NCBI RefSeq assembly: GCF_010993745.1
Contig: NZ_WOTN01000001.1
Coordinates: 2,359,235-2,423,234 of the forward strand
Length of the DNA: 64,000 nt
Direction of reading: 5' to 3'
From: Fodinicola acaciae
Lineage (GTDB): Bacteria; Actinomycetota; Actinomycetes; Mycobacteriales; HKI-0501
Within the stretch, counting starts at the first letter, position 1; each line of letters begins with the position of its first letter. Under the pieces are notes generated by a model. That model had not been told where the DNA came from. It saw only the letters and a program-made list of their open reading frames with translations, and did no database searches. Of the stretch, positions 1 through 64,000 are shown one piece after another. The position numbers and the translations under genes were made by a program.

Positions 1-947
1 TCCTGGTCGGCGCCGGGGCCGTGCAGCACGAGATGGTTCAGTCCGGCATCGACGTACGGCTTGATCTGCGCGACCGCGTCGTCCGGATCGGAGGCCACGA
101 TCCATCGCTTGGCGACCTGCTCGATCGGCAGCTCGTCGGCCAGCCGCTCCATCTCCTGCGCCGAGTCGACCGAGTGCTTCTGCTCGGCGGTCAGCGACAG
201 TGGGGCCCAGAACCGCGTGTTCTCCAGCGCGGCAGCGGGGTCGCGGTCGTAGGAGATCTTGATCTCGATCATCCGGTCGATCTCCACGGAGTCACGCTCG
301 GCGGCAGCGGCGCCTTCCGCGACGGCCGGCATCAGCTTGTCGGTGTAGAGCTCCATCCCTTTACCGGACGTGCAAATGACACCGTCGCCGGCGCGACCCG
401 CGTATTTGGCGACGACCGGGCCACCTGCCGCGATGTAGATCGGCACCGGCTTCTCCGGCCGGTCATAGATCTGCGCGTTGACCAGTTGGTAGTAGTCGCC
501 CTTGAAGTTCACGACGTCCTCGGTCCAGAGCTCACGGATGAGGCGTACGGCCTCCCGCAGCCGCGCGAACCTTTCCTTGAACTCCGGCCAGTCTCGACCG
601 GACACCGCGATCTCGTTCAGCGCCTCACCGGTGCCGACGCCCAGCATCACCCGGTCGTTGTACAGCAGCGCCATCGTCGCGAACGCCTGCGCGATCACCG
701 CCGGGTTGTAGCGAAACGTCGGCGTCAGCACGCTGGTGCCGATCTGTACACGATTGGTCCGCTCGCCGACCGCGGCCATCCAGGAAAGCGCGAACGGCGC
801 GTGTCCGCCTTCGTGACGCCACGGCAGGAAGTGGTCGGACACCACCACGCTGTCCAGGCCCACCTCCTCGGCCCGTACGGCGTACTCCACCAGGTCGCGC
901 GGACCGAACTGCTCCGCCGACGCCTTGTATCCGACCTTCAGGCCCAC
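1..947 (-). CDS. fgd: F420-dependent glucose-6-phosphate dehydrogenase (3' end cut by window)
   Basis: This cytoplasmic enzyme oxidises glucose-6-phosphate to 6-phosphogluconolactone and reduces cofactor F420, supplying F420H2 to other enzymes. The 315 residues present follow the mycobacterial Fgd1 sequence almost throughout: GYKASAEQF near residue 6, the SDHFLPW segment, [54 protein letters not shown] and [17 protein letters not shown]. Fgd1 is about 336 residues, so roughly the last 20 lie outside the window. The GTG start at 947 is chosen because AGGAGA lies just upstream and the protein then begins like Fgd1. A 91-base gap separates it from the upstream CoxL-like gene. F420H2 made here could feed the LLM-class and PPOX-fold enzymes of the polyketide cluster, but that link is inference. 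Confidence 0.95.
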
Positions 948-1038
948 GTTCTCTCCTAGTTCCTGTCGCGCGAGTGTCGCCAGTTCGTCTCCGGCATAAC
1001 ACCAGATCCGCGCCGGCACATCCCCGGGGGTCGGCGAC

Positions 1039-3453
1039 TCAGATCGCCTCGCCGCCGACCGCGCCACCCTCGCGGACCGGCAGCTCGGCGAAGATCGCCG
1101 GCGGCTCGCGCCAGAGATCCGGCAAAGTGCCGGCCCGCGCATCACGGATCGCCGTCCACACGCGCTGCGAGGTGCACGGCATGTCGATGTGCCGCACTCC
1201 GAGGTGGGACAGCGCGTCCACGACGGCGTTCTGCACCGCTGGCGTGGAACCGACCGTCGGTGACTCGCCGATCCCCTTGGCACCGAGCGGGTTCAGGCTC
1301 GTCGGAGTCTGGGTGTTCACCGCCTCCAGGGTCGGCAGGTCGGCCGCGGTCGGGATCGTGTAGTCGACCAGCGTGCCTGTCTGCGGATTGCCGTCCTCGT
1401 CGTACGCGTACTGCTCCCACAGCGCCTGAGCGATGCCTTGCGCGATGCCGCCGTGCTGCTGGCCCTGGACGATCAACGGGTTGAGGATCCGACCGCAGTC
1501 GTCGACCGCGACGTGCCGGACCGGCGTCACGTGTCCGGTCTCCGTGTCGACCTCCACCACGGCCAGGTGCGCGCCGAACGGGAAGGTGCCATCGGCCTGC
1601 TTGAAGTCCAACGCCGCCGCCAGTGGTCCGCCGTCGGCGCTTGCCGCCTGCGCGAGCTGGGGCCAGCTGACCATCGCACCTGGCACGCCGCGTACGCCGA
1701 GGCCGGCTTCGGTGGAGCCGTCGGCCGCCACGACCTCGATGTCCTCCGCGTTGGCTTCCAGCAGCGTCGCGGCAAGCTCGCGAGCTCGGTCGAGGACAGC
1801 TCCGGCGGCCTGGTTCACCGCGCTTCCACCGACCTGCAGCGAGCGCGATCCGCCGGTGCCACCACCGCGCGGCACGAGCGCGGTGTCGGACTGGACGAAG
1901 CTGATCCGTTCCAGCGGGATGCCGAGCGTGTCCGCGACGATCATCGAGAAGGACGTGGCGTGGCCCTGTCCGTGCGCCGACGTGCCGACCGAGATGGTCG
2001 CCGAGCCGTCGTCGTGGACCGTCACCGAGCCATACTCCTGACCGCCTCCGCCGCTGGTCACCTCGACGTACACGGCGACGCCGATTCCCAGCTGCCTGGT
2101 GTCGCCACGTTCGCGCCGCTTGGCCTGCTCGGCACGCAGCTCCGCGTAGTCCGCCACCCGCAGCAGCTCGTCCAGCGGGATCTCGTAGCCGCCGGTGTCG
2201 TACGTCGTGCCGACCACGGTCGTGTACGGGAAGTTGTCGGCCGGCAGGAGGTTGCGTCGCCGCAGCTCGACCGGATCGATGTCCAGTTCGGCCGCGGCCA
2301 GGTCCATCAGCCGTTCCAGGAAGGCCGCGGCCTCTGGCCTGCCGGCGCCGCGGAACGCGCCGACCGTCGTGGTGTTGGTCAGGGCCACGGCCGCCGCGTA
2401 CGAGATCTTCGGGATGTCGTAGACGCCTTGCGCCATCGCGTACGTCGTTTGCATCGCGAGCGCGCCGCCGAATCCGCCGTACGCACCAGCGTCGCCGATC
2501 ATCCGGCAGCGAAGGCCGGTGATCGCGCCGTCCCGTTTGAGTCCGAGCTCCACGTACTGGATTTGCGCGCGACCGTGCGCCATCGACACGAGGTTCTCCG
2601 AGCGTGTGTCGACCCACTTGACCGGACGGCTCAGCCGGCGCGCGATCGCGATGGCCACGCTGTGCTCGGCGATCACGCCTGCCTTGCCGCCAAATCCACC
2701 GCCAACGTGCGGCGCGATCACCCGCAACCGGTCCGGCGCCAGGTCCGGGAAGATCCGGCTGACCAGTCCCTGGAAGGCGTGCGGCATCTGGGTCGATACG
2801 TAGACCGTCAGATCGAAGTCGCCGTCGGCCGGCGCGGTCCCGTCGGCGAGCGCGTGTCCGGCTGGGACGACCGCGATCGCGTTTCCTTCCATTGGCACGA
2901 CCGCCATGCGCTGGTTGTCGATGCGAGCACGTACGACGACATCCGCGTCGGCCAGTACGTCGGTCTCGTCGGCGTCCCGCTCTCCCGCAGCGAGGTTGGT
3001 GCCGAGATCGTCGAACTGCAGCGGAGCATCAGGAGCCAATGCGAGCTCGGGGTCGATCACCGCTGGCAGCAGGTCGTAGTCGATGTCGACCAGCTCGGTC
3101 GCGTCGACCGCCGCCGCCTTCGTTTCGGCCACCACGACGGCGACAGGTTCGCCAACGAACCGGACCTTGCCGACCGCCAGCGGCGGCCGGCTGCACGCCT
3201 CGTTCACCGGGAAGAAGAGATGGAACGGCGAGATGTCCAGATCCGCCGCCGTATAGACCGCGACGACTCCAGACGCTTTCGCCGCTTCGGTCACGTCGAT
3301 AGCCGCGATCGTGGCGTGCGGCACCGGCGACCGCACGAAGGCCAGATGGAGCACTCCGTGGATGCGGAGGTTGTCGACGTAGCTGCCGCGGCCCTGGATC
3401 AGATCCGGGTCCTCGACGCGTGTGACGACGTTTCCAAGAATCGATCCAGGCAT
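1039..3453 (-). CDS. Xanthine dehydrogenase/CO dehydrogenase-family molybdopterin-binding subunit (CoxL-like)
   Basis: At 804 residues this is the usual length of the molybdenum-cofactor subunit of xanthine oxidase-family hydroxylases. The N-terminal part is the a/b hammerhead domain (GRGSYVDNL, then the HAxI and [11 protein letters not shown] segments). The rest is the cofactor-binding domain, with GGGFGGK near residue 250, FRGAGR near 365 and the catalytic GIGES near 740. The active-site loop reads AFRGAGR, close to the AYRGAGR type of form II CoxL-like proteins and unlike the AYxCSFR loop of true CO dehydrogenase, so CO oxidation should not be assumed. The FeS and FAD subunits that normally complete such enzymes are not adjacent. 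It starts 10 bases after the BtuF-like gene, so the two are probably cotranscribed. The substrate is unknown. Confidence 0.85.
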
Positions 3454-3463
3454 GGTTTCGACT

Positions 3464-4264
3464 CTAGTCCGCTGACCGACCGGGCGGTCCGCTGCTGCGG
3501 AACATCTCCTGCAGCTGCCGGCCGATCACGTCCGCCGCAGTCGCCAACGTTGGGCCGTACCAGGTCAACGTACGACCGTCGACCAGCGCGCAGTCCTGAT
3601 CCGGGAAGCACTCCGGCCCGTCGTCCGCCGTGAAGGCGTACGGTTCGTCGGGCAGGACCACCAGCCGGGCGCCGCACGTCTGGATCTCGGCTAGCGTCGG
3701 CCGCGGATAGCGCTGCGGCTCGTCGGCGAACACATTGACGTATCCCAGACGAGCCAGAAGATCGCTGGCAAACGTATCGCCGCCGAGCACGACCCACGGT
3801 CGCCGCCACACCGGCACGACGACCGGGACCGGTCTATCGCGCCTGGGACTCGTCATCCACGAACGATCTGCGATCGCCAGCCAATCCGGCGTGCCGAGAC
3901 CACAAAACGCCAGCAGCCGGCGCAGCGAGTCGATCGCCTCGATCACAGTCCGTGGATTGGTCACCCACACCGCGATGCCAGCCGTCCGCAACGCGTCGAC
4001 GTCCTCCTTGCGGTTCTCCTCCATGTTGGCCAGCACCAGATCCGGCGCGCAGCCGATGATGTCGGGAACGCGCGGATATTTGCTGCCGCCGATCCGCCGC
4101 ACCTCCAGTCCTGCCGGATGCACGCAGAAGTCCGTGGCGCCGATGAGGATGTCGTGGTTGCTCCGCGCGATGCTCTCGGTCAAGGACGGTACGAGCGACA
4201 CGACACGACGCGGTGGCGCTGGAAGCTCCACACGATCGCCGCGATCATCGAGGGCCGCCGTCAT
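3464..4264 (-). CDS. Cytoplasmic BtuF/TroA-type helical-backbone binding protein
   Basis: The 266-residue protein matches the periplasmic-binding family used for cobalamin and ferri-siderophores (COG0614 type). It has the VVSLVPSLTESI start, the IGGSKYP turn, PDLVLANMEENR, and a C-terminal lobe with LARLGYVNVF. No signal peptide or lipobox precedes the domain, so it probably works in the cytoplasm, and no permease or ATPase gene is nearby. It starts 4 bases after the tetR stop and ends 10 bases before the CoxL-like gene, so the three form one transcription unit. A cytosolic ligand-binding or chaperone role is conceivable, but the ligand cannot be deduced. Confidence 0.75.
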   Translation of the reverse strand: MTAALDDRGDRVELPAPPRRVVSLVPSLTESIARSNHDILIGATDFCVHPAGLEVRRIGGSKYPRVPDIIGCAPDLVLANMEENRKEDVDALRTAGIAVWVTNPRTVIEAIDSLRRLLAFCGLGTPDWLAIADRSWMTSPRRDRPVPVVVPVWRRPWVVLGGDTFASDLLARLGYVNVFADEPQRYPRPTLAEIQTCGARLVVLPDEPYAFTADDGPECFPDQDCALVDGRTLTWYGPTLATAADVIGRQLQEMFRSSGPPGRSAD

Positions 4265-4268
4265 CCCG

Positions 4269-4847
4269 TCATTCCTCTTCCACGGTCGGCTGGAGATAGC
4301 GCTGGATGGTCGGACCGATCCACTGTGCGACCTCGTCCGCGGTCAGCGCCACCACCGGTGGGAACCTGAGAATGTAGCGGCAAAGCGCAAAGCCAAGCGC
4401 CTGTGTCGCGACGAGTCCGGCGCGCTTGGCGGCCGCGGCATCGTCGCCGTACGCGCTCCTGACCAGCGGCGCCAGCTGGCCAGCGAAGATCGTCCGGGCC
4501 TTCTCGGCCACAGCCTCGTTGGTGACTGCCGCTCGTAGGAGGGCCATCAGCGTTTCGTCGCCGTCCCACCGGAGGACCATGTGGCGCGCGAGGATCTCTC
4601 CCCACTGCTCAGGCGGCGAGGAGGCCAGATCCGGCAGCCGGAGATCGAACTCGGCCGCCAGGTAGAACAACTTCTCCTTGCTGCCGTAATAGCGCATCAC
4701 CATCGACGGATCGATCCCGGCGTCCGCGGCGATCGCCCGGATCGTGGCCCGCTCGTAGCCATCCAGTGAGAACCGTTGCCGCGCAGCGGCCAGGATGGCC
4801 GCCCTCGTGCCGTCCGACCGGCGGCCGGCGCTGTTACCCGAGTCCAT
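4269..4847 (-). CDS. TetR-family transcriptional repressor
   Basis: The 192-residue protein has an N-terminal helix-turn-helix (TRAAILAAARQRFSLDGYE followed by TIRAIAADAGIDPSMVMRYYGSKEKLF) and a helical ligand-binding domain of normal length. The ATG at 4847 is preferred to an upstream in-frame start at 4889, because the longer reading would translate through the palindromic operator array and adds no conserved residues. It is transcribed away from the FAD monooxygenase gene at 4957. Four 16-base palindromes lie between the two starts, so it very likely represses both itself and the monooxygenase and is released by an aromatic ligand. The ligand is inference. Confidence 0.9.
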   Translation of the reverse strand: MDSGNSAGRRSDGTRAAILAAARQRFSLDGYERATIRAIAADAGIDPSMVMRYYGSKEKLFYLAAEFDLRLPDLASSPPEQWGEILARHMVLRWDGDETLMALLRAAVTNEAVAEKARTIFAGQLAPLVRSAYGDDAAAAKRAGLVATQALGFALCRYILRFPPVVALTADEVAQWIGPTIQRYLQPTVEEE

Positions 4848-4933
4848 GCCAACAAGTGTAGGCCAACAACTGTTGACGTGGCTCGTCAATCAGATCTACC
4901 GTTGCCAACAGACGTTGGCCAACACTCGTTGGC
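4848..4933. promoter_or_regulatory. Four-copy palindromic operator between tetR and the FAD monooxygenase
   Basis: Four 16-base sites of the form GCCAAC-N4-GTTGGC are readable: 4848-4863 (one arm mismatch, GTAGGC), 4862-4877 (one mismatch, GTTGAC), 4904-4919 (perfect) and 4918-4933 (perfect). Sites 1 and 2 overlap by two bases and so do sites 3 and 4, giving a 14-base repeat within each pair and 42 bases from site 2 to site 3. Site 1 directly abuts the tetR start codon and site 4 ends 23 bases before the monooxygenase ATG. This is the expected arrangement for paired TetR dimers on a divergent promoter. Confidence 0.85.
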
Positions 4934-4956
4934 ACCCGACGACCCGAGGAGAGGAC

Positions 4957-6510
4957 ATGGCCATCACTTCCTCCGCAGAGCCGACCCGCGCACGCTCGCA
5001 GCAGCAAAAAGCCGACGTTCTCGTCGTCGGCGCAGGTCCGGCGGGCCTGCTCTTGGCCGGCGATCTGGCAACAGCAGGCGTACGCACCACCGTTCTGGAG
5101 CGACGCGGCGCCGAGTCCAACCTGAGCCGAGCATTCGCCGTCCATGCGCGCTCGCTGGAACTACTCGATGCACGCGGTCTCGCTGACGAGCTGATCGCCA
5201 TGGGAACAAAGCTGTCCTCCGTGCGCCTGTTCAGCCGTTTCGACGTGCACTTGGACCGGCTCCCCAGCCGCTTTCCGTATCTCCTGGTCACCCCGCAGTA
5301 CAACGTCGAGCGCCTGCTGGAGCGCCGCGCGGTCGCGGCAGGCGCACAGATCGTGCGCGGCGCCGAGGTCGTGGCGCTTCACCAGGACGAGACCGGCGTC
5401 GACGTGACCGTTCGCCGGCACGCCAATGGGCCGACGGGCCGCGCCTCCGCGCTCGAGACGCAATACCGCGGCAGCTATCTCGTCGGCACCGACGGCGTAC
5501 GCAGCACTGTCCGCAAAGCGTTGAGCCTCCCGTTCCCGGGACGGTCCGCCGTGCAGTCCGTGATGCTCGCGGACGTACGACTGACGCAAACGCCGCCGGC
5601 CGTACTGACCGCCAACGGGACGAAGAACGGGTTCGCCTTCATCGCACCGTTCGGAGACGGCTGGTATCGAGTGATGGCCTGGAACCGACGGCACCAGCTG
5701 CCTGACTCCGCGCCCGTGGATCTCGGTGAGGTCGCGGCGATGACGCGAGAGGCGCTCGGCACCGACTTCGGCATGCACGACCCACGATTCCTGTCCCGGT
5801 TTCACAGCGACGAGCGCCAGGCGCCGCGTTATCGCGTTGGACGGGTCTTCCTCGCCGGCGACGCCGCGCACGTCCACTCCCCTGCCGGTGGACAAGGCAT
5901 GAACACCGGCCTGCAGGACGCCGCCAACCTGAGCTGGAAGCTCGCCGCGGCCGTACACGGATGCGCTCCGGACAGCCTCCTCGACAGCTACCAGGCCGAG
6001 CGGCATCCGGCCGGACAGGCGGTGTTGCGGTCCAGCGGCGCGATCCTGCGGATGGCTTTGGCCAGCCGTTGGTGGCAACGCGCTGCGCGAGCACTCGCTG
6101 GGACCCTGGTCAGCAACATCTCCGCGGTCAACCTCCGCGCTGGGCTCAGCGTGTCCGGGATCGCCGTACGCTATCCGGCTCCTCGCGGCTCACATCCGCT
6201 CATCGGACGCCGCGCCGCCGATGTGACGCTGGCAGCCACCGATGGCGGCGAGCGCCTCTACGAGGCACTCCGCGACGGCAAGTTCGTCCTGCTGGTGTCT
6301 TCGACGGCAACAGCCGGCCACACTGAGGTCTGGTCCGACCACGTTCGGATCGCAGTCGCCGGGACGACAGAGCCCGCCGACGTGTCTGCCCGGTATGTGT
6401 TGGTCCGGCCCGACGGATACGTCGCCTGGGCGGGATCCGACGAGACAGGCGCACTGCGCGCTCTTCGCGCATGGTGCCGCACACCGAAGTCGCGAGCGAC
6501 CGTCGGCTGA
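4957..6510 (+). CDS. FAD-dependent aromatic hydroxylase (PHBH/rifampicin monooxygenase type)
   Basis: This is a class A flavin monooxygenase of 517 residues that hydroxylates an aromatic or phenolic substrate using NAD(P)H and O2. The FAD-binding VVGAGPAGLLLAGDLA lies at residues 23-38. The VGTDGVRS motif and the GDAAHVHSPAGGQGMNTG motif follow in family order, and the last 100 or so residues form the thioredoxin-like tail seen in rifampicin monooxygenase and PgaE-type enzymes. The ATG at 4957 has GAGGAGAGG just upstream, and earlier in-frame starts would run through the operator array. Divergent TetR control suggests inducible detoxification of an aromatic compound. The gene is 23 kb from the polyketide cluster, so a biosynthetic role there is not supported. 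Confidence 0.88.
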   Translation: MAITSSAEPTRARSQQQKADVLVVGAGPAGLLLAGDLATAGVRTTVLERRGAESNLSRAFAVHARSLELLDARGLADELIAMGTKLSSVRLFSRFDVHLDRLPSRFPYLLVTPQYNVERLLERRAVAAGAQIVRGAEVVALHQDETGVDVTVRRHANGPTGRASALETQYRGSYLVGTDGVRSTVRKALSLPFPGRSAVQSVMLADVRLTQTPPAVLTANGTKNGFAFIAPFGDGWYRVMAWNRRHQLPDSAPVDLGEVAAMTREALGTDFGMHDPRFLSRFHSDERQAPRYRVGRVFLAGDAAHVHSPAGGQGMNTGLQDAANLSWKLAAAVHGCAPDSLLDSYQAERHPAGQAVLRSSGAILRMALASRWWQRAARALAGTLVSNISAVNLRAGLSVSGIAVRYPAPRGSHPLIGRRAADVTLAATDGGERLYEALRDGKFVLLVSSTATAGHTEVWSDHVRIAVAGTTEPADVSARYVLVRPDGYVAWAGSDETGALRALRAWCRTPKSRATVG

Positions 6511-6619
6511 TCCGAGGCCCGTGGGCGAGGGACACTCCGCAGCACCCTGCCGTGCGGCACCGCGCCGGTTTGGCATGATTCGGCAGTCACGCAGATCGTC
6601 CATCTCACCGGGAGGACCG

Positions 6620-8137
6620 ATGGCGCCGGGGCAAGCGGCCAATCGACCTGGACGCACTCGAAGGCAGGTCGCCGCGAAGCGGATCACCCGCGCCACGGCA
6701 GCGACGATCGCCGTCTGGGTCGCCGCAACGACCACAGTCGGCATCGCAGGCATCACGTCCGAGCCTGGCAGGTTGGCGGCAGCGCCGACCCCCAGCCCCA
6801 GCTCCTCGGTCAGCATCAGCTCAGCCCCTGGTTCGAGGCCGAATCCGACCTCCGACACCGAGGCCGAGCGGGCCGGCGCCAACAACTCCATCACCGACGT
6901 ACCAGGGATCACCGTCGGGTCCTACCAACGGACGGATGGTGCCTATCTCACCGGCACAACGGTGGTGCACGCCGCTCGCGGTGCCGTCGGCGGCGTCGAC
7001 CAGCGCGGCGGAGCGCCTGGCACACGAGAGACCGACCTGCTGAGTCCCTTGAATGCCAACTCGGCGGTCAACGCCGTGATGCTGACCGGCGGCAGCGCAT
7101 ACGGACTGGACGCCGCTGGCGGTGTAATGAGCTGGCTGGAGCAGCACCACCAAGGCGTAAGTGTCGGGCCGTCGCCAGCGCAGGTCGTACCCATCGTGCC
7201 AGCGGCGGTCATCTTCGATCTTGGCCGTGGCGGATCCTTTGAAGCGCGACCGACAGCTGAGTTCGGCACACGAGCGATCTCAGCCGCAGGCGCCGGGCCG
7301 GTGGTCTCCGGCACCGCCGGCGCCGGAACCGGAGCACGGGCCGGCGGCATCAAAGGCGGCCTGGGTACAGCCAGTGTCCGCCTGCCCGGCGGTGACATTG
7401 TCGGCGCCATCGTGATCGTGAACGCGGCCGGTTCGGCGACAGATCCCTCAGACTGTTCGATCGTCGGCGTCCGCTCCGGTCTGCCAGGAGAGTTCGCCGG
7501 CCTACGAACGCCGTCGGCGCGGGAATGCCTCACGACAGCGACCGCCGGCAACGCGCCGGCCCTCAACACGACAATCGCTGTCGTCGCCACCAACGCGGCC
7601 CTGGACAAAGCGGCCGCCGCACGGCTCGCTAGCGCCGGACAGGACGGACTTGCCAGGGCCATCACGCCCGCGCACAGCCTTGTGGACGGCGACACCGTCT
7701 TCGCCTTGTCGACCGGCGAAGGCGATCGCCTGTCGCCGTCGCAGCCGTCCGCGACAAACCAGCTGGATGCGCTCTATGCTGCCGCAGCACGTACGCTCAC
7801 GCGCGCGATCGCACACGCCGTTCTCGCTGCGACGTCGGCCAGGTCGATCGTCGCCTATTGCGACCGATATGCATCGGCGTGCGCCGGCACGGCCGCCGGC
7901 CAATACGGCCGGTGGGCCGGCCCACTCGCCCAGAGCCAGCCGGCGACTCCATCCGCTGCACCGAGTGGCTCGCACTCGCCAGCGCCAGGCATATCGGCAT
8001 CAACTCCGCACCCGACGGCGAGCCCACCCACCAGTCAAACCGCCGCTTGGGTGACCGTCGGCATCGCTGGTCTCGGCGTACTGGTCGCATTGATCATCGT
8101 CGCGGCTCGGATCACCCCACATCGAGGCCGCCTCTAA
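6620..8137 (+). CDS. Secreted, membrane-anchored P1/S58-family aminopeptidase (DmpA-like)
   Basis: The 505-residue protein has a hydrophobic N-terminal export segment (roughly residues 25-50, after an Arg/Lys-rich start), then a DmpA/L-aminopeptidase-D-esterase domain. Motifs include SITDVPGITVG near residue 92, MLTGGSAYGLDAAGGV, GGIKGGLGTAS and the NTTIAVVATNAAL segment, where the N-terminal nucleophile is expected after self-cleavage. A Pro/Ser/Thr-rich linker leads to a single C-terminal transmembrane helix (WVTVGIAGLGVLVALIIVAA) and a short basic tail. It is therefore probably anchored on the outer face of the membrane. The ATG at 6620 has GGGAGG upstream. A 29-base gap to the next gene suggests co-transcription. 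Confidence 0.8.
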   Translation: MAPGQAANRPGRTRRQVAAKRITRATAATIAVWVAATTTVGIAGITSEPGRLAAAPTPSPSSSVSISSAPGSRPNPTSDTEAERAGANNSITDVPGITVGSYQRTDGAYLTGTTVVHAARGAVGGVDQRGGAPGTRETDLLSPLNANSAVNAVMLTGGSAYGLDAAGGVMSWLEQHHQGVSVGPSPAQVVPIVPAAVIFDLGRGGSFEARPTAEFGTRAISAAGAGPVVSGTAGAGTGARAGGIKGGLGTASVRLPGGDIVGAIVIVNAAGSATDPSDCSIVGVRSGLPGEFAGLRTPSARECLTTATAGNAPALNTTIAVVATNAALDKAAAARLASAGQDGLARAITPAHSLVDGDTVFALSTGEGDRLSPSQPSATNQLDALYAAAARTLTRAIAHAVLAATSARSIVAYCDRYASACAGTAAGQYGRWAGPLAQSQPATPSAAPSGSHSPAPGISASTPHPTASPPTSQTAAWVTVGIAGLGVLVALIIVAARITPHRGRL

Positions 8138-8166
8138 GCACCCCTCAAACCACGTATAGTGCGCTT

Positions 8167-8868
8167 GTGATAGCAAAGCGGATGTTTTTGACTCTCAGGA
8201 TCAGCCTCGCCGCATCAGCGTTGGTTCTGCTCGTAGCGTCGACACAGCCAGCCACAGGAGCAACGCTCAGCGGTGTTGATCGTCGCTCCGCCGTCGGCGA
8301 CTGGCGAGCAACCGCTGTAGGCGCGAATGGCGTAGCCGCCAGCGACCCGCTGACTTGCAATGGCAACATCGACGGCCAGGTCACGGCTGCCTACACTGGC
8401 ACCACCCTGAGCAGCACACGCACCGACTACGCGGCCAAGATGTCCTGCACGTCCGGTCCACACGGCGAGACGATGACGGCCCTGCAAGAGACGCCGATCG
8501 TTCGGCTCAACGGCACGGACGTCCACGAAGGGCCGACAGGCAAGTGCGGCACGGCCACGCCTGCGACACCGTGTTCTCAGGTCGAGGCCAGGGGCAGCTA
8601 CACCTGTACGGGTAGCAAGACCTGCGCCGGCGACTATCAGATCGGCCACCGCTCGCTCATGATCTTGCCGGCCGGCTTCGAGTGGCGCGACGTACCCGCT
8701 GGCTGCCAGAAGACTGCTCCTCGCGACCTGCACTGCATCTGGCTCGGCGGCGTCGTCACCGTGCGCGAAAACCTCCCATCGAGTCCGCCTTCGACTGCTC
8801 CGACTGCAAATTTCTCCTCAAGCCCCTCCAAGTCCGCCGGATCAGGCGACGACATCCGAAATTCGTAG
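8167..8868 (+). CDS. Secreted cysteine-containing protein of unknown function
   Basis: The family is not recognised. The 233-residue product (GTG start at 8167; an ATG at 8182 is also possible) has a clear signal peptide, with hydrophobic LRISLAASALVLLVAST and a likely cleavage after ATGA near residue 32. The mature part holds about eight cysteines in pairs (LTCNG, MSCTS, GKCG, PCSQ, YTCTGSKTC, GCQ, HCIW), which suggests a disulfide-bonded extracellular domain. It ends in a Ser/Pro/Thr-rich tail without a membrane anchor. It follows the membrane-anchored peptidase by 29 bases on the same strand and could be its substrate or partner, but nothing in the sequence proves this. Confidence 0.65.
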   Translation: MIAKRMFLTLRISLAASALVLLVASTQPATGATLSGVDRRSAVGDWRATAVGANGVAASDPLTCNGNIDGQVTAAYTGTTLSSTRTDYAAKMSCTSGPHGETMTALQETPIVRLNGTDVHEGPTGKCGTATPATPCSQVEARGSYTCTGSKTCAGDYQIGHRSLMILPAGFEWRDVPAGCQKTAPRDLHCIWLGGVVTVRENLPSSPPSTAPTANFSSSPSKSAGSGDDIRNS

Positions 8869-8969
8869 TTGGGCGACCGAGCTTGTCGGACGAGAGGCCC
8901 AGACCAGCGATCGGCGCCACATGGAGCCCTCCAGCCGAGCTGCACGACGTCAGCAGTAGCTGCGTCATC

Positions 8970-8992
8970 CTGCCGACATTCACGGTCGGCAG
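8970..8992. terminator. Candidate hairpin between convergent genes
   Basis: CTGCCGAC and GTCGGCAG form a perfect 8-base stem around a 7-base loop. It lies in the 175-base gap between the convergent secreted-protein gene and the HNH endonuclease gene. No clear U-tract follows on either strand, so the call rests on position and stem strength. Confidence 0.45.
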
Positions 8993-9043
8993 AATCGTCG
9001 GCCAACATGTTCAGTTGTCCAAGCGGATCGGGGTGTCGGTCGA

Positions 9044-10771
9044 TCAGCCAGCGTTCCTCCGAGAATGCTTGGCGGACTTGCGAAACCACGGAAAGGACCA
9101 CCGACGCTTGGTGTCGTCCAGGAGCGCGGCAACCGCCTCGTCGAGGTCGAGCGCCTCGCCGGTCCAATAGCACGACGGCGCGGCAACCACCGCATCGTCG
9201 CTAGGCCCGTTGCTGCTTGAGCCGTCGCATGCGGCGGCCGGCGCCTGCGAACCTTGACCCTCTTCCACACCCGGCAACGGAGGACTGACCGGCACGACAG
9301 CACCAGAGGGATCGGTGACCTCAACTGCGCCGCTGCCCAGCACGCGAACCTGGCAACCGAACTCATGCACGTACCGGTGGTGCCGCAGGCAGAGGAGAAC
9401 GAGATTGTCCAGCTCAAGGGCTCCACCGTCGGTCCAATGCACGATGAAGTGCGCATCGACCCACTGGTGATCAGAGCAACCTGGATAACGGCAGCCGCCG
9501 TCTCTACGACGCAGGCGACGACGCAGCCATCTCGGAACCGTCACATGAGACTCGGCGTCGACTTCCGACTCGCCGGTCACCGCGTCGATGACCGTGCAGT
9601 CACAGGCGATGCGCCGGATAGTCGGCAGGCCCAGCGTCGGCCCCGGCTCCAGGCCGCACCGGTCGATCAGATCCGGCTCCTCGGCTCCGCTCAGCACGTC
9701 GCTCTCCACGTGCACCACCAATGTGTTGCGCTCATCGCCTGGACGCGCGGCAGGACCGTGAGCGAGAAACGACTCGGCCAGGCGCAACAGAGCATCCGCG
9801 TACGGGCCGGACACAGCGCCGCATGCGTCCCGGATCGGCTCGCTGCTCGCGCGGCGTGCTGACCGCTCAGCGTCCAGATCCGCCACCTCCGACACACGGG
9901 ACTCCGGGTTGACGTCGTCGCCGCTCGCTGCCTCGTCGACCACAGGAACGTCAGCCTGAGCGCTCGAAGCAGCTTCGGCACTCTCCCGCGCCTTACGAAG
10001 CGCCAAGAAAAGAATCTCGATCTCGTCGGCCTCCAAGACCGCGGTAAGGCGCATCCTGCCATCTGGCAGGCGGACCGCATTGACGTCTCGCAAACCCTCC
10101 GGCAGCTCATCGCCCTCCGAGCCGTCATTCTCCCGACCAGACCGGCGCGCGTCCGTGGACTCGTCGGAGGGACCATCCGGCGGCGACGTCCGCCGGGCCG
10201 ACCTGGGACGGTTGCCCCTCCGAAAACCGCGGACCACACGCTCGACGTGGCTCGCGTTGCCGCTGAGCGCGAGCGCCAGCAGCCGGTCATCCAACTCCGG
10301 CGTGCCGATCCGCGTCAATGCGCGCACTTTCGAGTACGACACCTCGCCGCGAGCGAATGCGGCGCGCAGCTTCGGCAGGTTTTCGAGCGTACGCGCGACC
10401 CGCAGCCGCTCCTTCGCCGTCGGCAACGACAGGCCACACTTCCACGCAAGCCAGTGCGCGCACGACAGGACTCCCTGCGCCGCCCAACCGTTGCGGCGGT
10501 CGAACTCCAGGATCATCGTAAGGAACAGCGCCTCATCTGCGGTCATGCGCGACATCCGCCTGGTGATGGCCGTCGCAAGCACCGACGTCTTCAACTGGCC
10601 GACGAGCTCGGCTGCCGACGGCGGCACATCCCGCCCACCGACCAGAGCACTCTCCATGTCGGCATACGGAGACTCCTCGCTGGCGCGGGTCTGCTCCTCC
10701 GTCTCTGTTGGAGGCTGCGCTGTCTCTCCTGGAGCCTCGTTGGCCCGCGTGGTCGATGCGGTGTCCGCCAT
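9044..10771 (-). CDS. DUF222/HNH endonuclease-like protein (13E12 repeat family)
   Basis: The 575-residue protein has the layout of the repetitive actinobacterial 13E12/DUF222 family. An acidic low-complexity N-terminus is followed by the DUF222 helical region (AHWLAWKCGLSLPTAKERLRVARTLENLP and SYSKVRALTRI). The C-terminal HNH domain carries CRYPGC, DAHFIVHW, LDNLVLLC and HHRYVH. The usual HHI of the HNH motif reads HFI here, so activity should be tested and not assumed. The ATG at 10771 opens the protein; an open frame continues upstream to 11446 but runs through the promoter of the divergent GH92 gene and shows no family similarity. Its cellular role is unknown. Confidence 0.85.
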   Translation of the reverse strand: MADTASTTRANEAPGETAQPPTETEEQTRASEESPYADMESALVGGRDVPPSAAELVGQLKTSVLATAITRRMSRMTADEALFLTMILEFDRRNGWAAQGVLSCAHWLAWKCGLSLPTAKERLRVARTLENLPKLRAAFARGEVSYSKVRALTRIGTPELDDRLLALALSGNASHVERVVRGFRRGNRPRSARRTSPPDGPSDESTDARRSGRENDGSEGDELPEGLRDVNAVRLPDGRMRLTAVLEADEIEILFLALRKARESAEAASSAQADVPVVDEAASGDDVNPESRVSEVADLDAERSARRASSEPIRDACGAVSGPYADALLRLAESFLAHGPAARPGDERNTLVVHVESDVLSGAEEPDLIDRCGLEPGPTLGLPTIRRIACDCTVIDAVTGESEVDAESHVTVPRWLRRRLRRRDGGCRYPGCSDHQWVDAHFIVHWTDGGALELDNLVLLCLRHHRYVHEFGCQVRVLGSGAVEVTDPSGAVVPVSPPLPGVEEGQGSQAPAAACDGSSSNGPSDDAVVAAPSCYWTGEALDLDEAVAALLDDTKRRWSFPWFRKSAKHSRRNAG

Positions 10772-10951
10772 GTCGGTTCCACCCCTCAGGTCGGTGAATG
10801 GCTTACATCCACGTTGCGGAGTGGGTACGACAAGAATCGCGAGGACAGGCCCCGGGCGGCTTGCAGACGGTTGGCGGCGGTTGTACGTGAGGCGAAGAGC
10901 TGTCTCATCCCGCGGAATACCCATTTGTGGGTACCGAACCGGCATCGCGGT

Positions 10952-10965
10952 TGATAACGTTCCCA
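10952..10965. promoter_or_regulatory. Possible LacI-type operator upstream of the GH92 gene
   Basis: TGATAACGTTCCCA is an imperfect palindrome centred on AACGTT, the core typical of LacI-family operators. It lies 43 bases upstream of the GH92 start, in the 237-base divergent region shared with the HNH gene. Two mismatches in the arms and the lack of a nearby lacI gene keep confidence low. Confidence 0.3.
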
Positions 10966-11008
10966 GGCTGCTCAGCCCGCTCCCCCGCCCAGTCCCGTGG
11001 AGGACCGC

Positions 11009-13648
11009 ATGCTGTTCCTGTCCCACATCGGCAGATCCACCAGACGGAAGTTGTGTCTCGCTGCCAGCTTCTCGCTGAGTCTCGCGGCCAGCCTGATGCT
11101 GACCGCGGCACCAGCTGCCGCCACACCGGCTCGTGCCGGCGCGACCGCAGTCAACGACCCAGCGCAGTATGTCAACACGTTCGTCGGCACGAAGCCAGGC
11201 GCCACGGACTTCGGTAACGGTGGCGGTGCCGGCAACACCTTCCCAGGCGCGGACGCGCCGTTCGGAATGCTCCAGTGGAGTCCGGACACCGTCACCTACC
11301 AGCACGGCGGCTACTTCTACGACGACAACCGCATCCGTGGCTTCAGCCTCACGCACATCTCCGGCGCGGGTTGCGGCGACTACGGCAACATCCCGTTCAT
11401 GCCGATCATCGGCCGAAACCTCGTGTCGTCGTACACGTTCTCGCACGCGAACGAGTCCGCGGCTCCCGGCAGCTACAGCGTGACCTTCGACAACGGTCTG
11501 CGCACTGAGTTGGCCGTGAGCAAACGCGCCGGCATCGCTCGGTTCAGCTACCCCGGCACCGACACTGCCTCGTTACTGATCGATGTGGCGAAAGCGTTCA
11601 ACAACGCCATGGGTGCGTTTACGGTCGGGACCAACACGATTACCGGTTATGAGGACGGCGGAGGATTCTGCGGAGCCGGCAACCGCTATCGGGTCTACTT
11701 CACGGCGACGTTCGACCACACCATCATGGGCTACGACACACCTACGGCGACGCAACCGATCCTGCATTTCGACACCTCGACCGGCCGTACTGTCACGGCC
11801 CGAGTCGGCATCTCGTTCGTCAGCATCGCGAATGCGCAGCAGAACCTCTCCAGCGAGCAAGGCAACCGGACCTTCGAACAGGTCCGGGACGGCACTCGAG
11901 CCGACTGGAACGCGCAGCTCACTCGCATCTCGGTCAGCGGCGGTACGGCCGCGCAGGCGACGATCCTGTATACCGCGCTGTACCACTCGCTGTTGTTTCC
12001 ACAGACGTTCTCCGACGTGAACGGACAGTACGTCGGATTCGACAAGACCGTGCACACGGCAGCAGCCGGACACACCCAGTACGCCACCTTCTCCGGCTGG
12101 GACGTCTACCGATCGCAGACACAACTCGTCGCCTTCCTCGACCCAGCGACCGCGTCGGACATCGGACAGTCGATCACGGACCAGGCCGCGCAGGCCGGCT
12201 ACCTCGACCGCTGGACGCTCGCCAACGGCGGCACCGGCGTGATGAACGGCGACCCGCTGCCAACTATCGCGGCCAGCATGTACGCGTTCGGCGGCACCGG
12301 CTTCAACGCCACAGACCTGCTCAACCGCGCTGTCGCCGGCACTTCCAACGGAAACCAACGTCCTGGATACGCGCCGTACAACACCAAGGGATACGTCCCC
12401 ACCGGCACCGGCGGAGTGTGGGGATCGGCAGCGACCAGCCTGGAGTACTACAGCAGCGACTTTGCGATCTCCCAACTCGCGCAGCGGCTCGGTAACACCT
12501 CGGTGGCCAAAACCTACCTGCAGCGCGCGCAGGGATGGCGCAACCTGATGCACGACGGCTATATCCAACCTCGCGACAACGACGGCGGCTGGCCATCGTT
12601 CAACCCGAGTTCCGGCAGCGAGTACACCGAAGGCAACGGCGCCCAGTACACGTGGATGGTGCCGTTCAACTACCAGGGCCTGTTCGCCGGGATGGGAGGC
12701 AATGGCTCGGTCGTCCCGCGTCTGGACGGCTTCTTCGCCGAGCTCAACGCGGGTCCTGACAAGGCCAACGCCTACCTCGGCAACGAACCGTCGGCGGAGA
12801 CTCCGTGGGCCTACGCGTACGCCGGAGCCCCGTACCGGACGCAGGACGTCGTCCGCCGCGCCGTTACGACCTTGTACAAGCCGACTCAGGATGGCGAGGT
12901 CGGCAACGACGACCTCGGCCAGCTGTCCTCCTGGGCCGTCTGGGCCTCGATCGGCATGTATCCCGAGGCTCCGGGACGGTCCGAGCTCGTTTTGGCCAGT
13001 CCACTGTTCAGCCAGATCACGATCAACAGAGGCAATGGTGCGACGATCACCATCAACGCGCCGAACGCCTCGGACAGCATCAAGTACGTCCAGGCGCTGA
13101 CCGTGAACGGACAGGCATCGACCAAACCGTGGCTGAGTGAGTCATTCGTCGCCGCCGGTGGCAGTCTGAACTTCACTCTCGGCTCCAGCCCGAACACCGC
13201 ATGGGGATCCGCGGCGGCCGATGCTCCACCGTCCTTCGACTACGTCGTCTCAAACGGCGCGACCGGCGCCATCGTCGGGCTCGGCAGTAAATGCGTCGAC
13301 GTGTCGAACAGCGGTACGGCCAACGGCACGGCCGTCCAGCTGTGGACGTGCAACAACTCCGACGCGCAGAAGTGGACGCTCCGGTCCGACCAGAGCATCG
13401 GTGCGCTCGGCAAGTGTCTGGACATCGCCAACAGCGGGACGGGCAACGGCACGCTGATCCAGCTGTGGGACTGCAACCGGACGAACGCACAGATCTGGCA
13501 GCAACAGGCGGACGGATCGCTGCGCAACCCGAACTCGGGACGCTGTCTGGACGTCCCCAACTCCAACACCACCGACGGGACGCGCCTGCAGATCTATGAT
13601 TGCAACGGCACCGGCGCACAGCGGTGGACGCTGCCAAGCGGCGCCTGA
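11009..13648 (+). CDS. Secreted GH92 alpha-mannosidase with C-terminal ricin-B lectin (CBM13) domain
   Basis: This 879-residue exo-acting alpha-mannosidase (GH92 enzymes usually cleave alpha-1,2-mannose) begins with a signal peptide: RSTRRK, then a hydrophobic stretch, with cleavage near AAATPARA at about residue 40. GH92 landmarks follow: YVNTFVGT, GNTFPGADAPFGM, HISGAGCGDYGN, SGWDVYRSQ and GNDDLGQLSSWAVWASIGMYP. From about residue 755 a CBM13 domain has three QxW-type repeats (QLWTCN..QKW, QLWDCN..QIW, QIYDCN..QRW). GGAGG stands five bases before the ATG at 11009. Codon 189 (11573-11575) is the rare TTA. It probably harvests mannose from yeast or fungal glycans outside the cell. Confidence 0.93.
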   Translation: MLFLSHIGRSTRRKLCLAASFSLSLAASLMLTAAPAAATPARAGATAVNDPAQYVNTFVGTKPGATDFGNGGGAGNTFPGADAPFGMLQWSPDTVTYQHGGYFYDDNRIRGFSLTHISGAGCGDYGNIPFMPIIGRNLVSSYTFSHANESAAPGSYSVTFDNGLRTELAVSKRAGIARFSYPGTDTASLLIDVAKAFNNAMGAFTVGTNTITGYEDGGGFCGAGNRYRVYFTATFDHTIMGYDTPTATQPILHFDTSTGRTVTARVGISFVSIANAQQNLSSEQGNRTFEQVRDGTRADWNAQLTRISVSGGTAAQATILYTALYHSLLFPQTFSDVNGQYVGFDKTVHTAAAGHTQYATFSGWDVYRSQTQLVAFLDPATASDIGQSITDQAAQAGYLDRWTLANGGTGVMNGDPLPTIAASMYAFGGTGFNATDLLNRAVAGTSNGNQRPGYAPYNTKGYVPTGTGGVWGSAATSLEYYSSDFAISQLAQRLGNTSVAKTYLQRAQGWRNLMHDGYIQPRDNDGGWPSFNPSSGSEYTEGNGAQYTWMVPFNYQGLFAGMGGNGSVVPRLDGFFAELNAGPDKANAYLGNEPSAETPWAYAYAGAPYRTQDVVRRAVTTLYKPTQDGEVGNDDLGQLSSWAVWASIGMYPEAPGRSELVLASPLFSQITINRGNGATITINAPNASDSIKYVQALTVNGQASTKPWLSESFVAAGGSLNFTLGSSPNTAWGSAAADAPPSFDYVVSNGATGAIVGLGSKCVDVSNSGTANGTAVQLWTCNNSDAQKWTLRSDQSIGALGKCLDIANSGTGNGTLIQLWDCNRTNAQIWQQQADGSLRNPNSGRCLDVPNSNTTDGTRLQIYDCNGTGAQRWTLPSGA

Positions 13649-13653
13649 GCGGA

Positions 13654-13689
13654 TGTCCGGAGGCCCCGCCGTGGCGCGGCCTCCGGACA
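13654..13689. terminator. Bidirectional terminator between GH92 and the S1-domain gene
   Basis: TGTCCGGAGGCC and GGCCTCCGGACA form a perfect 12-base stem around a 12-base loop. It starts 6 bases after the GH92 stop and ends 17 bases before the stop of the convergent S1 gene, so it can serve both transcripts. Confidence 0.85.
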
Positions 13690-13706
13690 CCTTCAGCCGG
13701 CCCTGT

Positions 13707-13973
13707 TTACGACTCCGGCATTTCGACGAGACTCACCCTACGGTTCTCTGGGTCCAGAACGTCAATCCGGACCGATACAGTCGACCCGATCGCACGCTCA
13801 GTCCGCTCCGACAGCCAATTGCCTCTTGGTAGCAAGCCCTCGATCCCGTCGGCCACCTCGACGAATACGCCGAACGGAACGACGGCGCTGACCCGACCGG
13901 CGAGTACACCTCCAGCGGCGTGTCTGGAGACGAAGTCGGTCCACGACTCGAGCGACACAGTGTGGCGGGACAT
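13707..13973 (-). CDS. Small S1-domain RNA-binding protein
   Basis: The 88-residue protein is essentially one S1 RNA-binding domain: GGVLAGRVSAVVPFGVFVEVADGIEGLLP from about residue 22, then GSTVSVRIDVLDPENRRVSL. Its size suggests a stand-alone RNA chaperone or ribosome-associated factor, not a fragment of RpsA. The ATG at 13973 is fixed by an exceptionally strong ribosome binding site (see 13977-13988); the frame stays open further upstream only by chance. Between it and rnpB (13974-14188) there is no gene, only its own promoter region. Confidence 0.8.
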   Translation of the reverse strand: MSRHTVSLESWTDFVSRHAAGGVLAGRVSAVVPFGVFVEVADGIEGLLPRGNWLSERTERAIGSTVSVRIDVLDPENRRVSLVEMPES

Positions 13974-13976
13974 TGC

Positions 13977-13988
13977 GATCACCTCCTT
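13977..13988 (-). promoter_or_regulatory. Perfect 12-base Shine-Dalgarno sequence of the S1-domain gene
   Basis: On the minus strand AAGGAGGTGATC lies just upstream of the ATG at 13973. It is fully complementary to the conserved 3' end of 16S rRNA (GATCACCTCCTT). Such a complete match is rare and implies very high translation initiation, or binding of the leader by the S1 protein itself. Confidence 0.85.
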
Positions 13989-14188
13989 CCTCCGCAAGAT
14001 CCGCCTGAAGCGGTCCTCACACAGGTGCGGCGGGCCTCGAGCCCGTCCGGTGATCAACGCACAGCCGGATAGCCCTTGCTCTCTCGGCAGTCAGCCAACC
14101 CGGCAGTCACCCGACGACCGTAGCAGAGGCTAGGTGCGGCGACCAGCCTCGCAAATGGACGGACCGCCTGTCCGAAAGAAAAGGAAGT

Positions 14189-14638
14189 GGGACGAGTTGG
14201 CCTGTAGGCCGGGTTCTGTGACCGGAGCACCTCACGGCATCGCTCCGGCCGGCGACCATCCATCTCGGCCTGCCGTCGCCGGCAGGCTCCAGCGGTCTAC
14301 CCGCAGGCTCGGACGGGCCGTCCTCGAACGCCTGCGCAGGCTACCGGCGACCGTTGCCGCCGGCGGCCCTCTTGACCTTGCTCCGGGTGGGGTTTACCGA
14401 GCCATCCCGGTCACCCGAGATGCTGGTGGTCTCTTACACCACCGTTTCACCCTTACCGGTCCGGCACGCCCACTCCTCTCGGAGCCAATGCACCGGACCG
14501 GCGGTCTGCTTTCTGTGGCACTGTCCCGCGGGTCGCCCCGGGTTGCCGTTAACAACCACCCTGCCCTACGGAGCCCGGACCTTCCTCGGTGCGCGCACCG
14601 ACGGTGCGTACGCCGCGGCCGCCCGGCCAACTCGTCCG
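14189..14638 (-). ncRNA. rnpB: RNase P RNA, bacterial class A
   Basis: RNase P RNA is the catalytic RNA that matures tRNA 5' ends. On the minus strand the conserved blocks appear in order: GAGGAAGGTCCGGGCTCC near the 5' end (14571-14588), CAGGGTGG, GACAGTGCCACAGAAAGCAG (14506-14525), the AAACGGTGGTGTAAGAGACC region, CGGGTAGACC, and the 3' signature ACAGAACCCGGCCTACAGGC. Helix P1 is perfect over 13 bases: GGACGAGTTGGCC (14637-14625) pairs with GGCCAACTCGTCC (14202-14190). The ends are set from P1 and are accurate to a few bases. A T-rich run follows the 3' end. Confidence 0.95.
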
Positions 14639-14645
14639 CCTCCGG

Positions 14646-14651
14646 ATCGTA
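14646..14651 (-). promoter_or_regulatory. Candidate -10 element of rnpB
   Basis: TACGAT on the minus strand lies seven bases before the predicted rnpB 5' end, the usual distance for a -10 hexamer. No good -35 hexamer was found at 17 bases, so only the -10 is proposed. Confidence 0.4.
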
Positions 14652-14707
14652 TTGCTCAGGCTTTGTCCTTGCTGGAACGGGGTCCTTGTCGGACTGCCGC
14701 GGATCAG

Positions 14708-16348
14708 CTACTTGGCGGCGGCTCCCTCGACCAGTTCCGGCACGTCGCGTACGCCTGGATCGCCGGCCTCCACCGTGTAGTCACGGGGCTTGGTGCCATC
14801 CTCGCCGTCAGGGGCCTTCATCGCGCGGAACACGAGGGTCGCGATGACGGCGACGACGATGTTCACGATCACCGCCACGAACCCGACGTAGATCTGCACC
14901 TTGCTGTCCAGGCCGAGGTTGGACAGGCTGTACGCGGAGCCGCCGAAGTGCGCCTTGCCGCTGGCCGGGTTGGGGATCTGGTACAGCATGACCAGGCCGA
15001 CCAGCATGCCGGCCACCCAACCGCTGATCAGGCCCCAGCGGTGGAACCACCGCGTGTAGACGCCGATGGCCACCGACGGCAGCGTCTGCAGGATGATCAC
15101 GCCGCCGATCAGCTGCAGGTCGATGGAGAACTGGGTGTTCAGGAAGAGGATGAACGCGACCGCGCCGATCTTCACGATCAGCGAGGCGAGCTTGCTGACC
15201 TGCGCCTCCTCCTTCGGCGAAGCATCGCGGCGCAGATACTCCTTGTAGATGTTGCGGGTGAACAGGTTGGCGGCGCCGATCGACATGATGGCCGCTGGCA
15301 CCAGTGCGCCGATCGCCACGGCGGCGAAAGCGATGCCGGTGAACCAGTCGGGGAACACCTTGTCGAACAGCAGCGGCACGACCGTGTTGCCGTCCGGCTT
15401 GCCGGCGTTGACGACCGGCTTGACGCCGGCGGCAAGCGCCATGTAGCCGAGGAGCGCGATCAGCGCAAGCAGGAGGCTGTACGCCGGCAGTGCGGCCATG
15501 TTGCGCTTGATCGTCGCGCGGCTGTTGGCGGCCAGTACGCCGGTCAGCGAGTGCGGATAGAGGAACAGAGCCAGAGCCGACCCGAACGCCAACGTCACGA
15601 ACTGGAGCTGGTTGTTGGCATTGAGCAGCAGGCTGCCCTTCGGCGCGTGCGTGACCGGGTTGATCGCCGCGAGAGCCTTCTCGGCACCGCCGAAGATCAT
15701 GTCCCAGCCACCGAGCTTGATCGGGATGACGATGACCGCGACCACGATCACCAGGTAGATCAGCGTGTCCTTGACAAAGGCGATCAGCGCCGGTGCGCGC
15801 AGGCCTGAGCTGTACGTGTAGAGCGCGAGAATCAAGAACGCCACGATCAGCGGAAGGTGACCGGTGATCCCCATCGCGGTCAGGACCGCCTCGATGCCGA
15901 CGAGCTGCAGTGCGATGTACGGCATGGTCGCGACGATGCCGGTGATCGCGACAAGCAGGGCGAGCGTCGGCGAGCCGAACCGTGAACGCACGAAGTCCGC
16001 CGGTGTCACGAAACCGTGTACGTGGCTGACCGACCACATCCGGCACAGCGGCAACATCACCAGCGGAAACGCGATGATCGTGTACGGCACCGCGTAGAAG
16101 CCGAGCGCTCCGCTCGCGTACAGCAGGGCCGGGACGGCCACGAAGGTGTACGCCGTGTAGAGGTCGCCGCCGAGCAGGAACCAGGTGATCCATGACCCGA
16201 AGCTGCGGCCGCCCAGTCCCCACTCGTCGAGGTGGTCGAGGCCGCCGGCCCGCCGCCACCGCGCCGCAACGAACCCCATCCCGGACACCAGCAGGAACAG
16301 CACGATGACAATGGCCAGTTCGACGTAATGCTCGGAAAGCTGCGGCAT
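14708..16348 (-). CDS. Sodium:solute symporter (SSS family, probable monocarboxylate type)
   Basis: The 546-residue protein is a 13-helix inner-membrane symporter of the SSS/SLC5 fold. Family segments include LGGRSFGSWITWFLLGGDLYTAYTF, the conserved region around TPADFVRSRFGS and the AIGALVPAAIMSIGAANLFTRN helix. It is paired with an upstream DUF3311 gene, a pairing typical of actinobacterial pyruvate/acetate/propionate symporters of the MctC type, so a monocarboxylate substrate is the best guess. The two genes are separated by one base (TGA-T-ATG), with GAGGAG as ribosome binding site. Confidence 0.85.
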   Translation of the reverse strand: MPQLSEHYVELAIVIVLFLLVSGMGFVAARWRRAGGLDHLDEWGLGGRSFGSWITWFLLGGDLYTAYTFVAVPALLYASGALGFYAVPYTIIAFPLVMLPLCRMWSVSHVHGFVTPADFVRSRFGSPTLALLVAITGIVATMPYIALQLVGIEAVLTAMGITGHLPLIVAFLILALYTYSSGLRAPALIAFVKDTLIYLVIVVAVIVIPIKLGGWDMIFGGAEKALAAINPVTHAPKGSLLLNANNQLQFVTLAFGSALALFLYPHSLTGVLAANSRATIKRNMAALPAYSLLLALIALLGYMALAAGVKPVVNAGKPDGNTVVPLLFDKVFPDWFTGIAFAAVAIGALVPAAIMSIGAANLFTRNIYKEYLRRDASPKEEAQVSKLASLIVKIGAVAFILFLNTQFSIDLQLIGGVIILQTLPSVAIGVYTRWFHRWGLISGWVAGMLVGLVMLYQIPNPASGKAHFGGSAYSLSNLGLDSKVQIYVGFVAVIVNIVVAVIATLVFRAMKAPDGEDGTKPRDYTVEAGDPGVRDVPELVEGAAAK

Positions 16349-16349
16349 A

Positions 16350-16604
16350 TCAGCTCCTCGGCTTCGTGAGCAGGTAGACGACCACGGTCACCACGACCAG
16401 CAGCGGGATGAGCGCCAGCAGGAACCAGTAGAAGAACGGGAGACCGAACAGCTGCGGCTCCTTGGTGTTGTACAGCGGCGACAACAGCGGCAGCAGGATC
16501 GGGATCAGCAGGAGCAGGTTCCAGTACCCGCGACCGCCGGACCCGGCCGGACGGCGCGTACCGGGAGAATCTCCCGGATCCGGCGTTTTCTCCAATTCGG
16601 GCAC
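16350..16604 (-). CDS. DUF3311 small membrane protein, symporter partner
   Basis: The 84-residue protein has two transmembrane helices (YWNLLLLIPILLPLLSPLY and FFYWFLLALIPLLVVVTVVVYLL) after a charged N-terminus, as in the DUF3311 family found before SSS symporters. The GTG start at 16604 follows GGGAGGTCAC; the frame is open to 16778 but the extra residues do not resemble the family. It is probably needed for stability or activity of the symporter that follows by one base. Confidence 0.8.
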   Translation of the reverse strand: MPELEKTPDPGDSPGTRRPAGSGGRGYWNLLLLIPILLPLLSPLYNTKEPQLFGLPFFYWFLLALIPLLVVVTVVVYLLTKPRS

Positions 16605-16692
16605 CGTGACCTCCCTTTTTCGGCGGAACGCCGTAACAGACGCGGGAGAGAAACTACTGCCCACCGCCGGGGATGCGAAGCACTTCACAACA

Positions 16693-18018
16693 ATGTCCGC
16701 CACGGAATCTTTGTGTAGTGCGATACGTACCGTTCTGAACGTGCCAACGATCGCGGCGATCCTGCTTCTCGGCCTCACGCTGGCCGGCGCGACGGCTGGT
16801 CATCGGCGCGTTCCCGAAGCCGCGGTGGCCGTGCCGGCCGCAGTTCTGGCGGTGGTCTTTGGCCTCGTGACGGCCGGACAGGCATGGTCGGAGGTCGTAC
16901 GCCTCGGCCCGACCGTCGGGTTCCTGGCCGCGATCCTGGTGCTCGCTCATCTGTGCGACCGGGAAGGCGTCTTCAGCTGGGCCGGGGCGTGGATGGCGCA
17001 CTCCTCGACTGCTCGCCCCAGGCGTCTTCTCGTCGTGGTCTTCGCCGTCGCGAGCGCGACGACGGCGGTCCTCAGCCTGGACGCGACGGTCGTACTACTG
17101 ACACCGGTCGTCGTCGCGACGGCAGCGCGACTACGTGTGCCAGCCAGACCACACGTGTACGCCTGCGGTCACCTGGCGAACTCGGCCTCCCTGCTGCTGC
17201 CGGTGTCGAACCTGACGAACCTGCTCGCGTATCACGACAGCAGGTTGTCTTTCCTCGCCTTCGCGGCGCTGATGACCGTCCCGTGGCTGGCCGTGATCGC
17301 CACCGAGTACACCCTGATCAGGCTGTTCTTCGCCAGTGACTTGAAGTCGTCGGCGAGTGCGACCACGGTCATCGACGCGAAGCAGCCGCCGGTCGTGGCA
17401 CTCACGGTGCTTGGCGCTTGCCTGGCGGGGTTTGCCGTGGCGGGTCCGCTCGGCATCGATCCGGCCGTGGTGGCGGCCATAGGCGCCGTCGTGCTGGCTG
17501 TGCGGCAGGTATGGATGCGTAGTGAGTCCCGTCGCGTCCCGACACTGTGGCGCATCCTCCGCGAGACCAACCCGTTGTTCTGCCTCTTCGTGTTCGCGCT
17601 CGCCATCGTCGTCGCCGCTGTCAGTAGTCACGGACTCGGCGGTGTGCTGACAGCCGTGTTCCCGAGCGGCGACGGATTCGTGGACCTCCTCGTGGCGGCC
17701 GGCATCGCCGCGCTCCTGGCGAACCTGGTCAACAACCTCCCGGCGACGCTCCTGCTCGTACCGGTGGCCGCCGGGCGACCGGAACTCCTGCTCGCCGTCC
17801 TGCTCGGCGTCAACATCGGGCCGAACCTGACGTACGTGGGGTCGCTCGCCACGCTGCTATGGCGGCGAGTTCTGCGTCGACACGGCACGGCGCCGTCGAC
17901 TGCGGAGTTTCTCCGACTCGGCGCCGCGACCGTGCCGGCGAGTTTGCTCGCTGGCCTGATCGCGCTGTGGGTCTCGCTCCAACTGGCAGCGCTCGCCGGC
18001 CTGCCGCTGTCGGAATGA
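16693..18018 (+). CDS. ArsB/SLC13-superfamily permease
   Basis: The roughly 441-residue integral membrane protein has about 11 to 12 hydrophobic helices. Ion-transporter signatures include LSLDATVVLLTPVVVA near residue 125, a re-entrant NSASLLLPVSNLTN loop, and its second-half counterpart NLVNNLPATLLLVPVA followed by GVNIGPNLTYVGSLATLLW. These match ArsB and related anion permeases. Without arsR or arsC nearby, arsenite export is not supported and a dicarboxylate or other anion is equally possible. The start is uncertain: ATG at 16693 is taken, but a GTG at 16741 directly before the first helix is also plausible, and neither has a good ribosome binding site. It diverges from the DUF3311/symporter operon. 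Confidence 0.75.
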   Translation: MSATESLCSAIRTVLNVPTIAAILLLGLTLAGATAGHRRVPEAAVAVPAAVLAVVFGLVTAGQAWSEVVRLGPTVGFLAAILVLAHLCDREGVFSWAGAWMAHSSTARPRRLLVVVFAVASATTAVLSLDATVVLLTPVVVATAARLRVPARPHVYACGHLANSASLLLPVSNLTNLLAYHDSRLSFLAFAALMTVPWLAVIATEYTLIRLFFASDLKSSASATTVIDAKQPPVVALTVLGACLAGFAVAGPLGIDPAVVAAIGAVVLAVRQVWMRSESRRVPTLWRILRETNPLFCLFVFALAIVVAAVSSHGLGGVLTAVFPSGDGFVDLLVAAGIAALLANLVNNLPATLLLVPVAAGRPELLLAVLLGVNIGPNLTYVGSLATLLWRRVLRRHGTAPSTAEFLRLGAATVPASLLAGLIALWVSLQLAALAGLPLSE

Positions 18019-18034
18019 CCGCGCGGCACGCGGC

Positions 18035-18568
18035 CTAAAAGCCGATGACCGGCCGCTCAAGCCGATGTGGTCCGGAGCGGCTCACCTCGACCGGACTGAA
18101 GCCCTGTCGTCGCCAGAACCGCAGGCCGCGGACGTTCGCCGGAGCGACCGCCACCCGCAGCTTCTTCGCCCCGGACTCGATGGCCCAACGATCGACCGTC
18201 GCCACCACCCGACCGCCGACGCCGCGACCGCGAGCGGCCGGCACAAGCACCAGCAGACCGATCATCCACGTGCGACGTTGCGGCCAGTCTCGTACGACAT
18301 CGAGGACGCCGATGTTGGCGCTCCCCAGCCGGACGAGCATGACGGCCTTGTCCTCCGGATGGCTGCCCGGAGGGATCTTCGCCAGCAGTTGCTCCGCCTC
18401 GTCCGGCGGCGGCGGGAAGCCGTCGACGAGCATGGCGAAGTCCTCGGAGGCGGCGATCACGTCCTGGACGGCGCGCACCTGGCCGGAATCCACCGGACTG
18501 ACCTGCACCAGGTCGATGGCCGTGGCAACCGGCAGCACGCCACTAGGCAGGATCGGAGTCGCCGTCAT
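18035..18568 (-). CDS. GNAT-family N-acetyltransferase
   Basis: The 177-residue protein carries the acetyl-CoA-binding motif A near residues 110-125 (VLVPAARGRGVGGRVVATV), followed by the terminal FWRRQGFSPVEV of motif B. The acceptor substrate cannot be deduced. The ATG at 18568 has GAGGGTGGT upstream. It converges on the permease gene with a 16-base gap and no strong terminator. In mycobacteria the RNase H/phosphatase gene usually follows the Nif3/zinc-ribbon pair; here this GNAT gene occupies that place after a long gap. Confidence 0.85.
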   Translation of the reverse strand: MTATPILPSGVLPVATAIDLVQVSPVDSGQVRAVQDVIAASEDFAMLVDGFPPPPDEAEQLLAKIPPGSHPEDKAVMLVRLGSANIGVLDVVRDWPQRRTWMIGLLVLVPAARGRGVGGRVVATVDRWAIESGAKKLRVAVAPANVRGLRFWRRQGFSPVEVSRSGPHRLERPVIGF

Positions 18569-19091
18569 ACCACCCTCGCCGCTGAGGTGTCAGTGACCGT
18601 GTCACTGCTGGTCTTGGTGCTGGCTGTGCAGTTTGACCATCGGTACGCTCGCTGAGCCGTTCACGCCGAATCCAGTCGTAGACGTTCGCGAGCGTCCGTC
18701 GGCGGCTGAGCGGCGACCTGAGTCGGCGCATCGAGCGTGTCTGGAAGGATATCCGCCGTGCGCTCGCGCGTCGCGATGACCGCGTCGGAGCCGCGGCGAG
18801 AGGGTGTCCACGGTTGGGGCTACCGATATCCGGCCGCGGACGCCATCTCGCAGGTCAGATGCCGTTCAGCCGGCAGGGCCAGCGGAGTCGTACGCAGGAC
18901 CGACCGGTCCGGAAGTGATCCACGCGGTGTGCGTCCGCCCGTGACCGCCGGCACGGTCGAACTGCGATTTCGGCAGGTCGTACTGCCTGTCGACAGGATC
19001 ACCGACACGCCGCACGAAGGCCTCCCGAGATCCTGACCACTTGTGGTCAGCGAGCGTCCGGACCTCAGCCGTCTCGCCGAGGCCCGGCGTC
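18569..19091. other. 523-base gene-free interval with two perfect palindromes
   Basis: No open frame here has family similarity or a ribosome binding site. Two perfect palindromes stand out: CCTGTCGACAGG at 18986-18997, and CTGACCAC-TT-GTGGTCAG at 19033-19050. The interval contains the promoter of the GNAT gene and the 3' side of the zinc-ribbon gene. It may be the site of a lost gene or hold operators, and nothing more can be supported. Confidence 0.5.
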
Positions 19092-19829
19092 TCACAGACC
19101 AGATGCCTCGGTCCGGACCAGGATCCGTCCACATTCCTCGTGGCGTACGACCTCGTCCGGTGCGGTCTTCTTGATCTCGGCGAGATCCGATCCGGACAGC
19201 TCCAGCCGGCAACCTTCACACCGGCGCGCGCGAAGCAGGGCCGCGCCGATCCCCGTGTTGCCGCGGATCCGCTCGTAGAGCTTCAGCAGGTCGTCGGGGA
19301 TGTCCGACACAACGCCGGAGCGTTCGGTCGTCCGCTTCTCGACCTCGGCGTCGATCTCCGCGTACGCCGCGTCGCGTCGTCCGCTCGCATCGGTGACCCG
19401 CGTGGCCAGCTCGTCACGTGCCGACTCAGCCTCGGTGAGCACGGCCTCGGCCTGCTCGCGCTTCTCCATCAACTCCAGCTCGTCGTCCTCCAGCGAGGAG
19501 GCCCGCCGCGCCAGCGACTCGACCTCGTGCTGCAGGCGTTCGAGCTCCTTGGCCGGCAGCCCGCCGGCCTGCATCCGCTGCTGGTCGCGGTCGGCGCGAG
19601 TGCGGACCTGTTCGACGTCCATCTCAAGGCGGCGTACGTCCCGGTCGAGGTCCTGGACCTCGGCACGAGCGGCGGCGACCGAGTCGGTCAGCTCGGTCAG
19701 CCGCTTGGATCCTTCCTCGATCTCGGCGAGCTCCGGCAGGGAGCCGCGGCGGTGCGCCAACTGGCCGAGCGCGGTGTCGATGGCCTGCAGGTCGAGCAGG
19801 CGGCGTTGTGCGGCGGGATCGGCCTTCAC
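19092..19829 (-). CDS. C4-type zinc-ribbon coiled-coil protein (Rv2229c-like)
   Basis: The 245-residue protein is a long antiparallel coiled coil (about residues 10-175, rich in Glu/Arg/Ala/Leu) ending in a zinc ribbon. The ribbon reads CEGCRLELSG near residue 205, then HEECGRILVRTE. The second half has only one Cys where the family usually has two, plus a His two positions before it. It follows the Nif3 gene by 14 bases, the conserved actinobacterial order (Rv2230c-Rv2229c). The start is GTG at 19829. A nucleic-acid-related role is commonly guessed for the family but is not established. Confidence 0.85.
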   Translation of the reverse strand: MKADPAAQRRLLDLQAIDTALGQLAHRRGSLPELAEIEEGSKRLTELTDSVAAARAEVQDLDRDVRRLEMDVEQVRTRADRDQQRMQAGGLPAKELERLQHEVESLARRASSLEDDELELMEKREQAEAVLTEAESARDELATRVTDASGRRDAAYAEIDAEVEKRTTERSGVVSDIPDDLLKLYERIRGNTGIGAALLRARRCEGCRLELSGSDLAEIKKTAPDEVVRHEECGRILVRTEASGL

Positions 19830-19843
19830 GGCGGTGGCGGCTC

Positions 19844-20755
19844 CTATCGGTCAACTGGCACGGCGGGTGGCCGGCCGGCGTGTACGGACCACGGGTCGGT
19901 GACCCGGTCCGAAACCATCACCTCGATGGGGACCTCCACCGTAGCGGCCAGGCCGGGCGTCTCGTCAGGTATCCGGCCACCAACGACGTCAACGGTCCGC
20001 GGCCGCACGCCGAAGGCCGTGCGCAGTCGCTCCGCGAGGTCATCCAGCCACGGCCGTTCACTGGACCAGTGACCCACGTCCAGCAACGCCGGTCCGCCGT
20101 CGCCGAGATGCTCGGACACCGGATGGTGACGCAGATCCGCCGTGACGTAGGCGTCCGCGCCAGCCGTCGCCGCGGCCGCCAGGAAACTGTCGCCGGCGCC
20201 GCCGCAGACTGCGACCGTACGAATCGACCGGTCCGGATCGCCCGCGGCGCGTACCCCAGCGGTTCCGACCGGAAGCACGTCCGCGGCGATCCGCGTCAGC
20301 TCGCGAAGGCTGACCGCTCCCGGCAGCTCACCCACACGGCCGTGGCCGGCGCCGTCCGCGACCTCCGGCGCGGCGACCAACGGTCGCGTGTCCAGAAGGC
20401 CGAACCGAGCCGCCAGTGCGTCGGACACGCCGGGTCGAGCAACGTCGGCGTTCGTGTGCGCGGTCAGCAACGCGACGCCGTTGGTGATCAGCGTGTGAAC
20501 GAGGCCGCCCTTCAGCGTCGAGGCAGCGACCGTGTGTACGCCGCGCAACAGGAGCGGATGGTGCGTGATCATCAGCTGCGCGCCACAGTCCACGGCCTCG
20601 GCGACTGTCTCCGAGACTGGGTCGACCGCAAGGAGAACGCGGCTCACCTCGGCGGCTGGATCGCCGGCGGCCAGACCTACGGCGTCCCAGGACTCCGCGG
20701 TGTCCGGTGGATAGAGAGCGTGGAGGAGATCTACGACATCGGCAACGGTGGTCAC
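19844..20755 (-). CDS. Nif3-like dinuclear metal-centre protein
   Basis: This 303-residue member of the Nif3/GTP cyclohydrolase I type 2 family forms hexamers with two metals per site. The N-terminal domain has WDAVGLAAGDP near residue 23, the metal ligands in ITHHPLLLRG near 65, and NGVALLTAHTNAD. The C-terminal domain supplies the GGAGDSFLAAA segment, YVTADLRHH and DVGHWSSER. The GTG at 20755 is chosen because the family begins with a short segment before the DVVDLLHALYPP helix. It starts 38 bases after the SARP regulator gene. Its biochemical function remains unsettled in the literature. Confidence 0.9.
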   Translation of the reverse strand: MTTVADVVDLLHALYPPDTAESWDAVGLAAGDPAAEVSRVLLAVDPVSETVAEAVDCGAQLMITHHPLLLRGVHTVAASTLKGGLVHTLITNGVALLTAHTNADVARPGVSDALAARFGLLDTRPLVAAPEVADGAGHGRVGELPGAVSLRELTRIAADVLPVGTAGVRAAGDPDRSIRTVAVCGGAGDSFLAAAATAGADAYVTADLRHHPVSEHLGDGGPALLDVGHWSSERPWLDDLAERLRTAFGVRPRTVDVVGGRIPDETPGLAATVEVPIEVMVSDRVTDPWSVHAGRPPAVPVDR

Positions 20756-20793
20756 GGGCCCGAAGCCTAACCAGGCGGTCCTGCTCCGGGCGG

Positions 20794-23700
20794 CTACGGC
20801 TGGGACGAGGCGATCGCGTCGACTTCCGAGGTCCCGAGGCCGAGCGCGGACCGGATGGCGGCCGCCTGGCGAGCCGTCTTGTCGGCAACCGCCGGCATGC
20901 CGCGGACGCGACAGATGTCCGCGAGCACGTCCAACGTGGCAGCGTGCGCGTACGGAACGCCGATGGCCTCCCACACCTGCACGGCGTTGCGCGCGGCGGA
21001 CTCGGCGCCACCCGCGTCCCCGGCGAGCAGCCTGGCCCGCGCGATGCTGTGCCAGGTCAGGCCCCGACCGAAGGCGTTGCCGGTGTGGTCGTACACCTGC
21101 CGGCAGCGCTCGAGGATGGACAGCGCGGCCGCCGGCTCGCCGTTGCTCGTACGGGCCTCCGCGAGCCAACGCAGTGAGTGCGCCTCGTCGACCGGCCCGA
21201 TGCGCTTCCCGACCGCGCTCGCGGACTCCAACGTCTCCAGCGCCTCGGCAACCGCGCCTCGCGCGAGTTGGATCGCGCCGAGGCCACGCTGGCATTGCGC
21301 GAGTCCATGCAGATATTCCGGATCGCGGCAGCGCACCAGCGATGCGCGGAGACAACGCTCGGCACGGTCCAGCTCGCCGCGCTCACGGTGGATCGTGGCG
21401 ATGCCCTGCTGCGCGTAGACGAAGCCGCTGCGGTTGCCGGTACTCAGGCAGATGTCGCTTGCCGCGGCGAAGGACCGCAACGCGGCGTCATAGCGGCCGA
21501 GGATGCGGTAGAGGAAGCCCAGCCCGGACAGCGCCGCACCCTGGTAGTCGAGGTTGTCCAGGCGGATCGCGATCGCCAACGACGACTCGAAGTAGCTGAC
21601 GGCCCGGACATAGCGATCCTGGATGGTGTGCAGCTCGCCGAGGTTACGCAGCAGGGCCATCTCGACGACCAGGCTGGTGGCCCCATCTCCACCATCCGGA
21701 CCAGCGATCGCCAGTGACGCCAACGCGTTCTCGTGCGTACGCCGCCAGTCGTCGTACAGCGCGTTGACCTCGCAGTAGTTGGCGAGTACGCCGGCAAGAG
21801 CGCCAGCCAGCTCCGGCTGGTTGCCAGCGACGGCGAGCTCGACGCCGCTCGCGAGCAGGCTGAGGTCCGCGGCAAACCAGGCGGCGGGATCGGACAGGAT
21901 CGTCTCGCGGACCGGCGGTGGCAGGCGCCAGTGCGACGGCGGGTCCGCGGGCACCTCGACGAACCCGAGGTCCATCCGCTGGTCCGCGGTGCGACCGAGA
22001 TCCAGGCACGCAGACAGGAGGCGGCCGACCGCGGCACGGCGCTCCGCAGTTTGGAGTTGGCCGGCCCGTTCCCGTGCAAGCAGGCGGATCAGGTCGTGCA
22101 GGCGATACCGCAGGTCAACCCGATTGCCTCCGCCCGGAGTCGGTACGACCTCGACGAGATGTACGTCCGTGAGCGCGTCGATCAGCTCAGCCGCCTCCAC
22201 CGCGGTGGTGTCCAGCAGCGGTGCCAACACCCAGTCGGGAAAGCTGCCTGGCGGCAGCAGGCCCAGCGCGGCGAAGCCTGCCTGAACACGATCGGTGAGC
22301 CCCCGCAGGGTGAGCTCGACGCTCGCACGTACGGCCAGGTCGCCGGCTTTCAATATGTCCAGGCGGCTTCGCTCGTCAGCGAGCGCGGCCGACAGCTGCC
22401 GCAAGGCCCAGTGCGGTCGCGCGGCGAGCCGAGCACCGGCGATCCGGACCGCGAGCGGCAGGTGGCCGCACTGACCGACGATGGTCCGTGCCGCGTCGTC
22501 TTCAGCCGCGACGCGGTCAGCGCCGACCAGCCCGGAGAGCATCGCCAGCGCGTCGGACTCGGTCAGGACCCCCAGTTTGATGCGTCGACCAGCGAGGTCG
22601 GGGATCTCGACGCGTGCCGTGACCACGACGGCACAGCTGCCGGTGCCCGGCAGCAACGGTCGAACCTGCGCGGCGCCACTCGCGTCGTCAAGGACGACGA
22701 GTACGCGTCGGTCGGCGAGGGCAGAGCGGACCAGCCGCGATCGTTCCGACCCACAGTCGGCGCCGTCGGGAATCGCTGCCGCCGGCACGCCGAGTGCGCG
22801 GAGAAAGCCGGCGAGGACGGTCGACGCGGACACCGCGCTCTCGGTGCCGCGCAGGTCCGCGTAGAGGACGCCGTCCGGGAACTCACCGCGCAACTCGTGC
22901 GCCAGGTGGACCGCGAACGCCGATTTACCAGCACCGGCCGGTCCCACCAGGATCACGGTCGGCGGCGCGGAGTGACCGGTCCCGGCGACGGCGCCGCTCG
23001 TACGGATCGCGGCGATCGCGCTTCGCAGCTCGTCCTCGCGTCCGACGAACGGTACGACGTCCGCCGGCAGTTGGTTCGGCCGAGGCACGCGTGGCGACCT
23101 GACGGCCGGATGGTTGTCTGGCTTGCCGGCGTCAGGACGGACCGGTGGCGACGCCCGCGCACCACACCATCGCCGTACGAAACCATCGGTGGATTCGCCA
23201 GCGAGCACGACCCGCTCCAACCCCCGCAGTTGTTCGCCGGGTTCGATCCCCAGCTCGGCGACCAGGGCGGCCCGGATCGTCCGGTAGCCATGCAACGCGT
23301 CGGCTACCCGGCCAGTGCCATGCAGCGCGACGATGAGCCGCGCGGCGAGACCCTCGTCCAGCGGATGATCGGCGGTCAGCCTGGTGAGCTCACCGACCAG
23401 CTCCGCGTGGCGGCCCAGCGCGAGATCCGCGCCGATCCGCAGGCGCAACGCCGCCATCCGGCGTTCCTCCAGCTGCGCAGCCGCGGCGGTGACGAACGGT
23501 GCCTCGACACCGCCGAGAGCCGGACCCCGCCAGCAGTCCAGCGCGCGGCGCAGCTCGGTGGCGGCCGCCGCCGACTGGCCGCTTCCGAGCAGGCCCTCGG
23601 CGCGTACGACCGACTCGGCGAACCTGTCGACGTCGCGTGTGCCGGCAGGCAGCCGGACCTGATAGCCAGCCGGATCCGTCCGGATCGTCGCCTCGGGCAA

Positions 23701-23946
23701 CCCCGCGGCGGCGAACACACGGCGCAACGCGGAGACGTACACCTGGATCTGGTTGCGTACCCCCGCCGGCGGCTCGCCGTCCCACAGGGCCGCCGCGAGC
23801 CGCGGCACCGAGAGCACCTCGCCGTCGTGCACCGCCAGACAGGCGAACAGTGCTCGGCGTTTGCCGGACCCGACCGGCAGCGGCCGATTGTCCACCCGCA
23901 GCTGGAGTGGACCGAGCAGGCGTACGTCCAGGCGGTCCGCTGGCAT
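20794..23946 (-). CDS. AfsR/SARP-type regulator: winged helix, BTAD, NB-ARC, TPR
   Basis: The 1050-residue regulator has four parts. An OmpR-like DNA-binding domain occupies residues 5-95 (VRLLGPLQLRV, KRRALFACLAVH, RNQIQVYVSALRRVF, GYQVRL). A BTAD domain spans about 100-245. A STAND NTPase follows, with P-loop VGPAGAGKSAFA near residue 335 and VLVVLDDA as Walker B. The last third is TPR repeats. This is the AfsR layout of pleiotropic antibiotic regulators. The ATG at 23946 gives the expected N-terminus; the open frame to 24198 is unsupported. It is the only SARP in the window and lies about 4 kb upstream of the polyketide region, so control of that cluster is possible but unproven. Confidence 0.9.
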   Translation of the reverse strand: MPADRLDVRLLGPLQLRVDNRPLPVGSGKRRALFACLAVHDGEVLSVPRLAAALWDGEPPAGVRNQIQVYVSALRRVFAAAGLPEATIRTDPAGYQVRLPAGTRDVDRFAESVVRAEGLLGSGQSAAAATELRRALDCWRGPALGGVEAPFVTAAAAQLEERRMAALRLRIGADLALGRHAELVGELTRLTADHPLDEGLAARLIVALHGTGRVADALHGYRTIRAALVAELGIEPGEQLRGLERVVLAGESTDGFVRRWCGARASPPVRPDAGKPDNHPAVRSPRVPRPNQLPADVVPFVGREDELRSAIAAIRTSGAVAGTGHSAPPTVILVGPAGAGKSAFAVHLAHELRGEFPDGVLYADLRGTESAVSASTVLAGFLRALGVPAAAIPDGADCGSERSRLVRSALADRRVLVVLDDASGAAQVRPLLPGTGSCAVVVTARVEIPDLAGRRIKLGVLTESDALAMLSGLVGADRVAAEDDAARTIVGQCGHLPLAVRIAGARLAARPHWALRQLSAALADERSRLDILKAGDLAVRASVELTLRGLTDRVQAGFAALGLLPPGSFPDWVLAPLLDTTAVEAAELIDALTDVHLVEVVPTPGGGNRVDLRYRLHDLIRLLARERAGQLQTAERRAAVGRLLSACLDLGRTADQRMDLGFVEVPADPPSHWRLPPPVRETILSDPAAWFAADLSLLASGVELAVAGNQPELAGALAGVLANYCEVNALYDDWRRTHENALASLAIAGPDGGDGATSLVVEMALLRNLGELHTIQDRYVRAVSYFESSLAIAIRLDNLDYQGAALSGLGFLYRILGRYDAALRSFAAASDICLSTGNRSGFVYAQQGIATIHRERGELDRAERCLRASLVRCRDPEYLHGLAQCQRGLGAIQLARGAVAEALETLESASAVGKRIGPVDEAHSLRWLAEARTSNGEPAAALSILERCRQVYDHTGNAFGRGLTWHSIARARLLAGDAGGAESAARNAVQVWEAIGVPYAHAATLDVLADICRVRGMPAVADKTARQAAAIRSALGLGTSEVDAIASSQP

Positions 23947-24404
23947 TCCGTCATGATGGCACCCAAGTGCTACCGGAACGCGCGAAATCGAAGGGTGCGC
24001 CACGCACGACCGTGTCCAGGGACGGCCGGCCCCGCCGCCGGAGACGAACAGGCGCGCGACCGTCCACCGAACGGCCGGAATCGTTGAACGATCGGCAAAA
24101 CGCGACTGGCCGGCGGCGAGCCGGACCATACTGAGCGCGATACCACAGAGTGTCGCGCGCGCTCCGGTCCGTAGTCGGCTCGACAAGGAAAGGAGCAACG
24201 ACCATGCCCACGTCCAGAATGTGTCCCTGTCCTGTCGCGACCTCCGCTCGCGGCGTCAGCCTGGGCTGACCAGCAACGCCGCGGCCCGCCGCGGCACCCG
24301 GCGCCGGTTCGTCGAATTGGTCACGAGATGCCGTGGCAACCAAGGATCGCCGAGGCGCGTCTTCTCTAGGAAGCCCGCCGAGCAACCGGTGACCGAACGG
24401 AGCG
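23947..24404. promoter_or_regulatory. Divergent intergenic region between the SARP regulator and the penicillin-binding protein
   Basis: These 458 bases separate two divergently transcribed genes. The only likely coding element is a 21-codon ORF at 24204-24269. A GC-rich potential hairpin (GCCGCGG and CCGCGGC) lies just after it at about 24280-24297. No convincing sigma-70 promoter was found. Confidence 0.5.
24204..24269 (+). CDS. Small ORF (21 residues) with Cys-Pro-Cys-Pro, possible leader peptide
   Basis: An ATG at 24204 follows a strong ribosome binding site (AAAGGAG with an 8-base spacer) and opens a 21-residue frame whose middle reads MCPCPVATS. It ends 135 bases before the penicillin-binding protein start, and a GC-rich hairpin follows its stop. 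This is the layout of a regulatory leader peptide or a very small protein. It resembles no family known to me, and chance is not excluded. Confidence 0.4.
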   Translation: MPTSRMCPCPVATSARGVSLG

Positions 24405-26627
24405 ATGGTGCCGCGCGTACGCCAACACAGTGTCGTGTCCAGTTTGTTTTCTTTGTTCTTGTATGCGCTACTCGCCGGCGCCGTACTCGCGGCCTCCGCC
24501 TTTCCGGTGGCCGCGGTCGGCGGACTCGCCGCGAAGGCACAGGCTCAGCACTTCGAGGCGCTGCCGACCGAATTGACGACACCTCCGCTGGCACAGACCA
24601 CCAGGATCCTCACCGCCGACGGCCATCCCGTCACGTCGCTTTACGGCGCGCAGAACCGGACGATCGTGCCGCTGTCGCAGATTCCGGCGGTGATGCAGCA
24701 CGCGGTCGTCGCGGTCGAGGACAGCCGCTTCTATCAGCACAACGGAGTCGACCTGGCCGGCGTGCTGCGAGCGTTCGTGTCGACCCTGGTCACGTCGTCT
24801 GCGCAAGGTGCTTCGACGCTGACTCAGCAGTACGTACGGCAGGACCTGTTTCTGACCGCACCGACCAAGGCGGAACAGAACAAGGCGACGGCCATCACGC
24901 CACAGCGCAAGCTGCAGGAGATGCGCTATGCGCTCGCGCTGGAGAAGAAATTCAGCAAGAACGACATCATGGGGAAATACCTCAACACCGTCTATTTCGG
25001 TAACGGGGCGTACGGCGTGGCCGCGGCGGCCAAGCGGTACTTCTCGAAGACCCCTCAGCAGCTGACGCCCGCTGAGGCGGCGCTGCTCGCCGCGTACGTC
25101 AAGGACCCGGTCAACTATCCGGACGAGAAGCAGAAGGCAGAGGATCGCCGCCAGCACGTCCTGCGGTTGATGCACGAGCAGGGCTATCTGACGGCGGCCC
25201 AGCGAGCCGACGCGGTCGCGCATCCGCCGGTCATCAAACCGTCCGTAACGCCCAACTCGTGCCTGCCCAACCGGTCCATCACCGAGGCGAACAACTGGGG
25301 CTTCTTCTGTGACTACCTGCGCATCTGGGCTCGCCAGCAGCCGGCGCTGGGACCAGATCCCGAGCAACGCCTGAACCGGCTGGAAACCGGTGGCTACGTC
25401 ATCAGGCTGTCACTGAACCCGGCGATGCAGGCGGCGGCGCAACAAAGCGTCGACGGCAAGGCCGGTCGCGGCGCCAAGCTCGCTCAAGGCATCGTGTTGG
25501 TCGAACCCGGGACCGGGAAGATCCGGGCGATGGCGGTGAACCGTACGTTCGGATCGCCGCCGGCCAACGCGGGGCCGGAGACGAAACGGAAGTACACCGA
25601 GAACCCGTTGCTCACCGGCGACCCGGGCAACCAGAAGGCGACCGGCTTCCCGTCCGGCTCCACGTTCAAGATGTTCACCATGCTGGCCGCCCTCGAACAG
25701 GGGATGCCGCTGTCGACCTCGTACGACTCCCCCGACACGTACGCGACGCCCGGCAAGGAGGACAACGGTCAGCCGTACGTCGTGAAGAACGCGTCGGCGG
25801 CGATGGCCGGCCGCCACAACATGTGGTCCGGCTTCGGCGCGTCGGTGAACACGTACTTCGTCCAGCTGGAGATCGCGGCCAAGGTCACCAACGTGGCGAA
25901 GATGGCCGCCAAGGCCGGCATCTCGTTCTTCCCCGGCCGTAACAAGGCCAACAGCCTGGCGACGATCCTGTCCGGCGGCGACACCGGCGCCGGCGCGCGC
26001 TATGCGCTGACGTTCGGCCAGGGCTCGCAGACCTGGCCGCTCTACATGGCCAACGCGTACGCCACCGTCGCCGCGCGCGGAAAGCACTGCGAGCCGACGC
26101 CGATCGAGTCGGTCACCGGACCGGACGGCAAGACGCTGGACCTCGGCGCGCCGAAATGCTCGCAGGTCTTCTCGCCGGAGGTGGCGGACGCGGCGACCGA
26201 CGCGGCACGCTGTCCGGTCGGACAGAGCGCGCAGGCCGGTTCGTGCACCGGCCCGGGCGGCGCGACCGCGCAGAGCGTCGGCGCACGGATCGGCCGTCCG
26301 GTGGCCGGCAAGACCGGCTCGACGCCGGAGAACCGGCAGCTCTGGTTTGCCGGCTTCGTGCCGCAGCTCGCCGGCGCGGCGTTTTCCACCGATCCGAGCC
26401 GTCCCAACTCCGGCGCCATCAATGGCGACCTACGCGTGGCCAACGACATCTTCAGCGAGACGATGGCCGCGGCGGTGCAGGGCTTTCCGTCAATGGGCTT
26501 CACCAGGCCACCGGACAGTCTCATCGGCGGATCGGGCGGTCCGGTCAATGGTCCCGCTGGACCAGGCACCACAGACGGCACCACGAACGGCACCACGGAC
26601 GGTCGCGGGCAGGACGGCGGAAACTGA
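24405..26627 (+). CDS. Class A penicillin-binding protein (glycosyltransferase/transpeptidase)
   Basis: The 740-residue bifunctional enzyme polymerises and crosslinks peptidoglycan outside the membrane. It has an N-terminal membrane anchor (about residues 12-40). The GT51 domain follows, with VEDSRFYQHNGVD near residue 105, GASTLTQQYVRQ, RKLQEMRYALALE and YLNTVYFGNGAYGV. The transpeptidase domain carries GSTFKM near residue 418, SVN near 484 and KTGST near 634, so all three penicillin-binding motifs are intact. A Gly/Thr/Asn-rich tail ends the protein. The ATG at 24405 has GGAG very close; a GTG at about 24433 is an alternative. It diverges from the SARP gene. Confidence 0.93.
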   Translation: MVPRVRQHSVVSSLFSLFLYALLAGAVLAASAFPVAAVGGLAAKAQAQHFEALPTELTTPPLAQTTRILTADGHPVTSLYGAQNRTIVPLSQIPAVMQHAVVAVEDSRFYQHNGVDLAGVLRAFVSTLVTSSAQGASTLTQQYVRQDLFLTAPTKAEQNKATAITPQRKLQEMRYALALEKKFSKNDIMGKYLNTVYFGNGAYGVAAAAKRYFSKTPQQLTPAEAALLAAYVKDPVNYPDEKQKAEDRRQHVLRLMHEQGYLTAAQRADAVAHPPVIKPSVTPNSCLPNRSITEANNWGFFCDYLRIWARQQPALGPDPEQRLNRLETGGYVIRLSLNPAMQAAAQQSVDGKAGRGAKLAQGIVLVEPGTGKIRAMAVNRTFGSPPANAGPETKRKYTENPLLTGDPGNQKATGFPSGSTFKMFTMLAALEQGMPLSTSYDSPDTYATPGKEDNGQPYVVKNASAAMAGRHNMWSGFGASVNTYFVQLEIAAKVTNVAKMAAKAGISFFPGRNKANSLATILSGGDTGAGARYALTFGQGSQTWPLYMANAYATVAARGKHCEPTPIESVTGPDGKTLDLGAPKCSQVFSPEVADAATDAARCPVGQSAQAGSCTGPGGATAQSVGARIGRPVAGKTGSTPENRQLWFAGFVPQLAGAAFSTDPSRPNSGAINGDLRVANDIFSETMAAAVQGFPSMGFTRPPDSLIGGSGGPVNGPAGPGTTDGTTNGTTDGRGQDGGN

Positions 26628-26892
26628 GCCGACGCGTACGACAAACACGATCAGGTCGGCCGAGACTGTCGGAGGCGCCTGGCAGGCTGGACGTCGGGGG
26701 CCAATTCGCGTCTCGAAAAAAACGACCCCGGAATCCAGGATCGCATCGGACGGTGACAATCGGAGCGACCGATGGATCTGCAGTCCGACACATGTGCCTG
26801 CGTCACACGGAAATGTGGCCATGCGATGGCCCGTGGGATGGTCGTGGGATTCGTCACACAATGCGACAGCGGCATCAACGTGTCCAAGAGGC

Positions 26893-27705
26893 ATGACCGC
26901 AACGAAAACAATCTCGCCGCCGGTCGGTGTCCATGTGCCGGCCGGAAAGCGTATCGCCGCAATAGTGGCCGGACTGCGAACGTCGGCCGCTCTGTCACCG
27001 TTCACCGAGAAGGAGGTGCTCGGCCTGCCGGCGTTGATTCCGTCCGGCGGTGTGTGTTTCGATATCGGCGCCGCGTACGGGATGTACACGTTTCCGCTGG
27101 CACAACTGGTTGGCGGCTCCGGTCAGGTGCACAGCTTCGAGCCGCTGGCCGGCTCCGCCCGGTTGCTGGACGCGGCACGGTTGCTGGGCGGCGGCCGGAA
27201 TGTCCGGCTGCACCGTGAGGCTGTCGGCCGCGAGCCAGGACGCCAGGTCATCACGGTGCCGACGCGGTGGGGTCTGCCGATCCGCGGGCGTGCATTCCTC
27301 TCGCACGGCGCAAGTGACACCGGCGCGAATGATGAATTCTCGTCGCACCGCGATGTGACGATTTCGGTGACGACCGTCGACCAGGTCTGCAGGACGGAGA
27401 ACATCAGCCGGGTCGACTTCATGAAAATCGACGTCGAAGGCGCCGAAATGGCGGTCCTGGAAGGCGCCGCGGCGACCATCGAGAGCCACCTGCCGCATTT
27501 GTTGCTGGAGGTCGAGGACCGGCACCTGCGAAAGTACGGCCTACGCTGCACGGATGTGGTCGACTGTCTGGCCACCCGCGGCTATCGGATGTACGGATGG
27601 AACGGACGGCGGTGGGTCCCGTCGAGCCGGGTGACCACCGCCGCACGCAACTACCTGTTCAGCGTTTCGCTGGACCGGCAACCGGCGCCGGCCGGTGCGA
27701 ACTGA
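26893..27705 (+). CDS. FkbM-family SAM-dependent methyltransferase
   Basis: The 270-residue protein has the FkbM signature. The SAM-binding motif is CFDIGAAYGMYTFPLAQ near residue 55, followed by HSFEPL, an acidic VDFMKIDVEGAEMAVLEGA segment near residue 175, and LLLEVEDRH. The family O-methylates sugars or natural products. The ATG at 26893 has AAGAGG upstream, and the frame upstream of it is antisense-like and unsupported. The last 47 bases overlap the convergent POT transporter gene. It could belong to the edge of the biosynthetic cluster as a late tailoring enzyme, but the opposite orientation and lack of coupling leave this open. The 265 bases before it hold no gene. Confidence 0.85.
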   Translation: MTATKTISPPVGVHVPAGKRIAAIVAGLRTSAALSPFTEKEVLGLPALIPSGGVCFDIGAAYGMYTFPLAQLVGGSGQVHSFEPLAGSARLLDAARLLGGGRNVRLHREAVGREPGRQVITVPTRWGLPIRGRAFLSHGASDTGANDEFSSHRDVTISVTTVDQVCRTENISRVDFMKIDVEGAEMAVLEGAAATIESHLPHLLLEVEDRHLRKYGLRCTDVVDCLATRGYRMYGWNGRRWVPSSRVTTAARNYLFSVSLDRQPAPAGAN

Positions 27706-29191
27706 CGGCCGCGGAGTGCGCGAACGCTGACCGCAGCCGCGCGCCGAACACCACCAGGACGGCGGCCGCGGTCAGCGCTGTCGCTCCTTGGCCGAGATAA
27801 TAGAACTGGTGCGGCACGACGTCGGCGAGCCGTACGACCTGTGCACCGAGACCGGCACCCAGCGCGCTGAAAAGCCACACCAAGCCGATAACGCGTCCCA
27901 CGTACGCTTTCGGCGCCACCTCGGCCGCGGCGCTCATCGCCACCGGTCCGACCACCACCTCGCCGCATGCCTGCAGGAAGAACACGGCGATCAGCCACAG
28001 CGGCGACACCAACACACCGGTGCCGGCCAGCGCGGCGGCCACGCTCATCAACGAGAAACTCAGCCCCGCGAAGAACAGCCCCAACGCGAACTTGCCAGGC
28101 GTGCTCGACCGGGGACCGAGCCGGACCCAGAGGTAGGCGAATACCGGCGCGACCAGCAGCATGAACGCCGGGATCGCCGCCTGGAACCAGCTCGCCGGCA
28201 GCGTCAGACCGAACAGCGAACGGTCGGTGGAGTGCTTCGCGAACAAGGTGAGCAGTGAGCCGGCCTGGCCGACCATCAGCCAGAACAGCGAGACCGACAG
28301 CAGCAGCCAGAAGAACGACCGCAGACGGGTCCGCTGTACGGTCGTCCAGCCGCGCTGCCGCGAGAGCACGGCGAAATAGCTGAACGGCATGATCAGCGTG
28401 ACGATTCCGAAAGCCATCACGACGTGCATCGGCGAGAAGGCGCCGGACGCGACGTCCACGGCGACGAGCGCGGCCAGAACGGCGACAACCGCCGCCGCGA
28501 CCAGGGCCGCTCGCCCGCGTTCGTCCGCGGCGAGTGGCTGTCCGGGTCGCGATCCAGCCAGGCCGAACCGGCGGCGGCCGGCGAGATACTGCAGCAGGCC
28601 GAGCAGCATGCCGACGCCGGCCGCGGCGAACCCGGCGTGCCAGTTGACGCCTTCGCCGAGCAGTCCGGTGATCAGCGGTGCGAGCAGGGCGCTGATCTGG
28701 CCGATGACGTAGAAGATCGAGATCGCGCTCGCGCGCTGCGCGGCCTCGTCGTCGCCATAGAAGCGGCCGAGCAGCGCGACGATGTTCGGCTTGAAAAGGC
28801 CCGTGCCGAGCGCGACGAGGATCAGCCCGGCGTACGAAAAGGTGGGTGCCCCGAAGGAACCCGGCACGGCCAGGCAGAAGTGTCCGGCGGCGATGATCAC
28901 GCCACCGCAGAGGACGGCGCGACGTTCGCCGAGCACGCGGTCGCCGATCCAGCTTCCCGGCAGCGACAGGACGAAGGCCGACCCGATGTAGACGCCGAAC
29001 AGCGCGGCGGCCTGGCCCGCCGGAAGGCCGAGACCGCCGGCGCTGGCCGGTGCGGCGGCGTACAGCACCAGGATCGCCTGCATGCCGTAGAAGCTGAGCC
29101 GCTCCCAGATGTCGACCAGCAGGATCGTGGAGAGCCAGCGCGGATAGCCGAACCGTCCGCGCTGGACGCGGTCACCGTAGGTCGAGGACAT
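27659..29191 (-). CDS. POT/PTR2-family proton-coupled transporter
   Basis: The 510-residue protein has about 14 membrane helices and POT-family signatures: DIWERLSFYGMQAILVLY near residue 28, GSWIGDRVLGERRAVLCGG, LGTGLFKPNIVALLGRFYG and FYVIGQISALLAPLITG. The ExxERFxYY motif reads WERLSFYG. POT proteins normally import di- and tripeptides, and some carry antibiotics or nitrate. It is the last gene of the P450-rfbAB-acc operon and its start overlaps the accC stop by 20 bases. That coupling suggests it moves a pathway compound or helps self-resistance, which would be unusual for this family. Confidence 0.85.
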   Translation of the reverse strand: MSSTYGDRVQRGRFGYPRWLSTILLVDIWERLSFYGMQAILVLYAAAPASAGGLGLPAGQAAALFGVYIGSAFVLSLPGSWIGDRVLGERRAVLCGGVIIAAGHFCLAVPGSFGAPTFSYAGLILVALGTGLFKPNIVALLGRFYGDDEAAQRASAISIFYVIGQISALLAPLITGLLGEGVNWHAGFAAAGVGMLLGLLQYLAGRRRFGLAGSRPGQPLAADERGRAALVAAAVVAVLAALVAVDVASGAFSPMHVVMAFGIVTLIMPFSYFAVLSRQRGWTTVQRTRLRSFFWLLLSVSLFWLMVGQAGSLLTLFAKHSTDRSLFGLTLPASWFQAAIPAFMLLVAPVFAYLWVRLGPRSSTPGKFALGLFFAGLSFSLMSVAAALAGTGVLVSPLWLIAVFFLQACGEVVVGPVAMSAAAEVAPKAYVGRVIGLVWLFSALGAGLGAQVVRLADVVPHQFYYLGQGATALTAAAVLVVFGARLRSAFAHSAAVSSHRPAPVAGPAKR

Positions 29192-30524
29192 CGGACACCA
29201 GCGACGTGTTGTGCTTGGCGTCGCGGAACAGCGAGTTGGCCAGCACCTCGCGGAGGAAGCCGATGGTCGTGCGGATCCCGTGGCCGCCGACCTGGAACTC
29301 GTCGAGTGCGCGCTCCATCCGGCCGATCGCCTGCTCGCGGTCTGGAGCCCAGACGATCACCTTCGCCAGCAGGGAGTCGTAGTCCGCGGTGATCCGCACC
29401 CCCGGCGCGCCGTGCGTGTCGACACGCGTGAACGGTCCGCCAGGCGGGACGAACTGCTGCACCAGACCGGCCGTCGGCAGGAAGTCGCGGTCGGGGTCCT
29501 CGGCGTTGACCCGGCACTCGATGGCCACGCCACGCGGCCGTACGTCCTCCTGTCGGATCGACAGCGGATGGCCGGCGGCCACCCGCAGCTGCTCCGCCAC
29601 GATGTCGATGCCGGTCGCCATCTCGGTGACCGGATGCTCCACCTGGATCCGCGAGTTGACCTCGATGAAGAAGAAGTCGCCGCGGTCGTCGACCAGGAAC
29701 TCGAACGTGCCGGCACCGACGTAGTCACAGGCACGCGCGCCGCGTACGGCCGCCGCGCAGATGCGCTCCGCGAGCCCGGCCGGAAGGCCGGTCGCCGGTG
29801 TCTCCTCGATCAGCTTCTGGCGGCGCCGCTGCACGGAGCAGTCGCGCTCGCCGAGACTCACGACGTTTCCGTGGCGGTCCGCGAGGATCTGCACCTCGAC
29901 GTGGCGCGCGCTCTCCAGGTAACGCTCGACGTACACGCGGCCGTCGCCGAAGGTCGCCTGTGCGGCGGCGCGGGTCGTCGCGTACGCGCGGGCCAGGTCG
30001 CGTCCGGCGCGTACGACGGCCATCCCGCGACCACCGCCGCCGGCGACCGCTTTGATGATCACCGGATAGCCGATCCGCTCGGCGACCTCCTTGGCCTCCA
30101 GGCCGTTGTCGACGGCACGCGGGCTGCCGGGCAACACCGGCAGGCCGGCCTCGGCGGCCACCTCACGAGCCTGCGCCTTGTCCCCCAGCCGGCCCATCAC
30201 CTGAGCCGGCGGACCGATGAACGCCAACCCCTGCGCCTCGCACATCTCGGCGAAGTCGGGATCTTCGGACAGGAAGCCGTAGCCGGGATGGATCGCGTCG
30301 ACACCGGTACGCAGCGCGGCCTCCAGGATCGCCGGCGGATACAGGTAGCTGCGGCGCGATGGCGGCGGCCCGATCTGGACCCGCTCGTCGGCCAGCCGCA
30401 GCGCCGGCGAGTCCCGGTCGGCGGTGGAGTGAACCATGACCGTACGCACGCCGAGCTCGCGGCACGCACGCGCGACGCGCAGCGCGATCTCGCCGCGGTT
30501 GGCGATCAGAACCGAAGAGAACAT
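29172..30524 (-). CDS. accC: Acetyl-CoA carboxylase, biotin carboxylase subunit
   Basis: This enzyme carboxylates biotin on AccB with ATP and bicarbonate. At 450 residues it equals the usual AccC length. Motifs are complete: VLIANRGEIALRVARACRELG at the N-terminus, GYGFLSE, the ATP-grasp glycine loop AVAGGGGRGM near residue 165, ERDCSVQRR-QKLIEE, and the catalytic FIEVNSRIQVEHPVTE near 290. It follows accB by 17 bases and overlaps the POT transporter gene. As part of the polyketide operon it most likely boosts malonyl-CoA for chain extension and is probably not the housekeeping copy. Confidence 0.95.
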   Translation of the reverse strand: MFSSVLIANRGEIALRVARACRELGVRTVMVHSTADRDSPALRLADERVQIGPPPSRRSYLYPPAILEAALRTGVDAIHPGYGFLSEDPDFAEMCEAQGLAFIGPPAQVMGRLGDKAQAREVAAEAGLPVLPGSPRAVDNGLEAKEVAERIGYPVIIKAVAGGGGRGMAVVRAGRDLARAYATTRAAAQATFGDGRVYVERYLESARHVEVQILADRHGNVVSLGERDCSVQRRRQKLIEETPATGLPAGLAERICAAAVRGARACDYVGAGTFEFLVDDRGDFFFIEVNSRIQVEHPVTEMATGIDIVAEQLRVAAGHPLSIRQEDVRPRGVAIECRVNAEDPDRDFLPTAGLVQQFVPPGGPFTRVDTHGAPGVRITADYDSLLAKVIVWAPDREQAIGRMERALDEFQVGGHGIRTTIGFLREVLANSLFRDAKHNTSLVSDVLDLR

Positions 30525-30541
30525 CGTCTGCTCCAGGGATG

Positions 30542-31000
30542 TCAGGCGGCCGGCGCGATCACGAACAACGGCTGGCCGTACTCGACGGACTCGCCGTCCG
30601 GCACCAGGACCCGTACGACCCGTCCGGTGGCCTCGGCCTCGATCGGGTTCATCAGCTTCATCGCCTCCAGGATCGCGACCTGCTGGCCGGCCTCGACCCG
30701 GTCGCCTTCCCGGACGAACGGCTCGGCGCCCGGCTCCGGCGCGCGATAGAACGTGCCGACGGTCGGCGCGCAGATCGACTCGGCTCCATCCGGATCCGCG
30801 TCGTCGGGCTCCACCGGAACGTCGTTAACGACCACCGGCCGGACGCCGTCGGGGATCCCTGGCCGCTCGACCTCCACGGCGAGGTCGCCGGCGCGCAGCC
30901 GGACCGTGTGCACCGGACCGTTGCTTCCGTCGAGCAGCCGCGCGGCCTGCCGGCAGAGCTCACCGAGCAGGTCGCCTGCCTCGGACACCGATGTGGTCAT
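30542..31000 (-). CDS. accB: Biotin carboxyl carrier protein of acetyl-CoA carboxylase
   Basis: The 152-residue protein has a poorly conserved N-terminal half, an acidic/Pro linker, and a C-terminal biotinyl domain (about residues 75-150). The biotinylated lysine is Lys115 in the motif EAMKLMN. Its ATG at 31000 overlaps the accDA stop by four bases, so translation is coupled and subunit amounts should match. Confidence 0.95.
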   Translation of the reverse strand: MTTSVSEAGDLLGELCRQAARLLDGSNGPVHTVRLRAGDLAVEVERPGIPDGVRPVVVNDVPVEPDDADPDGAESICAPTVGTFYRAPEPGAEPFVREGDRVEAGQQVAILEAMKLMNPIEAEATGRVVRVLVPDGESVEYGQPLFVIAPAA

Positions 31001-32682
31001 CGACCGTCTCCTTCCGCCACACGTCCGTAGGACCGAAACCGTCGCCGCCGGCCGGCGACCAGACCGGCCGGGTCGACCCTGGCCAGCTCGCGTACGGCAG
31101 CGGCGACGGCCGTACGCACCAGCGACATCGTCAGGACGGGATCCGTGTGTGCGCCTTCGCCAGGCTCGCCGATGACGCCGTCGACGATCCCGTACGCGAG
31201 CAGCTCGCGTGCGTGCAGCCGCAGCGCGTCGGCGGCCTTCGCGACTGCCTCCTCGCGCGGGATGTCGGGGTCCTTCCAGAGGATCGCCGCGCAGCCCTCC
31301 GGGCTGATCACCGAATAGACCGCGTTGGACAGCGCGAGCACCGTGTTGGCGACACCGAGCGCCAGCGCACCGCCGCTGCCACCTTCACCCGTCACGACGG
31401 CGACGACCGGCACCGGCAGGCCGGACATCAGCCGCAGGTTCTCCGCGATGGCCCACGCCTGGCCGCGTTGCTCCGCCTCGATCCCCGGATCGGCGCCAGG
31501 CGTGTCGATCAGCGTGACCACCGGCAGGCCGAGCTTTGCCGCCAGCCGCATCAGCCGGCCGGCCTTGCGGTAACCCGACGGCGACGGCATCCCGAAGTTG
31601 CGTTGCACGCGCTCACGCGTGTCGCGGCCCTTCTGGTGCCCCACCAGGACGACCGGCCGGCCGTCGAGCAGCCCGACGCCGCCGACGATCGCCGCACAGT
31701 CGCCACTCACGCGGTCGCCGCGGAGCTCCATGAACTCCTCGAGCATGAAGGTCGCGTATTCCTCGGTCGTCGGCCGGTCCGCGTGCCGCGCCAGCCGTAC
31801 GGCCGCGAGCCCGTCACGCTCCGGCAGGTCCTCGGCACGCCGGACGATCCGTACGGAGTGGTCGGCGGCGGCCGGCCGCGGCTTCGGGTCGTGTGCCGAC
31901 AACAACCGCGCGATCGCTCGCCGCAGCGCCGGCCGCGGCACCACGGCGTCGACGAGACCTTGCGCGAGCAGGAACTCGGCGGTCTGGAAGCCCTCCGGCA
32001 GCGTCCGTCCGGTGGTCTGCGCGATCACCCGTGGACCAGCGAAACCGACCCTGGCCGCCGGTTCGGCGAGGATCACGTCCGGCAAGGTCGCGTACGACGC
32101 TGCGACCCCGCCGTACGTCGGGTCCGTGACGATCCCGACGGTCAGGATGCCGGCCTCGTCGAGCATCGCCATCGCCTGGCTGGTCTTGACCATCTGCATC
32201 AGCGCGAGCGCGCCTTCCTGCATGCGCGCGCCGCCGGACGCCGTCGCCAGCAGGAACGGCGTCCGCTCGCGTACGGCGGTCTCGGCGGCGATGGTGATCC
32301 GCTCGCCGACGCCGGCGCCGAGGCTGCCACCGAGAAAACGGAAGTCCATGACGGCGGCCACCACCCGGCGGCCGTCCACGGTCCCGCGTACGCACAGCAC
32401 GGCCTCGCGCAAGCCGGTCTGCCGGCGAGCAGCCGCCAGCCTCTGCGGATACGGAACACTGTCGACAAAATGCAATGCGTCCGCGGAAACTTCGGGGACC
32501 TCGATCGCGGTCCAACCGGGATCCAGCAGCTGCTCGATGCGCTCCGGTGCGGTCAGCCGGCCGTGCCGGCCGCAGCCCGGACAGACCTGCAGCGAACGCG
32601 CGAGCCGCGGTCCATAGACGATGTCGTGGCAGCCGGGACACCGGACCCACTCGGCCGCCGGCGCCGGCACGGTGGCGGTCAT
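30997..32682 (-). CDS. accDA: Fused acetyl-CoA carboxylase carboxyltransferase (beta-alpha, AccDA)
   Basis: This single 561-residue chain joins the two carboxyltransferase subunits that are separate in most bacteria. The beta half begins with a four-Cys zinc ribbon (Cys15, Cys18, Cys34, Cys37) and carries VMDFRFLGGSLGAGVGERI and ATASGGARMQEG. The alpha half (from about residue 290) carries GDRVSGDCAAIVGGVG, LIDTPGADPGIEAEQRG and the GEGGSGGALALG oxyanion region. The ATG at 32682, two bases after the rfbB stop, is used; an in-frame start at 32757 would overlap rfbB by 73 bases. With accB and accC the operon encodes a complete carboxylase that makes malonyl-CoA. Confidence 0.93.
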   Translation of the reverse strand: MTATVPAPAAEWVRCPGCHDIVYGPRLARSLQVCPGCGRHGRLTAPERIEQLLDPGWTAIEVPEVSADALHFVDSVPYPQRLAAARRQTGLREAVLCVRGTVDGRRVVAAVMDFRFLGGSLGAGVGERITIAAETAVRERTPFLLATASGGARMQEGALALMQMVKTSQAMAMLDEAGILTVGIVTDPTYGGVAASYATLPDVILAEPAARVGFAGPRVIAQTTGRTLPEGFQTAEFLLAQGLVDAVVPRPALRRAIARLLSAHDPKPRPAAADHSVRIVRRAEDLPERDGLAAVRLARHADRPTTEEYATFMLEEFMELRGDRVSGDCAAIVGGVGLLDGRPVVLVGHQKGRDTRERVQRNFGMPSPSGYRKAGRLMRLAAKLGLPVVTLIDTPGADPGIEAEQRGQAWAIAENLRLMSGLPVPVVAVVTGEGGSGGALALGVANTVLALSNAVYSVISPEGCAAILWKDPDIPREEAVAKAADALRLHARELLAYGIVDGVIGEPGEGAHTDPVLTMSLVRTAVAAAVRELARVDPAGLVAGRRRRFRSYGRVAEGDGR

Positions 32683-32684
32683 CC

Positions 32685-33673
<989 letters not shown>

Positions 33674-33677
<4 letters not shown>

Positions 33678-34747
33678 CGCTCGATCACCACCTCGGTGTT
33701 GTCGCCGAGTACGAGCCGGCGCGCCGGCGCCGCCGCGACCGCAGGGCTGGACTCGACGCGCGCGTAACGGCCGATGACCGACTGGCGCACCGCGTCGATG
33801 CCCGACACGGTCGATCCCTCCAGCACGATGGAGTCGGCGATGTCGGTGCCGACGATGTCGCACTCCGCGCCGATCGAGGTATAGGCGCCGACCGAGCTGT
33901 CCACGATGGACGCCATGCAGCCGACGATGGCGGGGCCGACGACCCGCGACCGTACGATCCGCGCGCCGGCGTCGATGACCACCGGACCAACGATCTCGCT
34001 CTCGTCGTCGACCTCGCCGGAGTTGGCCGGCTCCGTCAGGTCGAGCAACGCGCGGTTGCAGTCCAGCAGGTCCACGATCCGGCCGGTGTCCTTCCAGTAA
34101 CCGGAGAACACGTGTGCGCGTACGCTGCCGCCGGTCTCCATCAGCCAGCTGATCGCGTCGGTGATCTCCCACTCGTGCCGCCAGCTCGGCTTGATGGCGC
34201 GCACCGCCTGGTGGACTGCCGCCGAGAAGACGTATGCGCCGATGACGGCGAGGTCGCTGCGCGGCTCGGCCGGCTTCTCCACCAGGCGGGTGATCCGGCC
34301 GTCCGCGTCGAGCTCGGCCACGCCGTACTCGCTGGGGTTGGTGACCTTGCCGACCATCACCAGCGCGTCCGGCCGGGTCGTCCAGAACTCGCCGACCAGG
34401 TGCCCGATCCCGCCGCTGATGACGTTGTCGCCGAGATACATGACGAACGGGTCGTCGGCGAGGAAGTCGCGCGCGATCATCACGCAGTGCGCGAGACCGA
34501 GCGGCTCCTCCTGCGGGATGTAGGTGACCCGCAGACCGAAACGCGAGCCGTCACCGACCGCGCGGCGTACGTCGCGGCCGTGCGGTCCGATGATGACGCC
34601 GACCTCGGTGATGCCGGCCCCGGCGATCGCCTCCAGGCCGTGGAAAAGCACCGGCTTGTTGGCGATCGGCACCAGCTGCTTGGAAACCGTGTGCGTGAGC
34701 GGCCGCAGCCGAGTGCCGGACCCACCGGCCAGCACGAGCGCTTTCAT
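33674..34747 (-). CDS. rfbA: Glucose-1-phosphate thymidylyltransferase (long StrD-type)
   Basis: The enzyme makes dTDP-glucose from glucose-1-phosphate and dTTP. It begins with the nucleotidyltransferase motif LAGGSGTRLRPLT, then SKQLVPIANKPV, PQEEPLGLAH, the metal-binding MYLGDN and the EKPAEPRSD loop. At 357 residues it is the long form with an added left-handed beta-helix tail (from about residue 240), as in StrD and other antibiotic-cluster enzymes, and unlike the 290-residue RmlA. It lies 23 bases after the P450 gene and overlaps rfbB. Confidence 0.93.
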
Positions 34748-34770
34748 CCGTCCTGCCTCTCGGATTTTCG

Positions 34771-35967
34771 TTACCAGGTCACGGGAAGTTCGAGGAACGA
34801 CTCAAGAAGGTGACTCTCGTCGCGGCGGATCTGGTCGACCGGGACGGCCAGCCGCAGCTGCGGCAGCTCACGCATCAGCGTGCCGAGCACGATCTCCAGC
34901 TCGAGGCGGCCGAGCGCGGCGCCGGCGCAGAAATGGATGCCGGCGCTGAAGGTCAGGTGCGTGTTGTCCGTACGCGTCACGTCGAACACCTCGGGGCGGT
35001 CGAACACCGACTCGTCCTGGTTGGCCGAGTCGGCGGCCGGAATGATGCTGGTGCCGGCCGGGATGGTGATGCCACCGGCGATTTCCACGTCTTCCTTGAC
35101 AAAGCGCAGCATCGTCACCGACGAGCCGACCAGCTTCCAGCGCAGGATTTCTTCGACCGCGTTCCTCATCAGTGCCGGGTTTTCCCGCACCAGCGCGAAC
35201 TGGTCCGGATGCGCCAGCATCATCGCGATGGCCGCGGCGATCTGCACCGCGGTCGTCTCGTAGCCGACGAGTACGAGCAGCCGGCACCACCAGTGCAGCT
35301 CGTACTCGCTGAGCCGGCCGTCGTCCTCGTCGCGTGCAGCGATCATGCCGCTGATCAGGTCGTCGGCCGGGTTTTTCCGCTTGGCCTCGATGAGATCGCG
35401 CATGTACGCGTCGAGCGCGGCCATGTTTTTCTGTGACGATCCGCTGATCGACTTGAACGAGCCGGTCCACTCGCGGAAGCTCGCCTGGTCCTCGACCGGC
35501 ACGCCGAGCAGCTCACACACCACGCGGATCGGCAGCGGATAAGCCAGAAACTCGTTGATGTCCACCGGCCGGGGCTGCTTTTTCAGCGCTGCCACGAGCT
35601 CGTCGGTGATCTGCTGCACGCGCGGCCGTAACGCCTCCACGCGCGTCGCCGTCAACGCTTTCATGACCAGCCGGCGGATCCGCGTGTGCTCCGGCGGGTC
35701 CGGGTCCATTTTCGGGTCCTGGAACAGCTTGTTGGTCCTGCTGATCCGCGCGGCATCGGGTCGGTTGAGGTTGCGGCTGACCCGTGGATCGGCGAGCAGC
35801 GCGCGTACGTCGGCCCATCTGGTCACCATCAGCGCCTCGTCGCCGCTTGGCAGCACCACCTTGACCAACGGCTCGGACCGCAGGCCGGCCAGCTCCTTCG
35901 GCTGTTCCAGCGGCGCCGGGCGGCGGAACGGATAAGGACATCCCGCGGCGTCCGTCGAGCTCGACAT
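34771..35967 (-). CDS. Cytochrome P450
   Basis: The 398-residue P450 has all core features: the I-helix GYETT at residues 235-239, ExxR at 273-276 (EILR) and the heme loop FSAGIHFCAG with the thiolate Cys347. The substrate is probably the polyketide core or its glycoside, since this is the first gene of the rfbA-rfbB-accDA-accB-accC-POT operon. The ATG at 35967 has GAGGAG upstream; an open frame to 36024 would enter the divergent promoter. No ferredoxin gene is adjacent, so electron transfer must come from elsewhere. Confidence 0.93.
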   Translation of the reverse strand: MSSSTDAAGCPYPFRRPAPLEQPKELAGLRSEPLVKVVLPSGDEALMVTRWADVRALLADPRVSRNLNRPDAARISRTNKLFQDPKMDPDPPEHTRIRRLVMKALTATRVEALRPRVQQITDELVAALKKQPRPVDINEFLAYPLPIRVVCELLGVPVEDQASFREWTGSFKSISGSSQKNMAALDAYMRDLIEAKRKNPADDLISGMIAARDEDDGRLSEYELHWWCRLLVLVGYETTAVQIAAAIAMMLAHPDQFALVRENPALMRNAVEEILRWKLVGSSVTMLRFVKEDVEIAGGITIPAGTSIIPAADSANQDESVFDRPEVFDVTRTDNTHLTFSAGIHFCAGAALGRLELEIVLGTLMRELPQLRLAVPVDQIRRDESHLLESFLELPVTW

Positions 35968-36139
35968 CGCGCTCCTCACGTGGAAACAGGTCACATGGAA
36001 AACAAGTGATGAGCCGATGCTCACCGCGCCGGCTTGAAGGCCACCTGTGGCACACTCAAGGCAGCTGGCATCGACCGGTTCTCAAGCAGTGCTTGCCAGG
36101 ATCGGCCACGGGTGGGGTAACCGTGGACAGGAGCCTGCG
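35968..36139. promoter_or_regulatory. Divergent promoter region (P450 operon and LLM-aminotransferase pair)
   Basis: This 172-base region holds several CTTGA/TCAAG elements: GGCTTGAAGG at 36031-36040, TCAAGGC at 36056-36062 and TCAAGCA at 36082-36088. The last is preceded at exactly 11 bases by TCGACCG (36071-36077), the spacing of SARP heptad repeats. The same core is found in the other two divergent cluster promoters at 44711-44878 and 59906-60052. Confidence 0.45.
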
Positions 36140-37141
36140 ATGCGGCTAGGTGTCAACGTCACACATCTGGATCCCGGCGTCGCGGTCGACGCGGAGCGGC
36201 TCGGATTCCAACTGGCCCTGGTGCCGGAGGGTTTCCGCGCCGACGCGGTCAGCGTCCTCGGCTGGCTTTCCGGCCGTACGCAACGGATCGCGCTCTCGGC
36301 GATCTGCCAGCTGCCGGTGCGTACGCCGGTCGCGACGGCGATGACCGCGGCCACCCTGCACACACTTTCCGGCGGCAGATTCCAGCTGGGGCTGGGAATC
36401 TCGAACTCGCACACCGCCGAGGTCTGGCACGGCGTGCCGTTTCACCGGCCGCTGGCACGTACGCGCGAGTACGTGGACATCGTCCGGATGGCTTTGGCCG
36501 GCGAGGAAATCCGCTATGCCGGTGAGCTTTTCCAGATCCCCCTGCCCGGCCGCACCGGTGCCGGCTTCCGGATGCCGGGCGGCGCCGCGATGCCGATCAA
36601 CCTCGCAGCGGTCGGACCGAGGAACCTCGAGCTGACAGGCCTGATCGCCGACGGCTGGATCGGCGTTTTCTCCTCTCCGGAACGGATCGAAGAGATCCTG
36701 CCGCTGATCTGGAATGGCCGGGACGCGAGCGGTCGGCCGCGCGAGACGTTCGGCATCGTCCTCAGCGCCGGCCTGTCCGTCGACGACGATCCGGAAAAAG
36801 CCGCTGAGGCGTTGAAACCGCATGCGGCCCGTTTCATGTGCATTGGCCACCGCGAGAAAAACTTCTACTATCGGCTGGCCGTCGGCATGGGACTGGGTGC
36901 CGAGGCGACACGCGTCCAGGATTTGTACGCCAGCGGGGATGTGACGGCAGCCACCGCGGCGGTGCCGTTCGATTTCGTCGACGCGACCGGACTTGTCGGT
37001 CCGATCGACCGCATCGCGGCGAAGATGAAGGCCTACGCCACGGCCGGTGTCACCACGCTCGCGCTGACACCTTACGGCTCGGATCGCGTGCGTGCGCTGG
37101 AAATCGCCGCGGCAGCGCACGATCAAAGCGGAGTGGTGTGA
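36140..37141 (+). CDS. LLM-class flavin/F420-dependent oxidoreductase
   Basis: The 333-residue TIM-barrel protein belongs to the luciferase-like superfamily. It shows GVNVTHLDPGVAVDAERLGFQ at the start, LSGRTQRIALSAICQLPVRTP, GGRFQLGLGISN, and the REYVDIVRMALAGEEI segment typical of F420-dependent reductases. Cofactor choice (F420H2 or FMN) cannot be settled by eye. The ATG at 36140 has AGGAG upstream. Its stop shares one base with the aminotransferase start, so the two are coupled; a redox step on the polyketide or on the sugar is likely. Confidence 0.85.
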   Translation: MRLGVNVTHLDPGVAVDAERLGFQLALVPEGFRADAVSVLGWLSGRTQRIALSAICQLPVRTPVATAMTAATLHTLSGGRFQLGLGISNSHTAEVWHGVPFHRPLARTREYVDIVRMALAGEEIRYAGELFQIPLPGRTGAGFRMPGGAAMPINLAAVGPRNLELTGLIADGWIGVFSSPERIEEILPLIWNGRDASGRPRETFGIVLSAGLSVDDDPEKAAEALKPHAARFMCIGHREKNFYYRLAVGMGLGAEATRVQDLYASGDVTAATAAVPFDFVDATGLVGPIDRIAAKMKAYATAGVTTLALTPYGSDRVRALEIAAAAHDQSGVV

Positions 37142-38286
37142 TGCCCGAGGTGCCGTTCAACCGCGCATACCTCGCCGGCAACGAGACCGGCTACGTGGCG
37201 CAGGCGATCGCCAGCGGCGCCACCGGCGGCGACGGGTCGTTCACAAAGAAGGCATCGGCGCTGGTCTCCAGCCTCACCGGCACGACCTCGACCCTGCTGA
37301 CCACATCCTGCACCCATGCGCTGGAACTTTCCGCTCTGCTGCTGGACATCGGCCCCGGCGACGAGATCATCATGCCGTCCTTCACGTTCACCTCGACGGC
37401 CAACGCCTTCGTGTTACGCGGCGCGACCCCGGTTTTCGTGGACATCCGTCCCGACACTCTCAACCTCGATGAGCGCCTGATCGAAAATGCTGTCACGGGC
37501 CGGACGCGCGCGATCGTCGTCGTTCACTATGCCGGTGTGGCCTGCGAGATGGCAGCGATCCTGGCGATCGCCAACCGTCACCGCCTCGTCGTGGTCGAGG
37601 ACAACGCGCATGGCCTCGGCGGCTCGTACGCCGGCCGTCCGCTCGGCTCATTCGGCGTGCTGGCAACGCAAAGCTTTCACGTGACCAAGAACGTCCAATG
37701 TGGAGAAGGCGGCGCGCTCGCGATCGGCGACGAGCGGCTCAGTGAACGTGCCGAGATCGTGCGCGAGAAAGGCACCGACCGCGCGCGGTTCTTCCGCGGC
37801 CAGGTGGACAAGTACTGCTGGCGTGAACTCGGGTCGAGCTACCTGCCGTCGGACGTGCTGGCCGCGTATCTGCTTGGCCAGCTCGAAGCCTTTCCCGACA
37901 TTCAGGGAAAACGCCTGCGGATCTGGTCGACGTACGACGACGCGCTGGCGGACTGGTCCGCCGAACACGGCATTCAGCGGCCAACGGTGCCGGCTGACCG
38001 TACGCATCCGGCACATCTCTACTATCTCCTGTTGCCGACCGCGCCGGCGCGCGACGAGTTCATCCGGCATCTGGCCGAGCGTGGCGTCCGCGCCGCGCAC
38101 CATTACCAGCCCTTGCACTCCGCGCCAGCCGGCCGGCGTTACGCGCGTACGGCCGGATGCCCGGTCACCGAGGACATCGCCGACCGGTTGGTCCGGCTGC
38201 CGCTGTTCGCCGGCATGACCGCTGCCGAGCTCGAACACGTCGTGGTGTCGGCGATCTCGTACGCACCGGCGGTCGTCACGACCTGA
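37141..38286 (+). CDS. dTDP-4-keto-6-deoxyhexose 4-aminotransferase (WecE-like)
   Basis: This PLP-dependent DegT/DnrJ/EryC1 enzyme most closely resembles E. coli WecE/RffA, which converts dTDP-4-keto-6-deoxyglucose to dTDP-4-amino-4,6-dideoxygalactose. Shared blocks include LLLDIGPGDEIIMPSFTF, the STANAFVLRGA segment, VHYAGVACEM, FHVTKN with PLP lysine Lys183 followed by GEGGAL, and FFRGQVDKY-WRELGSSYLPSD. The 381 residues equal the WecE length. Its substrate would come from RfbA and RfbB in the facing operon, so the cluster probably makes a 4-amino-4,6-dideoxyhexose. Codon 92 (37414-37416) is the rare TTA, a possible bldA control point. The start overlaps the LLM stop by one base. Confidence 0.9.
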   Translation: MPEVPFNRAYLAGNETGYVAQAIASGATGGDGSFTKKASALVSSLTGTTSTLLTTSCTHALELSALLLDIGPGDEIIMPSFTFTSTANAFVLRGATPVFVDIRPDTLNLDERLIENAVTGRTRAIVVVHYAGVACEMAAILAIANRHRLVVVEDNAHGLGGSYAGRPLGSFGVLATQSFHVTKNVQCGEGGALAIGDERLSERAEIVREKGTDRARFFRGQVDKYCWRELGSSYLPSDVLAAYLLGQLEAFPDIQGKRLRIWSTYDDALADWSAEHGIQRPTVPADRTHPAHLYYLLLPTAPARDEFIRHLAERGVRAAHHYQPLHSAPAGRRYARTAGCPVTEDIADRLVRLPLFAGMTAAELEHVVVSAISYAPAVVTT

Positions 38287-38295
38287 CAGCCGCAA

Positions 38296-38325
38296 GCCCA
38301 GCCTCGCCGGGAAACGAGGCTGGGC
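38296..38325. terminator. Bidirectional terminator between aminotransferase and epimerase genes
   Basis: GCCCAGCCTCG and CGAGGCTGGGC form a perfect 11-base stem around an 8-base loop. It sits 9 bases after the aminotransferase stop and 15 bases before the epimerase stop, between convergent genes. Confidence 0.85.
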
Positions 38326-38340
38326 CTATGCATCACATGC

Positions 38341-39369
38341 CTAGATGGTCCCCGCGTCGATCGCCTGCGCGATCCACGGGATGACCTCGTCGAGCATGCT
38401 GTCCAACGACGTGGTGGCCTCGAAGTCGAGGATCCGTTTTGCCTTTTCGGTGGCCGGAATCCGGCGTTGTACGTCGTGTTCGAACGGCTTGTCGTGGACC
38501 AGCCGCAGCGGCACATCTGGCCCTTTGGCCTTCCACCAGATCGTCTCGGCGAGCTCGCGTACGGTGGTCGACTGCGCGGTCGACAGGTTGAAATCCTCGT
38601 TGTGGGCGGCCGGATGCGACATCGCGGTGACGATGCCGCGAGCCAGATCGCCACCGTATGTGTAATGCCGGATCTGTTGGCCATCACCGAGAACATGCAA
38701 CGGGTCCTGGCCTTTGAGGACCTTCTGCACCAGGTCCGGCACGACGTGGCTCATCGCCAGTGTCACGTTGCCGGACAAGATCTGCTGATCGCCGAGAGCG
38801 CGACTTTCGCCGATGCCCACGCAGTTGAACGGCCGGACGATCGTGTATGGCAGGCCGTACTGATCCCAGGCCGCGCGCGCGAAATACTCGACCGCGAGTT
38901 TTTGGAAGCCGTACGAGGAAAGCGGCGGCGGCACCTCGCGCTCCTGGCCTTCGTACGACGGCCAGTCGGTGGTGCTCTCGAAGACCATCGAGGACGACAG
39001 GTAGGTCACCTTCGACAGTTTTCCGTTGCGGTGCGCGGCGATCGCGGCGTCGCAGGAGGCGGCGATGATCCGCTCGTTGGTCGCCAGCAGGTCGTACGCG
39101 TATGTGTGGAAATACGAGATGCCGCCGATCATCGCGGCACCGGCGATGAAGTGGTCGCAGTCGGCCAGCAGCTCGGTCATCAGGCCGGTGTCGGTCGCGT
39201 CGCCCTCCACCAGGCGATAACGCGGATGGTCGTCGTATGACTTGACCACCTTGCCGTACTTGGAAAAGTTGTCGACGCCGACCACCTCGTAGCCACGTCG
39301 CAGCAGCTCCTCGACGACGTAACCGCCGATGAAACCGGCCGAACCACTGACCAGGACCTTCTGCATCAT
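38341..39369 (-). CDS. NAD-dependent sugar epimerase/dehydratase
   Basis: The 342-residue extended SDR binds NAD through GSAGFIGGYVVEELL and has the catalytic Ser125-127 cluster and Tyr153/Lys157 (YGFQK). It resembles nucleotide-sugar 4-epimerases and related enzymes. The specific reaction (epimerisation, decarboxylation or other) cannot be read from sequence. ATG codons at 39369 and 39366 are both usable; the first overlaps the GT2 stop. As last gene of the OMT-GtrA-GT39-UGD-GT2 operon it should act on the same UDP-sugar as the dehydrogenase. Confidence 0.85.
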   Translation of the reverse strand: MMQKVLVSGSAGFIGGYVVEELLRRGYEVVGVDNFSKYGKVVKSYDDHPRYRLVEGDATDTGLMTELLADCDHFIAGAAMIGGISYFHTYAYDLLATNERIIAASCDAAIAAHRNGKLSKVTYLSSSMVFESTTDWPSYEGQEREVPPPLSSYGFQKLAVEYFARAAWDQYGLPYTIVRPFNCVGIGESRALGDQQILSGNVTLAMSHVVPDLVQKVLKGQDPLHVLGDGQQIRHYTYGGDLARGIVTAMSHPAAHNEDFNLSTAQSTTVRELAETIWWKAKGPDVPLRLVHDKPFEHDVQRRIPATEKAKRILDFEATTSLDSMLDEVIPWIAQAIDAGTI

Positions 39370-40118
39370 TGACCTTTCGTCGCACGAGCGCGGATCTGGG
39401 CCACCGTCAGCCGCGGCCCGAAGGCGAACCGCCACCAGCGGAAGTATTTCGGCATCCACCGCGCGATCCGGAAGTTGGACACCCCGGCCTGGCGGTCGAG
39501 CCAGATGGTCGGCAGCTCGGCGACCGGCCGGCGCAGCCGTTTGGCCTTGGCGATCAGCTCGATGCCGATCTCGAAACCGTCGCGGCTGTGGATCCCCACC
39601 GACCGGACGAAGTCGGTGGCGTATGCCTTGTACGAGTTCGTCGCATCACGCGTGCCCAGATGTGCCAGCATCCACAGCGAAAGTCCGGCGAGCTTGGAGA
39701 TCAGCGCCTTCAGCCGCGGACCGCCGACCTGCTGACCGCCGGGCATGTAGCGAGACGCCGCGGCCACCGCGACACCGCGTTCGACCAGCCGCGTCAGGTC
39801 GTCGATCTGGCGCGGATCGTCGCAACCGTCCGCCATCGTGACGACGGTGACCGGGGCGACCGCGGCGTCGATGCCGAAGCGAATGGCGTTCGCCGGTCCC
39901 CGGCCGTACGTGTTGACCACGCACCGCAGACCCGGATGGTTTCGGCGGTATTCCTCGATCACATCGACGGTCGTGTCGTCCGGCAGGTCGACGACGACCA
40001 GCACCTCGCATGGCAGCGTGACGGCCTCGAAGAGCCGGTCGAGCACCGGAACGATGTCCTTGCCTTCGTTGTACGCCGGGATGACGACGGACACGCGCGG
40101 TCGCGGCACGAGGGTCAC
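39366..40118 (-). CDS. GT2 glycosyltransferase, polyprenyl-phosphate sugar synthase type
   Basis: The 250-residue GT-A fold enzyme has VSVVIPAYNEGKDIVPVLDRL at the N-terminus, VVVDLPDDTT and the acidic MADGCDDP motif near residue 95. This resembles dolichol-phosphate-mannose synthase and ArnC catalytic domains, but it has no C-terminal membrane helices and must associate peripherally. It would charge a polyprenyl phosphate with the sugar that the GT39 enzyme later transfers. The GTG start at 40118 overlaps the dehydrogenase stop (GTGA). Confidence 0.85.
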   Translation of the reverse strand: MTLVPRPRVSVVIPAYNEGKDIVPVLDRLFEAVTLPCEVLVVVDLPDDTTVDVIEEYRRNHPGLRCVVNTYGRGPANAIRFGIDAAVAPVTVVTMADGCDDPRQIDDLTRLVERGVAVAAASRYMPGGQQVGGPRLKALISKLAGLSLWMLAHLGTRDATNSYKAYATDFVRSVGIHSRDGFEIGIELIAKAKRLRRPVAELPTIWLDRQAGVSNFRIARWMPKYFRWWRFAFGPRLTVAQIRARATKGQ

Positions 40119-41332
40119 ACCCGCACCCCGGCACCGAGAATGTTCCACACGTCGACCACCGGCTTGTCGGTCGTCAGGCCGCGGTAGGTTTCGTGCGGTG
40201 CGGCCACGAAAAGCAGGTCGGACGCGTCGACCACCTCGTCCAGCGGCCGCAGCTGCGGGTCGACCGTGACGTACGGGTCGGTGCACAGCACGCGCGCCGC
40301 CTTGAACTTGAGGATTCGCTTGAGTTTGTACGACAAACTTGACCGGATGTCGTCGGACTCGCCTTTGAAGGCCATGCCGAGGATGCCGACGGTCAGGCCG
40401 GACAGGTCGAAGCGCCGCTCGACCCGGTCGACGAGATAGAGCGGCAGGCCTTCGTTGATCGCCATCGCGGTGTGGCCGAGCGCGAAATTGTTGTTGTTGT
40501 AGGCCGCGAGCTGCATCGTGTCCTTGAAAAGGCACGGCCCCGCCGCGAAACCCGGGCCAGGCATGTCGGCCGCGCGCGGATAGTCGGCGGTCAGGCCGGC
40601 GCGGATCCGCTCGAAGTCCAGGCCGCGGTCGTTGGCCATCATGTAGAGCTGGTTGGCGGTCGCAAACTTGACATATCGCCACACGTTGGTGAAGAGCTTG
40701 GCCAGCTCCGCTTCCTCCGGTGCCATCTCCACGACTTTGCCGGTCAGCAACGAGAAAAGCTTTCCGGCGCGGCGGAGGCCTTCGGGCGTACGGCTGGAGA
40801 CGATCTGCGGCAGGTCGAAAAGCTCGGTCATCGCGCGGCCTTCGGCGATCCGCTCCGGGCAGAAGGCCACGTCCAGCTCGACGCCGAGGCCGGCGACCAT
40901 TTTCTCGACACTGGCGGTGACACCGGGATAGACGGTGCTGCGCAGGACGATCAGCTGGCCGTCGCGGAAGTGGTCGCCGCAGGCGGCCAGCGCCTCGCTG
41001 ATCGCGGCCTGGTCGGGGTTGAGGTGCCGGTCGACCGGCGTACCGATCACCACCACCACGTTTTCCGCGGTCGAGATCACTGAGGGGTCGACGGATGCCT
41101 TCAACCGTCCCGATTCCAGCGCTCTGGTCAGCACTTCGGGCGCGCCGGCCTCGTCGAACGGCATCCGGCCGGCGTTGACCGCGCGTACCGAATCGGCGTT
41201 GACGTCATAGATCCCGACGCGTGCGCCGCGGTCGGCGAGCGCGATCGCCAGTGGCAGTCCGACGTGACCGCAGCCGCCGATCACGACCACGTCACGTGCG
41301 AATCCGGTCTGGTTTTCCAAGGAAGTCGTCAT
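40115..41332 (-). CDS. UDP-sugar 6-dehydrogenase (UGD/WecC family)
   Basis: This 405-residue enzyme oxidises a nucleotide sugar at C6 to a uronate using two NAD+. The N-terminal Rossmann domain starts VVIGGCGHVGLPLAIALADRG. STVYPG, FCPERIAEG and the catalytic Cys267 in GPCLFKDT follow. A nearby NNNNF and a final UDP-binding domain with MAFKGESDDIRSS complete the fold. UDP-glucose is the most likely substrate, but UDP-N-acetyl sugars are possible. It sits 10 bases after the GT39 gene and overlaps the GT2 gene. Confidence 0.9.
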   Translation of the reverse strand: MTTSLENQTGFARDVVVIGGCGHVGLPLAIALADRGARVGIYDVNADSVRAVNAGRMPFDEAGAPEVLTRALESGRLKASVDPSVISTAENVVVVIGTPVDRHLNPDQAAISEALAACGDHFRDGQLIVLRSTVYPGVTASVEKMVAGLGVELDVAFCPERIAEGRAMTELFDLPQIVSSRTPEGLRRAGKLFSLLTGKVVEMAPEEAELAKLFTNVWRYVKFATANQLYMMANDRGLDFERIRAGLTADYPRAADMPGPGFAAGPCLFKDTMQLAAYNNNNFALGHTAMAINEGLPLYLVDRVERRFDLSGLTVGILGMAFKGESDDIRSSLSYKLKRILKFKAARVLCTDPYVTVDPQLRPLDEVVDASDLLFVAAPHETYRGLTTDKPVVDVWNILGAGVRV

Positions 41333-41342
41333 TGTCGCTCTC

Positions 41343-43202
41343 TCACTGGCAGTGGTGCAGGACGAGTGCGTCCGGAGAGAAGGACGCGCCGTACGTGGAC
41401 GGGTCGATCCGCGCGCAGTGCTGGCCGATCCAGCCGGCGATGACCGGGTCGGCGAACCGCGGCGGCACTTTTCCCGGATAGAGCAGGAAATACCGCACGC
41501 GACCCTGCTGGACATACTGCCGCAGCTGCGCGACGGTGAGCGCGTGGTCGCTGCCGAGGAAGCCGCCCATCGCCATGAAAGGCTTGCCGGTGCGCAAAAT
41601 CATCGGTGCCGCATACTGTGAGCTCGGTACGCCGGCGAGCCAGGTCGCCTCACCCCGCCGGTTGTCCAGATATGCCAGCATCTTCCGATAGCCGGCGGCG
41701 TCACCGGTCGAGCTGTCGAGGTCCTGGAACGGTCCGTTCGGGTCGCCACCGAAACCACCTTTGCCGCCTGGCCCGCCTTTCCAGGTGTCAGCAGGACCGG
41801 CCAGCGGATTGGTGAAGATGATGCGCTGGAACGGTGTCACGACAGCGAAAGCGGTAGGGCCAGCGAGTACGGCGACCAGCGAGATCGCCACCGCCGGGCC
41901 GGTCCAGCGGCCGGCAGGCAGGATGGCGATCGCGACGATGGTCGCGATCAGGACCAGCCATCCCAACCAGGGCACGAAAGTTGGCGTACGCGACAGAAGC
42001 ACGAAGGCCAGCAGGCCGCTGGCGCAGACGGCGAGCGGCAGGCTCCAGCGCCGGGATTCCTTTGGCAGTACGAAGATCGTCGCCGCCAGCGCGGCGAGTG
42101 CCGGCGCCATCGGCGCGGTGTAATAGGGATGCGGGCCGCCGCTGGTGAAGCTCAGCACGGCGAGGTGTGTCAGCAGCCAGGTCCCCCACAGGATGAGGAC
42201 AGCGCGAGGAAAGTCCGTACGCGCACGGCGCCCACGCAGCACGAGTCCGACGACCAACGCCACGATCGCCAGTGGAATCAGCCAGGAGATCTGCGCGCCG
42301 AGGAAGTCGTTGACCATCCGGCCGACGCCGGGGTCGCCCATCCACTCGTCACCGGAGCCGGACTTCCCGAGCCGGCCGATGCCGTTGGCGCCGATCACGC
42401 TGTCCAGGAACGTGTTGTTGGAGCTGCCACCGATGTAGGGCCTGGAGCCGGCCGGCGTCGCGTCGACGATCACCAGCCACCACAGGCTGCTGACCGCCAG
42501 CGCCGCGCCGGCGGCGACCAGGTGCCCGAGCCGCCGGAGCGTCGGTCCCGGCGCCGCGACGACGTACGTGAGAACCAGCGCCGGCACCACCAGATAGGCC
42601 TGCAACATCTTCGTGTTGAAGGCAAAACCGACCAGGACAGCGGCCACCACCAGCAGTCGTACGCTGCCTGAGCGGGTCGCCTCCAGACCTGCCCAGCCGG
42701 CCAGCACGAGCAGCAGCACGAGCAGCGGGTCAGGTGTGTTGTCGCGACTGATGGCGACCGTGATAGGTGTCAGCGTCAACACCAGAGCGGCGACGAGACC
42801 GGCGCGCACGCCGGCCGTACGGCGTACGGCCACATAGAGAACGGCGACTGCCGCGACCGCCTCGATTGCCTGCGGCAGCAACAATGTCCAGGTGTTGAAG
42901 CCGAAAACCCGCGCGGTCAGGCCAACGATCCAGAGCGCCAGCGGCGGTTTGTCGACGGTGATGAAGGATGCCGGATCCAGCGACGCGAAGAAGAACGCGT
43001 GCCAGCTCTTGGTGCCGGACAGGACGGCGGCCGAGTAGTACTGGTAGGCGTTGCCGCTCGCGCCCAGACCCCAGGTGTAGAGAGCGGCGGCGAGGACCAG
43101 AATCGCGAGCAGTGCGGGACGAGCCCATCGCGCGCTGCCGCTGCGAACGATGTTCTCAACGTGTTCCTCGGTGGCGGCCGGCGGAGACAGATGCGTGGTC
43201 AT
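41343..43202 (-). CDS. GT39/ArnT-like membrane glycosyltransferase
   Basis: The 619-residue protein has about 11 to 13 membrane helices. The first extracytoplasmic loop bears the DKPPLALW motif near residue 84, as in ArnT and protein mannosyltransferases, preceded by YQYYSAA and followed by SRDNTPDP. The C-terminal extracytoplasmic domain is Gly-rich (GGPGGKGGFGGDPNG). Enzymes of this class use a polyprenyl-phosphate sugar on the outer face of the membrane and do not use a nucleotide sugar. The operon also encodes a GT2 synthase and a GtrA flippase. The acceptor may be the exported polyketide or an envelope component. Confidence 0.9.
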   Translation of the reverse strand: MTTHLSPPAATEEHVENIVRSGSARWARPALLAILVLAAALYTWGLGASGNAYQYYSAAVLSGTKSWHAFFFASLDPASFITVDKPPLALWIVGLTARVFGFNTWTLLLPQAIEAVAAVAVLYVAVRRTAGVRAGLVAALVLTLTPITVAISRDNTPDPLLVLLLVLAGWAGLEATRSGSVRLLVVAAVLVGFAFNTKMLQAYLVVPALVLTYVVAAPGPTLRRLGHLVAAGAALAVSSLWWLVIVDATPAGSRPYIGGSSNNTFLDSVIGANGIGRLGKSGSGDEWMGDPGVGRMVNDFLGAQISWLIPLAIVALVVGLVLRGRRARTDFPRAVLILWGTWLLTHLAVLSFTSGGPHPYYTAPMAPALAALAATIFVLPKESRRWSLPLAVCASGLLAFVLLSRTPTFVPWLGWLVLIATIVAIAILPAGRWTGPAVAISLVAVLAGPTAFAVVTPFQRIIFTNPLAGPADTWKGGPGGKGGFGGDPNGPFQDLDSSTGDAAGYRKMLAYLDNRRGEATWLAGVPSSQYAAPMILRTGKPFMAMGGFLGSDHALTVAQLRQYVQQGRVRYFLLYPGKVPPRFADPVIAGWIGQHCARIDPSTYGASFSPDALVLHHCQ

Positions 43203-43687
43203 CGGACGTGCTCCCGTAAGGGGTCTTGGTTGCGGCGCGGATGAAAAACCCAGCCACGCAACAACGCGAAGCGCAGGATGGTGGACAGTGCCGTGCAGGC
43301 CGCCAGGGTGACCAGCTCGGCGATCCGGCCGGCATGCGCAGCGGCGAGCTGCAGCAGCCCCAACCCGCCGCTGCTGACGACCGGCCCGAGCAGGAAGGTC
43401 ACGCCGCCTTCGACGTGGTGGCGCAGTGCTCGGCGTGAGCCGCGAAAACCGAACGCGAGCCGCCGGTTGGCCGCCGTGTTGGCCACCATCACCAGCAACA
43501 CGGCCGGCACGTTGGCGACCAGTGGCGGCAGGAACGTACGCAGCAGCGCGTAAAAAGCCAGATGCGCGGCGGTGCTCAGCGCGCCGATGACGACGAACGC
43601 CGGCAGCTGGCGCGCCATGCCGGCCGGCAGCCGATCCAGCAGACGCGGATTTTCCTGGCGGTCGCGGACAACCGGTGTTCCGGTCAT
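43199..43687 (-). CDS. GtrA-family membrane protein (probable lipid-linked sugar flippase)
   Basis: The 162-residue protein has four membrane helices and GtrA-family features: LPAFVVIGALSTAAHLAFYALLR, ANTAANRRLAFGFRGS, and the terminal ALLRGWVFHPRR. GtrA-type proteins are thought to flip polyprenyl-phosphate sugars outward. Its stop overlaps the GT39 start by four bases and it starts 9 bases after the O-methyltransferase stop, which ties lipid-linked sugar transfer to an antibiotic-type gene. Confidence 0.88.
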   Translation of the reverse strand: MTGTPVVRDRQENPRLLDRLPAGMARQLPAFVVIGALSTAAHLAFYALLRTFLPPLVANVPAVLLVMVANTAANRRLAFGFRGSRRALRHHVEGGVTFLLGPVVSSGGLGLLQLAAAHAGRIAELVTLAACTALSTILRFALLRGWVFHPRRNQDPLREHVR

Positions 43688-43696
43688 GGCGTCAGC

Positions 43697-44710
43697 TCAC
43701 TTTTTGCGGCCGATAACCAGCGTGTCGACGTCGGTCAGCTGGGTCGTGTCGGTCTCGGTGAAGCCGGCCTCGACCATCATCGCGCGGCAGTCGGCCGCGG
43801 TGTACTCGCTGCCGCCGGGACTGATCAGCATCATGTGCAGGCTGGTGATCAGGCTGTGGTCGTTGGTACGGCGCTCGTCGTCGATCATGGGGTCGTAGAC
43901 CAGCAGCACACCGCCGGACGGCAGCGCGTCGTACGCCTTGCGGACGAGTTCCTTGCGCAGGCCCGGATTCCAGTCGTGCAGGACGTGACCGAAGATCAAT
44001 ACGTCCGCCGAGGGCACCGGCTCGGTGAAGAAGTCGCCGGGATGGAAGGCGATCCGGCCGGCCATGCCGAGCTTTTCCATGTGTTCGTCGAAAACCTCGC
44101 GCACCGCCGGCAGGTCGAAGACGGTGGCGTTCAGGTGCGGATGCGCCTTCACCAGCTCGGCCGACAGGTTGCCGCGCGCGCCGCCGAGGTCGGCGAACGA
44201 CCGGTGCGCGCGCCAGTCGTACTTGTCGGCCAGGGCCGGACCGACCAGCTGGTTGATGCCGTCCATCGCGGCCATGAACCGGCGGATACGCTTCGGGTCG
44301 GCCTGCATGTCGTCGTGCATCTTCTGTTCGTTTTCCACGTCTTCGGTGACCGAGCCGATCTGCAGGAGCTCGGCGAGCCGGGCCCATTTGCCGTACTGCA
44401 GGTTGTGCATGATGAGAAAGCCACCGACGTATCCAGGCTTGCGCGCGTCCAGGTACGCATCGGAAACCGCTGTGTTGCGATAGAAACCCTGTTCTCGGTC
44501 GAGCAGGTCCATCGCCACCAGCGCGTCGAGGAAATCGCGAGTGGCGCGCGGATGCAGGTCGAGCGCGGCGCGCAGCTCGGTCTCGGTGGCCGGCGCCGCC
44601 GCGAGGTGCGTGAAAATCCCGAGCTCGACCGCGGTCAGCAGGACCTTGGAGCGGCAGTGGTCCAGGCCGAGCCGGATCAGCTCGGTCTTTCCGGGGATTG
44701 TGGTTGTCAT
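43697..44710 (-). CDS. SAM-dependent O-methyltransferase (TcmN/DnrK-like)
   Basis: The 337-residue protein belongs to the PF00891 group of natural-product O-methyltransferases. It has an N-terminal winged-helix dimerisation domain (VELGIFTHLAAAPATETELRAALDLHPRATRDFLDALVA) and the SAM site SFADLGGARGNLSAELVKAHP. GHVLHDWNPGLRKELVRKA and the TADCRAMMVEAGF motif follow. Such enzymes methylate phenols in aromatic polyketides. The ATG at 44710 has GAGGTG upstream. It is the first gene of a six-gene operon running through the lipid-linked sugar module. Confidence 0.92.
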   Translation of the reverse strand: MTTTIPGKTELIRLGLDHCRSKVLLTAVELGIFTHLAAAPATETELRAALDLHPRATRDFLDALVAMDLLDREQGFYRNTAVSDAYLDARKPGYVGGFLIMHNLQYGKWARLAELLQIGSVTEDVENEQKMHDDMQADPKRIRRFMAAMDGINQLVGPALADKYDWRAHRSFADLGGARGNLSAELVKAHPHLNATVFDLPAVREVFDEHMEKLGMAGRIAFHPGDFFTEPVPSADVLIFGHVLHDWNPGLRKELVRKAYDALPSGGVLLVYDPMIDDERRTNDHSLITSLHMMLISPGGSEYTAADCRAMMVEAGFTETDTTQLTDVDTLVIGRKK

Positions 44711-44878
44711 CGAACACCTCTCGGTCGCACCGACGCTTCCGCGACATCGTCGGATCGGCCGCTCGCAGGCGACTGGTCCGGCGCTTGAGGACCGGCTCTC
44801 CAGCCCGTCTTGAGGGTGTCTCCACCGATTTCCGCAACGCTGTCCGGAGTCCCGTCCGGTGCCTGAGAGGATGTCCCG
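44711..44878. promoter_or_regulatory. Divergent promoter region (OMT operon and ABC exporter operon)
   Basis: This 168-base region holds two CTTGAGG elements 25 bases apart (about 44783-44789 and 44808-44814), reading TCAAG on the minus strand. On that strand TCAAGAC is followed at 11 bases by TGGAGAG, a weak SARP-like heptad pair. No sigma-70 hexamers were convincing. Confidence 0.4.
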
Positions 44879-45832
44879 TTGCGTCCAGCCACTATTGAGG
44901 CACGCGACCTCGCGAAGGGTTATCCCGGCGGAGTACGCGCGCTCGACGGAATCAGTTTCCACGTGCCGGCCGGCAGTGTGTTCAGCGTGCTCGGCCCCAA
45001 CGGCGCGGGAAAGTCCACCGCGATGAAAATCCTGACGACACTGGCCAGGCCGGACAGCGGCTCGGCGGCGATCGGCGGCATCGACGTCGCGCGCGACCCG
45101 CAGGCCGTACGGCGGATCATCGGCTGCGTCACCCAACAGTCCGGAGTGGACGGCGCGGCGACCGGCCGGGAAAACCTGACGCTGCAGGGAAGACTGCACG
45201 GCCTGTCCGGTCGTACGCTCGCGGCTCGCGTCGACGAGCTGATCGAACGGGTCGACCTGACGGCAGCGGCGCGGCGGCTGGCCGAGACCTACTCCGGTGG
45301 TACGAAACGAAAACTCGACATCGCGATGAGCCTGATCCACCGGCCGCGGGTGCTTTTCCTGGACGAGCCGACGACCGGCCTGGACCCGGAGATCCGCGCG
45401 GAGATCTGGCAGCAGATCGCCGCGCTGTCCGAGCGCGACCAGCTGACCGTCCTGCTCACGACGCACTATCTGGAGGAGGCCGACCGGCTCGCCGACCGGG
45501 TGGTGATCCTCGACCACGGCAAGGTCGTCGCCGAAGGCAGCCCGAGCCAGCTGAAGGACGAACTGCGCGGCGACGCCGTGCGGGTGGACCTGATCGAGCC
45601 GCGTGCCGTGCCGGCCGCACACCGCGCGCTGTCCGGCCTCGCGCTGATCCGCGAGGTCGTCGTCGAAGGTTGCGCCGTACGCGCACGTGTCGACGACGCC
45701 GCCGCGGCCGTGCCGCTGGTTCTGGCCGCGTTGAACGCCGACGGCGTACGCGCCGCGTCGGTGACGATCGCGCGGCCGTCACTGCACGACGTCTATCTCC
45801 ACCACGCGAGCCGCTCGGAGGCCAGCCGATGA
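44879..45832 (+). CDS. ABC transporter ATP-binding subunit (DrrA-type drug exporter)
   Basis: The 317-residue ATPase has Walker A GPNGAGKST near residue 40, signature YSGGTKRKLD, Walker B RVLFLDEPTTGLD and the switch histidine in LLTTHYLEEADRL. The extended C-terminal region matches the DrrA/daunorubicin-resistance group. Translation starts at TTG (44879) behind GAGAGG; no ATG is available in frame. It overlaps the permease gene by four bases. It probably exports the cluster product and gives self-resistance. Confidence 0.92.
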   Translation: MRPATIEARDLAKGYPGGVRALDGISFHVPAGSVFSVLGPNGAGKSTAMKILTTLARPDSGSAAIGGIDVARDPQAVRRIIGCVTQQSGVDGAATGRENLTLQGRLHGLSGRTLAARVDELIERVDLTAAARRLAETYSGGTKRKLDIAMSLIHRPRVLFLDEPTTGLDPEIRAEIWQQIAALSERDQLTVLLTTHYLEEADRLADRVVILDHGKVVAEGSPSQLKDELRGDAVRVDLIEPRAVPAAHRALSGLALIREVVVEGCAVRARVDDAAAAVPLVLAALNADGVRAASVTIARPSLHDVYLHHASRSEASR

Positions 45833-46605
45833 CCGCCACGCTCACCCAGTCGTGGTTCATGACCACCCGCCTGCTGCGCGGCACCGTACGGCAGCCGCTG
45901 TTCCTTGCCATCGGACTGGTGCAGCCGGTGGTCTGGCTGCTGATCTTCGGCCAGCTGTTCGGCCGGGTGACCGAGCTCGGCGGCTTCGGCACGCGGTCGT
46001 ACCTGGACTACCTCACTCCCGGCGTGCTGGTGATGATGGCGCTGACCCGTGGCGCGTGGAGCGGCGGCGACCTGCTGGTCGAGCTGGACCACGGCGTGCT
46101 CGACCGGTTCCTGATCTCGCCGGTGTCGCGCGCCGCGCTGATCGGCGGCCACCTCTGTCACCAGGCGATCGCGGTGATGGCGCAGTCGCTGGTCGTCCTG
46201 CTGCTCGCCGCGCTGGCCGGCGCCCGGCTGCCCGGTGGCCTGCCCGGCATGCTGGCGATGCTGGCCGCCGCGACCCTGGTGGTGCTCGCGGTCGGCTCGC
46301 TGTCGATGGCGTTCTCGCTGGTCATCCGCAAGCCGCAGACGCTGACCGCGACCATCCAGTTTGTCCTGCTGCCGCTGGTCTTCCTCAGCTCGGCGTTCAT
46401 CGAACAGCGGCTGGCGGCGCCGTGGATCGCGTTCGTCGCCCGGTTCAACCCGATCGACTGGGCCGTCCAGGCTGGCCGCAGCGCGCTGTCGGCGGCTCCC
46501 GACTGGGGTCTGGTGTTCACCCGGCTCGGCTGGCTCTTCCTACTCGCCGCGGTATGCGCCGCCGTCACGGTCCGGTCGTTTCGCGCCTATCAGCGGTCGC
46601 TATGA
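45829..46605 (+). CDS. ABC-2 type permease (DrrB-type)
   Basis: The 258-residue protein has six membrane helices of the ABC-2 family: PLFLAIGLVQPVVWLLIFGQLFG, YLTPGVLVMMAL, MLAAATLVVLAVGSLSMAFSLV and LPLVFLSSAFIE, then the conserved FNPIDWAVQAGRSAL. It pairs with the preceding ATPase (ATGA overlap) and is itself coupled to the sugar ketoreductase gene by a four-base overlap. Confidence 0.92.
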   Translation: MTATLTQSWFMTTRLLRGTVRQPLFLAIGLVQPVVWLLIFGQLFGRVTELGGFGTRSYLDYLTPGVLVMMALTRGAWSGGDLLVELDHGVLDRFLISPVSRAALIGGHLCHQAIAVMAQSLVVLLLAALAGARLPGGLPGMLAMLAAATLVVLAVGSLSMAFSLVIRKPQTLTATIQFVLLPLVFLSSAFIEQRLAAPWIAFVARFNPIDWAVQAGRSALSAAPDWGLVFTRLGWLFLLAAVCAAVTVRSFRAYQRSL

Positions 46606-47471
46606 CCGTCGTCGTCATCGGCGCCGGTGGCCTGATCGGCGGCGCGCTCCAGTCGGTGTTGCGGCGCTCCGGCGTCGCGGTCACCGGCTTCACCCGGCAG
46701 TCGCCGGCGATCGTCGACGGCCGGCCACATCCGGCCCTGATCTCGGCGCGTACGGTCTACTACCTGGCGTCCACCATCTCACCGTCCAATGTGGACGGAG
46801 CGGCCGCCGACCACACCGATTTCGTGCGGCTGCTCGACGGACTCACCGCCGCCGGACGGCGACCGACGGTCGTGCTCGGCAGCTCCGGCGGCACCGCGTA
46901 CGACCCGACCGCTTCCCCGCCATACGCAGAGGACTCGCCGGTCGCGCCGGCCGATCCGTACGGCCGCGCGAAGGTCCGGATGGAGGACGAGCTGCTGGCG
47001 CGCGCCGGCCAGCTGCGACCGGTGGTGCTGCGGCTGGCCAACGTGTACGGGCCGCGGCCGGACGGCACCGGCGGCTTTGGCGTTGTGGCGCACTGGTTGC
47101 GGGCGATCGCCGAGGGCCGGCCGGTGCGGCTCTTCGGTGACCCGCGGACCGTCCGCGACCACGTCTTCGTCGGCGACGTGGTCGACGCGATGCTTGCCGT
47201 ACGGCGGGCCGCCCCGCTGCCGTCGGTGCTCAACCTCGGGTCGGGCCGGCCGGTGTCGCTCGCGGACCTGTTCGAGGTCGTACGCGCGGTGACCGGCACC
47301 CGGCCGGAGGTGGAGCGGCTGCCGTCGCGCGGCCGGGACCGGCCGGCGGTGTGGCTGGACGTGCGACTGGCCCGGTCGGCGCTGGACTGGTGGGCCCGTA
47401 CGCCGCTGGAGGCCGGCATCGCGCAGACCTGGCGGGCCCTGTTGGACACGTACTCGGCAGTCAATCGGTGA
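46602..47471 (+). CDS. NAD-dependent epimerase/dehydratase family, probable sugar 4-ketoreductase
   Basis: The 289-residue short SDR has VVIGAGGLIGGALQSVLRRSG at the N-terminus, the catalytic serine in VVLGSSGGTAY, and YGRAK as the Tyr/Lys pair near residue 120. This size and the lack of dehydratase acidic residues after the serine fit dTDP-4-ketohexose reductases of antibiotic clusters. It would give a 4-hydroxy-6-deoxyhexose, competing with or complementing the WecE-like aminotransferase. It overlaps the ABC permease gene (ATGA) and precedes the GT1 gene by 7 bases. Confidence 0.8.
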   Translation: MTVVVIGAGGLIGGALQSVLRRSGVAVTGFTRQSPAIVDGRPHPALISARTVYYLASTISPSNVDGAAADHTDFVRLLDGLTAAGRRPTVVLGSSGGTAYDPTASPPYAEDSPVAPADPYGRAKVRMEDELLARAGQLRPVVLRLANVYGPRPDGTGGFGVVAHWLRAIAEGRPVRLFGDPRTVRDHVFVGDVVDAMLAVRRAAPLPSVLNLGSGRPVSLADLFEVVRAVTGTRPEVERLPSRGRDRPAVWLDVRLARSALDWWARTPLEAGIAQTWRALLDTYSAVNR

Positions 47472-47478
47472 GGACCAG

Positions 47479-48786
47479 ATGGCCAACTTCCTGATCAGCA
47501 CCATGCCGGAGACCGGACACGTCTATCCGGCGCTTCCGATCGCCGCGGCGCTCGTCCAGCGCGGGCACGACGTGCGCTGGCACACCGGTGCGGACTTCGC
47601 CGAGCGGATCCGGCGGACCGGCGCGGCGTACCTGCCGATGCGGCACGCGCCGCGGTTCCAGGACCTCAGCAGGCGGCCGAAGCAGGGCCGCGGCTGGCCG
47701 GCCGTGGCCGGTGCGCTGACCCGGCTGTTCGTCGAGCCGGCGCGCGGGCAGCTGATGGACTACCAGGACATCCTGTCCGACTTCGCCGCGGACGTCGTGC
47801 TGAACGAGTCGACCGCGGGGCTCGGTCCGCGGCTGCTGTACGAGCTCGGCGGACCGCCGTGGGCCCGGCTCGGCGTGACGCCGCTGCCCAGCCTGCCGAC
47901 CTCGGTGATCCCGCCGCTGGTGTCGCCGTCGGTCTTCGCCGACCCGCCGCGTGTGCTGCCGTACTCGGAGGATCCGGCGACGCAGGAGCGTTATCGGCGG
48001 TTGAACTGGGAGGCCGCCAACGTCCACATGGCGCCGCTGACCGAGGCGTTGAACGAGCTTCGGGACAGCGTCGGGCTGGGGCCGCAGCCAGCCGGCGAGA
48101 CCGGCTTCGCCGCGACGATCTCGCCGTTTCTGCAGGTGCAGACCGGCACGCCGGCCTTCGACTATCCGCGGCCGGAGCTGCCGCCGCAGGTGCACCACGT
48201 CGGTCCGCTGCTGCCGCCGGACCCCGGCGTCTTCGAGCTGCCGCCGTGGTGGGAGGACGTGGTCGCGGCGGACCGGCCGGTCATCCACGTCACGCAGGGC
48301 ACGGTCGCGGTGGACCCGTCGAGCCTGCTGCGGCCGACCATCGAGGCGCTGGCCGACGAGGACCTGCTGGTCGTCGCGACCGGCGGCGAGGCCTGCGAGA
48401 CCGGTCCGCTGCCGGCGAACGTACGGATCGCGCGGTCTATCCCGTATCCGCTGCTGCTGCCGCATGTCGACGTGATGGTGACCAACGGCGGCATCGGCGG
48501 GATCCTGGCCGCGCTCGCGCACGGCATCCCGCTGGTCGGCGGTGGACGTACGGAGGACAAGCCGGCGATCTGCGCGCGGATCGCTCACACCGGCGTCGGG
48601 ATCGACCTCAAGACCGGCACGCCGTCGGTGGCGCAGATCGGTGACGCCGTACGCCGTGTGATCGGCGATCCGGCATATCAGCGCGCCGCCTCGCGCGTAC
48701 GGGCCGACTTCGCGCGGCACGATGCGCCGGCCGAGGCGGCCGACCTACTGGAACGGCTGGCCGCGAGCCAGGCGCCGGTCGTCTAG
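47479..48786 (+). CDS. GT1-family glycosyltransferase (MGT type)
   Basis: The 435-residue GT-B enzyme transfers a nucleotide sugar to the aglycone in the cytoplasm. The N-terminal acceptor domain starts FLISTMPETGHVYPALPIAAAL. The C-terminal donor domain has HVTQGT near residue 275 and the PSPG-like motif VTNGGIGGILAALAHGIPL. Here NGG replaces the common HGG, and the following loop reads TEDKPA where many homologues have DQ, as in a recognised bacterial subgroup. It is the natural partner for the dTDP-sugar made by RfbA/RfbB and the aminotransferase or ketoreductase. Its stop overlaps the convergent gene by four bases. Confidence 0.9.
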   Translation: MANFLISTMPETGHVYPALPIAAALVQRGHDVRWHTGADFAERIRRTGAAYLPMRHAPRFQDLSRRPKQGRGWPAVAGALTRLFVEPARGQLMDYQDILSDFAADVVLNESTAGLGPRLLYELGGPPWARLGVTPLPSLPTSVIPPLVSPSVFADPPRVLPYSEDPATQERYRRLNWEAANVHMAPLTEALNELRDSVGLGPQPAGETGFAATISPFLQVQTGTPAFDYPRPELPPQVHHVGPLLPPDPGVFELPPWWEDVVAADRPVIHVTQGTVAVDPSSLLRPTIEALADEDLLVVATGGEACETGPLPANVRIARSIPYPLLLPHVDVMVTNGGIGGILAALAHGIPLVGGGRTEDKPAICARIAHTGVGIDLKTGTPSVAQIGDAVRRVIGDPAYQRAASRVRADFARHDAPAEAADLLERLAASQAPVV

Positions 48787-49184
48787 CGAATGCTGATCCA
48801 GCCACGGTGGATCCGCCAGGTCTCGCCGGTGGCGGTGGCTCCGCGGACACCCTCGGCCACGTCGAGCAGCTGGTGGCTGGCGAGCGCGGCGAAACCGTAC
48901 GTCCGATCCGGATCCCAGCCGGGCTCGGCGCGCAGCCGGCGCGCCAGCTGGCCGAATCCGGTGGGGCCGCTGGCGACGACCCACGCGTCCGGCGCGTCGC
49001 GTACGAACCGCCGTGCCTGGCGCAGCCACGACGCGGCGGTCTCCGGCCAGTCGACGACCGCGGCGATCGTGCCGCCGGCGTCGGTCCAGGCCGCGACGAA
49101 CGCCTCGGCCGTCGCCGTGGAGCGTTCGTCGCGGCCGTGGCCGACGGTCACCAAGCGCGCCCGCTGCGCCGCGAGCAGCCGCAT
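48783..49184 (-). CDS. Small protein resembling a periplasmic-binding-type domain fragment
   Basis: The family is not firmly recognised. The 133-residue protein (ATG at 49184) reads like the C-terminal lobe of a type 1 periplasmic-binding domain: RLVTVGHGRDERS, FVAAWTDAGGTIAAVVDW, DAWVVASGPTGFGQLARRL and YGFAALASHQLLDVAEGV. No signal peptide, DNA-binding or membrane segment is present, so it may be a remnant of a larger sensor protein. An upstream in-frame ATG at 49208 would add TTA and ATA codons that are foreign to this genome, so the later start is preferred. The 3' end overlaps the GT1 stop by four bases. Confidence 0.5.
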   Translation of the reverse strand: MRLLAAQRARLVTVGHGRDERSTATAEAFVAAWTDAGGTIAAVVDWPETAASWLRQARRFVRDAPDAWVVASGPTGFGQLARRLRAEPGWDPDRTYGFAALASHQLLDVAEGVRGATATGETWRIHRGWISIR

Positions 49185-49266
49185 TATTAACTCTGTCGGA
49201 GAGACCATGGTCCGATGGTCGCCGCGCCGGCGGTCGCACGCTGGCGGCCATCGGACACCGAGGTCG

Positions 49267-50157
49267 TCAGAGATCCAGGCGGTATTTCCGCTCGACGTGC
49301 GTCTGCCGATAGCCGAGTGCCTCGACGATCGCCAGCATCGGCGTGTTCTGTTCGGCCACGTCCGTGAGCATGCCGGCGAGGCGCGGATGCCGATCGCGTA
49401 CGCGCAGGATCGACGCCGCCTTCATCCACCGGCCGAGGCCGTGGCCGCGGTGCTCCGGCAATACGCCGGTGCCGTAGTTCTGCGCGTCGCCTTCGCCGCT
49501 GCCCGGCACCACGACCTCGGTGAACCCAGCTATGGATCCGTCGACCATCGCGGCCACCGTGTGCAGGACGTCACCGCGCTCGGCGACCGCCTTGGCCGCG
49601 GCGCGTACGCGCTCCACGTCCCAGCTGACATGGCCGAAGTCCATGTCGCCGGTCGGCATGTCGTCCATCGCGCGGCGCGCGTGTGCGAAGGACTCCTCGA
49701 GCTCGGCCGGCACGGCGCCGGTCCAGGCACGCAGCCCGTAGCCGTCATGCGGACGCTCGACGAGCGCCCGGATCTCCGGGAGATCCACGGAGTCGAGCGC
49801 CAGACGTGCGTACAACAGCGTCAGCGCCGGCCGGAACCCGCGAGCGGCCAGGAAGCTGGCGCCGGGAGTCTGGTCGCGTGCCTCCGCGATGACCGTACGG
49901 CGGCCGAGCTCGCGGCCCCTGCTGAGCGCGCGGTCGAGCAGCGCCGAGCCGATGCCGGTCCGCCGGTTGGCGGGGTGGACGCGTACGTCCAGCTCAGCCA
50001 GGTGCTCGCGGCTGGGGTCGGTGAAGACGCGCAGGACCGACGCCGCACATGGAGAGTCGTCGGAGTCGGCCGCGAGCCAGGCCAGCCGATAGCCGGATGG
50101 CGCCTGGTCAGCCTCGGTCCATGAGGTGATGCGTGGGCCAGTCAATGGGACAGTCAA
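49267..50157 (-). CDS. Tandem GNAT acetyltransferase
   Basis: The 296-residue protein has two GNAT domains, as in mycothiol synthase-like proteins. In the first, acetyl-CoA motif A reads VHPANRRTGIGSALLDRA near residue 60. In the second, VLPEHRGHGLGRWMKAAS lies near residue 235. The substrate is unknown. Translation starts at TTG (50157) behind AGGAGAC. It lies in the segment that separates the GT1 gene from the MFS exporter and may not belong to the pathway, although acetylation as self-resistance cannot be excluded. Confidence 0.8.
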   Translation of the reverse strand: MTVPLTGPRITSWTEADQAPSGYRLAWLAADSDDSPCAASVLRVFTDPSREHLAELDVRVHPANRRTGIGSALLDRALSRGRELGRRTVIAEARDQTPGASFLAARGFRPALTLLYARLALDSVDLPEIRALVERPHDGYGLRAWTGAVPAELEESFAHARRAMDDMPTGDMDFGHVSWDVERVRAAAKAVAERGDVLHTVAAMVDGSIAGFTEVVVPGSGEGDAQNYGTGVLPEHRGHGLGRWMKAASILRVRDRHPRLAGMLTDVAEQNTPMLAIVEALGYRQTHVERKYRLDL

Positions 50158-50221
50158 GTTGTCTCCTGAAGAAAGCCGAAATGGACACTCTGGTTTCCGG
50201 CTCTCGCACAGTCGTGGTCAT
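50108..50221 (-). CDS. Possible 37-residue leader ORF overlapping the GNAT start
   Basis: An ATG at 50221 with GAGGAGGTG nine bases upstream opens a 37-codon frame that runs 50 bases into the GNAT gene in another frame. The TTG-initiated GNAT gene could depend on this upstream translation. The peptide is not similar to anything recognised. The support is only the strong ribosome binding site and the overlap. Confidence 0.3.
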   Translation of the reverse strand: MTTTVREPETRVSISAFFRRQLDCPIDWPTHHLMDRG

Positions 50222-50271
50222 CCGCGCACACCTCCTCAGCTCGACCTGGAGAACGTAGCGGTCGGCGGTGA

Positions 50272-51162
50272 TCACGGCAAGGCGTTTACGGACTCACCGA
50301 CCAGCGCCAGCAGCGCGGCCGCGGCCGGTGTCGGCCGGCGATCGGCGGCGGTGACCGCGAGCAGCTCACGTGGGATCGACGGGTCGGTCCGGATGGCGGT
50401 GACCCGGTCGGCCGCGGACCGTACGGCGTGCTGCGGGATGAGCGAGATCCCCATGCCGGTCGCGACCAGGTCGACCAGGTCGGTCATCACGTCGGTCTCG
50501 CAGCAGACGCGGCGACGCAGGCCGATGTCGCGGCAGATGGCGTCGATCCGCGCGCGCAACGCCGAATCGGCGCGATATTCCACGAACTCTCGGTCGGCGA
50601 GATCGGTCAGCCGCACCTGCCGCAGTGCCGCCAGCGGATCATTCGACGGCACCGCGAGCACCAACACCTCCGAGCCGAGCGGATGCTCGTCGACCTGGTC
50701 ACCGCGATCGCCGAGCGGGCGGTCGACGAAGGCGACGTCCACCGAGCCAGCCACGGTCTCATCGACGAGCGTCGCGACGCCGGCGTGGTGCAGCCGGAGC
50801 GTGACGCCGGGATGCCGCCGATGAAAGCGTACGAGCACGCGGCCGAGGTCGATCCGGCCGAGTGTCTGGATGGCGCCGATGGTGAGCTGGCCGCGGAGCA
50901 GGCCGTGCACACCGGCGACCGCGTCCTTCCCCTCCTCGGCGGCGGCGAGCGCACGTCGCGCCGCCGGCAGCAACGCGCGGCCGGCCTCGCTGAGGTCGAC
51001 GCGGCGTGTGCTGCGATAGAACAGCGCGCCACCGAGCTCACGCTCCAACGCGCGGATGGACGCGGACAGGCTCGACTGGGTCAGGTGCAGCTGGCGAGCG
51101 GCGCGGCTGAAGTGGCGGAGCTCGGCGACGGCCACGAAATGGCTGAGCTGGCGCATCTCCAT
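50272..51162 (-). CDS. LysR-family transcriptional regulator
   Basis: The 296-residue regulator has the N-terminal winged helix typical of LysR proteins (MRQLSHFVAVAELRHFSRAARQLHLTQSSLSASIRALERELG at residues 3-45). A substrate-binding domain with GQLTIGAIQTLGRIDLG follows. It diverges from the MFS transporter gene 100 bases away and most likely controls that gene in response to a small ligand. Confidence 0.92.
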   Translation of the reverse strand: MEMRQLSHFVAVAELRHFSRAARQLHLTQSSLSASIRALERELGGALFYRSTRRVDLSEAGRALLPAARRALAAAEEGKDAVAGVHGLLRGQLTIGAIQTLGRIDLGRVLVRFHRRHPGVTLRLHHAGVATLVDETVAGSVDVAFVDRPLGDRGDQVDEHPLGSEVLVLAVPSNDPLAALRQVRLTDLADREFVEYRADSALRARIDAICRDIGLRRRVCCETDVMTDLVDLVATGMGISLIPQHAVRSAADRVTAIRTDPSIPRELLAVTAADRRPTPAAAALLALVGESVNALP

Positions 51163-51262
51163 TCAGTGATCGTATCGATAAGTGCATCAGGAATTACGTG
51201 TTGGCGCCGATGAGTGGAGATCGCGCAGACTGTCCTGGCAGGCACGGATCACGGAGGCAGCC
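51163..51262. promoter_or_regulatory. LysR/MFS divergent promoter
   Basis: The 100-base gap contains the palindrome TATCGATA at 51173-51180, close to the LysR start, a suitable autoregulatory site. GGAGG of the MFS gene lies at its right end. Confidence 0.35.
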
Positions 51263-52483
51263 ATGGCACGTACGGACACCGCACCTCGCGCGTTGTCGAC
51301 GTCAGGTCAGGCCGTGGCGGTGGCGTACGTCTTCGGCACGGTGCTGACCGGCTCCACGCTGCCGACCCCGCTGTATCCGCTCTACCAGCGCGAATGGCAG
51401 TTTGGCAGCCTGGTCACGACACTGGTCTTCGCCGTCTACGCGGCCGGCGTGCTGGCCGGGCTGCTCGCCTTCGGCCGCGCCTCGGACCTGCTCGGCCGCC
51501 GGCCGGTCATCGTCACCGCCGTCGTGGTGTCGGCGCTGAGCGACCTGATCTTCCTCACCGACCTCGGCCTGCCCGCGCTGTTCGCCGGCCGCGTGGTGTC
51601 CGGCCTGTCGATCGGCCTGATCACCGCGGCCGCCACGGTGTCGATCATCGAGCTGGCGCCGGCCCGTCACCGTAGGCTCGCGACGATGGCCGCGACCGCG
51701 GTCAACATGCTCGGCCTCGGCTGCGGACCGCTCCTCGCCGGCGTTCTCGCGGATCTTGCTCCGGCGCCGCTTCGACTGCCCTTCGGCGTGCATCTCGCGC
51801 TCCTCGGGATCGCGGCGGTCCTCGCCTGGCGGATGCCGGAGACCGTACGCGGCGCCGAGCGGCCACGGCTCGGCAACGCCGTACGACCGCAGCTGCCGGC
51901 GGTGCCGCGCAGCGTACGCGCGGTGTTCGTGCCGGCGGCCGTCGCGGTCTTCGCCGCGTTCGCGGTCTTCGGCCTGCTGACCGCCACCGGCGCCGGCCTG
52001 CTGGCCGGCCTGCTCCACCAACCGGCGCACGTGGTCGTCGGCGTGCTGATCTTCGCCATGTTCGCCGCGTCGAGCGTCGCGCAGCTCGGCTCGTTGCGGT
52101 GGCCGCCGCGGCGCGCGCTGCCGGCCGGCTGCCTGCTCCTCGTGCTCGGTGCGGTCGCCATCGGCGCGGCGATGCCGGCCGGCTCGGTGGTCCTGCTGGC
52201 GGCCGGTACGGTCCTCGCCGGCCTCGGCCAGGGCCTGTGCTTCCGGTCGGCGATGGCCACGGTCACGCAGCACAGCCCGGCCGAACGTCGCGCGGAGACC
52301 GTGTCGGCGCTGACCGTCACGGCGTACGTCGGCATCTCCGTGCCGGTCGTGCTCGTCGGCACCGCGACGACGACCATGACCTTGTACGACGCCACGACGC
52401 TGTTCGCCGCGATCGTGGCGGTCGTCGTGCTGGTGGCCATGGCCGTGATCGTCCGCGTTCAGAGCTCCAGCCGGATGCCGTAG
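51263..52483 (+). CDS. MFS drug-efflux-type transporter
   Basis: The 406-residue protein has 12 membrane helices and the MFS motif A between helices 2 and 3 (GRASDLLGRRPVIVTA near residue 75), plus a motif C-like AVNMLGLGCGPLLAGVLAD in helix 5 that marks drug:H+ antiporters. The ATG at 51263 has GGAGG eight bases upstream. It is divergent from lysR and its last 25 bases overlap the convergent asparagine synthetase-like gene. It is a second candidate exporter for the polyketide. Confidence 0.9.
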   Translation: MARTDTAPRALSTSGQAVAVAYVFGTVLTGSTLPTPLYPLYQREWQFGSLVTTLVFAVYAAGVLAGLLAFGRASDLLGRRPVIVTAVVVSALSDLIFLTDLGLPALFAGRVVSGLSIGLITAAATVSIIELAPARHRRLATMAATAVNMLGLGCGPLLAGVLADLAPAPLRLPFGVHLALLGIAAVLAWRMPETVRGAERPRLGNAVRPQLPAVPRSVRAVFVPAAVAVFAAFAVFGLLTATGAGLLAGLLHQPAHVVVGVLIFAMFAASSVAQLGSLRWPPRRALPAGCLLLVLGAVAIGAAMPAGSVVLLAAGTVLAGLGQGLCFRSAMATVTQHSPAERRAETVSALTVTAYVGISVPVVLVGTATTTMTLYDATTLFAAIVAVVVLVAMAVIVRVQSSSRMP

Positions 52484-54315
52484 TCGCGCAGCCAGCTGTT
52501 GACCTGCAGCAGCATCTCGACGTTGGCGCGGCTGCGCCAGCCGTTGGCCAGGCTGTCCGGATCGTCGAGTACGGCGCGCGCGCCGGGACGGTCGATCAGC
52601 GCCGCCGCCGGCGCGCCGGGATCCTCCAGCAGCTCGGTCAGCTCGGTCCGCAGCACCTTCGCGTAGGCAGGGTCGACGCTGACCGGGAAGGGGCTCTTCG
52701 GCCGCTCCAGCACCGACTTCGGCAGCAGGTCGGCCACCGCGGCGCGCAGCACACTCTTCTCGCGGCCGTCGAAGACCTGCATGTCCCACGGAGTGTTGAA
52801 GGCGTACGTCAGCAGCCGCGGGTCGCAGTAGGGAAAGCGCGCCTCCAGACCGACCTGGCCGCTCAGCCGCTCGTCGTTCTTGATCAGCGTCTCCGGATAG
52901 CGGGTCAGCTGCATGTAGGTCATCTCGCGCATCCGTCGGTTGAGCCGGTCCTCGCCGGGAATGCCGGGCACCTCGGCCAACGCCTCGTGAAACCGCTCGG
53001 TGCAGTACGCGGGGATGTCCAGGCGGCGCAGCAGCCGCGGCTCGATCAGGCCGTTGCCGATGCCGTCCGGACACGCGCGCTTCTGCGCCAGCGCGACCCA
53101 CGGAAACGTGTCGGCGTTGGCAAACTGTGGATCCTGCAGCCACTTCAGGCCGCCGAAGAGCGAGTCGGCCAGCTGGCCGGTCAGCGCCACCCGCGAGTGG
53201 TTGGCCGCCTCGCGATAGAGCAGGTAGAGGCCGGTCTGCATGTCACCGAGCGGACTCGGCACGTCCCGGGCGCGCAGCGTCGCGGCGCGCATCACCGGGT
53301 CGAGCAGATCCTCCGTGCTCACCATCACCGTCGTGTGGTCGGCGCCGATGTGCTTCACCAGGTCGGCCACGTACGGCGCGTCCAGCGACGTACGCACCTC
53401 GTCGGGCTGGAAGTTCTCGGCGAGTCCGCGATAGTCGACGGTGAACGTACGCACCGGCCCCTCGCCGCGCGCCTTCAGCACCTTCGCGACCAGCGCGGTC
53501 AGGCCGCTGGAGTCCAGGCCGCCGGAAATCAGCGAGCAGATCGGCACCTCGGACATCAGGTTGAGCGCGGCCGCGTCCTCCAGCAGCTCGCGCACGGTGC
53601 CGATCGTCGTCTTCAGATCGTCGTTGTGCTCGTACGCTTCCAGGCCCCAGAACTTCGCGACCGTCAGGCCCTGCCGGCGCACGCGTACGAGATGACCGGC
53701 GCGCACCTCGTGCAGGCCGCGGAAAACGACCTTGCCCGGCGTACCGGACTGCGACAGCACCTCGCGGAAGCCGTCGACGTCCACCACCGCCGGCACCATC
53801 GGATGCGCGAGGATCGCCTTCGGCTCCGAGCCGAACAGCACACCGGTCGGCGTCGGACAGTAGATCAGCGGCTTCGCACCGACGTGGTCGCGCGCGAGCA
53901 GCAGCTCCTCCTTGCGTACGTCCCAGATGCCGAAGGCGAACATGCCGTTGAACCGCCGCGGGCAGTCGGCACCCCATTGCAGATACGCCCGCAGCACCAC
54001 CTCGGTGTCGCCGCGCGTCCGGAACGTGTGGCCGTGCGCGGAAAGTTGCGCACGCAGCTCGGCGGCATTGAAGATCTCGCCATTGAAGACGACGACGGCG
54101 AGCGGCCTGCCGTCCTCCTCGACCAGCATCGGCTGCCGGCCGCCGTCGCGGTCGACGACCGCCAGCCGCCGGTGGCCGAGCACCGCGCGCCCGCTGACCC
54201 ACAGCTCTTCGGCGTCCGGCCCGCGGCCGGCCAGCGTCGCCGCCATCGCGCGTACGGTGGCCGCGTCCCGGCCCAGGTCACGCTCGAAATCCACCCAGCC
54301 CGCTATGCCGGACAT
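52459..54315 (-). CDS. Asparagine synthetase-like amide ligase with Ser in place of the glutaminase Cys
   Basis: The 618-residue protein has the AsnB layout: an N-terminal class II amidotransferase domain (about residues 1-210, with GHRRLAVVD, FNGEIFN and RGDTEV) and a C-terminal synthetase domain with the PP-loop SLISGGLDSSGLTALVA near residue 265. In glutamine-hydrolysing enzymes residue 2 is the catalytic Cys; here the protein begins M-S-G-I-A-G, so that nucleophile is missing. ATP-dependent acyl activation should persist, but the nitrogen would come from ammonia or an amine/amino acid. Similar ligases form amides in pradimicin-, fredericamycin- and tetracycline-type pathways. The ATG at 54315 has AAAGGAG upstream. 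It ends the PKS operon. Confidence 0.9.
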   Translation of the reverse strand: MSGIAGWVDFERDLGRDAATVRAMAATLAGRGPDAEELWVSGRAVLGHRRLAVVDRDGGRQPMLVEEDGRPLAVVVFNGEIFNAAELRAQLSAHGHTFRTRGDTEVVLRAYLQWGADCPRRFNGMFAFGIWDVRKEELLLARDHVGAKPLIYCPTPTGVLFGSEPKAILAHPMVPAVVDVDGFREVLSQSGTPGKVVFRGLHEVRAGHLVRVRRQGLTVAKFWGLEAYEHNDDLKTTIGTVRELLEDAAALNLMSEVPICSLISGGLDSSGLTALVAKVLKARGEGPVRTFTVDYRGLAENFQPDEVRTSLDAPYVADLVKHIGADHTTVMVSTEDLLDPVMRAATLRARDVPSPLGDMQTGLYLLYREAANHSRVALTGQLADSLFGGLKWLQDPQFANADTFPWVALAQKRACPDGIGNGLIEPRLLRRLDIPAYCTERFHEALAEVPGIPGEDRLNRRMREMTYMQLTRYPETLIKNDERLSGQVGLEARFPYCDPRLLTYAFNTPWDMQVFDGREKSVLRAAVADLLPKSVLERPKSPFPVSVDPAYAKVLRTELTELLEDPGAPAAALIDRPGARAVLDDPDSLANGWRSRANVEMLLQVNSWLRDYGIRLEL

Positions 54316-54448
54316 CCGCGTTCTCCTTTCGCTCCACCGGTTCTTCCACGAAGACGGTCCAGTCGGCCAGCAGGTGGCAGCGGCCAAGATCCTGCAGGCC
54401 GCGGAAGACCCACCGGCCGACCGTCGCCACCAGCCGGCCGGCGGTCAC
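54278..54448 (-). CDS. Small uncharacterised protein (56 residues) inside the PKS operon
   Basis: A GTG at 54448 overlaps the ABM monooxygenase stop as GTGA, the same coupling used by other genes of this operon. It opens a 56-codon frame filling the otherwise unexplained 129-base gap before the ligase gene and overlapping its start by 38 bases. Most third codon positions are G or C. The product has an amphipathic Trp-containing segment (LVATVGRWVFRGLQDLGR), a Cys, and a charged VEEPVERKEN region. No family is recognised. It could be a subunit or regulator of the ligase or of the ABM enzymes, or a coupling leader. Confidence 0.55.
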   Translation of the reverse strand: MTAGRLVATVGRWVFRGLQDLGRCHLLADWTVFVEEPVERKENADVRHSGLGGFRA

Positions 54449-54747
54449 AGCTCACCGACCACCTGATAGATGCCGTAGGGCCGGCCGCGCGTGGCATCCT
54501 CGTACGGCCGCAGCTGGGACGTCTGGTTTTTGTGCCGGGTCCCCTCCTCCCATGCCTGGAAGGACGGCAGATCGGTCCACTCGCTCAGCACCGCGAAGCT
54601 GCCACTGTCCAATGTGGACTCCAGCAGCTCCGCACCGAGCAACCCGGCGGTGCCGGCCAGCTCCTTGTTGACCCGCTCGTACGCGTCGAGCACGATCTCG
54701 CGATCGCCGGTGGTGTAGTAGACGATCACGCGTACGCGTCCGATCAT
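54445..54747 (-). CDS. ABM-domain monooxygenase, second copy
   Basis: The 100-residue protein is one antibiotic-biosynthesis-monooxygenase domain (dimeric ferredoxin-like fold; cofactor-free oxidation of anthrone-type phenols in TcmH and ActVA-Orf6). It contains VRVIVYYTTGD, SFAVLSEWTDLPSFQAWE and HKNQTSQLRPYEDATRGRP. The ATG at 54747 overlaps the preceding ABM stop by four bases. The sequence differs from its neighbour throughout, so the pair is not a recent duplication and probably acts at different steps or as a heteromer. Confidence 0.85.
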   Translation of the reverse strand: MIGRVRVIVYYTTGDREIVLDAYERVNKELAGTAGLLGAELLESTLDSGSFAVLSEWTDLPSFQAWEEGTRHKNQTSQLRPYEDATRGRPYGIYQVVGEL

Positions 54748-55046
54748 CGCGCGGCCATGTCGAAGACGACGTGCATCGTGGCCATCGAGCCCTGCTCGCG
54801 ATACGGATGCAGTTTCTGCCGGTGCTCCAGGTGCTGCGGACTGCGTTCGAACGTACGGAACTCCGCCTCGGTCACCCAGTCGCTCATGATGTAGTAGAGG
54901 TTTTCCTCGTCGCCACTGCGTAAAAGCCACTGGCCGCGGTTGGCCGGATGGCCGGAAACGGTGTCACCGACCGAATGCCAGGTCTTCTCGAATTCGGGCC
55001 CCATCCCCGGCTTGATCCGCATCCGCAGCATCACCCGAAAACTCAT
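54744..55046 (-). CDS. ABM-domain monooxygenase, first copy
   Basis: Also 100 residues, with VMLRMRIKPGMGPEFEKTW, LYYIMSDWVTEAEFRTFE, and a His-rich HLEHRQKLHPYREQGSM segment. It fits the family of small polyketide oxygenases or cyclase helpers in type II clusters. Its start shares a base with the SDR stop (TGATG). The exact reaction (quinone formation, hydroxylation or ring closure) cannot be assigned. Confidence 0.85.
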   Translation of the reverse strand: MSFRVMLRMRIKPGMGPEFEKTWHSVGDTVSGHPANRGQWLLRSGDEENLYYIMSDWVTEAEFRTFERSPQHLEHRQKLHPYREQGSMATMHVVFDMAAR

Positions 55047-55783
55047 CACATGCCTCCGTCGACGTTGATCGTCTCGCCGGTCACGAACCGGGACAGGTCG
55101 CTGGCCAGGAACAGCACCGCGCCGGCCACGTCGCCGGCCTCGCCGAGCCGGCCGACCGCGGTCATCGAGCGGTATTTCTCCCGCATCTGCGGGGAAAGTC
55201 CGGCGGCCTGGTCGGTGTCGATGATCCCCGGCGCCACCAGGTTGACGCGTACGCCTCTGGGCCCCAACTCCTTGCACAGCGACCGGGTCAGGCCGATCAT
55301 GCCGGCTTTCGCGGCGGTGTAATGCGAACGCAGCGGCACGCCGACCAGCGCCACCTTCGATCCGACGCCGACCACCGACGCGCATTCACCAAACAGGTCG
55401 AGAGATTTGTTGACCAGCAGGTAAAAGGCGGTCAGGTTGCTGTCGACGACCGCGCGCCACTGGTCGAGGCCGAGCTTGCCGACCGGCACGTGGCTGATGG
55501 AGCCGGCGTTGTGGACGAGCACGTCCAGCGAGCCGAGCCGGCCGCGGCACTCGTCGACCAGCCGCTCGACCGCCGCCGGATCGGCCACGTCGGCCTGGAT
55601 GACGCTGTGTTTTCCGGGCGTCTCGGCGAGATCCGTTTCCAGCCGCGCCGCCGCCTCCTGGTTGCCGCGATAACAGGCGACGACGTTGCAGCCGGCGCGT
55701 GCCAGCTCCAGGCTCACCGCGCGGCCGATGCCACGCGTACCGCCGGTCACGAGCGCGTTCTTGCCGTCCAGTCTCAGGTCCAT
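55046..55783 (-). CDS. SDR-family ketoreductase (FabG-like)
   Basis: The 245-residue classical SDR has the NADPH motif ALVTGGTRGIGRAVSLELA, VHNAGS, Tyr/Lys in HYTAAKAG near residue 155, and the terminal SRFVTGETINVDGGM. The catalytic serine region reads VGVGSKVAL. In pentangular clusters such an enzyme reduces one ketone of the poly-beta-ketone chain or a later intermediate. It lies 15 bases after the DUF1772 gene and is coupled to the first ABM gene. Confidence 0.9.
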   Translation of the reverse strand: MDLRLDGKNALVTGGTRGIGRAVSLELARAGCNVVACYRGNQEAAARLETDLAETPGKHSVIQADVADPAAVERLVDECRGRLGSLDVLVHNAGSISHVPVGKLGLDQWRAVVDSNLTAFYLLVNKSLDLFGECASVVGVGSKVALVGVPLRSHYTAAKAGMIGLTRSLCKELGPRGVRVNLVAPGIIDTDQAAGLSPQMREKYRSMTAVGRLGEAGDVAGAVLFLASDLSRFVTGETINVDGGM

Positions 55784-55798
55784 CAGCTCCGCCTTTCG

Positions 55799-56260
55799 TC
55801 AGAGAAGTACGCCGGTGGTCACGACGTTTCCCAGCAATGCCAACACCGCCAGCGCCGTACGCACCTGGTTCCATTTCGTCCAGTAGCGGCGCGGGTCGCG
55901 CTCGGCGAAGTCGGCCGGCAGGCGGTCGGGGTCGAGCGAGCGCAGCCACCGGTTGACCGGTACGTTGCGCGTCACCGACACGGTGACCACGGATGCGGCC
56001 AGCAGAGCCGAAACTCCGGCCAGCACCCGACCGCCGACGGTCGGCGCGGCGACCGCGACGAGCACGTCGGCGATCACCGTCACCACCAGGCAGGCCGGTT
56101 GGAAGGGGTCATAGCGCCCAGCCGCGAAGGCATGCGCACGCACGTACTCGTCGGCCGGCAGCGTCTTGTAGAACGGCACGACGCCGATGCTCGTGCCGAC
56201 CAGTACGCCGGCCGACAGTCCGATCGCCAGCAGCGCGACCGGCAGCGCGATCCCCGTCAT
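55799..56260 (-). CDS. DUF1772 membrane protein, anthrone-oxygenase-like, copy 1
   Basis: The 153-residue protein has four membrane helices and the DUF1772 motifs NVPVNRWLR near residue 98 and WTKWNQVRTAL near 127. Fungal DUF1772 proteins act as anthrone oxygenases in anthraquinone pathways, so a role in oxidising the polyketide ring system is likely. Its start overlaps the aromatase/cyclase stop by four bases. Confidence 0.8.
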   Translation of the reverse strand: MTGIALPVALLAIGLSAGVLVGTSIGVVPFYKTLPADEYVRAHAFAAGRYDPFQPACLVVTVIADVLVAVAAPTVGGRVLAGVSALLAASVVTVSVTRNVPVNRWLRSLDPDRLPADFAERDPRRYWTKWNQVRTALAVLALLGNVVTTGVLL

Positions 56261-56718
56261 CCCACCGCGGCCTTCTCGATTTTCTCTTTGATGGCGGCCA
56301 TCTGCACCGGCGAGTTGGTGCTGATCCGCTGGGTCATCTGTGCCAGGCTGACCGGCGAGTCCGGCCGCATCCGGAAGTCCTGGACCCAGTCCATCCGTAC
56401 GCCGCCGTCCACGTCGTGGTAGGTCCAGCGGATGTCCATTTCCTCAAACCAGCCTTTTTCGATCCGCCGCGCGACAACCGTACGCGCCTGCCGGTCCACG
56501 ACCCGCTCGGAGACCCAGCTCCACGTGTTTCCCTGTGGATCCGGATGCATCGTCAACCGGAAGCGAACGGTGTTCTCGTCCTGCTCCAGCACCTCGGCGG
56601 CCGCGTACTCGGTGAACAGGTCGGGCCATGACGCCACGTCGTTCGTCATGTCCCAGACCAGATCCATCGGCGCGTTGATGACGACCGATGCCTCGGTGTG
56701 GCCCGGTTTCGTCGTCAT
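56257..56718 (-). CDS. TcmN-type polyketide aromatase/cyclase (single SRPBCC domain)
   Basis: The 153-residue START/SRPBCC protein has VVINAPMDLVWDMTNDVASWPDLF near the N-terminus, the inner-barrel WSWVSERVVD, and DWVQDFRMRP. One domain of this length fits WhiE-ORFVI/TcmN-type enzymes that direct first-ring cyclisation of unreduced chains, unlike the didomain enzymes of C9-reduced pathways. The ATG at 56718 lies one base after the ACP stop. Confidence 0.92.
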   Translation of the reverse strand: MTTKPGHTEASVVINAPMDLVWDMTNDVASWPDLFTEYAAAEVLEQDENTVRFRLTMHPDPQGNTWSWVSERVVDRQARTVVARRIEKGWFEEMDIRWTYHDVDGGVRMDWVQDFRMRPDSPVSLAQMTQRISTNSPVQMAAIKEKIEKAAVG

Positions 56719-56719
56719 G

Positions 56720-56977
56720 TCAACGCACCGCCGTCCGGTCGTTGACAAAATCCAGCACCATGCGCGGGGTCTTCAGCCCGTTGGCGACGGTGTCGGACAC
56801 CGGCACACCCCAGTCGCGCTCGACCCGGCTCGCGATCTCCAGCACGGCAAGCGAATCCAGCTCCAGGTCGGCAAACGGCGTGTCCAGGATGTCGCCGTCC
56901 AGCTTGAGCTGGTCCTCGTCGACACCGGCGCTGGCGATCATCAGCTCGCGGAGCTCGTCCAGACTGCGTTCGGCCAT
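56720..56977 (-). CDS. Type II polyketide acyl carrier protein
   Basis: The 85-residue ACP has the phosphopantetheine attachment serine Ser42 in LELDSLAVLEIA. It carries the growing chain for the KS/CLF pair. The ATG at 56977 shares a base with the CLF stop and has AAAGGAGAG upstream, inside the CLF coding end. Confidence 0.95.
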   Translation of the reverse strand: MAERSLDELRELMIASAGVDEDQLKLDGDILDTPFADLELDSLAVLEIASRVERDWGVPVSDTVANGLKTPRMVLDFVNDRTAVR

Positions 56978-58200
56978 CACACTCTCCTTTCGTTGTGTTC
57001 ACGGACAACTAGCGCGGCGTTGAAGCCGCCATAGCCGCGTGCGACCACCAAAGCCGTACGCACGCGCAGCTTGCGCGGCCGGTCGCGCACCAGGTCGAGC
57101 TGGCAGTCGGCCGACAACGCGCGTACGCCGACGGTCGGCGGCAGGACACCGTCGCGGATCGCCATCAGCGCGTCCACCAGGTCGAGCGGCGCCCCGCCGG
57201 CGTAGAGCCGGCCGGTCATCGTCTTCGGAGCCGTCACTGGCACCGCGTAGTCACCGAATACTTCCGAAATCGCGACAGCTTCGACGGCGTCCAGATACGG
57301 ATCGCCGGCGGCGTCGGCAAACACGGCGTCCACATCGGACGGTTGGATGCCGGCGTCGCGCAGAGCGCCGGTGATCGCCGAGCCGAGAGCCGGCTGGCGG
57401 TCGCTCCATGGCGGCGGATCGAAGCTGGCCGCATAGCCGGCGATTTCGCCGTACGGCTGGCGATTTCTTCGCGCCGCGGACTCCGCGTCCTCGACGATCA
57501 CGATCGCGCCGCCTTCGCCAGGCACATAGCCGGCGGCCGCACGGTCGAACGGCCGATAGGCCTGGTCGGGATCGGTGGCACGACTCAGCAGTCCGTTGCT
57601 GAGCTGGCAGATCAGGCCGTACGGACTGAACGGCGCGTCGGTGCCGCCGCTGACCACGATCCGCGCTCCGTCGGCGAGCACCCGGCGTGCCTGTGCGAGT
57701 GCCTCCAGGCCGCCGGCCTGCTCGGCGACCACGACGCCGCACGGACCGCGCATGCCGTGCCGGATCGAGATTTGTCCGGTCGTCGCGGCGTAGAACCAGG
57801 CGATCGACTGGTAAGCACTGACGTGCCGCGGACCGTTGGCCCACAGCCGCTGGATCTCCTGCTGGCCAAACTCCACGCCGCCGGACGAGCTCGCCGTGAC
57901 CACGGCCATCTCGTACTCCGGCAGCTCCGCCGGCGTGATGCCGGCGTCGGTCAAAGCGAGGTCGGTGGCGGCCAGCGCGAGATGCGTCCAGTGGTCGGTC
58001 TGCGGGATCAACCGGCCAGGAACACGTTCCTTGGTCACGAAATCCGGCACCTCGCCGCCGAGGCTGACCGGATACGACGACGCGTCGAAACGCTGCAGCG
58101 GACCGATCGCGCTTTTGCCGCGCAGCGTCGCCGACCAGTGTTCCTCGAGGCCGATGCCGGTCGGCGCGAGGACGCCGATGCCCGTGATGACCGCGGTCAC
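56977..58200 (-). CDS. Ketosynthase chain-length factor (KS-beta)
   Basis: The 407-residue CLF is a thiolase-fold partner of KS-alpha that sets chain length and decarboxylates malonyl-ACP. The active Cys is replaced by Gln161 in the typical [13 protein letters not shown]. The N-terminus [22 protein letters not shown] and the [17 protein letters not shown] segment are normal. The GTG at 58200 overlaps the KS-alpha stop (GTGA). Chain length cannot be read reliably by eye from its pocket residues. Confidence 0.96.
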
Positions 58201-59468
58201 GCGGCACTCCGTTCCGGTGCGGTGAGCACCATCGCCGTCTGAAAGCCGCCGAAACCGCTGCCGACGCTCAACACGACGTCGGTTTTCTGTTCTCTGGCGA
58301 CCAAAGGCACATAATCGAGGTCGCACTCCGGGTCGGCGGTGTGCAGGTTGGCGGTCGGTGGCACGACCCCGTGCTCGATAGCCAGCGCCGAGGCGGCGAC
58401 CTCGATGGAGCCGATCGCGCCGAGCGAGTGGCCGACCATCGACTTGATCGAGCTGACCGGCACCTCATACGCGTGGTTTCCGAGGCTCCGCTTGAAAGCC
58501 GCCGTCTCGTGCCGGTCGTTCTGCTTGGTGCCCGAGCCGTGCGCGTTCACGTACGAGACTGCCGCCGGGTCGAGTTTCGCGGCGTCCAAAGCGATCCGGA
58601 TCGCCTCGGCCATCTCGCGGCCGTCCGGTTTGAGGCCGGTCATGTGATACGCGTTGCTGCGGGTCGCGTAGCCGGCGATCTCACAATAGATGTGCGCGCC
58701 TCGCCGGCGCGCACTTTCCAGCTCCTCCAACAGAAGCACGGCGGCGCCTTCGCCGAGTACGAACCCGTCGCGCTCGCCGTCGAACGGCCGGGACGCGTGC
58801 GCCGGATCGTCGTTGTTGGCCGATGTCGCTTTGATCGCGTCGAAACAGGCGACGGTGATCGGCGAGATCGGCGCGTCCGTCGCGCCCGCGATCGCGACAT
58901 CGGCCGACCCTTCGGCGATCAGCCGCGCGCCATAGCCGACGGCATCCAGGCCGGACGTACATCCGGTGGAGATCAACGAAACCGGGCCTTCCGCGCCGGC
59001 CGTCCAGGCCACCTCCGCGGCCAACGAGCTCGGCACCAGATAGCGATAAAGCTGCGGCGCGCCGTAGCTGTGGTCGACCAGCCAGTTGCGGCCGGTGTCG
59101 CTGACGACGACGTACTCCTCCTCCAGCCCCATCGTGCAACCGACCGCGCTGCCGAGCGTCACGGCCGTACGCGACGGATCCAGCTCGGCCAGCTCCAACC
59201 CACTGTCCACAATGGACTCGCGCGCGCTGACGACGGCCAGCTGTGCGGCCCGGTCCATCCGGCGGATTTCCTGTCGGGTCAGGCCTTCCGTGGCCGCGTC
59301 GAAGTCGCACTCGGCGGCGATCCGCGACCGGAACCCGGTGGCGTCGAACAACGAGATGGCGCGAGTGGCCGTACGGCCTTCGGTGAGCAGGCTCCAAAAA
59401 GCCTTGCGGCCGGTGCCGCCGGGAGCCACCACACCAATGCCGGTGACCGCGACGCGCCGACCGGTCAT
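58197..59468 (-). CDS. Type II polyketide ketosynthase alpha
   Basis: The 423-residue condensing enzyme extends the poly-beta-ketone from malonyl-ACP. Catalytic residues are present: Cys170 in [14 protein letters not shown], His in [11 protein letters not shown] and His in [14 protein letters not shown]. The gene order cupin-KS-CLF-ACP-aromatase is that of spore-pigment (whiE) and pentangular polyphenol clusters. It overlaps the cupin gene by four bases. Confidence 0.97.
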
Positions 59469-59905
59469 TTGGCGTCTCCGACGGCCTGGACCGGCTGGTC
59501 GGCGTGCGGCAGCGGCTCGGTGTCGACGTGACCCAGCTCCGGCCGCGGCGCCAGCGGGCCGAGGTGGATGACCGCCTCGGCGGTCTGCGTGCCGTGATTT
59601 TCCACCCGGTGGCGGACCTTGACCGGCACCATCACGGCCTCGCCGGGTCCGACGACGACCGGCGCGCCATCGAGACGGACGGTGACCTCGCCGCGTACGA
59701 CGTAAAGGAACTCCTCGGAATAGGGGTGATAGTGCTCGGCGACGAACTCCTCCGGCGCCAGCCGCAGGAAACCCATGAACCCGGACGTGGATCCCACCGT
59801 CTTCGGGCTGAGCAGCACGCGGATGTCGCCGCCGCGGCGCCGGTTGGGCGCGATGTCGGCACAGGCGATCTTGCCAGGAAGATCAGTGGGTCGGGTGGCG
59901 TCCAC
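59465..59905 (-). CDS. Cupin-domain polyketide cyclase (TcmJ/WhiE-ORFII-like)
   Basis: The 146-residue protein is a single cupin with metal-ligand motif [17 protein letters not shown] near residue 60 and the second motif HRVENHG near 100. Homologues before KS genes help late ring closures of long aromatic chains. The GTG at 59905 is chosen because GAGAGGAG precedes it; a GTG at 59941 has its purine run too close. It opens the operon of eleven coupled genes that ends with the amide ligase. Confidence 0.9.
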
Positions 59906-60052
59906 CAGACACTCCTCTCGGTGCGGCTCCGTCGTAGGCACACTCCCCGCAGGGGCTAGAAACCCGCTCGGAAGGGGCTTGAAAGTCGGCGCTCAAGGCG
60001 CGGTCGAGGACGTGTTGGCACGATGCGGACCCGGACGAAGGGAGAAATCCGC
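59906..60052. promoter_or_regulatory. Divergent promoter region of the PKS operon with SARP-like heptads
   Basis: On the plus strand TCAAGGC (59993-59999) and TCGAGGA (60004-60010) are direct heptads spaced exactly 11 bases. On the minus strand TCAAGCC is followed at 11 bases by CCGAGCG. This is the pattern bound by SARP regulators. It controls the PKS operon leftward and the DUF1772/PPOX pair rightward. Confidence 0.5.
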
Positions 60053-60508
60053 ATGCTCGCACCGATCCTCGGCGCGCTGGTGCTGCTCACGAGCGGCGTG
60101 GCGGCCGGTGTCCTGTTCACCCACGCCGTCGGCGTGTGGCCGGCGCTGCGGGCGATGTCACCGGAGCAGTACGTCGCGGCGCACAAGCTGATCGGCCGAG
60201 CGTACGACCCGATGATGCCGATCATGGTGATCAGTTCGACGCTGCTCGACATCGCGCTGGCGATCATCGACGACCGGCCGGCCGCACGAGCGCTTTTCGT
60301 TGTGGCGGCGGTGTTTCTGGTCGGCGTGTCGGTTGTCTCGCAGTTTCGTAACGTGCCGATCAACAAGCGCGTGAAGGCGCTGCCGGCCGGTGCCGTACCG
60401 ACCGGCTGGGACGATCCGCGCCGGTCCTGGGGCCGGTGGAACCTGGCTCGTACGTCCTTCGCGCTGGTCGCTTTCGCCGCCACCGCGGTCGCGCTGACTT
60501 TCCACTGA
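60053..60508 (+). CDS. DUF1772 membrane protein, anthrone-oxygenase-like, copy 2
   Basis: The 151-residue protein has four membrane helices and the same motifs as the copy at 55799-56260: NVPINKRVK near residue 100 and WGRWNLARTS near 128. Overall identity is modest, so the two are diverged paralogues. The ATG at 60053 has AAGGGAG upstream, better placed than the in-frame ATG at 60023. It is followed by the PPOX gene after 13 bases. Confidence 0.8.
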   Translation: MLAPILGALVLLTSGVAAGVLFTHAVGVWPALRAMSPEQYVAAHKLIGRAYDPMMPIMVISSTLLDIALAIIDDRPAARALFVVAAVFLVGVSVVSQFRNVPINKRVKALPAGAVPTGWDDPRRSWGRWNLARTSFALVAFAATAVALTFH

Positions 60509-60521
60509 CGGAGGAGAAAAC

Positions 60522-60989
60522 ATGACCCGTGGCCTGACCGGCGCACCGCCGCGACCGCTCGACCAACGCCGCCGTGACGTCCTGGCGGCCCTGGCCAACG
60601 ATCGCAATGGCTGGCTGTCCACCGCCTCCGCGGACGGTGTTCCGCATCTCGTTCCGCTGGCTTTCGTGTGGGATGGCGAGAAAATCGTGATGTCGACGCG
60701 CGAGGACTCGCGCACTGCGCGGAATCTGCGCGCAAATGGCCGCGGCCGGCTGGCGGTCGGCTCGCCGACGGATGTCGTGTTGGTCGACGGTGACGTCACG
60801 ATCTCGGCGCCCGACGCCGACGTACCAGCGGTGGCCGCCGAGCTGCCGCTGCATCCGTCGCGGGTGCCTGGTTGTGTCTATCTTTTCCTGACTCCGAAAC
60901 GCGTCCAGGCCTGGCGGGACCGCGGTGAGATGCGCGAGAAAGTCGTCATGGCCGCCGGTCACTGGTTGGACCAGGCCGCTGGCTTGTAG
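60522..60989 (+). CDS. PPOX-fold F420/FMN-dependent oxidoreductase
   Basis: The 155-residue split-barrel protein shows RRDVLAALANDRNGWLSTASADGVPHLVPLAFVWDGEKIVMST, then ARNLRANGRGRLAVGSPTDVVLVDGDV, typical of the pyridoxamine-phosphate-oxidase-like family with F420 or FMN. In tetracycline pathways an F420-dependent enzyme of this fold (OxyR type) performs a late reduction, so a similar step is plausible here. GGAGG precedes the ATG at 60522. Confidence 0.85.
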   Translation: MTRGLTGAPPRPLDQRRRDVLAALANDRNGWLSTASADGVPHLVPLAFVWDGEKIVMSTREDSRTARNLRANGRGRLAVGSPTDVVLVDGDVTISAPDADVPAVAAELPLHPSRVPGCVYLFLTPKRVQAWRDRGEMREKVVMAAGHWLDQAAGL

Positions 60990-61013
60990 CGTGACGGCTG
61001 CCATGGAAACGCC

Positions 61014-61054
61014 CGCATGGCCACCATGCGTGCATCCAACTTGAGTTTTGACCT
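61014..61054. repeat. Left copy of a 41-base inverted repeat
   Basis: The first 16 bases, CGCATGGCCACCATGC, are identical to the right copy, as is the ACTTGAGTTT core. In total 34 of 41 positions match the reverse complement of 61749-61789. Confidence 0.7.
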
Positions 61055-61748
61055 TTGGGTTGGTGAGTGGTTCCGCGCCACTGGACGCCCGACAGCTGGC
61101 AACGTGAGGTCCCGGCTGACCCACCCCCTGCTCCCAGAGCTGCTCATCCGGGTCATCGGCCGGTGGCGCAGCGACCGGGTGATGTCCTTCCAGTCATCGG
61201 CTGCGCGGACCGGCGCGGAAGGTGTCATGGCGTCCCGCTAAGTGGCGAAAGGGGTCCACTCAATGGGATCCACCGGTCCATGTAACGCTAAATGTCTGTC
61301 TTGTGAGGCTTACCGGTGAGATCAATGTCGAGTTACTGGCGCTAGACGCACGAAACATGGCTTTCACGCCTGCGTGACCGCCAGCCCCTGTGGTGGGTGT
61401 GACTGCCGAGGCCAGTAATGCCGTAGTGACCGCTCGCCGGGCCGAGCTCAATGTCCAGAGGGCGCCAATCGCCCGGTTTGATGTCTTCTTAAACAAGTAT
61501 TGCCGGGTCAGGCCGTCTCACCCGCATGGTTGGCCACAGCAGTCACACCAGCACCGCCCTAGCCGCCGCTGGACGTTCACAAAGAGCCCCTTACGTGCGC
61601 CTGGATCGCGGCGGCGCGGCGCGTCGTTGCGTCCCATACTGGTCCGCCGCGACAGCTCACACGAGCACAACCCAGAACCTGCCATGCGGCTGCGGCACGC
61701 CGGCACCGACCGCAAAACAGACACAGCCCCAAGACCGCCAGAGCCAAA

Positions 61749-61789
61749 CAGGTTGAAACTCAAGTCCAACGCAAGCATGGTGGCCATGC
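61749..61789. repeat. Right copy of a 41-base inverted repeat
   Basis: This is the inverted partner of 61014-61054 with 34 of 41 matches. The pair bounds 776 bases. The short outward-reading translations also agree (LKLDARMVAMR and LKSNASMVAMR), which suggests that two ends of a once-coding sequence were duplicated. No clear target-site duplication was seen. Confidence 0.7.
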
Positions 61790-61876
61790 GACTGGGCTGG
61801 CGGCTGGGCGAGGCCAATGAGTCAAGCGCCTTCGTTGGTTGCTTCGGGTGAACCGCACTACTACTGAGCGAAAACG

Positions 61877-63094
61877 CTAGCTTGGCACCGGATCTGTGGC
61901 TGGGGCTCGCGTCGCGGCTATCGGCAACGAGCGTTGCAGCATCGACATCGCGACGCTTGCGACGATCGCGACAATCGCCACGGCGAGCCATGGTACGGCG
62001 GCGCCGAGCGTGACGAGCTGGGTGTAGAGGACCGGCGCGACCGTGTTGGCCACCGCGAAACCGAGCTGGAAGGCCGACAGATACTGCCCGCGCGACCGCA
62101 CCGGCGCGGTGGCCGTCGCGATCGCGTTTCCGGTCGATGCCGACAAAAGCTCGGCGGACGTGTAACCGAGGGTGGCGATGATGAGGACCGGCGCCACGAC
62201 GACCGCGGGCACATAGAGCGCGCCGGCCGTGCCGAGGCCCCAGAAAGCCCAGAGAAGTCCGCACACCGCCATCACCCTCGTACGACGGAAACCGCGGATG
62301 AGACGTACGGCGATCGTCTGACAGGTCGCCAGCAGCACGGTGTTGACGGTGAACACCGCACCGGCGATCCACGCTGGCGCGTGCAAGCTGTCGTTGACAA
62401 ACAATGGAATGCCGACCGACAGCAGCGCCACGCAGGTCGCGTAGACGGTCTGGATCGCTGTCAACGCGAGGAAAGGCCGGTCGCGGTACGGCGTACCAGC
62501 CTCCTCCTCCGCCGGCTCTGCGGAGCGGCGCGGATTGCGTACGCGCCAGGCAAGCAAAGCGGCCGACAACAGGAACGTGAGGCCGTTGAGGACGACGATG
62601 AGCCGCTGAGCGCCGTCAGTGTCCAATGCCAGCAATGCCGCGGCCAGCAGAGCACCGCAGGCCACGCCGATGTTTCTCGTGGCCGCGGCGATGCCAAACC
62701 AGCGGTCGCGCTCGTGCGGCTCGGTGAGGTCCGCGACCAAGGTGAACGCCGACGACCAGTAGATCCGCAGGCCTACGGCCACTGTGAGCGCCGCGACGAA
62801 CAGGCCGGCGGCGTTGGTCACCATCAGATAGCCGAGAAATCCAAGGCCCTGCAGGACAAGCCCGACCAGCACCGGCTGACGTGAGCCGTATCGGTCGGCG
62901 ACCTGCCCGATGACGAACGGAAGTGGCAGCGCGACGAGGCTGGCGGCACCGAGACACCATCCCACCGTCGCCAGGTCGATGCCGCTGACCTTGGTGAAGA
63001 ACAGCAGAGATACCGGCAAAAACGTGCCGGTGCCGACCATGTCGATGGTGATCGTCGCGGAGAGCCAACGCAACTGGCCACGCCGGTCGCTCAT
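61877..63094 (-). CDS. MFS transporter
   Basis: The 405-residue protein has 12 membrane helices; motif A reads GQVADRYGSRQPVLVG near residue 65, and the middle loop holds RNPRRSAEPAEEEAG. The substrate is unknown. The ATG at 63094 overlaps the phosphotransferase stop by four bases, so the two are cotranscribed. An exporter next to an antibiotic-phosphotransferase-like gene is a common resistance arrangement, but the genes lie beyond the gene-poor boundary of the cluster. Confidence 0.88.
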   Translation of the reverse strand: MSDRRGQLRWLSATITIDMVGTGTFLPVSLLFFTKVSGIDLATVGWCLGAASLVALPLPFVIGQVADRYGSRQPVLVGLVLQGLGFLGYLMVTNAAGLFVAALTVAVGLRIYWSSAFTLVADLTEPHERDRWFGIAAATRNIGVACGALLAAALLALDTDGAQRLIVVLNGLTFLLSAALLAWRVRNPRRSAEPAEEEAGTPYRDRPFLALTAIQTVYATCVALLSVGIPLFVNDSLHAPAWIAGAVFTVNTVLLATCQTIAVRLIRGFRRTRVMAVCGLLWAFWGLGTAGALYVPAVVVAPVLIIATLGYTSAELLSASTGNAIATATAPVRSRGQYLSAFQLGFAVANTVAPVLYTQLVTLGAAVPWLAVAIVAIVASVAMSMLQRSLPIAATRAPATDPVPS

Positions 63095-64000
63095 CTGTCC
63101 GCCATCCATTCCGCGATCCGCTTCTGGTAGTCGGCGACCAGGTTCGGTTGCCAGCGACGGAAATATCCGCACATCCGGACGTTGTAGAGGCCGACGTGCG
63201 CGTCGATTCGTTGCCACGCCTGGTCATCCAGCGGATGTACGTCCGCGTAAGCGCGCAGGAACGGCTCGCGTGTCTGCGGATGCCAGTCGAACAGCAGGTC
63301 GGTGATCTTGCCGAACTCCTCGTACTGGTCGGAAAACCGCGCGTGCTCGAAGTCGATGATCGCGGCCACCTCCGCGCCGTCCTCGGCGAGCAGGATGTTG
63401 TCGAGGTAGAGATCCAGGTGCACCAGCGTCGGTTCGACGACACCGATCCGCTCGACGGCCGAGCGCACCACGGTCTCCACACTTTTCCAGCCGCCGACCA
63501 CATCCAGCGACACGTCCGTGGTTTCCGCCAGCGCCTGACGCAGAATTTTCTCGGCATAGTCGGCAATGCTCGGATACGGCCGGTCGCCGAGTACGTCGGT
63601 GAGCGCGTCACCTTTCGTCTGGTGCAACCGCGCGACCAGCTCGCCGATCTGCGCGGAGACTCGGTGACGCTCGGCCGGCGTCAGATGCGGCCACGCCTCG
63701 GTCGCCATCCGTCCTGGCACGTACTCCTGCACGAGCACCGGACCACCGACGATCTCGTCGAACGGTACGAACGAGCGAAACCGCGGCACCGGCAGGCCGG
63801 CCTCGACCGCGCGGTTGGCGGCCGCGACGAGATGGCGGAAGTGGCCGGGATCGGTGATCCGCCGCGGCACCTTCAGCAGCAGCCGGCCGTCGTCGGTGTC
63901 GACCAGCCAGTGGTCACCGGAGTGACCGGCGGCCACCGGTCGTACGCACCGCACCTCAATGCCGGGACAGGCCCGCTCGACGGCCTGCCGTGCCAGGCCG
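63091..64000 (-). CDS. APH-family phosphotransferase (5' end probably outside the window)
   Basis: This is an aminoglycoside-phosphotransferase/choline-kinase-fold protein. It shows the nucleotide-binding LLLKVPRR, VLVQEYVPG, the catalytic HLDLYLDNILL (Brenner motif, with HLD replacing the common HGD) and metal-binding IIDFEHARF. An internal GTG at 63954 could start a 287-residue protein. However, the frame stays open and coding-like to the window end (LARQAVERACPGIEV), so the true start is probably beyond 64000. It phosphorylates a small molecule; antibiotic or sugar substrates are both possible. Confidence 0.85.
   Translation of the reverse strand, partial: GLARQAVERACPGIEVRCVRPVAAGHSGDHWLVDTDDGRLLLKVPRRITDPGHFRHLVAAANRAVEAGLPVPRFRSFVPFDEIVGGPVLVQEYVPGRMATEAWPHLTPAERHRVSAQIGELVARLHQTKGDALTDVLGDRPYPSIADYAEKILRQALAETTDVSLDVVGGWKSVETVVRSAVERIGVVEPTLVHLDLYLDNILLAEDGAEVAAIIDFEHARFSDQYEEFGKITDLLFDWHPQTREPFLRAYADVHPLDDQAWQRIDAHVGLYNVRMCGYFRRWQPNLVADYQKRIAEWMADR

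Follow-up and report, generated by a model that had tools for sequence, protein, structure and literature searches.

Six genes of Fodinicola acaciae, OMT–GtrA–GT39–UGD–GT2–EPI, form a single minus-strand run at 38341-44710 of the window (the whole stretch of 64,000 nucleotides analysed here). In this soil actinomycete the run is predicted to place an unusual sugar on a membrane lipid for transfer to an acceptor outside the cell. We consider it possible, at rather less than even confidence, that an aromatic polyketide cluster has here recruited a complete lipid-linked glycosylation system of the envelope type, sugar pathway included, which either glycosylates the exported polyketide at the outer membrane face or masks the producer surface from the product. 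The parts are ordinary cell-surface modules known elsewhere; their combination was observed in no genus but Fodinicola.

The six-gene operon and its setting

The genes of the run were assigned as follows.
43697..44710, minus strand: OMT, antibiotic-type O-methyltransferase, first gene of the operon (PF00891, Methyltransf_2, and PF08100, Dimerisation)
43199..43687, minus strand: GtrA, GtrA/DPMS-type small membrane protein, flippase and/or GT2 membrane anchor (PF04138, 43 bits, above the gathering score)
41343..43202, minus strand: GT39, GT39/YkcB-like GT-C transferase of the polyprenyl-phosphate sugar donor type (PF13231, PMT_2, 104 bits, and PF24878, YkcB_C, 89 bits, both above the gathering score)
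40115..41332, minus strand: UGD, NDP-sugar 6-dehydrogenase (three UDPG_MGDP_dh domains; TIGR03026, 260 bits against a cutoff of 190)
39366..40118, minus strand: GT2, polyprenyl-phosphate sugar synthase type (PF00535)
38341..39369, minus strand: EPI, extended SDR, epimerase-like (PF01370, NAD epimerase)

Because the junctions are 4-bp overlaps (4 nt each at GtrA/GT39, UGD/GT2 and GT2/EPI) or gaps of 9 nt (OMT/GtrA) and 10 nt (GT39/UGD), the layout suggests one coupled operon. The sequence-only reading had claimed such an operon, and all six genes were found at the place, on the strand and in the Pfam families that it gave. A sigma-70-type site was not found in the promoter scan of the operon. 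Terminator-like sites in the operon scan numbered 11, against 3.2 expected from shuffles.

GtrA showed three hydrophobic segments in a simple hydropathy count. When GT39 was searched against PDB sequences, the sole match was ArnT (5ezm), a weak one (E 0.0033) in which VDKPP was aligned with FEKPP of ArnT. The closest PDB entry to GT2 was the dolichol-phosphate mannose synthase 5mlz (E 1.3e-13), and this gene is single-copy in the genome, two other matches being at most 28% identical. UGD retains an intact GPC motif, invariant in 78 of 78 sequences, and its closest PDB entries were Cap5O, a UDP-Glc dehydrogenase and a UDP-ManNAc-type dehydrogenase, so that its substrate is ambiguous. The idea that UGD is the genome's sole such enzyme, feeding cell-wall xylose, was rejected when a second copy was found at G000:C2:852986; it scored higher (432 bits) and was 25% identical to the window UGD. 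In EPI, SSSM was invariant in 80 of 80 sequences, as were Y and K within YGFQK, and the fold was closest to UDP-Glc 4-epimerases and an oxidoreductase/decarboxylase. EPI is unlikely to be a UDP-xylose synthase because the catalytic Glu is missing, although the conserved Arg and the decarboxylase matches in PDB leave some room for such a role.

The neighbouring genes relevant to sugar supply, export and polyketide synthesis are the following.
32721..33674, minus strand: RmlB, dTDP-glucose 4,6-dehydratase, start approximate (TIGR01181, 407 bits against a cutoff of 365; 44% to RffG)
33674..34747, minus strand: RmlA, glucose-1-phosphate thymidylyltransferase (TIGR01208, 401 bits against a cutoff of 320)
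36047..37141, plus strand (opposite to the operon): LLM-class F420-type oxidoreductase of the cluster (PF00296)
37138..38286, plus strand: WecE-type sugar aminotransferase (dTDP-4-amino-4,6-dideoxyhexose), start approximate (NCBIfam NF008687 and TIGR02379, above cutoff)
44879..46605, plus strand: DrrA/DrrB-type ABC exporter, divergent from the operon (PF00005, PF01061; TIGR01188, 309 bits, slightly below the cutoff of 312)
46602..48786, plus strand: NAD epimerase/reductase and EryCIII-type Leloir glycosyltransferase (PF01370, PF06722)
54445..59941, minus strand: PKS core with ABM, KR, anthrone oxygenase family, polyketide cyclase, ACP, CLF, KSα and cupin (Pfam)

The aminotransferase gene follows that of the LLM oxidoreductase, on the strand opposite to the six operon genes. 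Its product scored 520 bits (cutoff 375) and 489 bits (cutoff 435) against the NCBIfam WecE-type models and 208 bits (cutoff 631) against the ArnB model, with 50% identity to E. coli WecE and 33% to ArnB. A WecE/ArnB-type aminotransferase had been proposed beside the operon; its presence and its WecE type held, whereas the ArnB type did not. With a family model above cutoff and both RmlA and RmlB present, as for a dTDP-4-amino-4,6-dideoxygalactose transaminase (WecE), the enzyme is predicted to belong with the cluster RmlA and RmlB in a dTDP-4-amino-4,6-dideoxyhexose route. The proposed type II PKS context was borne out by KSα, CLF, ACP, cyclase, cupin, KR and one ABM gene at 54.4-59.9 kb. In gene content this type II core is pentangular-like. 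The markers described for pentangular clusters are TcmN-, TcmJ- and TcmI-type cyclases, an ABM monooxygenase pair and a ketoreductase (PMC4383371); cyclase/dehydrase, cupin, KR and one ABM gene were found in the cluster, and no TcmI-type cyclase or second ABM gene was identified by Pfam among the window genes scanned.

Two general modules and their combination

UGD-GT2-EPI is a widespread, sharply conserved actinobacterial trio, which occurs at ordinary loci such as pheST and for which we found no existing name. We compared 83 trio loci, comprising the best 80 of 183 GT2-related stretches (F. feengrottensis among them) and three from the search of relatives; gene calls in the other loci were heuristic, and flank families were single-linkage BLAST clusters. 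All three genes were present in 75 of the 83 loci under a strict filter and in this exact order in 73, the order UGD-EPI-GT2 being found in two; some of the eight loci that failed the filter are cut or frame-broken. Of 15 control loci around distant GT2 genes, taken with 1.5 kb flanks, none had the trio. In the trio tree the window fell within a 17-member clade (support 0.97), where 7 of the 14 names listed are Streptosporangiaceae; the nearest sister was unsupported (0.34). This placement hints at transfer.

In 20 of the 82 other trio loci, some of which have short flanks (minimum 3.1 kb), a gene of the membrane family c1 was one of the four called genes closest to the trio on one or the other side, and in 14 of these 20 it was the first gene after EPI. 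Two c1 members checked had no Pfam match. The model of one member (pLDDT 83) showed a GT-C fold, and the top seven rows of VIA-align (Z 14.6-15.6) comprised oligosaccharyltransferase, protein O-mannosyltransferase, ALG12 and ArnT. The match to ArnT spanned 354 residues with Z 14.6 and an rmsd of 5.6; scores in the range Z 13-15 come close to the tool's warning level for helical folds. Foldseek gave no match to this model at E 0.001 or better, and its top 17 rows were all GT-C proteins. c1 is predicted from this model to be a GT-C-like transferase family. By a crude hydropathy count that has no background rate for comparison, 64 of the 82 loci have large membrane proteins no more than 3 kb from the trio. 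hhalign of the trio-side membrane families (c1 apart) against the window GT39 gave no usable score.

The GtrA–GT39 pair is likewise a general module, found in other actinobacteria. GtrA-family genes (cluster c8, assigned by Pfam from one member) lay beside the trio in 10 of the 82 loci, and the three nearest GT39 relatives retrieved adjoin GT2-GtrA fusions.

Among 20 KSα neighbourhoods and 82 other trio loci, no genus but Fodinicola showed the full combination. The neighbourhoods were the best 20 matches after the window's own KSα, from 18 genomes (93 of 394 genomes had a match, the own one included); flanks of the full 20 kb on both sides were available in 12, those of the other eight being shortened by contig ends, and at each place the best-scoring window gene alone was recorded. 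A PKS gene set like that of the window surrounded 7 of the 20 KSα genes, and tblastn matches to OMT of 42-47% lay within 20 kb of 6 of them, with weaker ones (23-28%) at others. The six-gene set, sought in these other type II clusters, was seen in none of the 20, eight of them shortened, and in none of the 82 other trio loci. F. feengrottensis, with an OMT 85% identical to that of F. acaciae, keeps the operon between the same cluster genes, and the DrrAB-EPI2-EryCIII genes, from which the operon diverges, are also conserved. Broken reading frames in that assembly prevent a judgement on whether the genes are intact, and conservation is thin because the set is carried by two genomes only. The sequence-only reading had named a general surface-polysaccharide locus as the finding that would overturn it; such generality was observed for the trio and the GtrA-GT39 pair each, but not for the combined set. 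Since the modules are general and the combination is not, the cassette is a hybrid: two glycosylation modules of the envelope type that were either recruited by the antibiotic cluster or are parked within it.

Probable acceptor of the predicted lipid-linked sugar

From the family assignments, gene layout and conservation observed above, we infer every catalytic step of the following scheme. UGD would oxidise C6 of an NDP-hexose, and EPI would then epimerise the product to give a uronate-type NDP-sugar. GT2, held by or acting with GtrA, would put this sugar on polyprenyl phosphate, GtrA would present the lipid-linked sugar outside, and GT39 would transfer it at the outer face. RmlA-RmlB-WecE and the EryCIII-type glycosyltransferase would separately make a 4-amino-4,6-dideoxyhexose and attach it to the polyketide.

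By sequence, the acceptor may be either the envelope or the exported polyketide. With nearly even confidence, we suggest that the cassette sends the uronate-type sugar via polyprenyl phosphate to a glycopolymer of the producer envelope, the likeliest acceptor, and that its tie to the cluster lies in protecting the producer or modifying its surface. The gene families, the tight junctions, the recurrence of the trio, c1 near it, the GT39 relatives beside GT2-GtrA fusions, conservation in F. feengrottensis and the GtrA systems of wall polymers (PMC8035078) point to the envelope. On the other side, c1 is near the trio in 20 of 82 loci and not in most, the set occurs in two genomes only, the UGD substrate is ambiguous and GtrA is perhaps an anchor only. 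Furthermore, the antibiotic-type OMT stands first and cluster genes flank the operon in both Fodinicola species, which product tailoring fits at least equally.

Such tailoring is a less probable explanation: the amino-sugar-bearing polyketide would be exported (by DrrAB or MFS), and GT39 would add a second sugar from the lipid carrier outside, as proposed for Ram29 and ramoplanin. The OMT at the head of the operon suits this explanation, as does the divergence of the operon from DrrAB-EPI2-EryCIII, both gene groups being conserved in F. feengrottensis, and so does a single natural-product-type Leloir glycosyltransferase (47479-48786) against the two pradimicin sugars, attached by PdmS and PdmQ (PMC10951976). 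However, that count covers the window genes scanned, and a further EryCIII-like gene lies slightly outside the window (L179:6944-8296). GT39 also ends in a generic YkcB_C domain, and a KSα match was found near none of the 8 other GT39 loci retrieved. As precedents, Ram29 mannosylates enduracidin, and the remannosylation of teicoplanin points to the outer face, but these involve a lone GT-C enzyme using polyprenyl-P-mannose, and the part of the source available mentions no GtrA, GT2 or sugar pathway of its own (PMC4635501).

It is improbable that a general surface-polysaccharide cassette is parked in the antibiotic cluster by chance, without a functional tie. The generality of both modules is in its favour, and the trio GT2 is single-copy, so that any general role would depend on the window copy. 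In 27 genomes hand-picked from the 80 loci, KSα was found in 12; trio and KSα shared a contig in two of these, apart by about 0.69 Mb and >4 Mb (at least 0.69 Mb in both), and in the other 10 adjacency across contig ends is possible because the two lie on different contigs. Against chance stand the overlapping gene order headed by a cluster-type OMT and the identical position in two species at 77.92% ANI (PMC7232338).

Should the product be a pradimicin relative that binds mannose, masking under the envelope reading would hide surface mannose; the cell walls of F. acaciae are reported to contain mannose and xylose (PMC7232338). If the cassette serves the cluster, it shows that an aromatic polyketide and lipid-linked extracellular glycosylation can be encoded together, which would offer a portable route for uronate-type sugars onto antibiotics or an envelope-based producer protection. 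The sharply conserved trio, sometimes accompanied by an unannotated GT-C-like transferase, has a sugar product within reach of simple enzyme assays.

Comparison with known systems

The cassette had been likened to the Arn system (ArnBCADTEF, with Ugd). The lipid-linked logic of this parallel (NDP-sugar, polyprenyl-P-sugar, GT-C transfer outside) stands, with a dehydrogenase, a GT2 and a GT39-type transferase in common, while the specific Arn identity does not. GT2 aligned with ArnC at 24% over 123 residues, and EPI with the ArnA decarboxylase domain at 24% (E 4e-17, seven-protein set). The conserved Arg of ArnA (R619 position) is present in EPI, QRRIP being aligned with ArnA EHRKP (position 305, invariant in 51 of 51). 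At the site aligned with the E of ArnA STSEVY, however, Met replaces the catalytic Glu of ArnA/UXS decarboxylases in 80 of 80 sequences. The role of this Glu has been described (PMC7984243, PMC10338323), and activity was little changed in one Glu variant (PMC10338323). When the Arn proteins of E. coli K-12 were set against 26 window genes, ArnD, ArnE, ArnF and the formyltransferase end of ArnA had no match beyond chance, the best for ArnD being DrrA (E 0.047, chance level); GtrA stands in place of ArnEF, and the aminotransferase is tied to RmlAB. A true Arn-type pathway making and transferring amino-arabinose is thus highly improbable, effectively ruled out by the EPI motif, the WecE-type aminotransferase and the Arn genes missing among those 26, despite its ArnC/ArnT-like logic, the two alignments and the conserved Arg.

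By description, the pradimicin/benanomicin cluster (pdm) shares a type II PKS, P450, OMT, amino acid ligase and 4-amino-4,6-dideoxygalactose; the window counterparts include an AsnB-family gene for the ligase and RmlAB-WecE for sugar supply. It differs in adding its second sugar via PdmQ, and a lipid-linked cassette is unmentioned in the available text (PMC10951976). The antibiotic mannosyltransferases Ram29, MppH/I, Dbv20 and Tcp15 (PMC4635501), likened by description, share a GT-C enzyme within an antibiotic cluster but have peptide acceptors and a polyprenyl-P-mannose donor. We found no case of outer-face lipid-linked sugar addition to a type II polyketide in a limited search of the open literature. 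The gsf cluster of Actinoplanes missouriensis likewise has a GtrA gene, GT2 genes and a dehydrogenase gene of the UDP-ManNAc/GlcN type; it has another gene set and a role in sporangium formation, and the accessible part of its description mentions no PKS (PMC13390465).

Multi-component transmembrane glycosylation systems such as CsbB/GtcA/YfhO and GtlA/GtcA/GtlB consist of a GT2, a GtrA flippase and a GT-C enzyme, and GtrA systems decorate wall polymers (PMC8035078). All three components were found here by sequence, namely GT2 (PF00535, 5mlz), GtrA (PF04138) and GT-C (PF13231, YkcB_C), and outer-face transfer from a C55-P-sugar would probably be shared as well. Unlike these systems, the Fodinicola cassette carries its own dehydrogenase and epimerase together with an OMT, and it lies inside a type II PKS cluster.

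Gene organization of the operon and its cluster

The assembly comprises 8,860,993 bases in 4 contigs. Pfam analysis detected all six gene families of the operon at the place and on the strand assigned by the sequence-only reading, and the genes were joined by 4-bp overlaps or 9-10 nt gaps.

Genes of the operon and its surroundings
44710 to 38341, minus strand: operon of OMT, GtrA, GT39 (PMT_2 + YkcB_C), UGD, GT2, and the NAD epimerase EPI
Left of the operon: RmlB, RmlA, P450
Opposite strand to the operon: LLM oxidoreductase, aminotransferase
Right of the operon, divergent: DrrAB exporter, second NAD epimerase (EPI2), EryCIII-type glycosyltransferase
52-60 kb: PKS core (KSα, CLF, ACP, cyclase, anthrone oxygenase family, KR, ABM, cupin) and an AsnB-family gene

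Two anthrone-oxygenase-family genes (55799-56260 and 60023-60508) flank the PKS core, and matches to this family were also observed beside several related KSα genes. The short reading frame at 48783-49208 matches periplasmic binding proteins below threshold and may be a remnant or have arisen by chance. Immediately to the right of the window, L179:6944-8296 encodes another EryCIII-like/GT28-type glycosyltransferase and adjoins a P450 match; the antibiotic cluster may extend past the window's right edge into this region.

The nearest sequenced relative found was F. feengrottensis HKI 0501 (GT2 identity, 87%), and the operon position is kept in both species. In F. feengrottensis, about 4 kb absent from the window lies between EPI and the aminotransferase gene (L026:6478-10040) and encodes a TPR-like protein, an SBP_bac_5 protein, and a weak GH18-like piece. 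Its OMT, GT39, UGD, EPI, aminotransferase, AsnB, and CLF are among many cluster genes split over frames (L031 and L024-L026), which is likely an assembly problem. F. acaciae is reported to carry one type II polyketide cluster, which is silent, and to form a diffusible red pigment; its reported cell-wall sugars are xylose and mannose (PMC7232338).

Distribution of the UGD-GT2-EPI trio and the GtrA-GT39 pair

Genome contigs were scanned with GT2, and the best 80 of 183 stretches, titled as many actinobacterial groups, were kept; three from the relatives' search brought the trio loci to 83. UGD, GT2, and EPI were all present in 75 of these under a strict filter (73 with that order and strand). 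Among the 82 non-Fodinicola loci, 80 had a UGD match and 81 an EPI match at E 1e-5; neither partner was present in any of 15 control loci, whose GT2 genes are distant. The mean column identity of EPI was 83% (51 sequences). The trio (38341-41332 in the window; 82 other loci, L027, L029, L030, and L032-L110) is sharply conserved in actinobacteria, and we found no name for it.

The window's GT39, OMT, P450, EryCIII-type glycosyltransferase, and KSα had no match in the fetched flanks of the 82 loci. The absence of KSα says little, because it lies about 18 kb away even in Fodinicola. KSα occurred in 12 of 27 hand-picked genomes with the trio, on the same contig in two (at least 0.69 Mb apart) and on a different contig in ten. 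With the window GtrA as the query, a match was observed in the fetched flanks of one of the 82 loci, and a GtrA-family cluster missed by this search adjoins the trio in ten. Generic families were also observed in these flanks (DrrA 10, EPI2 11, RmlA-type 5, aminotransferase 3, ACC 2, DrrB 1), as were pheT (9/82) and a Pup-ligase-family gene (11/82), the last two identified by Pfam on one member each.

A membrane protein family, c1, lay near the trio in 20 of the 82 loci, directly after EPI in 14 of the 20.

L087:11951-13291 and 19 more loci: c1 membrane protein, near or directly after the trio

Neither of two c1 members scanned had a Pfam match; E71 and D72 were invariant in the alignment. One member was modelled with AlphaFold from 20 aligned sequences (pLDDT 83, pTM 0.84). 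For this model, oligosaccharyltransferases, a protein O-mannosyltransferase, ALG12, and ArnT filled the top seven VIA-align rows (Z 14.6-15.6), and GT-C proteins the top 17 Foldseek rows (best E 0.0019). These matches predict a GT-C fold for c1, as judged from the one member modelled. We infer that the trio produces a polyprenyl-phosphate-sugar for GT-C transfer.

A cutoff of E <= 1e-60 in a class-wide sample of 394 genomes retained the trio GT2 in 10, the window's own counted, and GT39 relatives, which are common, in 153; the window's own genome holds three GT39 matches in all. Among eight other GT39 loci fetched, including an own-genome paralogue, six had a GtrA match and none held the best match of UGD, GT2, or EPI. 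The three nearest of them (55-60% across the part matched) carry GtrA in a GT2-GtrA fusion gene. A second GT39 locus of the own genome, on contig 4 (L178:8846-14372), has a GtrA match between two GT39 matches.

Since the trio and GtrA-GT39 were found apart in the loci seen, the Fodinicola operon unites two modules. The sequence-only reading's counter-case, a general surface-polysaccharide locus, holds in part: the trio and the pair are each general loci in other actinobacteria, but the joined set was seen in neither the 20 closest KSα neighbourhoods fetched nor the 82 trio loci. At no place in those 20 neighbourhoods, 8 of them cut by contig ends, was the window's UGD, GT2, EPI, GtrA, or GT39 the best-matching gene.

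DPMS-type synthases also have a GtrA domain as their membrane half; hence, GtrA may anchor GT2, instead of or besides flipping the lipid.

Sugar and acceptor

The GPC motif of UGD was kept in 78 of 78 sequences, and the NCBIfam and PDB matches fit UDP-glucose and UDP-ManNAc alike. EPI carries SSSM where decarboxylases carry T-S-E (80/80 sequences). An acidic residue at this site is described as important in decarboxylases, and a UDP-GlcA 4-epimerase has Ser128 at its place (PMC7984243); in a description of the TSE triad, one EvdS6 Glu variant showed no notable change (PMC10338323). The EPI model (pLDDT 80; residues 83-95 and 197-209 poor) matched 4-epimerases and also an oxidoreductase/decarboxylase. 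The latter match counts against the epimerase reading, as does a conserved Arg aligned with the ArnA HRKP motif. An epimerised uronate stays a guess, if the leading one.

We lean towards the cell envelope as the acceptor, tentatively and at a little under an even chance. Among the fetched stretches from outside Fodinicola, no type II PKS was seen next to a relative of either module, and GtrA systems that decorate wall polymers have been described (PMC8035078); both points count for the envelope. The polyketide product is the less probable acceptor; in its favour, a cluster-type OMT starts the operon, the operon holds the same place in both Fodinicola species, and mannosylation of ramoplanin-type antibiotics by GT-C enzymes is known (PMC4635501).

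Comparison with known systems

The mechanism is of a known type; neither the loci compared outside Fodinicola nor the open literature searched showed it combined with its own sugar pathway inside a type II PKS cluster.

ABM, KR, cyclase, CLF, KSα, and cupin were all together in 7 of the 20 KSα neighbourhoods, with AsnB in four of these and an OMT 42-47% like the operon's in six. Pentangular clusters are described with cyclases of three types, a pair of ABM genes, and a ketoreductase (PMC4383371). In the window's cluster, TcmN-type and cupin-type genes, one ABM, and KR were found, and no TcmI-type gene or second ABM; it is likely, and only likely, pentangular.

The aminotransferase had been read as WecE/ArnB-type, of which the WecE part stands: its score was 520 bits (cutoff 375) with the model for dTDP-4-amino-4,6-dideoxygalactose transaminase, with 50% identity to E. 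coli WecE, versus 208 bits on the ArnB model (cutoff 631) and 33% identity to ArnB. The enzyme is no counterpart of ArnB. RmlA and RmlB of the same cluster both exceed curated cutoffs. Given these scores and neighbours, the simplest reading is that the three would form a dTDP-4-amino-4,6-dideoxyhexose for the polyketide. The predicted sugar resembles that of pradimicin, whose first sugar is described as 4,6-dideoxy-4-amino-D-galactose (PMC10951976).
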